This document shows, piece after piece, positions 1-39,789 of a stretch of 39,789 nt of DNA (positions are counted from its first letter, which is position 1; each line of letters starts with the position of its first letter). The position numbers and the translations under genes were made by a program. The notes under the pieces were generated by a model that saw nothing but the letters and a program-made list of their open reading frames with translations, did not search any database and was not told where the DNA came from. Source of the stretch: Streptosporangiales bacterium (GTDB lineage: Bacteria > Actinomycetota > Actinomycetes > Streptosporangiales > WHST01); contig WHTA01000053.1 of assembly GCA_009379825.1 (NCBI GenBank), positions 1 through 39,789 of the forward strand, read 5' to 3'.

Positions 1-1
1 C

Positions 2-94
2 TCGCCCCGCGAAATCCGTCGGTGCCTCAAGCGCTACATCGCCCGCCAGCTCTACCGACAAATGACGGCACTATCCGCTCACCCGACCGGGTAA
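2..94 (+). pseudogene. C-terminal tail of an IS110-type transposase (partial)
   Basis: The open frame entering from the window edge encodes about 30 residues, SPREIRRCLKRYIARQLYRQ and onward, ending at a TAA at 92-94. This basic 'REIRRCLKRYIAR' tail resembles the C-terminal end I associate with IS110-family transposases (DEDD N-terminal domain plus Transposase_20). The catalytic part lies outside the window, so it cannot be said whether the gene is whole. Family assignment rests on this short motif only. It sits beside an IS21 remnant, consistent with an insertion hot spot. Confidence 0.5.
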
Positions 95-446
95 GCACAG
101 ATGCTGATCTTGTTGGCTTGACACCAGACATAGAAGCGTCAGGCCAGCGATTCGGTGGACCAGGCCGGTGCCGGCGACCACGACGACATATCCAAGGCGA
201 AGGCGCGACCACGTGGCCGGCCAATGAGTTTTTCGGGTCAGTCATGGTCACCGGCACCGACACTGGCAGCGATCACCGAGATGACCGCGGCAATCAACCG
301 GTTAGGCGGTTGCGTGTTGGATAACCAGCCGACCGTGCGTCCTCCACAGCGACAGACTCGCTTCCTGCCCGACCGAAGTCCAACGGTGAGAGAAAGTCAG
401 CCCGGACAAACGACCCAGTCCGCACCGGTGGCGCCCATGGCTTGGG
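95..446. other. No gene recognised
   Basis: No reading frame here shows a recognisable motif or a consistent actinobacterial third-position GC pattern. It lies between the transposase tail and the truncated istB, and is probably inter-element debris. Confidence 0.5.
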
Positions 447-863
447 CTACCAGATCTGAGTCTCACAGCGGGTCTTGCCGGTGCCGGGTGGACCGAGGAA
501 GATCACGTTCTCCCTGGCGGTGACGAAGTCGAGGGTGCCCAGGTGCGCGATCGTCTCGCGGTGCAGACCGCGGGCGTGATCGAAGTCGAACTCCTCCAGG
601 CTCTTGCGGGGCGGGAACCGGGCGGCGCGGATGCCGCCTTCACCGCCGTGGGCCTCCCGGGCAACGACCTCGCGTTGCAGGCAGGCGACGAGGAACTCCT
701 CATGCGTCCACGACTCCGTGCGAGCGCCGTCGGCGAGCCGGTCCACCGACTCGCGCAGGGTCGGCGCCTTCAACGCTCGGGTGAGATAGGCGAGCTCGGC
801 AGCAGTGTCCCGCGCCGGCGTCTTGGTCTTCGCACGCGTTGTCGCGCGGGTGGTGGCCATCAC
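447..863 (-). pseudogene. istB: Truncated IstB-like ATP-binding protein
   Basis: IstB is the DnaA/AAA+-like helper ATPase of IS21 transposition. The 138-residue product has the expected N-terminal part (AELAYLTRALKAPTL, then a long alpha-helical stretch) and the Walker A motif GPPGTGKTR near residues 123-131. Directly after this the sequence changes to CETQIW and stops, whereas IstB normally runs to about 250-260 residues with Walker B and sensor motifs. The break right after Walker A indicates a deletion or a later insertion or recombination at about 455. The ATG overlaps the istA stop codon. Confidence 0.75.
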
Positions 864-2048
864 GCCACCCCACCTTCAACGGCGCCAGTGATGGTCTCGG
901 TGAGGCCGCGCGCGGCGTCGTAGTCGGTGAGCCGACGGTCCTCGACGTCTGCGTCGCCGTTGGGTTCGCCAGACGCCGTGGTGGTGGCGCGGACGAGGTC
1001 GAGGTGACTGCGGCGCAGCGTCTTGGCCGCCGCGGCGTGGGTGGGGTCAGTGATGCTCAGGTGCTTGGCCCAGACCCGCTCGTGGTCGGCAACGGCCTTG
1101 CCCTCGCAGAGTACCCGGACCCGGTCCAGGTCGGCGATCACCTCGACCCGGCGGCCGATCACCGCGGGGTGCACCGAGTAGTCGTTGCTATCGAGTCGCA
1201 CGTAGTGGTCGCGGCCCAGCCGGCTCGAGCACCGCCAGCCGACCGCCGGCGCGACCGGCGGCAACGCCAGCATTGCCTGAGTGTCCGCAGTGACCCGGTC
1301 GCTCGGGGCGCAGCCCAGCGCTCGCCGCGGACGCCGGTTCGCGATCACCAGCCAGTCGGCCAGCTGGGAGTTGAAGTCGCCCGGCGCGGTGAAGGTTCGG
1401 CCGGGCAGGAACGATCGCTCCAGCCAGTCGTGCGCGCGTTCGACCAGGCCCTTGGCCTCCGGATCCGCCGGACGGCAGATGATCACCTTCGTGCCGAGGG
1501 TGCCGCGGAACGCCTGGCACTGTTCAGTGGGCTCGACCCGGCCGACGCGCCACCGCCCGATCGCGGACTCGCCGTCCCAGACCAGCACCCGCGGTGTCGC
1601 ACCCAGCCGCTGCAGCAGGCTCCACCAGCCCGCGAACAGGTCCTCCGCCCCGCCGGCTCGGCAGCAACAGCGCCAGCAGCCAGCGGGAATACCCACACAC
1701 CATCGTGAGCACCGGCAACTGCGCAGCGGACCGGGCCTGCCCGAACCCGACCGCCACCTCGGTCGGCGGGAACCACAGGTCGCACTGCGCAATCTCCCCA
1801 GCCACGTACTGGGTCCGGCTGGCCGGGTCCGGTGGCAAGAACACCGGCCGCAGCTCCCGGATCTGCGGCTCGACCGCGTCCACGATCGACCCCGTTCGGT
1901 GCCGCTGGTACCTCGGTTGGCGCATCCGAGGCCAGCGCACGCTTCACCGTGTTCTTCGAACACCCACCACCCTGGCGATCACCTTGATCGGCATCCCCTC
2001 CGCACGATGCAACCGGCGGATCTCAGCCCAGTCCTCCACGGACAACAC
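860..2048 (-). pseudogene. istA: Frameshifted IS21 transposase IstA
   Basis: IstA is the DDE transposase of IS21. A probable GTG start at 2048, behind a GGAGG-like ribosome site, opens the helix-turn-helix (SVEDWAEIRRLHRAEGMPIK). The frame breaks near 1960 within the HTH (SKNTVKRALASD continues in another frame), again near 1925 (YQRHRTGSIVDAVEP), and again near 1640 inside the integrase core after MVCGYSRWLLALLL. The last frame carries the rest of the catalytic domain, including VWDGESAIGRW and the conserved KGLVERAHDWLERSFLPGR stretch, to the stop at 860. At least three indels make a functional protein unlikely. Confidence 0.75.
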
Positions 2049-2119
2049 CCCTTCTCCACCTCCCGGCTCGACTCGAGCCAGGATCCGAGCAAAAGGGGTG
2101 AACATTCGGGCGTCGACAC

Positions 2120-2146
2120 GGGGTCAGTTTTCACGCGTCGGCGACA
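2120..2146 (-). repeat. Probable IS21 terminal repeat
   Basis: On the minus strand the element begins TGTCGCCGACGCGTGAAAAC and then TGACCCC; a TG start followed by GAAAACTGACCCC is characteristic of actinobacterial IS21-type ends. The partner end beyond istB has been lost, so the repeat cannot be checked against its mate. Confidence 0.5.
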
Positions 2147-2698
2147 GTAACGATCCGCGGCGAACTGCAGCAGAAACTGGGAGGCGGTCAGGAGCCCTGT
2201 CACCGTGCCAGGTGCGAGCTGGCGAGCGTCACTGCGTCGGCGGCGGCAGTCGGTTCTGTGCTGTGGGCATGCCCCCTCGACAGCAGCTGGGAGCTGGTGG
2301 TACGGCGCGACAGAACCGCGTGTGCATGCAGTGCTTGCCGTCGTCGCCGACAACACTGCCTGGTCCCCACAGTCGCGCCGGCGTGCGGCGCAGCGGAAGC
2401 GGCGGTAGTGGCGTCGCGGCCTGCGTCGCGAACGCGGGGAGGCGGGTGCGCGCCGGCACGATGGTGATTCACCCGCCGCCAGCTATCCCGCCGCATTGGT
2501 TGCGAAATGTGCTCCTCGTTGACAGCCCGGGCGCTGATACCGGCCAGCGACCTCCTCGGCGTCTTCCTGCGCCAACGGTCAGGACTCGACAGCTACGCCG
2601 CGTCGCCTGGCCCGCCACCTCAGCCGCATTCATCGGCCACAACCGCCATGACGAAGTACCGATGACCGGTAGAAGCCAAGAACACGCTCTAGCCCTGG
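2147..2698. other. No gene recognised
   Basis: Overlapping open frames exist on both strands but all are Arg/Ser/Pro-rich low-information translations with no motif or good ribosome site. I see no gene here. Confidence 0.45.
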
Positions 2699-2890
2699 CT
2701 ATCCCGACGACCGGGCAGAGCCAGCAGGGCGTGCCAGTCGGCGGGCCTCGCCTTCGCTGGCGACCACCCGGGCGGCGAGGTCGCGGATCTTGATGCTGCG
2801 GCTCTGCGAGGTGCGGGCGAGCAGGGTGGCCAGTGCCTCAGACAGCAAGGAGTCGACGACCTCGGCGTCGATCCGAGCGATAGGGAACGT
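2699..2890 (-). pseudogene. Unrecognised coding-like fragment
   Basis: A minus-strand frame without a start codon reads FPIARIDAEVVDSLLSEALA, then TLLARTSQSRSIKIRDLAAR and VVASEGEARRLA, ending in TAG at 2699-2701. The amphipathic, Ala/Leu/Glu-rich composition looks like real protein and unlike the surrounding frames. I do not recognise the family. It is probably the 3' remnant of a gene cut off on its upstream side near 2890. Confidence 0.25.
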
Positions 2891-2905
2891 GCTTGTTGAT
2901 CTTCG

Positions 2906-3025
2906 TCAGGTAACCGCGGCGGGTAGTCGGATCGACGTCCAGAACAATGGAGCGGCGACAACCAGGGTAATCAACCCGGTGATCATGCGACGTCGGTCCG
3001 GACGATCCGCGGTACGCAGTGTCAC
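2906..3025 (-). CDS. Possible 39-aa membrane peptide
   Basis: A GTG at 3025 overlaps the stop codon of the preceding membrane-protein gene (GTGA), the same coupling used throughout this operon. The product has a basic N-terminus (RTADRPDRRR) followed by one hydrophobic segment (MITGLITLVVAAPLFW) and stops at 2906. It may be a genuine small membrane protein or the N-terminal stub of a longer gene truncated by rearrangement, since the sequence just downstream is transposon-rich. I do not know a family for it. Confidence 0.3.
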   Translation of the reverse strand: MTLRTADRPDRRRMITGLITLVVAAPLFWTSIRLPAAVT

Positions 3026-3530
3026 AATCCCATGCGGGTCCCCTTCAGGATGCCGATCATCAGCGCCGCCATGGCCAGGAGCCCGAGACAGCGGCTCACC
3101 GGCATCACCTTCGCCAGGAATGCCCCGACCGCGAGCACGATCCAACCGATCAGGATGGCGCCGTTGAGCGGGGCCACTACCCACTCCGTCGTGGTGTAGA
3201 CATCGCGGACCAGGCTGGCCGCCCGCTGCACACCGTACGGACGGCGCCGACAGATCTGCTGGGCGAGATGGATGACGCCCGGGAAGAGTGCGATGTTGCC
3301 GGCGAGGAAGAGGGCGTACGCCCACCGCATCCGGCCCGACTGCTGCAGAAAGGCCGCCAGCTGCTCCGGGAAGAAGAAGGGGACCCCGACCCGACCAGCA
3401 CGCCGGCGAGCATCGCGATCGGGCCCAGGATCAGCGAAGCGGCCGCGAGCCAAGGACCGGGGAAGCCTGGCAGGTCCGCTTGATGTTGGGCGTTCACTTC
3501 GCCAAGTCCGTCAACCTGCTGGCGCATCAT
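3022..3530 (-). pseudogene. Multi-pass membrane protein, one frameshift
   Basis: Start ATG at 3530, 1 bp past the TGA of the MOSC gene. The first frame gives a hydrophobic segment WLAAASLILGPIAMLAGVLV. Near 3400 the frame must shift to continue as VPFFFPEQLAAFLQQSGRMR and three further hydrophobic segments (WAYALFLAGNIALFPGVIHL; VVAPLNGAILIGWIVLAVGA; LGLLAMAALMIGIL), ending at 3022. The joined protein would be about 168 residues with four membrane segments. I do not recognise the family. The shift may be a real lesion or a sequencing error. It appears to be the fourth gene of the operon starting at 6237. Confidence 0.5.
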
Positions 3531-3531
3531 G

Positions 3532-4311
3532 TCACTTCTCGCCCTCACTGCCGGGCGTGACGGCGTCCGGGTGTGTCGACGATGACGGCTCGGTGCGTAC
3601 GTCGTCGCCGGCGTTGATGTGCCCGGGACGGATGATGGAGGCGTAGACGCCGATCCGGTTGTTGTGTTGCCGGGCGACGGTCCTCAACATCTCGCGGTTG
3701 ATCATGCCGGTAGCCGGATCCACGTTGACGATCACGCAGCGGGGATCTCTGCGGTCGATCCGGATGGCTGCGTCGCCGATGTGCAGGGTCGAGCCGATCC
3801 AGTCGTCCTCTGTGAACGGACGGTCAACCGTCGGCTCGACCAGCAGGTTGGGGCGGAATCGCCGCCCGTCGTCGGAGACTCCGGCGCGCGCGGCGAGCTC
3901 GCTGACCGTTGTCGTCGTGATGATGGACAGGGGCATCGAGTCGAACGTGCCGCGATCGAGCCGCATGGGTCGGAGGTTGTCGCCGAGTCGGCTGGTGAGA
4001 GACGGGTCGGTGACGGACATGATGTCCCCATCGGGGCACAGCACGTCGACGGCCGACGCCTCGGGCCGGTCCGGTTCTCGTAGTCGCGGCCGGTACAAGC
4101 ACATCCGCGGGTGTTCGCGGATCGTCTGCCACGGAAAGCCGTTGGTCTCCTGTCCCGGGCGTACGAACGCCCACCGGCGGTCACCGAGCAGACCGTGCCA
4201 GGAAAGTTCCGCGGCTTCGAAGGTCTCGGCCGCCATGGACTTTACCGGGTATCGCCAGATCGCTCGTACTCGTCCGATTCTCGTCGACGACGGCCTTGTG
4301 AAGGATCTCAA
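3532..4311 (-). CDS. MOSC domain-containing protein
   Basis: MOSC proteins are related to the molybdenum-cofactor sulfurase C-terminal domain and typically bind or deliver sulfur, often for Moco enzymes or N-hydroxylated substrates. Here an MOSC_N beta-barrel (RVRAIWRYPVKSMAAETFEA, GDRRWAFVRP) occupies about residues 10-110, followed by the MOSC core (FRPNLLVEP, W-I-G-S-TLHIGDAAIRI, DPRCVIVNVDPATG). The longer open frame begins at 4581, but the TTG at 4311 is preferred because it overlaps the upstream stop (TTGA) and is preceded by GGGATGAG. That gives about 259 residues. The substrate is unknown; its place after two nucleoside-hydrolysing genes suggests a role with modified purines. Confidence 0.8.
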   Translation of the reverse strand: MRSFTRPSSTRIGRVRAIWRYPVKSMAAETFEAAELSWHGLLGDRRWAFVRPGQETNGFPWQTIREHPRMCLYRPRLREPDRPEASAVDVLCPDGDIMSVTDPSLTSRLGDNLRPMRLDRGTFDSMPLSIITTTTVSELAARAGVSDDGRRFRPNLLVEPTVDRPFTEDDWIGSTLHIGDAAIRIDRRDPRCVIVNVDPATGMINREMLRTVARQHNNRIGVYASIIRPGHINAGDDVRTEPSSSTHPDAVTPGSEGEK

Positions 4312-5285
4312 TCTCGTGGTCTCATCCCTGTCGGTGGTGCGACCTTTCTGTACGGGTCTCCGAACGCGGCCTCCCGTGCATACGTCTGGGTCCGTGACCG
4401 CTCCGCAAGTTCCCAGCCGTGGACCATCGCGAGGTCGCCGAGTTCGCGGTCGAGCGTGGTGTCGGCTGTCGTCCTGGCGTCGGTGGACACGGTCACCCGC
4501 GCGCCGCGGCGAAGCAGCGCGTCGACGGGATGCTGCTCGAGGCTGGGAACGGCTCGGGTGAGGACGTTGCAGCGGGGGCATGTCTCCAATGCGATGCCCT
4601 GGCGGACCAGCCGGTCCACGAGTACGGGATCACCGACCGCGCGCACACCGTGACCGATGCGCCGGGCGCCGAGAATATCGAGCGCCTCCCAGACGCTGGC
4701 CGGTCCCACCGCCTCGCCGGCGTGCACCGTCACGGGCAGACCAGCCCGGTGGGCCAGGTCGAACGCCTCGACGTGCGGGGCGCCGGGAAGCGCCTCGTCC
4801 CCGGCGAGGTCGAGCCCGGCGACGAGTCCGCGTCGGTGTACGGCGGTGTCGGCGACCTCGAGGCTCACGTCGGGGCTCTGGTGTCGCAGGCAGCACAGTA
4901 GCAACGCGGTTTGCACGCCTGTCGTGGACTCGCCGTCGGCCAGACCGCGAGCGACAGCGGACACGGCGTCGTCGATGGTCAGGTCGAGACGCGTGTGCAG
5001 CTGCGGTGCGAACCTGGCCTCGCCGTAGGTCACGTCGTCACGGTGCCAGTCCTCGACGAGCTCGCGCGCCGCTCGGTGCAGGGCATCGCCGGTCTGTAGG
5101 ACGTCGACGGCGACGTCGATGTAGGGCAGGAACGCTCGCAGGCTGCCGACGTCGGGAGGTGCCACAGCCAGCGTAGATATCGGTCCGTTGAGCGTGAACC
5201 CGGCAGAACGTGCGAGGTCGGCGATCGTTTCCGGGCGCACACTGGCGTCGAGGTGGCAGTGCAGCTCGTAGCGTGAACCGGTCAC
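4308..5285 (-). CDS. Adenosine deaminase-like amidohydrolase
   Basis: A 325-residue metal-dependent deaminase of the adenosine/AMP deaminase family, which removes the 6-amino group of purines. Zinc ligands and catalytic residues are visible: H9-x-H11 (ELHCHLD), HAGE at 188-191, GHG with H212, and D269 in VSTDARTTADTTL. Most adenosine deaminases have two adjacent Asp (SDDP) here; this one has D-A, so the substrate pocket may differ. The GTG at 5285 overlaps the stop of the nucleoside hydrolase gene (GTGA), and the gene end overlaps the MOSC start. The nominal open frame to 5555 is rejected because its N-terminal part is a shadow of the upstream gene. Deamination of a purine or modified purine is the likely role. 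Confidence 0.8.
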   Translation of the reverse strand: MTGSRYELHCHLDASVRPETIADLARSAGFTLNGPISTLAVAPPDVGSLRAFLPYIDVAVDVLQTGDALHRAARELVEDWHRDDVTYGEARFAPQLHTRLDLTIDDAVSAVARGLADGESTTGVQTALLLCCLRHQSPDVSLEVADTAVHRRGLVAGLDLAGDEALPGAPHVEAFDLAHRAGLPVTVHAGEAVGPASVWEALDILGARRIGHGVRAVGDPVLVDRLVRQGIALETCPRCNVLTRAVPSLEQHPVDALLRRGARVTVSTDARTTADTTLDRELGDLAMVHGWELAERSRTQTYAREAAFGDPYRKVAPPTGMRPRD

Positions 5286-6237
5286 GGCGCCAATCCTCGG
5301 CACGACGGTGCCGCCGCAACGTCGACGAAGCAGGTGTCGACCAGCAACTGGGCGAATCGATCGGCGTCGAGGCGGCGCACCAGTCGTACGTTGGCAGCGC
5401 CGGCGTTCAGGCGGCGGTCGATGACGAGCTGACCACGAACCTGATCGACGAGGGCTTCCTCGGACTCGGTGACGATGTCGGGTTCGAGGACGGTTGCCAT
5501 CGTGGCGGGGTCGGGGAGATCGTAGCCGTCCAGTACGGTGACGCCGGCCGCCCAATCGGCGACCTTGCTGTTGATGTCGTCGACGAACCGCGACAGCGGA
5601 GTGTCGAGGGCACGCAGCCTGCCTTGGAGTTCCGAAGTGATGACCGCGTCACGGCGGGCGGCGTCCCAGCCGACGAAGGTCACCCGCTCGGGAGTTGCGG
5701 CCGCGAGCCCGACCGCCGCAGCCTCGGGATCTGCCCACACGTTGAACTCCGCGGTGGCGCCGATGTTGCCGACCGCGTCGCCGTTGCCGGCCATGCAGAC
5801 GATGTGACGGAACCGTTCCAGCAATGCGCGGTCGCGTAGCAGTGCGGCTGCGACGTTGGTCAGCGGCCCGAGGGTGACGAGGGTGAGCGATCCGGCGGGG
5901 TGTTCGCGTGACAGCCGGAGCAACCGTGCTCTGCCTGGGCGCTGCTTCGCGGCTCGGCCAGCTCCGTCTCGCCCATCCCGTCGCGGCCATGCACGTGCTG
6001 TGCCGAGCAGAAGGGGCGGACCATCGGCCGGTCGCAACCCGCGAACACGGGAACGTGGCCGGCGCACCCGAGATCAAGGGTGATCAGGGCGTTGCGGGTG
6101 GCCTGCTCGACCGGGACGTTGCCTGCCACGGTGGTCACGGCGACGAGCTCGGCATCGGGCGACAGCGCCGCGAGGAGGAGCGCGACCGCGTCGTCCGACG
6201 CGGTGTCGGTGTCGACGACCAGGACGGGCCTGGTCAT
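5282..6237 (-). pseudogene. Nucleoside hydrolase, single frameshift
   Basis: Inosine-uridine-preferring nucleoside hydrolases cleave the N-glycosidic bond to ribose plus base. From ATG 6237 the first frame has the calcium-binding N-terminal motif (VLVVDTDTASDDAVALLLAA). The rest (LTLVTLGPLTNVAAALL, AEFNVWADPEAA, LPDPATMA) lies in a second frame ending at 5282. The join is near 5937: restoring one base to the GGG run at 5937-5939 reads SSAPGRARLLRLSREHPAGS straight through, giving about 318 residues, a normal length. All motifs are otherwise intact, so this may be a sequencing indel rather than a dead gene. It is the first gene of the operon and faces a LacI-type operator. Confidence 0.75.
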
Positions 6238-6301
6238 GGCGGCACGATCACGACTCACCGACGACAGCGTGGCAGCCAGACGGCAACCGGCCATTGGATC
6301 C

Positions 6302-6315
6302 TCTAATCGATTAGA
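6302..6315. promoter_or_regulatory. LacI-type operator palindrome
   Basis: TCTAATCGATTAGA is a perfect 14-bp palindrome with the central CG typical of LacI-family operators. It lies in the 131-bp gap between the divergent nucleoside hydrolase (start 6237) and lacI-type gene (start 6369), and stands out as AT-rich in GC-rich DNA. It is the expected site for the adjacent regulator to control both directions. Confidence 0.75.
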
Positions 6316-6368
6316 CTACGCTGAGCTTGCAACGGGAGCCGGGCGAGTGTCAAGACACCGGAGGATCT

Positions 6369-7391
6369 ATGGGACGACCGACGCTCCGCGACGTCGCCGA
6401 GCGTGCCGGTACCTCGACGGCGGTGGTCAGCTATGTGCTCAACAGTGGCCCCCGTCCTGTGGCGGAGGCCACCCGGATCCGGGTGCAGCAGGCGATCGCC
6501 GACCTAGGTTACCGGCCGGACAGCCTGGCGCGCGCCATGCGGGCGCGCCGCACCGAGACGATCGGCCTGGTGGTCCCGGACCTCGGCAAGGCCTTCTTCG
6601 CCGAGCTCACCGCGGCGGTGGAGAGTGCCGTGTCCGCCGGGGGCAGGCGGCTGCTGGTGGCGGCCAGCCAGTTCAGCGCAGACCGCGAGATGCAGCAGGT
6701 CCGTGCTCTGGTAGACGCCCGGGTGGATGGCGTGCTCCTGGCCCCCAGTGAGAACGACGGGTCCGCGCCGAGCTGGCTGGCGTCGAACTCCGTACCGCAC
6801 GTCGTGATGCACCGCTATGTGGCCGGCGCGATCAACGTCGTCGGTCGCGACATCGAAGCCGGACGGATGGCCACGCGGCACTTGGTGGAGCACGGCCACC
6901 GCGCGATCGCCTGCCTGACCGGTCCGTCGGCCGATTCGCCGGTCGACCGCCGGGCACGTGGCTACCGGGACACGATGGGCACGCTGGACGGACCGGCACC
7001 CGAGACCTGGTCCCGCACTTGCGATTACGCGAACCTGAATCGGTCGGCCTATCTCGAGACCCGTGATCTCCTCGTCCACTCACCCGAGGTGACCGCGATC
7101 TGCGCTACGACGGACGAGTACGCTGTCGGCGCTCTGCGCGCTGCTGCCGAGCTGGGCAGGCGGGTCGGCGACGACCTGGCACTCGTCGGCATCGACGGCA
7201 CGATGCTGTCTGCGTACCTCACCCCGGCGCTCACCGTTCTGAGAGCGCCGTTCGGCGAGATCGGCGCCGAAGCGGTCGACGCACTACTGGCGTCCACAGA
7301 TGGCAAGCAGGCGGCAGGGCGAGAGCTGGATCTCGAGCTCATCCGCCGGCGCAGCTGCGGCTGCGCGCACGAGAGAACGGAGCAGACATGA
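6369..7391 (+). CDS. LacI family transcriptional regulator
   Basis: A 340-residue repressor. The N-terminal LacI helix-turn-helix with hinge helix is clear (TLRDVAERAGTSTAVVSYVL, then RPVAEATRIRVQQAIADLGY), followed by a periplasmic-binding-protein-like sensor domain (TIGLVVPDLGKAFFAELTAA; VDGVLLAPSE; H-R-A-I-ACLTGPS; LALVGIDGT). Start ATG 6369 is chosen over the upstream in-frame codon at 6327 because it follows GGAGGATCT-like spacing and directly begins the family-typical M-x-RPTL. The divergent nucleoside-salvage operon and the palindrome at 6302 indicate its targets; a nucleoside or ribose derivative is a plausible ligand. Its stop overlaps the next gene (ATGA). Confidence 0.9.
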   Translation: MGRPTLRDVAERAGTSTAVVSYVLNSGPRPVAEATRIRVQQAIADLGYRPDSLARAMRARRTETIGLVVPDLGKAFFAELTAAVESAVSAGGRRLLVAASQFSADREMQQVRALVDARVDGVLLAPSENDGSAPSWLASNSVPHVVMHRYVAGAINVVGRDIEAGRMATRHLVEHGHRAIACLTGPSADSPVDRRARGYRDTMGTLDGPAPETWSRTCDYANLNRSAYLETRDLLVHSPEVTAICATTDEYAVGALRAAAELGRRVGDDLALVGIDGTMLSAYLTPALTVLRAPFGEIGAEAVDALLASTDGKQAAGRELDLELIRRRSCGCAHERTEQT

Positions 7392-7753
7392 GCAACTTGC
7401 TGTTCTCCTATGGCACGCTGCAGCGTGTCGCCGTACAGAAGGCGACGTTCGGGCGCCGTCTGCCCGGGGTCGCCGACGCCGTGATCGGCCACGTCCTGAG
7501 CGAGGTGCGGGTCACCGACCCGGCCGTCATCGCCGCCAGCGGATCCGACGTTCACCCGATGCTGCTACCGTCAGCCGATCCCGATGCAGTCGTCGAAGGC
7601 ACCGTATTCGAGCTGGACGACGACGACCTCGCTGCGGCCGACGCCTACGAGGACGATGCCTACACCCGATCGCGATACACGCTGCGATCGGGCAGAAGAG
7701 CCTGGATCTACGCGCTGGCGACAGCCAACCCGCACCGAAACGATGACTCGTAG
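7388..7753 (+). CDS. Gamma-glutamylcyclotransferase-like (AIG2/GGCT fold) protein
   Basis: A 121-residue protein with the GGCT-fold signature LLFSYGTLQ at the N-terminus (glycine loop that binds the gamma-glutamyl moiety) and the conserved acidic stretch AADAYEDDAYTRSRYTL, where the Glu is the probable catalytic residue. Family members form 5-oxoproline from gamma-glutamyl amines or peptides. It is translationally coupled to lacI (4-nt overlap) and so probably shares its regulation. Substrate is unknown; the pairing with purine-salvage genes is unusual for this family but it may detoxify a gamma-glutamylated compound. Confidence 0.8.
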   Translation: MSNLLFSYGTLQRVAVQKATFGRRLPGVADAVIGHVLSEVRVTDPAVIAASGSDVHPMLLPSADPDAVVEGTVFELDDDDLAAADAYEDDAYTRSRYTLRSGRRAWIYALATANPHRNDDS

Positions 7754-7837
7754 GCGGGGCGGCGGGCTCGGCGGCCTGCAATGAGCTCGATGCAGCACAG
7801 TGGGCGGCGGCGCCTTCGAGCAGCCGCTGCGCCGCCG

Positions 7838-7867
7838 TCTGCCGAGCCAGGTCTCCGGCTCGGCAGA
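7838..7867. terminator. Strong hairpin downstream of lacI-GGCT operon
   Basis: A perfect 11-bp inverted repeat, TCTGCCGAGCC then GGCTCGGCAGA, with an 8-nt loop (AGGTCTCC). It lies 85 bp past the GGCT stop. There is no T-run on either side, so it would be a non-canonical terminator of the kind common in actinomycetes, or a stem left from a transposon end. Confidence 0.5.
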
Positions 7868-7987
7868 ATGCACTGTCGGAAGTTCACCACCGGCGACGCC
7901 ACACTCTTGACCCCTGACGAATGAGACCCAAGGCCTCTCCACGCCCTGTACGTCCGCTGAGCGATCCCCGATCGGGCACGCCGCCGG

Positions 7988-8290
7988 TCAGGTCGTGCCG
8001 AGCGGGAGCCTGCTGCTCATGTTGAGTATCACCTCGCCGTAGGGCAGGACGTGGGACCAGAACAACGGGGTCAGGCCACACTGGTCCTCGAGGTGCGGGC
8101 ACGTCAGCCCATTCCGGTTCGGCGAGCAGGTCTTGGAGCACGAGCGTTTTCACGTAGACGAGCGCAGCTTGCAGGATCCGCAGGCTGGCGGCCAGGCCGC
8201 CACCCTTGCCGTAGAAGGTGACCGCGTTGGCGCGTTCCAGGACTCGACGACGTTCAGGCCCTCGTGGGTCGCCCGCTGCAATCCGCGGCC
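7988..8290 (-). pseudogene. tnpA: C-terminal remnant of a Tn3-family transposase
   Basis: Reading the minus strand from about 8290, one frame gives ATHEGLNVVESWN, the next gives ANAVTFYGKGGGLAASLRIL, ALVYVKTLVLQDLLAEPEW, and a third gives GLTPLFWSHVLPYGEVILNM and ends at TGA 7988. These are the conserved last blocks of Tn3-type (DDE_Tnp_Tn3) transposases. At least two frameshifts are needed and the first roughly 850 residues are missing. The remnant ends about 50 bp before the start of the alpha/beta hydrolase gene, so a transposition event probably shaped the left border of the catabolic cluster. Confidence 0.8.
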
Positions 8291-8343
8291 GGCGCGGGAG
8301 ACCGAAAGCCGGCTGCCCCTTGAAGGGCGTGGGACCATCGAGT

Positions 8344-9084
8344 ATGGGCGGGCACGAGTGGGCGGACGGCGTGGTCCTCACTGCCTATGGGCCGCTGCAC
8401 TACCGGACCATCGGGCGGGGCCCGCTGCTGATCGCCTTGCACGGCATCCAGGGCACCGCGGGTGTGTGGACAGACGTGGGGAGCAGGCTCGCGATGCGTT
8501 ACACCGTGGTGGCCCCGAACCTGCGTGGCCGCAAGCCTTCCGTCGTCCCTACCGAGCGGCAGCGTTACTCGATGCGGTGTTTCGCGGCCGACGTGCGTGC
8601 CGTGATCGAGGCGGTCGGTGAGCCGGTCGCCCTCATCGGGTGGAGCATGGGAGTGCTGGTGACCCTCGAGTACCTGCGCCAGGGTTGGCCGATGCCACGT
8701 GCGCTCGTGCTGATAGGCGGTACCGCGCACCTGGCCGACATCCGATGGTTCGAGGGGCGGTCGGACGAGGAGGTGGTCTCGGAAGCGCGGGAGCGCGCCT
8801 TCCGGCTCGGCCTCACCGAGGCCGCCGACCCGTACGCCGTGGCCGCCAGCTGGTGGCATGCGAGCCGGGCCGACTACCGATCGACGTTGAGCTCCCTTCA
8901 GGTGCCGTGCCTACTGTTGCACGGCGACAACGACGACCAATGCCCGCCGGAACACGCCGAGGCGCTCGCTGCGCGACTACCCGACGCAGAGCTGCGGATG
9001 TGGCCAGGCGGCGGTCATAGCTTGATGGGCGCCGACCCGGCCGGTTTCGCAGCCGCTGTGGACACGTTCGTCGCGCGACACTAG
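8344..9084 (+). CDS. Alpha/beta-fold hydrolase
   Basis: A 246-residue hydrolase with a full catalytic triad: nucleophile S101 in GWSMG, an acid in LLHGDNDDQ (around 195-198) and H225 in GGGHS. The oxyanion region is LLIALHGIQG. Start ATG 8344 is preferred; the longer frame from 8218 runs into transposon remnant sequence. It converges with the GntR gene and the two stop codons share the palindrome CTAG at 9081-9084. By position it probably hydrolyses an ester, lactone or C-C bond in the pathway of the cluster to its right. Specific substrate cannot be told. Confidence 0.85.
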   Translation: MGGHEWADGVVLTAYGPLHYRTIGRGPLLIALHGIQGTAGVWTDVGSRLAMRYTVVAPNLRGRKPSVVPTERQRYSMRCFAADVRAVIEAVGEPVALIGWSMGVLVTLEYLRQGWPMPRALVLIGGTAHLADIRWFEGRSDEEVVSEARERAFRLGLTEAADPYAVAASWWHASRADYRSTLSSLQVPCLLLHGDNDDQCPPEHAEALAARLPDAELRMWPGGGHSLMGADPAGFAAAVDTFVARH

Positions 9085-9788
9085 GAGCCTACGACCGACA
9101 GGATCGCGCGCTCGAAACCCTTCACGTGATCGACCATCAGTGTGCGTGCCGCTTCGCCCTCGCCGGCCAGGATGTGCTCGAGGATGGGGACCAGCTCACT
9201 GACGTGGTCGGTGATCTCGGGTAGCCGATCGAGGAACACGTGCCAGATCCGGATGATCAGGTTGTAGTACTGGGTGAGCGTCGTCTCCAGGTAGGTGTTG
9301 CGTGCGCTCCGGTAGACCGCGCGGTGCACGGCGCTGTCGAAGTCGATCTGCTCGGTGGCGGCCGTGCCGCGTTTGTCGGCGTCCTCGAGCAGCTGACGTA
9401 GCTGTTCGCGCTGCGCGAGGTTCGCTCTCGCCGCGGCCAGCTCGGCTGCCACACCCTCCAGCTGGCAGCGCACCTCGGTGAGCACCGCCAGGTCGGTCAG
9501 GTGGACGTCGGTGGCGAAGACCCCCCGACGGGGATAGACGTTAACCAGCCACTCGGCTTCCAGCCTCTTGATGGCCTCGCGCACGGGGGTGCGTCCCACA
9601 CCGAGCTGCTTGGTCAGCTGGTCCTCGCGAACTGGTGCGCCCGGTGGGATGACCGCCCTGATCAGCAGGTCCCGAATTTCGGCATACGCGATCTCGTATA
9701 GCGACCGGCGCTCGTTCTCCGGCTGGGTTACCAGCTGCTCGGCGTTGACTCGCTGCGACACCTGTCTTATGGTACAGCCACGTCTCAT
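9081..9788 (-). CDS. GntR family (FadR/FCD) transcriptional regulator
   Basis: A winged-helix domain (EIAYAEIRDLLIRAVIPPGA, QLTKQLGVGRTPVREAIKRL) is followed by an all-helical FCD ligand-binding domain with the metal-site residues of the family (D-x3-H in IDFDSAVHRAVY, later H in ITDHVSELVPILEHILAGE). About 235 residues from ATG 9788; a GTG at 9761 is an alternative start nearer the HTH and would leave the 9761-9890 segment as promoter DNA. It faces away from the MFS-led operon and is the obvious candidate regulator of genes 9893-15691, probably responding to a carboxylic acid. Confidence 0.88.
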   Translation of the reverse strand: MRRGCTIRQVSQRVNAEQLVTQPENERRSLYEIAYAEIRDLLIRAVIPPGAPVREDQLTKQLGVGRTPVREAIKRLEAEWLVNVYPRRGVFATDVHLTDLAVLTEVRCQLEGVAAELAAARANLAQREQLRQLLEDADKRGTAATEQIDFDSAVHRAVYRSARNTYLETTLTQYYNLIIRIWHVFLDRLPEITDHVSELVPILEHILAGEGEAARTLMVDHVKGFERAILSVVGS

Positions 9789-9892
9789 ATATCAGTTACC
9801 GACGTTACGTCGACACCCTTGACGCGAAGGAGGCAGATCCACCGGGGGAGAACGGCCTGCTCAAGTCAACGATGACGATCGGAGCACCAGTC

Positions 9893-11290
9893 ATGGCGTA
9901 CCACGCCGGATCGGGTCCCTCACCTGGAGATGTCTCCCGCGTAGGCGACGCCGCCGCGAGGGACCTCACCGGGAGGCTGGAACGGCTCCCCCTCACCCGG
10001 TACCAGAAGCGGCTGTTCGTGATCATCGCGACCGCGTGGTTGTTCGACTCGATGGATCTCGCCGCGCTCACCTTCGTGCTCGCGCCGATCAGCTCCGAGT
10101 TCGCGCTGACGGCCTGGCAGGCGGGAATGCTGGCGAGCGGGAGCTTCGTCGGGATGGCCGTAGGTGCCAGCACCGCTGGTGCGCTCGCGGACCGTTTCGG
10201 GCGTCGACCCGTCTTCACCACCAGCATGCTCTGCTGGGGACTCGCTAGCTTCATCGCCGCCTTCTCCTGGGACTTCACCTCGCTGTTGATATGTCGGTTC
10301 TTCATCGGGTTCGGCATGGGTGCCGAGTTCCCCGTCGCGCAGTCGTTGCTGGCCGAGTTCGTCCCGTCGAAGGTCAGGGGGCGCTACCTCGGTTACCTCG
10401 AGGGTTTCTGGCCGCTTGGGTTCATCACCTGCGGCGCGGTCTCGCTTGTCCTCGTGCCGACGCTGGGTTGGCGTAGCCTCTACGTGCTCTTGGGAGTGCT
10501 CTCGCTGTATGCCCTGTACCTGCGACGTTCGATCCCCGAGTCGGTGCGCTGGTACGTCGTGAAGGGACGGCACGGCGATGCGTCGAGGACCCTCGACGAG
10601 ATCGAGGAAAAGGTCGCTACCGCGTACGGGCAGCCGCTACCGCCGGTAGAAGACGTTCCCGCGAGCGCCGAAGCCTCCGGTCGCGCGCCAGTGATGGAGC
10701 TGTTGGGCCGTTCGTATCGAGTCCGCACCGTCATGATCTGGACCCTCTGGTTCTGCGTCCTGCTCGGCTACTACGGGATCACCACGTGGCAGGCGAAGCT
10801 GCTCGCCGACGGCGGCATGACGGTGGCGAAGTCGATCGGGTTCGTCCTGGGGACGGCGCTGTGCGGCATCCCCGGCTTCTTGATCGCGTCGTGGCTGCTG
10901 GAACGCATCGGCCGGCGGCCGACGATCGTCGGGTTCGTGCTGCTCAGCGCGATCGCCGCCTACGCCTACGGCCAGATGGGCACAACCGTCGGGCTGGTCA
11001 TCGTCGGCTGCTTTATGCAGTTCTGCTTCTTCGGTATGTGGTCGGCGCTCTACGCGTACACCCCCGAGATCTTCGCCACCAGGTTCCGGGCGACGGGGTG
11101 CGGTACAGCCTCGACCTTCGGCCGCATCGGTGCCGTGGTCGGGCCTTTGATCATGCCGACCGTACTGGCCGCATGGGGGAACGGTGCCGCCTTCGCGGTT
11201 GCCGCCGTGTTCATGGCGATCGGGGCGGTGACGGTAGCCGTGCTCGGGCCGGAAACCAGGAACAAGAAACTCGAGGAGGTCTCTGCGTGA
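9893..11290 (+). CDS. MFS transporter, metabolite:H+ symporter type
   Basis: About 465 residues with twelve hydrophobic segments and the MFS signature between TM2 and TM3 (GALADRFGRRPVF) repeated in the second half (LLERIGRRPTIV). The motif WLFDSMDLAALTFVLAPI in TM1 is that of the aromatic-acid/metabolite symporter branch (AAHS/SP-like). Start ATG 9893 has GGAG 8 bp upstream; the ATG at 9872 lacks a close ribosome site. It is the first gene of the catabolic operon and its TGA overlaps the next GTG. It probably imports the organic acid substrate of the pathway. Confidence 0.85.
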   Translation: MAYHAGSGPSPGDVSRVGDAAARDLTGRLERLPLTRYQKRLFVIIATAWLFDSMDLAALTFVLAPISSEFALTAWQAGMLASGSFVGMAVGASTAGALADRFGRRPVFTTSMLCWGLASFIAAFSWDFTSLLICRFFIGFGMGAEFPVAQSLLAEFVPSKVRGRYLGYLEGFWPLGFITCGAVSLVLVPTLGWRSLYVLLGVLSLYALYLRRSIPESVRWYVVKGRHGDASRTLDEIEEKVATAYGQPLPPVEDVPASAEASGRAPVMELLGRSYRVRTVMIWTLWFCVLLGYYGITTWQAKLLADGGMTVAKSIGFVLGTALCGIPGFLIASWLLERIGRRPTIVGFVLLSAIAAYAYGQMGTTVGLVIVGCFMQFCFFGMWSALYAYTPEIFATRFRATGCGTASTFGRIGAVVGPLIMPTVLAAWGNGAAFAVAAVFMAIGAVTVAVLGPETRNKKLEEVSA

Positions 11291-12453
11291 CGCGGGACGT
11301 CGTCGTGGTGGGTGGCGGGGTTGCGGCTCACCGGTGCGCCCTGGAGCTGCGCCGCCTCGGCCATGACGGCACGGTCACCGTGATCAGCGGAGAGCGACAC
11401 CCACCCTACGACCGCACCTTCCTGTCGAAGGACATGCTGGTCGAGGACGTCGACCTGGTGCCTCTGGCGCCGCGATCGGAGTACACCGACCAGGGCATCG
11501 AGCTGCTGCTCGACGTGACGGCAGTCGCGTTGGACGCCGATGCCCGACGAGTCCAGCTCAGTGACGACACCGCGAGACGCTACGACAGCCTGGTGCTGTG
11601 CGTCGGCGGCCGACCGGTCCTGCCGCCTGCCCTGGATGCCCCGGGCGTGGCAGTGATGCGCGAGGCCACCCACCTGGATCGGCTGCGGGCGATCCTCGCC
11701 CGCGGTGGCCAACTCGTGGTGATCGGTGGGGGCTTCATCGGTGGTGAGGTGGCCAGTGCCGCGGTAACGCGCGGGCTCGACGTGACGCTCGTCGAGCAGG
11801 CCGGTGCTCCGCTCGAGGCGATGCTCGGTGCCGAGGTAGGCACGCGAGTAGCCGCCCTGCACCGCGAGCGCGGCGTCAAGGTAGTGACCGGCGTCGGAGC
11901 GAGGGCGGTCAGCGCGAGCCAGTCCGGCTACCGAGTCGATCTCGATGACGGGACCACGTTGTCCGCCGACGCCGTGGTCGTCGGGGTCGGCATGGCCCCA
12001 GCAACCGACTGGCTGACGGGCTCGGGTCTCGAGCTCGACCACGGCATCGTCACCGACGCCAGCTGTCGTACCTCGGTGGACTCGGTGTTCGCCGCCGGCG
12101 ACTGCGCGCGTTGGTGGCATCCTGCCTACGAGAGTCTGTGCCGGGTCGAGCACTGGGACACGGCCGGGCGCCACGGCACTGCAGTGGCCAAGACAGTGCT
12201 CGGCTCGGCCGAACCTTTCATGCCACTGCCGTTCGTCTGGTCCGATCAGCATGGCGTGAAGCTCCAGTGGGCTGGTCGGGCGGCTGGTTGGGATGACGTG
12301 CGAGTCGAAGGTGACGACCCGGCACGGTTCGTAGCTCGGTACTACCGGTCGGGGCAGCTGATCGGTGTGTTCGTATCCGGCCAGCCCCGCGAGTTCGCGA
12401 AGGCTCGCAAGGAGCTCGCGGCGTCGATGTGTCCGCCCGACCAGGGGAGGTAA
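11287..12453 (+). CDS. FAD-dependent ferredoxin reductase
   Basis: A 388-residue NAD(P)H:ferredoxin (rubredoxin) reductase of the type serving P450s and Rieske oxygenases. Two Rossmann motifs are present: FAD at VVVVGGGVAAHRCALELR and NAD(P) at LVVIGGGFIGGEVASAAV with an acidic E in LVEQ (suggesting NADH), and the FAD-closing motif SVFAAGDCA. The C-terminal Reductase_C domain (YRSGQLIGVF) is present. The GTG start overlaps the MFS stop (GTGA). It should pass electrons to the ferredoxin encoded 6 bp downstream. The longer frame from 10786 is a shadow of the transporter gene. Confidence 0.92.
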   Translation: MTRDVVVVGGGVAAHRCALELRRLGHDGTVTVISGERHPPYDRTFLSKDMLVEDVDLVPLAPRSEYTDQGIELLLDVTAVALDADARRVQLSDDTARRYDSLVLCVGGRPVLPPALDAPGVAVMREATHLDRLRAILARGGQLVVIGGGFIGGEVASAAVTRGLDVTLVEQAGAPLEAMLGAEVGTRVAALHRERGVKVVTGVGARAVSASQSGYRVDLDDGTTLSADAVVVGVGMAPATDWLTGSGLELDHGIVTDASCRTSVDSVFAAGDCARWWHPAYESLCRVEHWDTAGRHGTAVAKTVLGSAEPFMPLPFVWSDQHGVKLQWAGRAAGWDDVRVEGDDPARFVARYYRSGQLIGVFVSGQPREFAKARKELAASMCPPDQGR

Positions 12454-12459
12454 TGGACG

Positions 12460-12657
12460 TTGGCCATCACTGTCGACATCGACCGGGAGGTGTGCATCGG
12501 CTCGGGTAACTGCGTGCACATCTCCGAGGGCAGCATCGAGCTCGACGACGACGGTGTCGCCACCGTCGTCGACGCCGAGCGCGCCACGATCGACCAGCTC
12601 AGGCGGGCGGCTCGGTCCTGCCCCACCGCCGCGATCACCATCGACGGCGAGCAGTGA
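12460..12657 (+). CDS. 3-Cys ferredoxin, probably [3Fe-4S]
   Basis: A 65-residue acidic ferredoxin. Three cysteines, C12 and C18 in CIGSGNC and C54 in SCPTAAI, fit the actinobacterial [3Fe-4S] type in which the second cysteine of the 4Fe motif is replaced (here by S15). Such proteins deliver single electrons to monooxygenases. Start TTG 12460 follows AGGGGAGG at ideal spacing; an ATG at 12453 is in another frame. Its neighbours, a ferredoxin reductase and a Rieske protein, make an electron-transfer role in this operon very likely. Confidence 0.9.
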   Translation: MAITVDIDREVCIGSGNCVHISEGSIELDDDGVATVVDAERATIDQLRRAARSCPTAAITIDGEQ

Positions 12658-12679
12658 GAACGGGAGGAGTACCACAACG

Positions 12680-13831
12680 ATGACGCAACTAGAGACACGT
12701 CAACGCCCGAGCTCGGCCGCGGCCTCCGAATCTCTCGAGGATGTCCTCATCGTGGACACCGACGTGCATGTCCACGAGTCGCCTGGCGAGCTCGCGCCGT
12801 ACGCCGACATGCCGTGGCGGGTCGCGCTGGAGCACATCAAGGACAACCGGGAGAGCTACCTGGACATCCCGAGCTTCTCCCCGGGCGTCTCCGACGGCAG
12901 CTACCAGGCAAAGTGGCCCACGGCCCACGAGGGCGCCCGGATGGTGTGGACGCAGGAGCAGATGCGACTCGAGCTCGACCAGCTCAACGTCGACCTGGGT
13001 CTGCTGTTCCCCGACCACCTGTTGAAGCTACCCGTGCTGACCCAGGTGGATTACGCGACGGCCATCGCGCGTGCGTACAACCGTTGGCTTGCCGAACACT
13101 GGGCATCGCAAGCGAAGGGGCTGCTCGGGTTGATCGTGGTGGCCAACCATGACCCGGAGGACGCTGCGCGAGAGATCTACCGCTATGCCGACAACCCTGA
13201 CTTCGCCGGCGCCTACCTCCCGTGCGCCGGCCTCGACATCCTGTGGGGCAACCGGAAGTACGACCCGATCTACCGGGCGGCACAGGACACGGGGACGCCG
13301 CTGCTGCTGCACAGCGTCACGGTGACCCATCCGGTGTTCCCCTTCAACAACCACGCCTTCGACACCGAGCTGGCCCGGCACGCGACGAGCCACACGTTCT
13401 CGATCATGTCCAATCTTGTCGACCTGGTGACCCGAGGGACGTTCGTGAGGTTCCCAGAGGTCCGGTTCGCCGTCTCAGAGGCAGGCGTGTCCTGGATGCC
13501 GTGGCTGATGCTGCGGTTGAACAAGGAGTACATGGAACGGCGCCGCGATGTGCCGTTCCTCAAGCATCCGCCGAGCCATTACCTCAAGCAGGTGTACGTG
13601 TGCACCCAACCGATCGAGGAACCGGAGAACCTCCAAGACCTGGTGACCTTGATCGACTTGTTCGACGGCGAGGATCGGACGATGTTCGCCTCGGACTGGC
13701 CGCACCACGACTTCGACCATCCGATGAAGCTGGATCAGGTGCCGCTGTCCGAAGACGCCCGACGCAAGATCTTCGGCGAGAACGCGATGCGGTACCTAGG
13801 CATCGACGCGACAGGGAAGAAGCTGCGCTAG
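12680..13831 (+). CDS. Amidohydrolase-fold metalloenzyme (possible TIM-barrel oxygenase)
   Basis: A 383-residue member of the Amidohydro_2 group. Likely metal ligands are H30 and H32 in IVDTDVHVHE, His in PLLLHSVTVTH, further His in RHATSHTFS, E in VRFAVSEAGVSWMPW and D339 in MFASDWPHHDFDHP. The SD-P-H-x-DFD motif and the MRLELDQLNVDLGLLFPD segment mark an uncharacterised branch rather than classic hydrolases or the decarboxylases of the same fold. PtmU3 from platensimycin biosynthesis showed that a TIM-barrel group of this general appearance contains nonheme diiron monooxygenases. The gene sits between a ferredoxin and a Rieske protein with no other oxygenase nearby, so an oxidative role is inferred. 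A hydrolase or decarboxylase role cannot be excluded. ATG 12680 has GGGAGGAG upstream. Confidence 0.8.
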   Translation: MTQLETRQRPSSAAASESLEDVLIVDTDVHVHESPGELAPYADMPWRVALEHIKDNRESYLDIPSFSPGVSDGSYQAKWPTAHEGARMVWTQEQMRLELDQLNVDLGLLFPDHLLKLPVLTQVDYATAIARAYNRWLAEHWASQAKGLLGLIVVANHDPEDAAREIYRYADNPDFAGAYLPCAGLDILWGNRKYDPIYRAAQDTGTPLLLHSVTVTHPVFPFNNHAFDTELARHATSHTFSIMSNLVDLVTRGTFVRFPEVRFAVSEAGVSWMPWLMLRLNKEYMERRRDVPFLKHPPSHYLKQVYVCTQPIEEPENLQDLVTLIDLFDGEDRTMFASDWPHHDFDHPMKLDQVPLSEDARRKIFGENAMRYLGIDATGKKLR

Positions 13832-13853
13832 TGGGTCAGTTGAAGGAGGGGAC

Positions 13854-14309
13854 GTGACGGACAGCGTCATTGAATCGAGGAATGCGCGCGACACCCTCGT
13901 GCGTAAGTCGGCAGAAGGATTTCGCGTCGCGACGGAGCTCGAACCGGAGGACGGCAGGAAGCGGTACCGAGCCGGAGCACTGGCCGACTTTCCCGAAGGG
14001 CATCACGAGGTCGTGGTGGTGGGTGCGCGGCAGATCGGCGTGTTCAACATCAAAGGCACGCTGTATGCCCTGCCCAACATCTGCCCGCATCAGACCGGGC
14101 CCGTGTGTGAGGCGAAGCGGGTGACCGGGACGTTGACGGCCGACGGCGACCACAAACCGCAGTGGGTGTACGACAACGAGGTCGTGCAGTGTCCCTGGCA
14201 TGGGCTGGAGTACCACGTCCCCACGGGCCAGTGCCTGGCCTACGAGCACATCAAGATCCGCCGCTACCGGGTCGAGGTATCCGGTGACGACGTGATCCTC
14301 CGGATGTGA
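13854..14309 (+). CDS. Small Rieske [2Fe-2S] protein
   Basis: A 151-residue protein with a Rieske cluster motif: C77-P-H79 and C113-P-W-H116. The two halves are 33 residues apart, about double the usual 15-17, the extra part being KRVTGTLTADGDHKPQ and neighbours. There is no catalytic START-like domain, so it is an electron carrier or regulatory subunit and not an oxygenase alpha subunit. GTG 13854 follows AAGGAGGG. Together with the upstream reductase and ferredoxin it would complete an electron chain toward the amidohydrolase-fold enzyme. Confidence 0.88.
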   Translation: MTDSVIESRNARDTLVRKSAEGFRVATELEPEDGRKRYRAGALADFPEGHHEVVVVGARQIGVFNIKGTLYALPNICPHQTGPVCEAKRVTGTLTADGDHKPQWVYDNEVVQCPWHGLEYHVPTGQCLAYEHIKIRRYRVEVSGDDVILRM

Positions 14310-14321
14310 CGGGAGGACCTG

Positions 14322-14570
14322 GTGACGGAACGCATATCCCGGCAGGTCGACGGCCCGCTCGCGGTGCGCGAGGAGGAGACCGCCTACCTGGTCGTGCTCG
14401 AAAGTGATGAGACCGACTGGCTCGTCCGGTTCGACAAGGCCGACGACTTCGAGGCCGAGGAATGGGCCGAGCACATGGTCCGGACGTACAACGAACGCTT
14501 GCTGTCCGAGGACGACGAGTTCTATCGCATCACCGCCCGGCCACCCGAGATTCGCCCTGGGGCGCGTTGA
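14322..14570 (+). CDS. Conserved-looking 82-aa acidic protein of unknown function
   Basis: An 82-residue acidic protein (ETAYLVVLESDETDWLVRFD, then a helix-rich EAEEWAEHMVRTYNERLLSE) with no cysteines and no membrane segment. I do not recognise its family. It begins with GTG 14322 behind GGGAGG, 12 bp after the Rieske gene and 14 bp before the dehydrogenase, so it is part of the operon. Its size and charge would suit a small regulatory or coupling subunit of the oxygenase chain, but that is inference only. Confidence 0.75.
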   Translation: MTERISRQVDGPLAVREEETAYLVVLESDETDWLVRFDKADDFEAEEWAEHMVRTYNERLLSEDDEFYRITARPPEIRPGAR

Positions 14571-14584
14571 GAGGAGGGCGCAGG

Positions 14585-15691
14585 ATGCGTTGTCGCGCTG
14601 CGGTGTTGGCAGAACCGAACTCCAGGATGACCGTCGAGACCGTGCGGATCGACGAGCCAGGACCGGGCGAGGTACTGGTTCGTATGGGTGCCGCGAGCCT
14701 GTGCCATACGGACCTCGAGGTGATCGAGGGCAGCCTCGTCTACCCCATGCCCATCGTGCTCGGCCACGAGGGCGCGGGCACGATCGAGGCGGTCGGTGCA
14801 GGTGTCGACGAGAGTCGGCGTGGCCAGCGCGTCGTGCTGTCCTGGAACCCCCATTGCGGGCGGTGCTTCTACTGCGAGGACGGGCAGCCAATTCTCTGTG
14901 AACGTTACCGCGAGCTCGGTGGGCGAGCGGTCGCCTTCGACGGGACCCCGAAGCTCCACCATGGGAACAGCTCGGTGCACACGATGTTCTACATCGCTGC
15001 GTTCGCCGAATACGCCGTAGTCACCGCCGATTGCGCCGTCTCCATCCCGGATGAGATGCCGCTCGATCGGGCCTGTCTGCTCGGATGTGCGGTGCTCACC
15101 GGCGTCGGCGCGGCATCGCGCATCGGCCGCGTCACCTACGGTGAGACGGTCACCGTGGTCGGTTGCGGAGCCGTCGGGTTGAGCGCCGTGCACGGTGCGC
15201 GTCTCGCCGGCGCGGCACAGATCGTGGCGATCGACCGCGATCCGACCAGGCTGGCTGCGGCATCGCGTATGGGTGCGACCCAGACCGTCGATGCGGCGCA
15301 TCAAGACCCTGTCGAGGCGGTTCGCGAGATCACCGCCGGTCGAGGTGCCGACTGCGTCGTCGAATCGGCGGGCAACGAACCGGCCTTCCGTACGTCCGTG
15401 GAGGTTGCCAGGGTCGGTGGCCGGATCGTCTGGCTGGGCAAGGTCGGCGTCGACGAGGAAGTCGCGTTCCGCTGGGGATCGCTCATGGGCGAGAAGCAGA
15501 TCACTCGGTGCAGCTACGGGGGTGCCCGCGTGCAGGCCGACATTCCCGCCCTGGCCCGCTCCTACCTCGACGGCCGGCTGCTACTCGACGAGTTGCTCAC
15601 GGCCAGGATCACATTGGACGACATCAACCACGGCTTCGACGAGCTGCGCAGCGGCCGCGCCATCCGTTCCGTCGTCACCTTCGACTCGTGA
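14585..15691 (+). CDS. Zinc-dependent alcohol dehydrogenase (MDR family)
   Basis: A 368-residue medium-chain dehydrogenase. Catalytic zinc ligands C40 (SLCHTD) and H61-E62 (GHEGAG) and the structural zinc lobe C91, C94, C97, C105 (CGRCFYC, LC) are all present. The coenzyme motif is VVGCGAVGLSA with an acidic residue (VAIDRD) that favours NAD+. Overall layout is that of class III/aryl-alcohol or mycothiol-linked dehydrogenases. It closes the operon and would oxidise an alcohol formed by the upstream hydroxylating system. ATG 14585 follows GGAGGGCGCAGG. Confidence 0.92.
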   Translation: MRCRAAVLAEPNSRMTVETVRIDEPGPGEVLVRMGAASLCHTDLEVIEGSLVYPMPIVLGHEGAGTIEAVGAGVDESRRGQRVVLSWNPHCGRCFYCEDGQPILCERYRELGGRAVAFDGTPKLHHGNSSVHTMFYIAAFAEYAVVTADCAVSIPDEMPLDRACLLGCAVLTGVGAASRIGRVTYGETVTVVGCGAVGLSAVHGARLAGAAQIVAIDRDPTRLAAASRMGATQTVDAAHQDPVEAVREITAGRGADCVVESAGNEPAFRTSVEVARVGGRIVWLGKVGVDEEVAFRWGSLMGEKQITRCSYGGARVQADIPALARSYLDGRLLLDELLTARITLDDINHGFDELRSGRAIRSVVTFDS

Positions 15692-15934
15692 GCACGGCCC
15701 GGGCGGTCGGGCGAGCCTGCCGATCCTGGTAGCGAACGGGGAGGACGCCGAACCTACGGCAGGCGGTCCGTGTCGTCAGCTGGGTGTCGGCGAGTCGCGC
15801 ACATTTCAGTGCCAGCAGAACATGTGCACGTCGTCCGAACTCGTGATCGGCGGACAACCGCCCCTATCGCGTTGCACGATGGTCTTGTGGCTCGAGCGAG
15901 GAGCCGCCGCCGCCTTGGACGCGGGAGGACTGCC
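15692..15934. other. Intergenic, nothing recognised
   Basis: No gene or convincing terminator. A GGGAGG ribosome site near its right end belongs to the DUF262 pseudogene that follows. Confidence 0.5.
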
Positions 15935-17436
15935 ATGATTCTGTTCGAGACCGATAAGAAGCCGCTGACCTACTTCCTCGACCAGATCGAGAACCGCGAT
16001 CTCGCTCTCCCGGACTTCCAGCGCAGTTTCGTCTGGGATCCGGGTGCCACCCGTGAGCTAGTGGTCTCCATCATCCGGGGCTTCCCGGCGGGCGCCCTGC
16101 TACTGATGCAAGGGGGCGCGCAGGTCTTCGCGCCGCGTGCGGTTGAGGAGGCACCTGAACTGAACGGGCCGCCGTCGTACCTCGTACTGGACGGCCAGCA
16201 GCGCATGAGTTCGCTTTACCAGGCGTTCTCCGGCAAGGGCAGCCATCGAGCGGGCCAAACGGTGAAAAGAACTGTCGAGCCAGGCGCGCGATCTCATGCT
16301 GCCCCTATCGAGCCTGCGATTGTTTGGCGACTGGCGCGACGAGGTTCTCGAGGAACGTGAGGTATTGACAGCGAGGTCAAGAAGCTCCGCAAGACCCTCA
16401 ATGAGGCATTCGCGCATGATGTGCAGCTGCGACAGATGTAGAAGGCCGCTCGCGAGACCCATCCGGTTCTGGCCGACTTCGACATCGACCCCTACTACAT
16501 CCTCCAAGTCGTTGCAGTCCGTGTGAAGGGTACGCCGAAGCGGTCATCTGTGCTCAATCTTGAGATCGACGAGATCACGGCCAACTGGGACGCGGCGGTC
16601 ACTGGCATGGCCGAGGGGCTTCGGCTGCTTCAAGACGAGTGCGGCGTTCTGACGCTCAAGTGGCTCGGCTGTACCACGATGCTCCTCACGTTGGCAGCGG
16701 TGCGGGACCGGGTGTCGAGAGCTGCTGGACCAGCGATCGGGCACCGTCGCGCGAAGCTGAAGCGCTGGTTCTGGTGCTCGGCGTTCGCCGGTGCCTACGA
16801 GAACGCGCCGAACACCGTCACAGAGCAGGACGTCGTCGCATTGCGGCGATGGTTAGACGGTGGTGAGGCTCCCGCTGTCGTAGCGGACTTCTCGTTCGAA
16901 GCTCGCTGGTGGCGAGGGGTTTCGTACCGCAACCGCGCTCTTTATCGGTCTACGATCGCGCTCACCATGCGTGGGACTCCGCTGGACTTCCACCAGGGGA
17001 GGAAGCTGACCAAGGCAGTCATCGACGGCGACAGTGTCGACGACCATCACATCTTCCCGCGAGGGTTTCTGGAGGACTCACGGCAGGCTGGACCGGTCGA
17101 CAGTGTCTTGAACCACACACTGATTGACAAGATCACCAACATTCGGATCGGCAAGAAGGCACCCAGTGTCTATATTCAGGATATGGCGACGGAGCTCGGT
17201 GAGAAGCTGGTGATGGAGATCCTGGAGAGCCATGGCTTGCCGGGCGACGTCAACGGCTCGCTGCGTAGCAACGACTTCGCAGCCTTCTCACCTGGCGGCT
17301 CACGCACCTAGCCGCACAGCTGGAAGCGGTGACGGGCGGCATGATCTCGCGCGACTCCGTCGTGGAACCTAGGCAAGCGGAGGACACTGCGGAGCAACGG
17401 TTTGCCGAGCTTGAGGGAAGTCACCCGGCGGACTAG
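15935..17436 (+). pseudogene. DUF262/DUF1524 protein (GmrSD-like), multiply broken
   Basis: GmrSD-type proteins are type IV restriction nucleases or related phage-defence NTPases. The DUF262 part is intact at first: FLDQIENRDLALPDFQRSFV and the signature LVLDGQQRMSSLYQ. After about 16255 the frame is lost; LPLSSLRLFGDWRDEVLEE appears in another frame, then EVKKLRKTLNEAFAHDVQLR with an in-frame TAG at 16439. The frame recovers (LADFDIDPYYILQVV) and carries the DUF1524 HNH-like DHHIFPRGF and NHTLIDKITNIRIG. A last frameshift near 17285 leads to LTWRLTHLAAQLEAVTG and the true end at 17436. At least four lesions make it non-functional. Confidence 0.85.
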
Positions 17437-17513
17437 GCAGCACGACCGCCCTCTTCGGGTAGATGCACGTGTTCACATCGGCGCTGGCACTGGCTCGCAA
17501 TCCGCTAGCTGCT

Positions 17514-17865
17514 TTACTCGGCCGCTGGAAGCAACTCGCTCGGGCGGCCGTGCCAGCTCACTGGGAGGTCGCCCCGAGCCTTGTTGCCGCTACGAACACA
17601 CGGGATCGTTCGCGGGCTCGTTCTTGCGTACAGGGAACGATTCCGTCGCTGAGGCCGGCGATGATGATCCGTTGGTACTCCAGCCCTTTGAACCGGTGCA
17701 TTGTGCCGACATGGACACCGTCAGCGCGGGCGAGTCCGTCGGCTCCGACCTCGGCTGCCTTGATCCCCTGGTCGAGCAGTTGCTGGACGATCTCGGTGAC
17801 CGTCTCCCTAGGTCGGAACCGCGACCGCAGTGGTACCGGATTCGCCGGCATGTCGACAAGCTAGC
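17514..17865 (-). pseudogene. UvrD/Rep-like helicase C-terminal remnant
   Basis: The minus strand encodes the last conserved motifs of a superfamily I helicase: VHVGTMHRFKGLEYQRIIIA (motif V region) and ERSRVFVAATR (motif VI). A one-base shift near 17580 restores the normal C-terminus DLPVSWHGRPSELLPAAE ending at TAA 17514. Everything upstream of about 17865, including Walker A, is missing; the break falls only about 30 bp from the tRNA-Arg fragment. The remnant therefore probably marks where an insertion or recombination cut the gene. Confidence 0.75.
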
Positions 17866-17896
17866 CGATCTGATGGTTTCCCCTGGTCAAACTGGG

Positions 17897-17938
17897 TGCC
17901 CCCGGCAGGAATCGAACCTGCGACACACGGTTTAGGAA
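17897..17938 (-). repeat. 3' half of tRNA-Arg(CCT), probable attachment-site scar
   Basis: Minus strand reads anticodon loop TTCCTAA, a GTGTGTC variable region, the T arm GCAGG-TTCGATT-CCTGC and the acceptor strand CGGGGGC-A. This matches the 3' half of actinobacterial tRNA-Arg(CCT). The 5' half is absent: no GCCCCCG acceptor strand or D arm lies at the right distance. Integrases often cross over in the anticodon loop and leave exactly such a 3' fragment at one end of the element. No integrase lies in this window, and an intact copy of the tRNA is not seen. Confidence 0.7.
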
Positions 17939-18101
17939 GAACCTGGACCACTCGGTCTGGGTCATCTACCTGCGACAACGCCCTCATCTCGAGCCTCGGA
18001 ACCCACTCTAGCCACAGGGCTGGACGGCATTTCGCGCCACGTTTGATGCCACGGCTCGAGCAACTTGGCGCGTTGGTTCGACGTTGGCTCGGACCAGTTC
18101 C

Positions 18102-18341
18102 TCAGGGGTGGTTCGGACTCGGAGCTGGACCAAGACATTCGACTCGGTAGCGCAAACCTGACACGTCGTTGTCTTCTGCAGGGACGTGACTGGGGTAGAC
18201 ATCCACGATGATCGTTCCATCGTCGTAGGTGTCCACATAGGACTGCCAGGTGAAATCTTCCTGGATCACGCCATCTTCGGCGCTGAACGCCAGTCTGGCT
18301 ACGTCTACGGGGTCGGTGATGTCTGGACGATCCATGGTCAT
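18102..18341 (-). CDS. Small hypothetical protein
   Basis: A 79-residue acidic product (DPVDVARLAFSAEDGVIQED, GTIIVDVYPSHVPAEDN) with a plausible beta-rich composition, starting at ATG 18341 with weak GGA upstream. No family recognised. It lies just inside the probable element border marked by the tRNA fragment, and its codon use is less GC-biased than that of the main operons. It may be a genuine small accessory gene. Confidence 0.4.
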   Translation of the reverse strand: MTMDRPDITDPVDVARLAFSAEDGVIQEDFTWQSYVDTYDDGTIIVDVYPSHVPAEDNDVSGLRYRVECLGPAPSPNHP

Positions 18342-18547
18342 GCGTCCAACATACGGTCTACTGACATGGTCGAGGCGGACTTTGCGACATCTGTATGCAG
18401 CTCGACGTCACCGGCGTCGACTCAATCCTGTGCTACGCAAATGTGCTCGGAACGCAGCCGTCCTCGCTGTCCGTTGGCCCACCCCGCCCACCGCCGCCGG
18501 GTAGCGACCGGACGATTCACTCCCATCCGGAGGGGTAGTGGTCCGGA

Positions 18548-18985
18548 ATGACGTCGATCGGCTACACCCTGATGACCGAGCCGGCGCCTCTTGTGCGTCT
18601 AGTCGACCACGCCGAGCACGCCGGGTTCGACTTCGCGGTGATGAGTGACCACCACTCTCCCTGGCTCGAGAGCGAGGGCCACTCGCTCAACGCCTGGCCC
18701 GTCAGCTGTCCGATCATGCGATACCACCCTGCCGTGGTCGCACAACGAGCCGCGCCGGTCGATCTGCCCGAGGGTGGGTTTTCCCTTGGCCCAGTACGTG
18801 CGCCCGGAGGGTGCGGCTGCGGCAATCCCGTGCGGCCCCGACGTCGAGCCCTATGCCAGCGCCGTACAACGGTTCGTCGACGCCGGATACACCCACATCG
18901 CGCTCGTCCAGGTCCGGGGGAGACAGCCAGCCTGCCCTCCTGGGCCGGGCGAAGCAGGAGCTACTCCCCCGAGCGCGTTCCCTTT
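18548..18985 (+). pseudogene. Collapsed F420-dependent LLM-class oxidoreductase
   Basis: The N-terminus matches F420-dependent luciferase-like (G6PDH-related) oxidoreductases: TSIGYTLMTEPAPL, VDHAEHAGFDFAVMSDHHSP, WLESEGHS. Then segments are missing: the frame jumps to CPIMRYHPAVVAQRAA and, after a further deletion and frameshift near 18790, to the C-terminal block PDVEPYASAVQRFVDAGYTH and IALVQV. A complete protein is about 320 residues; fewer than half remain in about 440 bp. It is a deletion-riddled pseudogene and points to an F420-using actinobacterium. Confidence 0.8.
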
Positions 18986-19004
18986 GACCCAGGAGGTGGC
19001 GACG

Positions 19005-19337
19005 ATGGAAGACGCATCCGCACTCGTTCCCGGCTACGACTCGCTCCCCCTGAGTGAGCTCCAGCACCGGGTCAGGTCGCTGGACGAGACCGAGCTTCGC
19101 ACGCTGGTCGAGTACGAACAGACCCACGCGAACCGTACCGGTGTCCTCGAGCTGTTGACCGCACGGATGGACGAGCTCACTCGTGGCGCGGAGCCTTCCG
19201 GCGGTAGCCAGCAGAGCACGTCCGAACCCTCGGCGACCAGCAAGGGGTCCCCGGTTCGACCGGACACCGGCGCCGACCTGCATACTCCGCAACGGCACGG
19301 CAAACCTGACCAGACCCCGCGTAGAGGCAGGCCGTAA
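19005..19337 (+). CDS. DUF8129-like small protein
   Basis: A 110-residue protein. The N-terminal half, PGYDSLPLSELQHRVRSLDE then TELRTLVEYEQTHANRTGVL, resembles the short helical module (DUF8129-type) found in many actinobacterial proteins with the pattern LPGYD-L-x-QL. The C-terminal half is a disordered Ser/Pro/Thr/Gly-rich tail. A strong AGGAGG precedes the ATG at 19005. Function is not known; related modules occur in lipid-droplet-associated and stress proteins. It survives between two pseudogenes. Confidence 0.65.
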   Translation: MEDASALVPGYDSLPLSELQHRVRSLDETELRTLVEYEQTHANRTGVLELLTARMDELTRGAEPSGGSQQSTSEPSATSKGSPVRPDTGADLHTPQRHGKPDQTPRRGRP

Positions 19338-19494
19338 TCCTCCCTGGGCCGGGAGACGCGTCCCGGGTCGAAGCGAGGCTCGTACACGTGGCGTGGCTCT
19401 TCGAGGAGTTGACCGCCAGGTTGTCCGGTTAACGCGGTCCACCGCGGGTAGCTAGAGGCGCTACGTCACAGCAACGAGGAGGAGGCGAGCAGCT

Positions 19495-19734
19495 ATGGCG
19501 ACATGCAGCGTATGCGGGAACGACTACGACAAGGCGTTCACCGTCCAGATGTGGGACGGAACCAGCCGGACCTACGACAGCGTCGAGTGCGCGGCGCACG
19601 TACTAGCGCCGAGGTGCGGGCACTGTGAGTGCCAGATCCTCGGACACGGCGTGGAGGTACACGGTCAGGTCTACTGCTGTCGACACTGTGCCGACGCGAT
19701 GGTTGGCAGCTCGCCGATCACCGACAGAGCGTGA
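19495..19734 (+). CDS. Cys-rich zinc-binding protein, prokaryotic metallothionein-like
   Basis: A 79-residue protein with Cys pairs C4/C7 (CSVC), C32, C41/C44/C46 (CGHCEC) and C61/C62/C65 (CCRHC), plus His in GHGVEVHG. This pattern matches the small actinobacterial 'MATCxVCGNDYDKAF' family that is often annotated as prokaryotic metallothionein or a zinc-ribbon protein. It probably binds zinc; a DNA- or protein-binding zinc ribbon is the alternative. An AGGAGGAGG stretch lies upstream of ATG 19495. Confidence 0.75.
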   Translation: MATCSVCGNDYDKAFTVQMWDGTSRTYDSVECAAHVLAPRCGHCECQILGHGVEVHGQVYCCRHCADAMVGSSPITDRA

Positions 19735-19774
19735 CGCCGGCGCCTGTGGCATCGTCTCCGGGTCGCCTGCGGTG

Positions 19775-21270
19775 CTATTCGACGTCTATCGTGATGGTTA
19801 CGCAGCTCTGCTGCAGGACGGCTGGACCCGCTAGCGCGAAGCCGGTGGGTAGGGGATCGCGCACGTAGACGCGGGCGTCGGTCCAACCGGTGCCGAGCTC
19901 GTACACTCGCGCTTCGTCGAAGTGTTCGGGGTCCAGCGCGGGTAGGTACTCGGCTACCACCTGTTCGAGAGCGTCCGCATCGAGTTCGCCGCTGGGACAG
20001 GGGACGAGCACCTCGTATGTCTGGCCGCGGTACCGCATGTCGCACCAGCGTTCGAAGACGACGTCCGCCCGACAGCAGACCGAGCGCACACAACGTTCCC
20101 GGGTGTGGGGGCACGACGACCGTGCGGATTCCGAGGCTGTGGGCGAGCTCGCGCGCGTGCAGGGCACCGGCACCGCCGAAGGCGGCGAGCGCGAAGTCAC
20201 GTGGGTCATCGCCGCGTTCCCGCAGCGCCACACGGATCGCGCCGTCCATCGACGCGTCGACGACGGTCAACACACCTGCCGCTGCATCGTCGGTTGCGAG
20301 GCCGAGCGGCTTAGCCAACCGGTCGGCAATCGCCTTCTCCGCGAGGTCGGCACGCAGGTCGAGTCGCCCGGCCAGGCTGTGTGGGCGACAACCGGCCGAG
20401 GGCTACGTGCGCGTCGGTGACGGTGGGTTCCTCGCCACCCTGCCCGTACGCCGCAGGGCCCGGCTCGGACCCTGCACTGTGCGGGCCGACCCGCAGTGCA
20501 CCGCCTTCAACATAGGCGACCGAGGCGCCGCCAGCGCCGATCGCGTCGACCTTCGATGCTAGGCAGGCGGACTGGGAGGTCGCCGATCGACAGCTCGGTC
20601 GCGACGCGCGGCGCGAAGTCCGTGACCAACGAGATGTCGGCGCTGGTACCTCCGATGTCGAGACCGATGAGGTTCGGCAGCTCGAACGCACGTGCGAGCC
20701 GCTCGAGCGCGACGACGCCGGCCACGGGCACCGACAGGGCGAGCGTGACCGGTCGCAGCCTGGCGAGCGCAGGTGTCTGCATCCCGCCATTCGACTGACT
20801 GACGAACACGTCGTAGGTAGCGGTCGATGAGCGGCATCAGGGCAGCGTTGAGGGTCGTCGTCGCGGACCGCTCGTACTCTCTGACCTCGCGCATCAGCGA
20901 TGCGGACGTGCATACGCGCGACAGCGCCAACTTTTGCCGAACGCAGTCGCGCGAGCAATTCGTCGATCACCCCAGTATCGAGCGCATCGACCAGGTTCGT
21001 CCGATCTCCAGGACGTCGCCGAACCCCTCTGTCGCAACGACCGCTGTGGGTGCGAGCCCGCGCTCGATGATGGCGTCGGTTGCAAGTGTCGTGCCGTGGA
21101 GCACGAGCCGGATCCTTGCCGGGGAGATGCCGCGAAGCACCGCAGCAGCGGGATCGCTGCGCGACGACGAGATCATCGAGCAGTGGGCATCGGGGTGTCG
21201 AGGTCGACGGCGACGATGTCGGTGAACGTGCCGCCGATGCCCACACCCACGCACCAACCGCTGCTTATCG
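19775..21270 (-). pseudogene. Hydantoinase/oxoprolinase subunit A, multiply frameshifted
   Basis: Homologous blocks of HyuA appear in order in different minus-strand frames: [19 protein letters not shown] (nucleotide-binding loop), [20 protein letters not shown] with [76 protein letters not shown] with [35 protein letters not shown], and the C-terminal MRYRGQTYEVLVPCPSG ending at 19775. At least five frame changes are needed. It is a dead copy of the same family as the intact gene at 24578, in opposite orientation. Confidence 0.85.
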
Positions 21271-21320
21271 CTTCGCCTCCACCAGGTCCAGTCCGTAGTC
21301 GTCGGCCGATCGCCCCCGTG

Positions 21321-21850
21321 TCACGCCAGCCGCAGGTCGGCGGCGGCGATGACCGGATCACGTAGTCGCGGATCCCCTAACCCACCGCCGCCCTGAGCTC
21401 GCACGGTCGGCACATCACCGGCCCGCGGGCGCAGCACGACGACCTTGCCGGCTATACGAACGAGGTCTTCTCCCGGTCGTTCAAGCAGCAACTCACCCGG
21501 TGCGCCCTCGCCGCCACCGAGCAGTCCAGGCACGGCGAACTGCATCCGGTCGAACTGCGCCGAGAACTCACAGTCGGCGAGAACGACAAGGCGTCGCTCC
21601 AGCCCGGGGCCGCCCTGGAAGAGGCGATCGGGTCCATCCTGTCCCGGTCTGCCGCCCCAGCCGCCCACACCGATCTCGAACAGGACGCGGGCAGCGCCCG
21701 CCCCATTCCGACGACTGAGGATGGTGACGTTGGAGTTCCCGTAATGGTGTGCGACGACCGACCCACAACCGGTGCAGGGTGCCTGGGGTTCAGCACGCAA
21801 CCCTCGGGCGCGATGACTTCGATCGGTTCGTAATTGCCGCAGATCGGACT
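21321..21850 (-). pseudogene. Hydantoinase/oxoprolinase subunit B, C-terminal remnant
   Basis: Minus-strand frames contain YEPIEVIAPEGCVLNPRHPA and PVVGRSS, then after an indel HYGNSNVTILSRRNGAGAAR, VLFEIGVGGWGGRPGQDG, and finally VPTVRAQGGGGLGDPRLRDP to a stop at 21321. These are the last third of HyuB (N-methylhydantoinase B / oxoprolinase beta). The first two thirds are missing upstream of about 21850, where a PucR-like fragment abuts. With the dead hyuA it forms a degraded hyuBA pair. Confidence 0.8.
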
Positions 21851-22372
21851 GCGGGTCACGCCCAGCTGCTGAACGACTTGCTCACCGGCGAGCACCCGGC
21901 TGGGGAGGCCGGCGCACTCGCAGTTCGACTCCGTCTGGACGAAGGTGCTGCGCACCGCATCATCACGGTGACGCCGACCCGTGGATCCACCCCTGACACC
22001 GCAGCACGACGTCGCACCCAAGCCGTAACGGCTGCGATGCGCCGCTTCAGCGACATCAGGGGGTGGAAGATACTGGCAGATACCGCCGAACCCAACGATG
22101 TCCAGATCGGGATCAGCCGCACCTGCACGCCTGCCTCCGACTACCGGCGACGGTACCGTGAGCTGAGGAAGTGTCTGGACCTCGCCAACCGCGCCAACCC
22201 GGCCGTCCGTACGGTGGTCGCCGAACAGTGGCATGTCCACACCATGCTGATGCATACCGCCGACGATGACGACGTCAGGGACCGCGCTCACCAACTACTC
22301 GACCTCGTACTCGCCGAGGGTGACGACCGCCTGCTGATCTCGCGAGCGACTCACCGGACTCGACCTCCGTGA
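21850..22372 (+). pseudogene. PucR/CdaR-type regulator, internal fragment
   Basis: On the plus strand, HAQLLNDLLTGEHPAGEAGA with LAVRLRLDEGAAHRIITVTP, then VQIGISRTCTPASDYRRRYR, ELRKCLDLANRANPAVRTVV and DRAHQLLDLVLAEGDDRLL, follow the order of the GGDEF-like middle domain of PucR/CdaR regulators. The N-terminal domain is missing (the frame begins in hyuB debris) and the C-terminal HTH is absent after 22372. PucR proteins often control purine or hydantoin catabolism, so it may have been the regulator of the dead hyu locus. The assignment rests on pattern only. Confidence 0.45.
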
Positions 22373-22395
22373 CCTGCAAAACCTGGTAGAGCTAC

Positions 22396-22421
22396 AGCTC
22401 GCCCCGATTCACCGGCGAGCT
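22396..22421 (-). terminator. Hairpin downstream of iclR-type gene
   Basis: Perfect 8-bp arms AGCTCGCC / GGCGAGCT with a 10-nt loop, 16 bp past the stop of the IclR gene on the minus strand. Only a short TTTT follows about 13 nt later, so termination strength is uncertain. Confidence 0.4.
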
Positions 22422-22436
22422 TCGTCGGGACTCGCC

Positions 22437-23204
22437 CTAGTCGCTTTGACTGAGCTGCGGTTGCGCCGAGACCGCGCGCGAGATGCTCCGCGCTGTCGCG
22501 ACCAACGCTGGAAGCACGGATTGCACGACGGGTTCGTCGAGTCCGTAGGTGATCGAGAGCGCGGCTATGACGTTGTCCGCACGATCCCGGATCGCTGTCG
22601 CCACGCCGCCTCCGAGCGGATTGATGGTCCCGTCCGCGACCGCGTACCGCCGTGCTCGCACCTCCGCAAGGATGGTGCGTAGCTCTGCCGATGACGTCAC
22701 CGTTCGGTCGGTGTAGCGTCGCAACGGACGGGCCAGGATCGACTCCTGGAACTCGGGATCCGAGTAGGCCAGCATCAACAGCCCGGGCGATGTCGCGTGT
22801 ATCGGAAGCCGGCCGCCGATCTGACTGATGTTCGGCACCTCGTTGTGGGAAGCCAACCGTTCGAGGACGAGCACCTCACCGGCGGCCAGGATGGACAGCG
22901 AGGTGTGCTGCCTGACAGCGACCTGCAGGTCCTCCATGAACGGCATCGCGACCTCGCGCAGCCGTAGGACGTGCGAAGACCGCACACCGATCTCCCACAG
23001 GCTGGTGCCGATCCGGTAGACCTTCTGCTCGTTTCGCTCCAGGAGCCCTAGATCGACGAGCTCCCTCGTGATCCGGTACGCGGTAGGTAGTGGTAGGTCC
23101 GCGGCCCAAGCGATCTCCGTGAGGCTCATCTCGACACGGGCCGGGTCGAAGAGTTTCAGTATTCGGAAGGCCCGGTGCAGGACCGAGTTGCCCTTGCCAG
23201 TCAC
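22437..23204 (-). CDS. IclR family transcriptional regulator
   Basis: A 255-residue regulator: N-terminal winged helix (VLHRAFRILKLFDPARVEMS, LTEIAWAADLPLPTAYRITR) and C-terminal GAF-like effector domain (SLSILAAGEVLVLERLAS, IHATSPGLLMLAYSD, GVATAIRDRADNVIAALSIT). GTG 23204 is chosen because GAGGAGG lies just upstream and the family HTH starts a few residues later; the ATG at 23231 has no ribosome site. It is divergent from the saccharopine-dehydrogenase-like/hyuAB operon and is its likely regulator. Confidence 0.88.
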   Translation of the reverse strand: MTGKGNSVLHRAFRILKLFDPARVEMSLTEIAWAADLPLPTAYRITRELVDLGLLERNEQKVYRIGTSLWEIGVRSSHVLRLREVAMPFMEDLQVAVRQHTSLSILAAGEVLVLERLASHNEVPNISQIGGRLPIHATSPGLLMLAYSDPEFQESILARPLRRYTDRTVTSSAELRTILAEVRARRYAVADGTINPLGGGVATAIRDRADNVIAALSITYGLDEPVVQSVLPALVATARSISRAVSAQPQLSQSD

Positions 23205-23333
23205 CCCGCCTCCTCGATCACAGCACGTCAATCACCAAACACCCATGGTCAGCTAGCCGCCAGACGCGTCATGGCGATCATCGCACCAGTCCGGGTCGGC
23301 GAGCCAGGGTTCGGCGGCGAACTCTGGCTCGGG

Positions 23334-23352
23334 ACTTTCGCTCAGAGAAAGT
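23334..23352. promoter_or_regulatory. Inverted repeat, candidate IclR operator
   Basis: ACTTTC-GCTCAGA-GAAAGT is a perfect 6-bp inverted repeat with 7-bp spacing in the 255-bp gap between the IclR gene and the divergent operon. A further GAAAGTC half-site lies at 23441-23447, close to the ATG of the first structural gene. Confidence 0.45.
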
Positions 23353-23459
23353 TGCGTTGATCGACCGCCGGTAGGTCCAGACACTCCTTTCTCAACGGAT
23401 ACGGCGCGAAACGTCGCCGCCTACAGGTCAGTCGCCAACGGAAAGTCGAATCGAATCGA

Positions 23460-24581
23460 ATGAGTAGCATCCTCGTTCTCGGTGGTACAGGCGAGATGGG
23501 GTCGGTAGCGGTCACCGACCTCGCGCAGCGCACCGACCACGACATCGCCATCGCGGATCCCCGGGTGGAGGACGCCAGAGCTCTGTTGCGGCGCCTCGGC
23601 CGACCCGAGCAGGTCTACCGGCTCGACGTTTCGGACGACACACGCCTGGTAGAGGTAATGGCCGGCCACGACCTCGTCCTCAACACGACCCTGATGCGCT
23701 ACACACTGGCAGTGACGGATGCCGCGATCGCCGCCCGAGTCCACCTGGTCGACCTGGGTTCGTACTACGACGACACACTGGCCCAGCTGGAACGCAATGC
23801 CGCAGCAGAGGAGGCCGGCTGCCGCATCGTCCCTGGTTGCGGCGTAGCGCCCGGCCTAACGAACGTCCTCGCCGCGCTCGGTGCCGGCGACCTTGATCAC
23901 GTGACCGGAGTGCGGATGTACTCGTACATCACGCACCCGATGTACACCTCCCCCGGGATCGTCGTCACGCGCTTCGACGCGAGCACAGGCCGCTCGGTGA
24001 TTCTTCGCGACGGTTCGCTGGTCGAACGACCGTCGTTCGGTGACCACGAGACGATCGAGTTCGCGGAACCCTATGGCGCGCAACAGGTACACCTTGTACC
24101 GCATCCCGAGGTGGTCACCCTGCCGCGCTACCTCGACGGGGTACGCGATGTCGTGTTCAAGGTCGGTTACCCTGCCGAGGAGAACAACCGCATCGCGACC
24201 CTGTTGTCGCTCGGCTTCGACAGCGACGAGCCCTTCGACGTGGACGGCCACTCCATCTCGCCGCGCCGCTTCGCAGCTGCCTATATCGGGCGCAGGGGAC
24301 TGGCACCCACCGAACGCAGCGCCAACGTGAAGAAGGTCCTCGTCGACGGCGTGGCGGGCGGACTGGACACCACGGTCCGCTACGACTTCGCCGTCGAGAA
24401 CAGTGGTCGTTCCGCCTCGGCGACCATCACAGGGACGGTCGCCGCCATCGCCGCGGACATGGTGACCGCGCCCAGCGCTCCGGGCGTCCGTGCACCGGAG
24501 TCCGCACTGGACCCCAACGACTTCCTTGACCGGCTGGCCGAGCGCGGTCTCGAGGTGTCGGCGTCGAAGGCCACCGAGTGA
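23460..24581 (+). CDS. Saccharopine dehydrogenase-like NAD(P) oxidoreductase
   Basis: A 373-residue protein with an N-terminal Rossmann domain (SILVLGGTGEMGSVAVTDLA, glycine motif GGTGEMG) and the conserved HLVDLGSYYDD and GCRIVPGCGVAPGLTNVLAA segments typical of the saccharopine dehydrogenase/homospermidine-synthase-like family. Such proteins reduce or oxidise amino-acid-like imines. ATG 23460 follows GGAAAG and a TCGAA triple repeat. Its stop overlaps the GTG of hyuA (GTGA). In this operon it may act on an amino-acid product released by ring opening. Confidence 0.85.
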   Translation: MSSILVLGGTGEMGSVAVTDLAQRTDHDIAIADPRVEDARALLRRLGRPEQVYRLDVSDDTRLVEVMAGHDLVLNTTLMRYTLAVTDAAIAARVHLVDLGSYYDDTLAQLERNAAAEEAGCRIVPGCGVAPGLTNVLAALGAGDLDHVTGVRMYSYITHPMYTSPGIVVTRFDASTGRSVILRDGSLVERPSFGDHETIEFAEPYGAQQVHLVPHPEVVTLPRYLDGVRDVVFKVGYPAEENNRIATLLSLGFDSDEPFDVDGHSISPRRFAAAYIGRRGLAPTERSANVKKVLVDGVAGGLDTTVRYDFAVENSGRSASATITGTVAAIAADMVTAPSAPGVRAPESALDPNDFLDRLAERGLEVSASKATE

Positions 24582-26608
24582 GCGCGCTGGTCGGCGTCGA
24601 CGTCGGTGGCACGTTTACCGACGTCGTCCTGCTCGAGGACGGTGCGGTCCGGACGTCGAAGGTCCCTTCGGACGTGGTCGACCAGTCCAACGGTTTTCTC
24701 GGCGGACTGGAAGCAGCACAGGTGGACCACGGGTCGGTGCAGGCGGTCGTCCACGGCACGACGGTGGCCACCAATGCGCTGATCGAGCGGAAAGGGGCTC
24801 GTGTCGGCATCATCACGACGGCGGGCTTCCGCGACATACTCGAACTGCGCCGGCGTGACCGCGTCACGATCTACGGGCTCGGCGGTACGTTCAGCCCGAT
24901 CGTGCCGCGGGATCTGCGGCTGGAGGTCAAGGAACGGATGGCCGCGGACGGCACCGTGGTCACACCGCTCGACACCGGACAGGTCAGGGACGCCGGTGCC
25001 CAGCTGGTCGAAGCCGAGGTCGACGCGGTCGCGGTCATCTTCCTGCACTCGTACCTGAACCCGGAACACGAACGGGCCGCGGCTGCCGAGCTCGGTCGGC
25101 ACTGGCCCGATCTCACGGTCATCACCTCGTCAGAGGTCCTTCCGGTCTACGGCGAGTTCGAGCGCACGAGCACCACGGCGATTTCTGCCTACGTCCAACC
25201 GCTCATGGCGAGCTACCTGAGCCGGCTGAAGGACGGGCTCCGCGTCCGTGGCTATGAACGCGACCTCCTTGTCGTACAGTCCAACGGTGGCCTGGCGGAC
25301 TCGTCCGTCGCCGGGCGGCTCGCGGCCAACACGGTCCTTTCCGGTCCGGCTGCCGGCGTGGTCGCTGCCAACCACCTCGGGCAGGCCGCTGGCTTCTCGA
25401 ACGTCATCACCGCCGACATGGGCGGGACGAGCCTCGACACGGCAATCATCAAGGGCGGGCGGCTGCTCCTCAAGGCCCAGACAACGATCGACTTCGGTAT
25501 GCCACTCGCCCTGCCGATGCTCGACATCCAGACGGTCGGTGCGGGCGGCGGAAGCATCGCACGGGTCGGTGACGACCGGATCCTCACCGTGGGGCCCGAC
25601 AGCGCCGGCGCCCGACCGGGTCCCGCATGCTACGGACACGGCGGGACTCACCCGACCATCACCGATGCCAACCTGATCCTCGGCAGGCTGGGCGAAGCCA
25701 GTCCTCTCGGCTCGGAGAGCTCCGTGCGCCTCCACCTCGATCTGGCGGTCGCCGCCGTACGTACGAAGGTCGCGGAGCCACTCGGCCTGTCGGTCGTAGA
25801 CGCTGCGCTCGCGATCGTCGAGGTCGCCAACCTCAACACGGCAGGTGCGATTCGACTCCAGAGCGTCGAGAAGGGACTCGACCCTCGGGAGTTCGCGCTC
25901 GTGTCGTTCGGCGGCGCCGGCCCTCTCCATGCGGCCGCGCTGGTCGAAGAGCTCCAGATGCGAGCCGCCGTCGTCCCACTCTTCCCCGGGATCACCTCGG
26001 CGTTCGGGTGCATCATGTCCGACTTCAGGCACGACCTCAGCGAGACCGTGAACGTCGACCTGGACGACCTCGACGAGAAGGCGATCGCCGCTGTCTACGA
26101 CCGGCACCGAGTAGCCGGTACGGATCTGCTCGGGCAGGAAGGCATCAGTCCCACCATGGTGACCGTCACCTACGGCGCCGATCTCCTCTACGACGGGCAG
26201 ACGTACAACCTCAGCGTGTCATTGCCGAGCCACCAGCCGACACGGAACCAGTTTCGCGAGGCATTCGACGCGGCCTACTCAGCTCGGTTCGGATACACGC
26301 TGCAGAACTCGGTTCGGATCATGAACCTGACGACCACAGCGTTCGGGGCGAGGCCCCGGCTGGACATGGGCGCGATCGCGTCAGCAATTCTGCCGCCAGA
26401 CGGGAGCGTCAAGGCGCGCTCCTACCGGGAAGTACACCTGCGAAGCGGGGCACGCGAAGTACCGGTGTACGCCCGCTTCGACATCCCCATCGGAGCGACC
26501 TTCCCCGGGCCGGCCGTCGTCGACCAGGGAGACTCCACCCTCTTCCTCGACGAGGACCACCTCGCTGTCGTCGACACCCTTGGGAGCATCGTTGTCACTA
26601 GGAACTGA
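24578..26608 (+). CDS. Hydantoinase/oxoprolinase family protein, subunit A
   Basis: A 676-residue HyuA-type ATP-dependent subunit (N-methylhydantoinase A, 5-oxoprolinase alpha, acetone/acetophenone carboxylase relatives). Visible motifs: phosphate-binding GVDVGGTFTDVVLL at residues 6-19, HGTTVATNALIERKGARVGI, YVQPLMASYLSRL, VQSNGGLADSS, ADMGGTSLDTAIIKGG, GAGGGSIA, GPDSAGARPGPACYGHGG and FALVSFGGAGPLHAAALVEE. The family activates a cyclic amide or ketone carbonyl with ATP. It is coupled to the gene before it and overlaps hyuB. The exact substrate cannot be told from sequence. Confidence 0.92.
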   Translation: MSALVGVDVGGTFTDVVLLEDGAVRTSKVPSDVVDQSNGFLGGLEAAQVDHGSVQAVVHGTTVATNALIERKGARVGIITTAGFRDILELRRRDRVTIYGLGGTFSPIVPRDLRLEVKERMAADGTVVTPLDTGQVRDAGAQLVEAEVDAVAVIFLHSYLNPEHERAAAAELGRHWPDLTVITSSEVLPVYGEFERTSTTAISAYVQPLMASYLSRLKDGLRVRGYERDLLVVQSNGGLADSSVAGRLAANTVLSGPAAGVVAANHLGQAAGFSNVITADMGGTSLDTAIIKGGRLLLKAQTTIDFGMPLALPMLDIQTVGAGGGSIARVGDDRILTVGPDSAGARPGPACYGHGGTHPTITDANLILGRLGEASPLGSESSVRLHLDLAVAAVRTKVAEPLGLSVVDAALAIVEVANLNTAGAIRLQSVEKGLDPREFALVSFGGAGPLHAAALVEELQMRAAVVPLFPGITSAFGCIMSDFRHDLSETVNVDLDDLDEKAIAAVYDRHRVAGTDLLGQEGISPTMVTVTYGADLLYDGQTYNLSVSLPSHQPTRNQFREAFDAAYSARFGYTLQNSVRIMNLTTTAFGARPRLDMGAIASAILPPDGSVKARSYREVHLRSGAREVPVYARFDIPIGATFPGPAVVDQGDSTLFLDEDHLAVVDTLGSIVVTRN

Positions 26609-28301
26609 GCCACACGAGAGCGGAGTCGACCCGATCACCCTGGCCGTGGTCAAGGGCAGCCTCGAACAGATCACCAACGAGATGGACACCGCATACGCCA
26701 CGGCGTCCTTCTCACCGATCATCTCCGACGCGCTCGACCGCGCGAGCGGGATCTACCACGGCGACACGGGCGAGGTCATCGCCCAAGGGTCGACGGGCCT
26801 GCCTATCTTCATCGGTGTCATGCAGTACACGGTCCAGTCCGTGGTACAGGACATGCAGCTTCGCCCTGGCGACGTGTGCATAGTTAACGATCCCTTCGCG
26901 GGCGGCACCCATCTGATGGACGTCAAGATGGTTATGCCGTACTTCGACCCAGATGGCCGGTTGCTCTTCTACCTCGCCAACACCGGGCACTGGCCGGACA
27001 TCGGCGGGATGAGTCCCGGTGGCATCACTTCCACGGCGACCGAGACCTTCCAGGAAGGTATCCGGATCCCACCGATGCTGCTGTGCGATGGCGGCGTCGT
27101 GAACGAACAATTGGTCGAGATGATCCTCGCGAACGTTCGCGGCCGACCGTCGGACCGACGAGGAGACATCGCCGCTCAGCTCGCCTCGCTGAGGCTCGGC
27201 GCTGAGCGGCTCGACGGTCTCGTGCAACGCTACGGCGTCGAGTTGCTTCTGCGCTGCGTCGACGAAATGAACGCTCGCTCCGAGAACCTGATGCGGGAGC
27301 GGATCCGCTCGCTCCCCGACGGAACCTACTCGGCGATCGACTACATGGACAACGACGGCATCACCGACGAGCCGTTCGCGGTCGACCTCGACATCATCGT
27401 CGCTGACAGTGAGATGACATTCGACTTCGCGCGGTGCCGAGAAGAGGTCGACGGGCCGATGAACTGTCCGGTCTCCTCGACCATGACAGCCTGCCTCATC
27501 GGCATCAAGCACCTCTTCCCCGACGTCCTGGTCAACGGTGGCTGTTTGAAACCGCTGACGTTCCGCGTCCCCCACGGGTCCTTCCTCAACCCCACGTTCC
27601 CGAAACCGGTCGCTTCGTGCACGACGGAAGCCCCGCAACGGATCATCGACGTCATATTCAAGGCCCTCGACACCGCACTGCCGGAGAGCATTCCCGCCCC
27701 GAGCTTCTCCACCGGCTCACTGCATGCGATCACGGGCCGACACGACGGATACCAGTTCGCCTTCTTCAGCTACATGGGCGGCGGGTACGGAGGATCGGCC
27801 CAGCACGACGGTCTCGTCAACGGCGCGACGACCATCTCCGTCGCCATGGCCGCGGGCTTGGAGATCCAGGAGCAACGCTTTCCGATCCGCTACCTCGAGT
27901 ACTCGATACGCGAAGACTCCGAAGGTCCAGGAGTGCATCGCGGCGGCCCCGGCACCTGCGCGGCAATCGAGTTCCTGGGAGACAAAGGAAAGGTCTCCAT
28001 CATGGGAGACCGCGCCAAGTTCGGTCCCGGAGGATCCGCCGGCGGCACGGGCGCCGCGACTGCAGATCACACGATGACCCTTGGCGGACAGCACTGGCGC
28101 CCACCGATGGGCGCCAAGGCGGAGAACATCCCGCTCCGCCGCGGGGATGTCATCACCATGCGGACACCTGGCGGCGGCGGCTGGGGACCACCCGGTCAGC
28201 GCGACCGAGCCGCCGTCGAGCGCGACGTCCGCCTCGGCTACATCAGCCAGGAAAAGGCACAACAAGACTACGGGTTGGATACCGACCATGCCGCTGTCTG
28301 A
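26592..28301 (+). CDS. Hydantoinase/oxoprolinase family protein, subunit B
   Basis: A 569-residue HyuB-type partner of the preceding subunit. Markers: DPITLAVVKGSLEQITNEMD at the N-terminus, GDVCIVNDPFAGGTHLMDVK with metal-site residues, YLANTGHWPDIGGMSPGG, FDFARCREEVDGPMNCPVSS, AFFSYMGGGYGGSAQHDG, and the Gly-rich end TPGGGGWGPPGQRDRAAVER. TTG 26592 is chosen because GGGAG lies 5 bp upstream; TTG 26580 has no ribosome site. It overlaps hyuA by 17 bp, indicating strict co-translation of the two subunits. Confidence 0.92.
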   Translation: MSLGTEPHESGVDPITLAVVKGSLEQITNEMDTAYATASFSPIISDALDRASGIYHGDTGEVIAQGSTGLPIFIGVMQYTVQSVVQDMQLRPGDVCIVNDPFAGGTHLMDVKMVMPYFDPDGRLLFYLANTGHWPDIGGMSPGGITSTATETFQEGIRIPPMLLCDGGVVNEQLVEMILANVRGRPSDRRGDIAAQLASLRLGAERLDGLVQRYGVELLLRCVDEMNARSENLMRERIRSLPDGTYSAIDYMDNDGITDEPFAVDLDIIVADSEMTFDFARCREEVDGPMNCPVSSTMTACLIGIKHLFPDVLVNGGCLKPLTFRVPHGSFLNPTFPKPVASCTTEAPQRIIDVIFKALDTALPESIPAPSFSTGSLHAITGRHDGYQFAFFSYMGGGYGGSAQHDGLVNGATTISVAMAAGLEIQEQRFPIRYLEYSIREDSEGPGVHRGGPGTCAAIEFLGDKGKVSIMGDRAKFGPGGSAGGTGAATADHTMTLGGQHWRPPMGAKAENIPLRRGDVITMRTPGGGGWGPPGQRDRAAVERDVRLGYISQEKAQQDYGLDTDHAAV

Positions 28302-28395
28302 TACCGAACAGCAGCGGACAGCCTCGCTGGCGAGGCGACGCTACGGGGAACCAACGTCCGGCAACTCAGGCCCTGCTCTCGCACTCAAGGGGTAA
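28288..28395 (+). CDS. Possible 35-aa protein after hyuB
   Basis: A 35-codon frame from ATG 28288 overlaps the hyuB stop by 14 bp and ends at 28395, 2 bp before the transporter ATG, filling the otherwise non-coding gap exactly. The product (SDTEQQRTASLARRRYGEPT, then SGNSGPALALKG) is polar and basic in the middle. No family recognised. The tight fit in a coupled operon is the main support; the ribosome site is weak (GGAT). Confidence 0.35.
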   Translation: MPLSDTEQQRTASLARRRYGEPTSGNSGPALALKG

Positions 28396-28397
28396 GC

Positions 28398-29760
28398 ATG
28401 TCCAGGCCAGAAGACAGCATGTTAGACCGTACCGCCGGCGCTAGCAGTGGGATTCGACGAACCCTCGTCGCGAGTGGCGTCGGAACGGTCATCGAGTGGT
28501 TCGACTTCTTCGTATTCGCATCCCTGTCGACGCTCGTGCTCGGAAGGCTCTTCTTCCCCGAGACCGACCCCGTAGCCGCCACCCTCCTCGGCTTGTCGAC
28601 GTTCACCGTCGGATATGTCGCGCGCCCCCTCGGCGGCATCATATTCGGACACCTCGGCGACCGGCTCGGCCGCAAGAACACCCTCGTGTGGACCCTCTCG
28701 ATCATGGGAGTAGCCACATTGCTGATCGCATTTCTTCCTACGTATGCGATGGCCGGGGTCATCTCTACCGTACTGCTCGTATTGCTCCGCATCGCCCAAG
28801 GAATCGCCCTGGGTGGCGAGTACGGTGGCGCCGCGATCATCGTCGCCGAACACGCGCACTCGTCCCGTCGGCGCGGCCTGTTCGGGAGCATTCTCAACGC
28901 CTGTGCGTCGGTCGGCTTCCTGTTGTCATCAGGACTGGTCGCCCTGTTGCTCGCCGTCACCACCGATGCGCAGTTCGATTCCTGGGGCTGGCGGATCCCG
29001 TTCGTCATCAGCGCACTCCTCCTGGCTGTCGGCGTCTACATTCGCAAGCGAGTCGCCGCTCTTCGAGGTCACCGAGCAACTGAAGGGCAAGCGCCGGATG
29101 CCCCTCGCCGCACTCCTCCGTATGCAGCCCTGGAACCTTGTTGTGGCAACGGTTGGGATCCTTACGACACTGGTGTTCTACTACCTCGCCCTCGTCTTCA
29201 TCGTGCCCTACGGCACGCAGCACGCCGGCGTGGACGAGTCCGTGGCCGTCCTGAGCATCACCATCGCGCAGTGCGTGTACATCCCCTCCACCATCCTCTG
29301 GGGCGCCGCATCCGACCGACTCGGCCGCCGCCGCACCATCGCCATCGGTGCCGCAGGCTGCGGCGCGTGGGTGTTCCTCTTCTTCCCGCTCGTGAACTCG
29401 GGCAACCAGGTTCTCTTCGTCCTGGCGCTCTGCGTGCTCCTCTTCTTCGTCGGGGCGACCTGGGGTCCACAGGGCGGGTTCCTGCCCGAGCTCTTCCGCA
29501 CCCAGGTGCGCTACACCGGAGTATCGGTGGGCTACCAGGTGTCATCCACCATCGCCGCGTTCACTCCCATGGCCGGACTCGCCCTGATCGGCACCTTCGG
29601 GTCGTGGACGCCCGTAGCCACGATCGCGAGCGGAACAGCGATCTTGACGATGCTCGCGCTGCTCACCGTCACAGAGACCGCGCGACTGCCCCTCCGGCTC
29701 GCACTGGACGAGCCGGGCGACCAGGAGGAGTTGCAACACGCAGAAGAATCGGCGTCGTGA
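28398..29760 (+). pseudogene. MHS-type MFS transporter with one frameshift
   Basis: Metabolite:H+ symporter family (KgtP/ProP-like). Frame one has GTVIEWFDFFVFASLSTLVL, VARPLGGIIFGHLGDRLGRK and RIAQGIALGGEYGGAAIIVA, up to about 29050 (YIRKR). The second half, ESPLFEVTEQLKGKRRMPLA, LWGAASDRLGRRRTIAIGAA, LPELFRTQVRYTGVSVGYQV, is in another frame to 29760. Joining them gives about 454 residues with twelve membrane segments, as expected. Because every other operon gene is intact, the two-base loss or one-base gain near 29052 may be an assembly error. It would import the hyu substrate. Confidence 0.75.
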
Positions 29761-29776
29761 TGGCGTGGTCGTGAGG

Positions 29777-30361
29777 TCAGGCGCCGGTGACGACCCGGAT
29801 GAAGGTGACCGGGTCGGCCTCTTCGTTGAGGTAGGCGTACTCCTGGTCGCTGGCGATGATGCAGGTCTGCCCGGGCGCCAGCACCTGGGCCCCGGCCTCC
29901 AGCACCAGGGTCAGGCGCCCGGAGAGGACGTGGTGGATCTCCTGTGCGCGGGGCCGATCGGGCTCGGCGTCGTAACGGCCGCCGGGTGCGAGGGTCCAGC
30001 GCCACAGTTCGGCTCGCGGGTCCTGGGTCGCGCCAAGCAACAGCGCGTGGCTACCGTCCGGCGCCTGCCAGACGAGCGTCCCCGCCACCTCCGTGGGTAC
30101 CGCGTCGTCCTCGGGCAGGGCCAGTGCGGCGAAGTCGGTGTCCAGGGCGTGCGCGACTCGGTCGACGGTCGCGAGGCTGGGGTTGGCCTGGCCGAGCTCG
30201 ATCTGGGTGAGCATCCGCCGGCTGACCGTGCTGGCCTCGGCCAGGTGCTGCACGCTCCAGCCGCGCTGCCTACGCAGCGCCCGGACGCGCCCGCCGATCC
30301 GGATGACGAACTGCGGCGCGGTGTTGCTGATGGTGCTCCCGTCACTGCCCACGATGGGCAT
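29777..30361 (-). CDS. XRE-cupin transcriptional regulator
   Basis: A 194-residue regulator with an N-terminal HTH_3 domain (GGRVRALRRQRGWSVQHLAE, SRRMLTQIELGQANPSLATV) and a C-terminal cupin (EIHHVLSGRLTLVLEAGAQV, LAPGQTCIIASDQEYAYLNE). Such proteins (PuuR/SutR type) usually respond to a small metabolite bound in the cupin. The ATG at 30361 is the first Met that leaves the HTH properly placed; the longer frame to 30802 is a shadow of the aminotransferase gene. Divergent orientation and the palindrome at 30399 suggest that it controls the aminotransferase. Confidence 0.88.
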   Translation of the reverse strand: MPIVGSDGSTISNTAPQFVIRIGGRVRALRRQRGWSVQHLAEASTVSRRMLTQIELGQANPSLATVDRVAHALDTDFAALALPEDDAVPTEVAGTLVWQAPDGSHALLLGATQDPRAELWRWTLAPGGRYDAEPDRPRAQEIHHVLSGRLTLVLEAGAQVLAPGQTCIIASDQEYAYLNEEADPVTFIRVVTGA

Positions 30362-30398
30362 GATAGTGCACACCGGCGTTTGCCAGGGCACTGTGCGA

Positions 30399-30410
30399 GC
30401 AATATATTGC
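30399..30410. promoter_or_regulatory. Palindromic site, candidate XRE-cupin operator
   Basis: GCAATATATTGC is a perfect 12-bp AT-rich palindrome, 5 bp before the aminotransferase ATG and within the 54-bp gap shared with the divergent regulator. In this GC-rich window such a site is conspicuous. A repressor bound here would block both translation-proximal transcription and the regulator promoter. Confidence 0.6.
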
Positions 30411-30415
30411 CCATC

Positions 30416-31588
30416 ATGAAGATCCGTGAGTTCGCTGTCGAGCAGTGGATGAACCAGTACGAGGAGACCTGCCGGTACAACCTGGCCGAGACCTGCGTCC
30501 GCTCGCTCACCACCGGTGAGTTGCTGGCCCTCTCCGACCGACGCGAGGCGGTGCTGACCGATCTGGAGACCACCCCGCTCACCTACGGGCCGATCCCTGG
30601 CAGCCCGCGCCTGCGCGGGCTGGTCGCGGGCCTGTACTCGGCCCAGGGGCCGGACAACGTCCTGATCACCCACGGGGCGATCGGTGCGAACGCGCTCGTG
30701 CACGCCACCCTCGTCGAGCCGGGCGACCACGTCGTGGCCGTGGTCCCCACCTACCAACAGCACTACTCCATCCCGGACAGCTACGGCGCCAGGGTCGACC
30801 ACCTCGCATTGCGCGAGGAGGACGGCTGGCTACCCGACCTGGACGAGCTCGACCGCCTGGTTACCACCGGCACCCGGCTCATCGCGGTCAACAACCCGAA
30901 CAACCCCACGGGTGCACTCATCGACGAGTCCGGGCTGGCCCGTATCGCCGCGATCGCGGACCGCGCGGGGGCGTGGGTGCTGGGCGACGAGGTCTACCGA
31001 GGCGTGGACCAAAGCGGTGACGGGTTCACCACCTCGATCGCCGACCTCTACGAGCGCGGCATCTCCACCGGCAGCATGTCCAAGCCGTACTCACTGGCCG
31101 GGCTGCGCCTGGGCTGGATCGTCGGCCCGAGCGGGCTGCTCGCCGAAGTCGCCACACACCGGGACTACACGACGATCAGCGTCGGACGCGTCGACGACCT
31201 CCTCGCCTGCGTCGCGCTGGAGAACACGGACGCGATCCTCGCCCGCTCCCACCAGATCACCCGCACCAACCTGGCCATCCTGGACGAGTGGGTCAACAGC
31301 CGCGACGACATCAGCTACGTGCGACCGGCCTCCGGCACCACCGCACTGCTGCGCTACGACGCCCTGATCGGCTCCTACGAGCTCTGCACCCGCCTGCTCG
31401 AGCAAACCGGCGTGATGTTCACCCCAGGCGCCGCGTTCGACATCGAACACACCGTACGCATCGGGTTCGCCGACGACACTCAGACCCTGCACACCGGCCT
31501 GCACCTGGTCGGCCAGTTCCTCGACCAACTCGGTGAGCGCGCAGGGCATCTCCGGGAGGTGATCGAGCCTCCATGCGCATCGTGGTGA
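30416..31588 (+). CDS. PLP-dependent class I/II aminotransferase
   Basis: A 390-residue fold-type I enzyme. Key residues: NNPNNPTGA with N163, D191 and Y194 in LGDEVYRG, the Schiff-base lysine K223 in STGSMSKPYSLAGLRLGW, and a C-terminal substrate Arg in VRIGFADD. The N-terminus (FAVEQWMNQYEETCRYNLAE, TCVRSLTTGELL) resembles a subgroup that includes capreomycidine synthase-like enzymes, so a beta/gamma-replacement or cyclising reaction is possible besides plain transamination. ATG 30416 lies just after the palindrome. Its end overlaps the start of a broken FAD enzyme. Confidence 0.88.
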   Translation: MKIREFAVEQWMNQYEETCRYNLAETCVRSLTTGELLALSDRREAVLTDLETTPLTYGPIPGSPRLRGLVAGLYSAQGPDNVLITHGAIGANALVHATLVEPGDHVVAVVPTYQQHYSIPDSYGARVDHLALREEDGWLPDLDELDRLVTTGTRLIAVNNPNNPTGALIDESGLARIAAIADRAGAWVLGDEVYRGVDQSGDGFTTSIADLYERGISTGSMSKPYSLAGLRLGWIVGPSGLLAEVATHRDYTTISVGRVDDLLACVALENTDAILARSHQITRTNLAILDEWVNSRDDISYVRPASGTTALLRYDALIGSYELCTRLLEQTGVMFTPGAAFDIEHTVRIGFADDTQTLHTGLHLVGQFLDQLGERAGHLREVIEPPCASW

Positions 31589-32706
31589 TCGGCGGCAGCG
31601 CGGCGGGGCTGGGTGCGGCACTGTGCTCGCGCGGGACGGCCATCAGGTCGAGGTGCTCGACCGGGACGCGCTGGCGCCTGCGTCCGATCTGGAGACCGCG
31701 GCGAGCTCTGCGTTCCGTCCGGCCGCACCGCAGGTGGCACAGCTACACGCAGTGATCCCATGCGGCCGGCTGCTGTTGCGCGACCGGCTGCCGGACGTCT
31801 ACACGGCACTACTCGACGCCGGCGCTGCGGAGTCACCGGTGACCAACCGGATGCCTCCCACCGTGACCGATCGGCTGCCCCGCCCCGGCGATGACGACCT
31901 GACACGCCTGCAGACGCGCCGATCCACCTTCGACTGGGGTGCTGCGTGCGGCTGTGCGGGGAGAGCCGGGCGACCGGACTGCTCGTCCACGCCGGTGATC
32001 CACCACGCGTGGCCGGGGTGCGCACCACCCACGGCGACCGCCAAGCAGATGTCGTCATCGACGCGTCCGGGCGGCGCTCGCCGATCGGCGCCTGGCTGGA
32101 GCACGAGGCGGTCGGGCAGAGCGACCGGATCGAGTCCGAGTGCGGGCTCAGCTACTACACCCGCCGCTACCGCCCGCGGCCAGGCGCGACCTGGCCGGAG
32201 CCGCGCCGGCTGTCGCCGCCGCACTTCGGGCTGGTCGTGTGCACCGCCGACAACGACATGCTCTCGGTGGCGGTCTGCCCCGCGACCGAGGACCGGACGC
32301 TGCGTGCGTGATCCCCATGTTGCGGGAATGGCGTGCGGCCGGCCGCCCGATCACCGACGTACGAGGGATGGCCGGGCTACGCGTACTGCTGCGGCGGCTC
32401 GTCATCGACGGCGGGCCCGTGGCGCTTGGGCGCCACGTGATCGGCGATGCCGCGTATCACATGAACCCCACGTTGGGCCGTGGTCTGTCGATGGCGCTGC
32501 AGGGCGCGGTCCGGGTGACCGATGCGATCCGGCAGCACCCGGAGGCGCCGTACGACCAGGCGATGGCGGTGGACGCCGCGGCTCGCGGAGCAGACGCAGC
32601 TGGACACGCGAGCAGCCACCGCCGACGCCGGATCCGGCCGACGGCGTGCTCCGCCGCCGGCGCCACCTCCCGGCCAGCCCTGCTCTACGCGATGATGTCG
32701 GCATGA
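31573..32706 (+). pseudogene. FAD-dependent monooxygenase-like protein, frameshifted
   Basis: The ATG at 31573 opens a FAD-binding Rossmann motif (MRIVVIGGSAAGLGAALCS); the frame shifts at about 31620 to ARDGHQVEVLDRDALAPASD, again near 31945 to ADVVIDASGRRSPIGAWLEH, and near 32310 to LGRHVIGDAAYHMNPTLGRG with LSMALQGAVRVTDAIRQHPE, the second FAD motif of aromatic hydroxylase/epoxidase-type flavoproteins. At least three lesions are needed. It overlaps the aminotransferase stop, so it was once the second gene of that operon. Confidence 0.75.
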
Positions 32707-32767
32707 ACTCGACCGGAGTCGTCCTCGGCGGCATGCTGTAACGGAAGTCGAGAACCGGTGGAGGTGG

Positions 32768-33830
32768 CCGTCCGTTGACGGGTTGGCGGCGGCGTCCGAG
32801 CTGAGCAGGCTCGGGTGCCTGGTGACGGTGCTGGAGGCGAGGGATCGGGTCGGTGGTCGGGTCTGGTCGCACGCGCTGGACAACGGTGTTGTCATCGAGC
32901 GTGGCGGCGAGTTCGTCTCCGGCCGGCACGACACGAACCGTCGAGGCTCTCGGGCTGCGCTTCGTACGCCAGGGCTGTGACTTCGACCGCCGTGAGCCGG
33001 CCGACGGCGACGTGCCGGATGCGGAAGCGGCACGCGACGTCGGGGAGACGATCACCACCAGACTGGCGTACGGTAGCGCGGACTTCTCCGTCGCCGAGGA
33101 CTATGCGTACGTGCTGACCGCACCGGCGGGTGCTGCCGCGCACCGGCGGCTGGCGACCTCGACGACGTTCCCGCTCGACTCGGTGAGCGCTCGCTGGTAC
33201 GCGACGCACGCCGCCGGTGGGAACCAGCGCATCGCCATCGAGCTCGCGCGGACGCTCCCGGAACCCGTACGCACCGGCACTGCTGTCACCCGGGTCGACG
33301 TGTCACCGGCGCTCACGGGCGAACTCGACGACGCGCTCGGCACGCTGGGCTTCGGGGACGCGGCGAAGCTGCACCTGCCGATCGGTGCCGGGGCCACACC
33401 AAGGAGCGTCCAGGCCGGTGGGCCGTGGTGGACGTGGAACCGGCTCGGTAGCGACGCACTGCCGGAGGCGGCACTCAACGCCTTCGCCGGCGGCTCGACC
33501 GTCCTCGATGAGCTCGGTGTCGGCGACGGTCCGGCGCGCTGGGCCGAGGCGGCAGCGACGATCCGTCCGGACGTGACCGCGCAACGGCCCGCGCTGCTCA
33601 CCCACTGGGGCGCGGAACAGTGGAGCCAGGGCTCGTACTCCACCCGCTTGGTCGGCTGGACCGACGACCACGTGCGTACCCTCAAGCACACGCACGGACG
33701 TATGGTGCTCGCGGGACAGGTGAACACACCGACGCACACGGCGCCACCATGGACGCCGCACTGCGTTCCGGCCAACGGGCGGCAGTCGCCGTCCATGACC
33801 TCCGATGCCGTACCTGAGCTCAGCGGAAGG
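32768..33830 (+). pseudogene. Flavin amine oxidase-like protein, broken
   Basis: Lacks the first glycine-rich FAD motif but continues with LAAASELSRLGCLVTVLEAR and DRVGGRVWSHALDNGVVIER (ExxxRxGGR motif of amine oxidases). A shift near 32940 leads to EALGLRFVRQGCDFDRREPA, and after an internal deletion the C-terminal GYSTRLVGW-like part LTHWGAEQWSQGSYSTRL appears. A final shift near 33745 gives ATMDAALRSGQRAAVAV, the usual C-terminal FAD contact. It is a pseudogene of a FAD-dependent amine oxidase family, converging on the sulfatase gene. Confidence 0.75.
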
Positions 33831-35248
33831 GGCGGGACCAGTCGGCCGAGTGCAGGGCCGTCTCGGTGCGCCAGTTGCGGACGGCGTCGAGCAAGCGAGC
33901 TCTGACATCGGCGTGTTCGGGGGAGCTCCAGAGGTCGCGTTCCTCGTCGGGATCGTTGCGTAGGTCGAAGAGCTGGCCTTCGCCGCTGTCCACGAACTCG
34001 ACCAGCTTCCAGCGGTCGTCGCGCACCATGGTCATCATCTCGGTGCCGGTGAGGATCAGGTCGGGCGTGCTCGCCGAAGATGTGCTCGCGCCCGGACCAC
34101 GGCGAGCCCTGCAACGCCGGCAGCAGTGACTCGGCCTGCATCCACGCCGGCGGCGTGACGCCGGCGAGCTCGAGGACGGTCGGGCCGAGGTCCATCAACG
34201 ACGTCAGCCCGTGCAGTTGCTGCCCTGCGCGCACCCGGCCAGGACCCCACACGATGGCGGGTACCCGCACGCTGGGTTCGTACATCGTCCACTTCTGGCT
34301 GTGGCCGTGGTCGCCGAGACAGTCGCCGTGATCGGAGGTGAAGACGATGACGGTGTCGTCGAGCACGCCACGCGCCTCCAGGGCGGCACGGATCGCACCG
34401 ACCTGCTCGTCGATCAACGTGACGTTCGCGTAGTAGTGGGCACGCTGGCGCCGCAGCTGGTCGTCGGTCGGGTCGGCGAGATGGACGACGGCGTCGTGGT
34501 CGTTCGCCTGGTGGTGCTCACGCAGCTCCCGCAGCGCCGACGGTTGTGCAGCCAGGTCGTCCGGCGTGCGCTTCGGCAGCGGCAGGTCGCGGTCACGGTA
34601 CTTGTCCACGTAGCGCGCCGGCGGATCGTACGGCGGGTGGGGTCCTGGGAACCCGATCTGCAGGAAGAACGGTTCGTCGCCCGAGTAGCGCTCCAACCAG
34701 AGGCTCGCCAGGTTCGCGACGAAGTTGTCGGAGTGCAAGTCCTCGGACAGCTCCCACTCGAACGCGCCGAGCCGTTCGTCGTAGTCGTCGCGTTCGCGGT
34801 ACGTCACCCTGCTGGGTTTCTGGACGTTGCGTGCCCACAGCGCCTTGTCCCAGTCGTCGAGGAAGAACGGCAGGCTGGGATGGTCACGGTCCTTGTTCTC
34901 CACGACGTGCCGTTCGTGGAAACCCATCGGTGTCTTGTACGGGTAGGTGTGCATCTTCCCGACGTTCACGCACCTGTAGCCCTGCTCGGCGAGCAGTTCC
35001 ACCCACGAGCGCTGCCACGGGTCGTCGTTGCGCAGTACGCCGTTGGTGTGCGGGTAGAGCCCGGTGAACAGGCTCGCTCTCGACGGCGCGCAAGACGGCG
35101 ATGTCACGTAGGTGTGGGTGAACGTCGTGCCCTCGTCGACGAGGCGGTCCAGGTTCGGGGTGTCGACGTGCTCGTACCCGAGTGCGGCGATCGTGTCGAA
35201 CCGCTGCTGGTCGGTGATGACGAAGACGATGTTCGGCCTATCCTGCAC
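33820..35248 (-). pseudogene. Sulfatase with CxPSR motif, single frameshift near the 3' end
   Basis: A type I sulfatase, hydrolysing sulfate esters after conversion of cysteine to formylglycine. From GTG 35248 (AAGGAG upstream) the protein has metal residues in NIVFVITDQQRFDT and the formylglycine motif C53-A-P-S-R57 in SPSCAPSRASLFTG, then DTVIVFTSDHGDCLGDHGHS and QKWTMYEPSVRVPAIV. Near 34065 the frame changes; removing one base from the GGG run at 34063-34065 continues as DLILTGTEMMTMVRDDRWKL and RNDPDEERDLW to 33820, total about 475 residues. The lesion is at a homopolymer and may be a sequencing error, in which case the enzyme is complete. Confidence 0.75.
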
Positions 35249-36576
35249 GTGACTCCTTCGCTGCACCGGCTTTCGCTTCCGTGGTGAGGTTGTTCTTGTA
35301 CGTCTCGCCCGCGACGACGATGCAGACGAGGCTGAGCAGGCACAGCGCCGCCAGATAGCCGACGACAGGCCAGTACGAGTTGCCGGCCCAGGCCGCGAGC
35401 GCGGTGGCGATGATCGGCGTCGGCGCACCGCCGAGCAGCGCGGACGCCTGGTAGGCGACACCGACACCGGTGTAGCGGACCTTCGTGCCGAACAGCTCCG
35501 CGAACAGCGTGCCCTGGATCGCGAACATGCATCCGGTGCCGAAGGCGAGCATCACCACGATGGCCAGCCAGGCCAAGATCGTCGAACCCGTTGCCAGCAA
35601 CGGGAAGTACGCGATCCCGAAGATGCCGCAGATGACGATGCCGGTCAGGTAGACCGGCCGTCTGCCGACCCGGTCGGAGATGGTGCCGATGACGGGGATG
35701 GCGGCTATCTCGACGGCGGCGGCGATCGTGAAGCCGGTGAGCATGACCTCGTTCGGCAGGCCGAGATGCTTGGTCGCGTAGGCGATCCCGAACACGTTGA
35801 TCACGTTGAACGTGACCGCGTCGGCCATCCGTGCGCCGGTGGCGAGCGCGATGTTCTTCGGGTGCTCGCGCAGCAGCGCGAGCAGCGGAAACTTCCTGGT
35901 CTCCTGGCGGTCGACCTGGAACGCCCTGGTCTCCGGCAGGTTCTTCCTGATGTAGAACGCGACGGCGAGGAACCCGCCGCTGAGCAGGAACGGGATGCGC
36001 CAGCCGTACGCGGCGAAGGCGTCGTCAGGCAGCAGCTGCATCAGGGCGAACACCCCGGTGGACGCCAGCAGGCCGGCCGGGGTACCCACCTGGTGCAGGC
36101 TGCCCATCAGGCCCCTGCGGCCACGGGGCGCGTTCTCCAGCGCCACCAGGGCTCCCGCGCCGAACTCGCCGCCGATACCGAGCCCCTGCACGATGCGCAG
36201 GCCGACCAGCAGCACCGCCGCCCAGGTCCCGAGCCGGTCGAACGTCGGCAGCAGACCGATGAGGAAGGTACAGGACCCCATGATGGAGACGGTCAGCATG
36301 AGCATCATCCGGCGCCCGATCCGGTCGCCGAAGTGCCCGAAGACGATGGCGCCGAGCGGGCGCGTCAGGAAGCCGGCCGCGAACGCGCCGAACGACGCGA
36401 TGGCCCCTGCCGTCGGGGACGACTCGGGGGAAGAAGAGCTTCGGGAAGATCAGCGCTGCCGCCGTGCCGAACAGGTAGAAGTCGTACCACTCGATGAACG
36501 CGCCGCTGAACGACGCGGTGACCGCGCGCCGTGGCGAGGGCGGCGAGACGTTCGCAGCTGTCGTGCTCGTGTCCAT
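35238..36576 (-). pseudogene. MHS-type MFS transporter, single homopolymer frameshift
   Basis: Metabolite:H+ symporter paired with the sulfatase. The N-terminal frame gives SFSGAFIEWYDFYLFGTAAA and LIFPKLFFP, then breaks at the GGGGG run at 36426-36430; removing one base gives ESSPTAGAIASFGAFA and continues into the frame with LTVSIMGSCTFLIGLL, RIVQGLGIGGEFGAGALVAL, ISDRVGRRPVYLTGIV and LFGTKVRYTGVGVAYQAS. Stop at 35238 overlaps the sulfatase start by 11 bp. ATG 36576 is preferred over 36618 because it leaves the repeat at 36595-36625 upstream. It probably imports a sulfated organic compound. Confidence 0.75.
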
Positions 36577-36594
36577 GACCGCCCCAATGCGGCT

Positions 36595-36625
36595 CTCAAA
36601 TGAGGGCTTCATGCTCACATATGGG
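36595..36625. promoter_or_regulatory. Direct repeat, candidate SorC operator
   Basis: CTCAAATGAGGG (36595) and CTCACATATGGG (36614) match at nine of twelve positions, 19 bp apart, about two helical turns. They lie between the transporter start and the divergent SorC gene and are the best candidate binding sites for that regulator. Confidence 0.45.
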
Positions 36626-36674
36626 GTCGACCATACTGGTGGTCCACGGAGTGGTCAACAGGTCGGCGCGGAGC

Positions 36675-37673
36675 ATGGAGGAGTCCTTGGCCAAGCAGGA
36701 CGATCCGGCGCCCGGCGCCTCGGACGCGGAACGCAAGGCGATCGCCGACTGGGACGAAGCTGCCCTGGCGACGTCGATCGCCCGCCGCTACTACCTCGAC
36801 GACCAGTCCAAGGTGCACATCGCCAAGGAGCTCGGCCTGAGCAGGTTCCAGGTCGCGCGGCTGCTCACCGAGGCCCGCCAGCGGGGCATCGTGCGGATCG
36901 AGATCACCTCACCGGGACGGGTGGACCGCGAGCTCAGCGCCGCACTACAGACGGAGCTCGGACTCCCCCGCGCCGTCGTCATCGAGGCACAGCGCGACTC
37001 GCACGCGTCGTCGCTGCGGCACATCGGCTCCACGCTCGGCGACGTGCTCGGCGACCTGATCCACGAGGGCGACGTCGTCGGCGTCGCGTGGAGCCGCGCG
37101 ATCGAGTACATGGCCGGCCAGCTGCGCAAGCTGCAGCCCTGCACGGTGGTGCAGCTGGGCGGCGCCCTGCACCTGCCACCCGAGCACCAGGGCTCGGTGG
37201 AGCTGGTGCGCCGGATCGCGACAGTCGCAGGCGGGACGGCGCACCCCGTCTACGCGCCGTTCGTCGTCGACGATGCGGGTACGGCGGCCGGGCTGCGCAA
37301 GCAGCCGCAGATCGCCGCGGCGCTGGAGATGGTCGAGCAGCTCGACCTGACCGTCACCTCCGTCGGCGCGTGGCGGCCGTCCGCGTCCACCATCTACGAC
37401 GAGGTGGAGGACGACCTGCGCCGCGCCGCACGCGACCAGGGTGCCTGCGGCGAGGTCTGCGGCCGGCTCTTCGACGCGGAAGGGAACACCGTCGTCACGT
37501 CGCTGGAGGAGCGCGTCGTCGGGATCACCGGCGAGCAGCTGCGCGGGGTGCCGCAGCGCATCGTGACCAGCTACGGCTCGTACCGCGCGGAGGCGACGGT
37601 GGGTGCCGTACGTGCGGGCTACGTGTCGACGCTGGTGACCGACGACGAGCTGGCCCGCGCCGTGCTCGGCTGA
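36675..37673 (+). CDS. SorC/DeoR-type sugar-binding transcriptional regulator
   Basis: About 332 residues. N-terminal HTH (SIARRYYLDDQSKVHIAKEL, GLSRFQVARLLTEARQRGIV) and a C-terminal SorC sugar-phosphate-binding domain (GDLIHEGDVVGVAWSRAIEY, VVQLGGALHLPP, GNTVVTSLEERVVGITGEQL). ATG 36675 is used; TTG 36687, preceded by GGAGGAG, is a good alternative. It is divergent from the transporter-sulfatase operon and likely controls it, which would fit a sulfated sugar or similar ligand. The IclR gene follows after 16 bp. Confidence 0.87.
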   Translation: MEESLAKQDDPAPGASDAERKAIADWDEAALATSIARRYYLDDQSKVHIAKELGLSRFQVARLLTEARQRGIVRIEITSPGRVDRELSAALQTELGLPRAVVIEAQRDSHASSLRHIGSTLGDVLGDLIHEGDVVGVAWSRAIEYMAGQLRKLQPCTVVQLGGALHLPPEHQGSVELVRRIATVAGGTAHPVYAPFVVDDAGTAAGLRKQPQIAAALEMVEQLDLTVTSVGAWRPSASTIYDEVEDDLRRAARDQGACGEVCGRLFDAEGNTVVTSLEERVVGITGEQLRGVPQRIVTSYGSYRAEATVGAVRAGYVSTLVTDDELARAVLG

Positions 37674-37689
37674 CCGGCGAGGAAACGTC

Positions 37690-38451
37690 GTGCCACCGGT
37701 TCCTGCGGCGAGTCAGGTGCTCACCATCCTCCGGTACCTGGCGAGGCAGGCGGCACCCGTCCCTGCCGCGGCCATCGCGCGCGACCTGCGGCTGCCCCGC
37801 TCGACGACGTACCACCTGCTCGCCACCCTGGTCGCCGAAGGGTTCGTCACCCACCTCGCCGACGAGAAGCGGTACGCGCTCGGCGTCGGTGCGTACGAGC
37901 TCGGCACCGGTTACACCAGGCAGGCGCCACTGCAGCGGCTCGCCCGGATGCCGCTCGTTGCGCTCGTGGACCGCGCCGGGCACAACGCACACCTCGTCGT
38001 GCTGCACGGCCGGGAGGTCATCTACGTCATCGAGGAGCGGGCGCTCGGGCGACCGCCGTTGGTCACCGACGTCGGTGTGCGGCTACCTGCGCACCTCACC
38101 GCCAGTGGCCGGGCGATCCTCGCTGCGCTGCCCGCGGAACAGGTACGTGCACTCTTCCCCGACGTCTCGGCGTTCACCACCCGCCGCGGGCTCGGCCCAC
38201 GCTCGCCGACCGCGCTGCGGAACCTCCTCGTCGACGTACGCCGCCGTGGCTACGCGACCGAGGACGGCGAGGTGACGGAGGGGTTCAGCTCGGCCGCCGC
38301 CGTCGTGCGCGACCACACGGGTCACCCACTCGCCAGCGTCGCGGTCACGTACCCGGCCGACGAGGTGCCGCCGGTCGCAGAGCAACAGCTCGCCGCCCAC
38401 GTCGTCGAGACGGCCGAGGAGGTCCAGCGCCGGGTCGGTGGCCACCGGTAG
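37690..38451 (+). CDS. IclR family transcriptional regulator
   Basis: A 253-residue regulator: winged helix (ASQVLTILRYLARQAAPVPA, AAIARDLRLPRSTTYHLLAT) and IclR effector domain (HNAHLVVLHGREVIYVIEER, RLPAHLTASGRAILAALPAE, GFSSAAAVVRDHTGHPLASV). GTG 37690 lies 16 bp after the SorC stop in the same direction. Two regulators of different families in tandem is unusual; this one may govern the downstream hydrolase or autoregulate the pair. Confidence 0.88.
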   Translation: MPPVPAASQVLTILRYLARQAAPVPAAAIARDLRLPRSTTYHLLATLVAEGFVTHLADEKRYALGVGAYELGTGYTRQAPLQRLARMPLVALVDRAGHNAHLVVLHGREVIYVIEERALGRPPLVTDVGVRLPAHLTASGRAILAALPAEQVRALFPDVSAFTTRRGLGPRSPTALRNLLVDVRRRGYATEDGEVTEGFSSAAAVVRDHTGHPLASVAVTYPADEVPPVAEQQLAAHVVETAEEVQRRVGGHR

Positions 38452-38473
38452 CTTTGCCGTGAGGAGGCATCCG

Positions 38474-39616
38474 ATGCACACGGTCACGTCGAAGGACGGC
38501 ACGCCGATCGCGTACGACCGGCTCGGCAGCGGACCGGCCGTGGTCCTGGTCGGTGGCGCGTTCAACGACCGCTCGAAGAACGCGCCCCTGGCCACCGAGC
38601 TGGCAGCGCACTTCACCGTCTACAACTACGACAGGCGCGGCCGGGGCGACAGCGGCGACACCCTGCCGTACGCCGTGGAACGCGAGGTCGAGGACATCGA
38701 TGCGCTGGTCGCCGAGGCCGGCGGACTGGCGCACCTGTACGGCCTCTCCTCCGGTGGCGCACTCGCGCTGACGGCGACGGCCGCCGGCACTGCCGTCGAC
38801 CGGCTCGCGGTGTACGAGGTGCCGTACAACATGGCCGACGACGGGCCACGACAGCAGCAGGAGTACGTCGAGCGGCTCACCGCGTTGCTCGCCGACGATC
38901 GGCGCGGTGACGCGGCTGAGCTGTTCATGCGGCTGGTAGGCGCGTCCGACGACATGGTCGCGGGAGCGCGGCAGTCGACGATCTGGCCGGGCCTGGAGGC
39001 GATCGCGCACACGCTCGCCTACGACGCGGCGTGCCTGGGCGACAGCCGCCCACCGGTCGACCGGCTGGCGACCATCACCAGGCCGACGCTGGTGGCGACC
39101 GGCGGCGCGAGCCCGGAGTCGTTCGTGAGCGGCGGCGGTGACTTCTTCGACCTGGCCGCGGACGCCATTGCTGCCGCCGTCCCGCGCGCGCAGCGAGAGG
39201 TGCTCGACGGCCAGACCCACTTGGTCGACCCGAAGGCGCTCGCCCCGGTGCTCGTACGGTTCTTCGATGCGGCGACGGACACCGCCGCGCGTGCCTACGT
39301 CGACGCCATCGCTGCGCAGCACCGGCCGCTGTTCGACCGCATCCACCGGCTGGTCGTACGGGCGTACCCGGACGCCGCGTTGGGGCTGTCGTACCAGTTG
39401 CCCACCTACCGGGTCGGGCGGCGGCGGTTGCACGTCGGGGTGTGGAAGCACGGAGTTTCGATCTACGGCTGGGACCAGGAGCGCGACGGCGGCTTCACCG
39501 ACCGCCATCCGCAGCTCTCGAGCGGCAAAGGGACCATCCGGCTGCGACCGGCCGACGCCGACGACATCTCCGACGACGAGCTGCGCGGCCTGGTCGAAAG
39601 CGCTCTCGGCGACTGA
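38474..39616 (+). CDS. Alpha/beta hydrolase fused to a DUF1801 domain
   Basis: A 380-residue two-domain protein. Residues 1 to about 265 are an alpha/beta hydrolase with nucleophile S92 in YGLSSGGALAL, YDRRGRGDSGDT after strand 4, and a C-terminal His in LDGQTHLVDP; the usual catalytic Asp position falls in the ATGGASPESF stretch and is not obvious. Residues about 275-380 form a DUF1801 (YdhG-like) domain: YVDAIAAQHRPLFDRIHRLV, LSYQLPTYRVGRRRLHVGVW, ISDDELRGLVESAL. GAGGAGG precedes ATG 38474. Substrate unknown. DUF1801 is usually a stand-alone protein, so the fusion is notable. Confidence 0.85.
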   Translation: MHTVTSKDGTPIAYDRLGSGPAVVLVGGAFNDRSKNAPLATELAAHFTVYNYDRRGRGDSGDTLPYAVEREVEDIDALVAEAGGLAHLYGLSSGGALALTATAAGTAVDRLAVYEVPYNMADDGPRQQQEYVERLTALLADDRRGDAAELFMRLVGASDDMVAGARQSTIWPGLEAIAHTLAYDAACLGDSRPPVDRLATITRPTLVATGGASPESFVSGGGDFFDLAADAIAAAVPRAQREVLDGQTHLVDPKALAPVLVRFFDAATDTAARAYVDAIAAQHRPLFDRIHRLVVRAYPDAALGLSYQLPTYRVGRRRLHVGVWKHGVSIYGWDQERDGGFTDRHPQLSSGKGTIRLRPADADDISDDELRGLVESALGD

Positions 39617-39626
39617 CGCCGCCGCG

Positions 39627-39789
39627 TCACTGCAGCGCGCGTACGGCAGACTCCTCGCTCGCGGCGAGATGTCGGCGCATGGCGTCCTTGGCCTGCTCCA
39701 CGTCACCGGCACGCAACGCGGTGAGGATCTCCTCGTGCTCACGCACCGCCTGCTCGGTGCGTTGCTCCGTCGTGGCGACACTGAGGTAC
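39627..39789 (-). CDS. GntR (FCD) regulator, C-terminal end, cut by window edge
   Basis: The minus-strand frame entering from the right edge reads YLSVATTEQRTEQAVREHEE, ILTALRAGDVEQAKDAMRRH and LAASEESAVRALQ, ending at TGA 39627. The EHEEILTALRAGDVEQAKDAMRRHL pattern is the last helix pair of the FCD domain. The DNA-binding part lies outside the window. It converges with the hydrolase-DUF1801 gene, 10 bp apart. Confidence 0.75.
   Translation of the reverse strand, partial: YLSVATTEQRTEQAVREHEEILTALRAGDVEQAKDAMRRHLAASEESAVRALQ

Follow-up and report, generated by a model that had tools for sequence, protein, structure and literature searches.

The gene cluster

The window is a stretch of 39,789 nucleotides from a Streptosporangiales bacterium (contig WHTA01000053.1). 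It contains six consecutive genes on the plus strand that span positions 11287-15691 (Table 1). When we checked the open reading frames, we found all six again, with intergenic gaps of 6, 22, 22, 12, and 14 bp, and we identified their families with Pfam and NCBIfam. This bears out an earlier note on this DNA, which had described a six-gene run with gaps of at most 22 bp. By Pfam, the operon contains no P450 gene and no oxygenase gene other than the predicted TIM-barrel dinuclear oxygenase, which we will call the ARO after its class, the amidohydrolase-related dinuclear oxygenases (AROs).

Table 1. Genes of the operon and its upstream flank.
Product	Coordinates	Strand	Start	Evidence or remark
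GntR/FCD regulator	9081..9788	-		Pfam FCD 3e-20, GntR 2e-16; divergent to operon
MFS transporter	9872..11290	+		Pfam MFS_1 6e-49
FAD-dependent NAD(P)H ferredoxin reductase, HcaD-like	11287..12453	+	GTG	Pyr_redox_2 1e-59, Reductase_C 1e-12
Three-Cys single-cluster ferredoxin	12460..12657	+	TTG	Fer4_15 2e-11; CIGSGNC...CP
ARO, predicted catalytic component	12680..13831	+	ATG	Amidohydro_2 (PF04909) 1e-31
Small Rieske [2Fe-2S] ferredoxin	13854..14309	+	GTG	PF00355 5e-12
82-aa protein	14322..14570	+	GTG	No Pfam or NCBIfam family
Zn-dependent medium-chain alcohol dehydrogenase	14585..15691	+	ATG	ADH_N 3e-27, ADH_zinc_N 2e-25

The transporter gene and the divergent GntR/FCD gene were overlooked in the first reading. 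The transporter gene is probably the first gene of the operon; its stop overlaps the start of the reductase gene by 4 bp, and it is kept in two related loci (L003 and L004). Its top match in NCBIfam is to the aromatic acid/H+ symport family (279 bits, below the cut-off of 419). The GntR/FCD protein is the probable regulator of the operon, and L003 and L004 likewise have its gene beside the operon. A search of the region between these two genes for an operator palindrome found only a 9-nt near-palindrome, at the start of the GntR gene.

Among the redox proteins, the reductase has HcaD as its top match in NCBIfam (253 bits, below its cut-off). The three-Cys ferredoxin probably carries a 3Fe-4S cluster, and its gene precedes the ARO gene by 45-70 bp in L003, L004, and another related locus, L005. 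The Rieske protein has the canonical ligands CPH (77) and CPWH (113).

The amidohydrolase-like protein is a predicted dinuclear oxygenase

The earlier note proposed that the "amidohydrolase" is a terminal oxygenase similar to PtmU3. Based on its sequence and a predicted structure, it is very probably an O2-using two-metal hydroxylase of a recently recognized class. The metal ligands of AibH2, which is a Mn/Fe monooxygenase, are D25, H27, H211, E265, D337, and H340 (PMC7782822). In our alignment, all six are retained, as D28, H30, H211, E267, D339, and H342. A sequence search of PDB gave AROs as the top five matches (E = 5e-52 to 2e-34), while the best decarboxylase was at 6e-15.

The AlphaFold2 model of the ARO (pLDDT of 85.7) gave a similar picture. 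In a fold search, the nearest structures were 8sm7 (Z = 41.3; its PDB title reads G. y4, i.e., Geobacillus Y412MC10), SfbO (39.4), and AibH2 (37.6), and 331 residues of the model align with 8sm7 at 2.0 Å. The comparison that the earlier note had called for, of PtmU3 with decarboxylases, was nearly a tie (Z = 32.8 versus 32.1 or less), so the fold score alone hardly separates these two; it is the other AROs, at 37.6 to 41.3, that stand apart.

Alternatively, the PF04909 protein could be a mononuclear Zn or Mn decarboxylase or hydrolase (of the ACMSD, LigW, or gamma-resorcylate decarboxylase type), with the redox genes serving an oxygenase elsewhere, such as a P450. Pairs of an FAD reductase and a three-Cys ferredoxin are typical P450 partners, and the genome has nine P450 matches, all on other contigs. 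Also, the ARO and the decarboxylases (ACMSD, 5-carboxyvanillate, and gamma-resorcylate) share the Pfam family, the fold, the first Asp-x-His, and the positions of H211 and D339. But those decarboxylases are non-redox enzymes with HGG and SDYPF/Y where the ARO has E267 and H342. Similarly, five decarboxylase-like paralogs from the same genome have the signature DHHHD(F/Y), which is without two of the six ligands, and their strand-6 HGG and SD-x-P-F/Y are replaced in the ARO by SEAG (E267) and SDWPH (H342). The top five PDB matches and the conserved Rieske gene beside the ARO (discussed below), which is not a P450 partner, also argue against this explanation. We consider it highly improbable and reject a decarboxylase or hydrolase on the basis of the ligands. 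An active site of that kind had been named in the earlier note as refuting its proposal, and the decarboxylase signature is absent. Overall, the proposal of a PtmU3-like terminal oxygenase passes the tests of sequence and fold: the six ligands are present, the nearest structures are AROs, and the genes co-occur across phyla.

A Rieske protein as the usual partner of AROs

The gene order ferredoxin-ARO-Rieske-82-aa is repeated in two Pseudonocardiaceae (85-86% identity for the ARO) and in one metagenome-assembled genome from the Chloroflexi (70% identity). A cultured species, Qaidamihabitans albus, has an ARO that is 85% identical to the one in the window. More broadly, 70 of 78 related loci have a Rieske gene within 3 kb of the ARO gene. 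As a control, we examined the PF04909 matches in the same genome: a Rieske neighbor is present at all six of the loci with the DHHEDH signature and at none of the other 13. The conservation in other genomes and this control rule out chance or misannotation as the origin of the gene set. (The window's own taxonomic family comprises just three genomes, which makes a survey at that level uninformative.)

In the survey of co-occurrence that the earlier note suggested, the order from ferredoxin to 82-aa gene recurs. Few of the related loci have the reductase and ferredoxin genes beside the ARO gene, so the role of these two proteins in the electron chain is uncertain.

The earlier note also viewed the Rieske protein as an extra carrier. 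This did not hold up: AibH2-like genes are reported to co-occur with Rieske genes about 90% of the time, and SfbO itself was discovered through its adjacency to a Rieske gene (PMC10811679), so a Rieske protein is the normal partner of AROs. In the window, it probably passes electrons directly to the ARO. The extra carrier in this operon is the three-Cys ferredoxin.

A clade of AROs with an altered second shell

The idea that the catalytic fold is unusual for an oxygenase has been overtaken, since PtmU3, AibH1H2 (2021/2023), and SfbO (2024) have been published and the class is established. What looks new, as judged from sequence, is a large clade of AROs with an altered second shell and no solved member. 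In our tree, the window's ARO sits in a large clade without a solved or characterized member among those found, while other paralogs from this genome are the neighbors of the five solved AROs, all of which fall outside the window's clade. (The tree is from a quick search with SH-aLRT support only, it has some long branches, and PtmU3 was left out.) The tree does not support the window's ARO as the sister of any solved ARO.

The clade has the motif SDWPHHDFDHP, which corresponds to a different second shell: W340, H343, and H238, versus Tyr, Trp or Phe, and variable residues in the solved AROs. R235 and W341, which bind sulfate in SfbO, correspond to H238 and H343. The comparison omits Tyr280 of SfbO, since our reconstruction of that chain has no Tyr at this number. 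Given these differences, and because the clade lacks a characterized member, the reaction may differ from that of SfbO.

Proposed function of the operon

From the sequences and the structural model, it seems quite likely that the products of the operon form a multicomponent C-H monooxygenase of the ARO class that depends on O2 and would serve to catabolize an imported small molecule. Based on the chemistry of these families, NAD(P)H would reduce the FAD reductase, and electrons would pass to the three-Cys ferredoxin and/or straight to the Rieske protein. The Rieske protein would reduce a dinuclear Fe/Fe or Mn/Fe center in the TIM barrel of the ARO, which would activate O2 and hydroxylate or oxidatively dealkylate the substrate. 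The Zn alcohol dehydrogenase would then oxidize the resulting alcohol or aldehyde adduct. Hydroxylation followed by oxidation, as the earlier note had it, may be the order of events.

Another possibility is that the ARO is specifically an oxidative dealkylase and that the dehydrogenase handles the freed aldehyde, such as formaldehyde as a thiol adduct. There is a precedent in SfbO, which dealkylates an amine (PIPES) (PMC10811679). The best PDB match of the dehydrogenase is S-(hydroxymethyl)glutathione dehydrogenase (3e-68) and its second match in NCBIfam is S-(hydroxymethyl)mycothiol dehydrogenase, but ordinary alcohol dehydrogenases score nearly as well in PDB. Also, the top NCBIfam match is the NDMA-dependent alcohol dehydrogenase (TIGR03989; 314.3 bits, versus a curated cut-off of 440), and all of the NCBIfam matches are below their curated cut-offs. 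Since the ARO has H238 and H343 instead of the sulfate-binding residues of SfbO as well, we think that dealkylation is rather unlikely. In L003 and L004, an ortholog of the dehydrogenase is linked to the cluster, on the opposite strand and beside the GntR gene.

Comparison to known systems

By both sequence and fold, the nearest structures are SfbO and other Rieske-adjacent AROs (8SM6-8SM9; PMC10811679). They share PF04909, the six ligands, and a small Rieske neighbor with the window's ARO, yet they are just ~28-34% identical to it and lie outside its clade. The text of the SfbO paper does not mention an 82-aa gene, whereas the window's operon has one. The PDB titles of 8SM7-8SM9 use the name TruffO, for which we found no paper in the literature that we searched.

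The 2-aminoisobutyrate monooxygenase of Rhodococcus, AibH1H2GF (PMC7782822, PMC10401708), has the same ligand set and also has an ARO as its terminal oxygenase. Its cluster likewise includes a Rieske ferredoxin (AibG), a permease, and a dehydrogenase. However, AibH1H2GF has a second PF04909 subunit (AibH1), while the window's operon has a single PF04909 gene. (A tandem PF04909 pair is found on another contig of this genome, C19.) Also, the reductases differ, with FMN and a 2Fe-2S domain in AibF but an HcaD-type FAD protein in the window's operon, and the three-Cys ferredoxin and the 82-aa protein are additional components in the window.

PtmU3, the nonheme diiron hydroxylase of the platensimycin pathway (6OMP), resembles the window's ARO in being a dinuclear TIM barrel without an AibH1-like partner. 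But it is less closely related (E = 4e-12, 20% identity, Z = 32.8), and it is biosynthetic, while the window's operon is predicted to be catabolic.

Since the reductase is similar to HcaD and the Rieske protein to HcaC/NirD, electrons probably enter as in the HcaC/HcaD chains of three-component Rieske dioxygenases. Those dioxygenases have a Rieske oxygenase alpha subunit, which the window's operon lacks; its terminal enzyme is the ARO. Entry through an HcaD-type flavoprotein and a three-Cys ferredoxin is probable and looks new for AROs. We ruled out the riboflavin catabolism system (PMC12746152) as a relative, as it has a Rieske dioxygenase and not an ARO.

A family of small proteins linked to AROs

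The earlier note listed the 82-aa protein as an unknown. It does belong to no known family, but it is the most distinctive conserved part of the operon: it is the founder of an undescribed family that is linked to AROs. It has no match in Pfam, NCBIfam, or PDB, and profile searches of Pfam and PDB gave noise only. We predict a beta-beta-beta-alpha fold, and Foldseek found nothing in PDB below E = 0.38. We found no metal or nucleotide motifs in it.

Across about 1,200 genomes, confident members of the family were found only in genomes with AROs and were nearly always within an ARO-Rieske cluster. We propose that the 82-aa protein is a small accessory component of this subclade of AROs, with a structural, coupling, or regulatory role. 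A more specific idea, which we offer tentatively, is a dedicated effector or coupling protein (like MmoB of soluble methane monooxygenase) or a docking subunit for the Rieske protein, which would gate electron transfer or O2 activation in a distinct subclass of AROs (with H343 and H238). We found no description of such an accessory component for AROs in the literature that we searched.

There is a slightly less than even chance that the 82-aa protein instead acts apart from the oxygenase, in catabolism or as a stability factor, and just shares the operon. We tested 38 genomes with AROs, and 19 of them, including that of Solirubrobacter soli (63% identity for the ARO), lack the gene; therefore, an ARO can do without it. 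The lack of metal or nucleotide motifs also fits a separate factor. On the other hand, genomes that have the gene carry one copy, and in three phyla that copy is linked to a gene for an ARO, a Rieske protein, or both. On the ARO tree, the carriers cluster together (4 changes, versus 18.2 in shuffles), and the linkage persists despite shifts in position in two loci (L018 and L024). Only four ARO residues track the presence of the 82-aa protein (Q122, L209, D376, and G379), a number too small to suggest an interface.

Implications

Among dinuclear C-H hydroxylases, AROs form the newest class, and few of them have been tied to a reaction. With a transporter, a regulator, a reductase, two carriers, an oxygenase, and a dehydrogenase in a single run, this operon is a convenient and complete set for reconstitution. 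If the 82-aa protein proves to be necessary, it would be the first accessory component of an ARO other than AibH1. More broadly, the window's ARO draws attention to a large branch of AROs that spans several phyla and has a fixed difference adjoining the metal site.

The amidohydrolase-fold protein as a probable dinuclear oxygenase

The best five PDB sequence matches of the operon's PF04909 TIM-barrel protein (8sm7, 8sm8, SfbO or 8sm6, AibH2, and 8sm9; E = 5e-52 to 2e-34) are all solved amidohydrolase-related dinuclear oxygenases (AROs); the top decarboxylase is at E = 6e-15. AibH2 binds two metals via D25, H27, H211, E265, D337, and H340 (PMC7782822). By alignment, the counterparts in the window protein are D28, H30, H211, E267, D339, and H342, and this set (DHHEDH) is retained in the main-line relatives that we found. 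Five decarboxylase-like PF04909 paralogs from the same genome have DHHHD(F/Y) at these columns, along with HGG and SDYP(F/Y). Given the conserved ligands and the different signature of the paralogs, the active site does not match that of a Zn hydrolase or a decarboxylase.

In an AlphaFold2 model (mean pLDDT 85.7), the best fold matches were also AROs: 8sm7 (Z = 41.3), SfbO (39.4), and a chain of AibH1H2 (37.6). Fold score alone scarcely tells PtmU3 (32.8) apart from characterized decarboxylases (32.1 or below), but the ligands do separate them. The sequence and the model indicate that the earlier note was very probably right to propose this protein as the terminal oxygenase. The class itself is already known, as PtmU3, AibH1H2, and SfbO have been published, and the SfbO paper relied on the same guilt-by-association logic (PMC10811679). 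The earlier note independently reached an already published kind of prediction, and its claim of an unusual catalytic fold came late.

Rieske proteins are the usual partners of AROs

Although the earlier note identified the catalyst, it chose the wrong part of the operon as unusual: the Rieske protein is not an extra carrier but the normal partner of this class. Among 555 uncharacterized proteins with all six ligands, a small Rieske gene was reported to co-occur in ~90% (PMC10401708). The window genome has 20 matches to PF04909. DHHEDH is found in seven of these proteins, at six loci, and a Rieske gene adjoins all six; none of the 13 remaining matches has a Rieske gene within ~1.5 kb. Across several phyla, 70 of 78 related loci have a Rieske gene no more than 3 kb from the ARO. 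Of the eight without one, three (L008, L024, and L052) are contigs of ~4 kb, with L024 ending inside the ARO gene.

Besides the operon, this genome has five ARO-type loci beside Rieske genes, on contigs C19, C12, C92, C5, and C2 (loci L081, L083, L090, L094, and L096). C19 carries a tandem pair with all six ligands in both proteins; AibH1, by contrast, is mononuclear.

The clade of the window ARO

In a maximum-likelihood tree, the window ARO belongs to a clade of 68 rows (SH-aLRT 97). The five solved AROs that were included fall outside it and cluster with four other ARO proteins of the window genome. H238, N245, E286, W340, and H343 are invariant in the 61 main-line members of the clade; in all 11 other AROs compared, position 343 is Trp or Phe and position 340 is Tyr. 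R235 and W341 of SfbO, which touch the active-site sulfate (PMC10811679), correspond to H238 and H343. The pocket therefore differs by two histidines, one of which adjoins a metal ligand.

In three Bradyrhizobium genomes (L058, L063, and L070), members of the clade have a HcaD-like reductase 1.8-5.4 kb downstream. ARO-Rieske pairs of the clade also occur in MAGs labelled Thaumarchaeota/Nitrososphaerales (L062 and L065), which could reflect transfer or a binning error. Some Chloroflexi and Nitrososphaerales loci contain a second, degenerate ARO paralog near the ARO, in which Gln replaces H211, Asp replaces E267, or both (DHQEDH, DHQDDH, or DHHDDH). They are possibly non-catalytic, AibH1-like subunits of separate origin.

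Operon layout and proposed pathway

The six genes are where the earlier note placed them, with gaps of 6, 22, 22, 12, and 14 bp, and domain searches agree with its labels. The neighboring transporter and regulator are part of the same picture. In NCBIfam, the transporter comes closest to aromatic acid symporters; since the score is below the cut-off, this gives a weak hint that the substrate might be an organic acid.

Features of the window and of related loci
Feature	Location	Coordinates	Remark
GntR/FCD regulator	window	9081-9788	divergent
MFS transporter	window	9872-11290	stop overlaps reductase start by 4 bp
Six-gene operon	window	11287-15691	all on + strand
ARO	window	12680-13831	third gene of operon
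Two ORFs like a DUF262/GmrSD-type protein	window	15935-17311	downstream of operon; read by eye; apparently split by frame change
Region with IclR-like regulator, saccharopine-dehydrogenase-like gene, and hydantoinase A/B-like genes	window	19671-28301	read by eye
Hydantoinase-A-like segments	window	19671-21246	different frames; read by eye; possibly a broken remnant
Hydantoinase A/B-like genes	window	24578-26608 and 26580-28301	read by eye
Tandem ARO pair	C19	77891-80063	
Degenerate ARO paralog	L048	2186-3436	
Degenerate ARO paralog	L060	11205-12374	
Degenerate ARO paralog	L064	10613-11782	
Degenerate ARO paralog	L065	251-1435	
Degenerate ARO paralog	L067	8666-9850	
Degenerate ARO paralog	L069	6015-7160	

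While the ARO-Rieske pairing is widespread, the complete six-gene set is kept only in two Pseudonocardiaceae loci (L003 and L004), where the dehydrogenase has shifted to the opposite strand and adjoins the GntR gene. Only in these loci and the window do both the reductase and the three-Cys ferredoxin come before the ARO; a Chloroflexi MAG (L005) has the ferredoxin alone in that place, at a contig end. The reductase of AibH1H2 is of the FMN type (AibF), whereas the window operon has a FAD reductase and the three-Cys ferredoxin.

We propose that electrons would pass from NAD(P)H via the FAD reductase to the three-Cys ferredoxin and/or the Rieske protein, and then to the dinuclear center, which would use O2 to hydroxylate or dealkylate the substrate; the Zn alcohol dehydrogenase would oxidize the product. 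Since GntR, MFS, and dehydrogenase genes are linked in L003 and L004, and GntR/FCD, SDR, and MDR genes flank the ARO in Paenibacillus abyssi (L016), gene content suggests that the operon most likely serves a catabolic oxidation sequence.

A new family of small proteins

The 82-aa protein defines a previously undescribed family, with 22 members found. It has no match in Pfam, NCBIfam, PDB sequences, or PDB folds. Nine positions are invariant among 18 aligned members (L13, V24, D32, W33, F37, A45, W48, A49, and M52), and the predicted fold is a beta-beta-beta-alpha unit (pLDDT ~90 over residues 11-60).

Whole-genome scans found the gene, always in single copy, in 19 of 38 genomes with an ARO. 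In a wider sample of 1,190 genomes (the class to which the window belongs, the P. abyssi order, and Chloroflexota), it was confidently present in seven, counting the window's own, and in each of them it adjoins an ARO and a Rieske gene. (A weaker match, L124, with E = 1e-4 and no ARO or Rieske neighbors, is probably spurious.) On the ARO tree, the gene is distributed in clusters, with 4 changes versus 18.2 in shuffles. The linkage also outlasts rearrangement: in L024 the gene precedes the ARO, in L018 it precedes an MFS gene, and in L007 it follows an intervening gene. In the genome of L008, it is beside a Rieske gene, and no ARO was found within 1.1 kb. We slightly favor a role as a coupling or docking partner, and this protein is the part of the operon that most deserves experiment.
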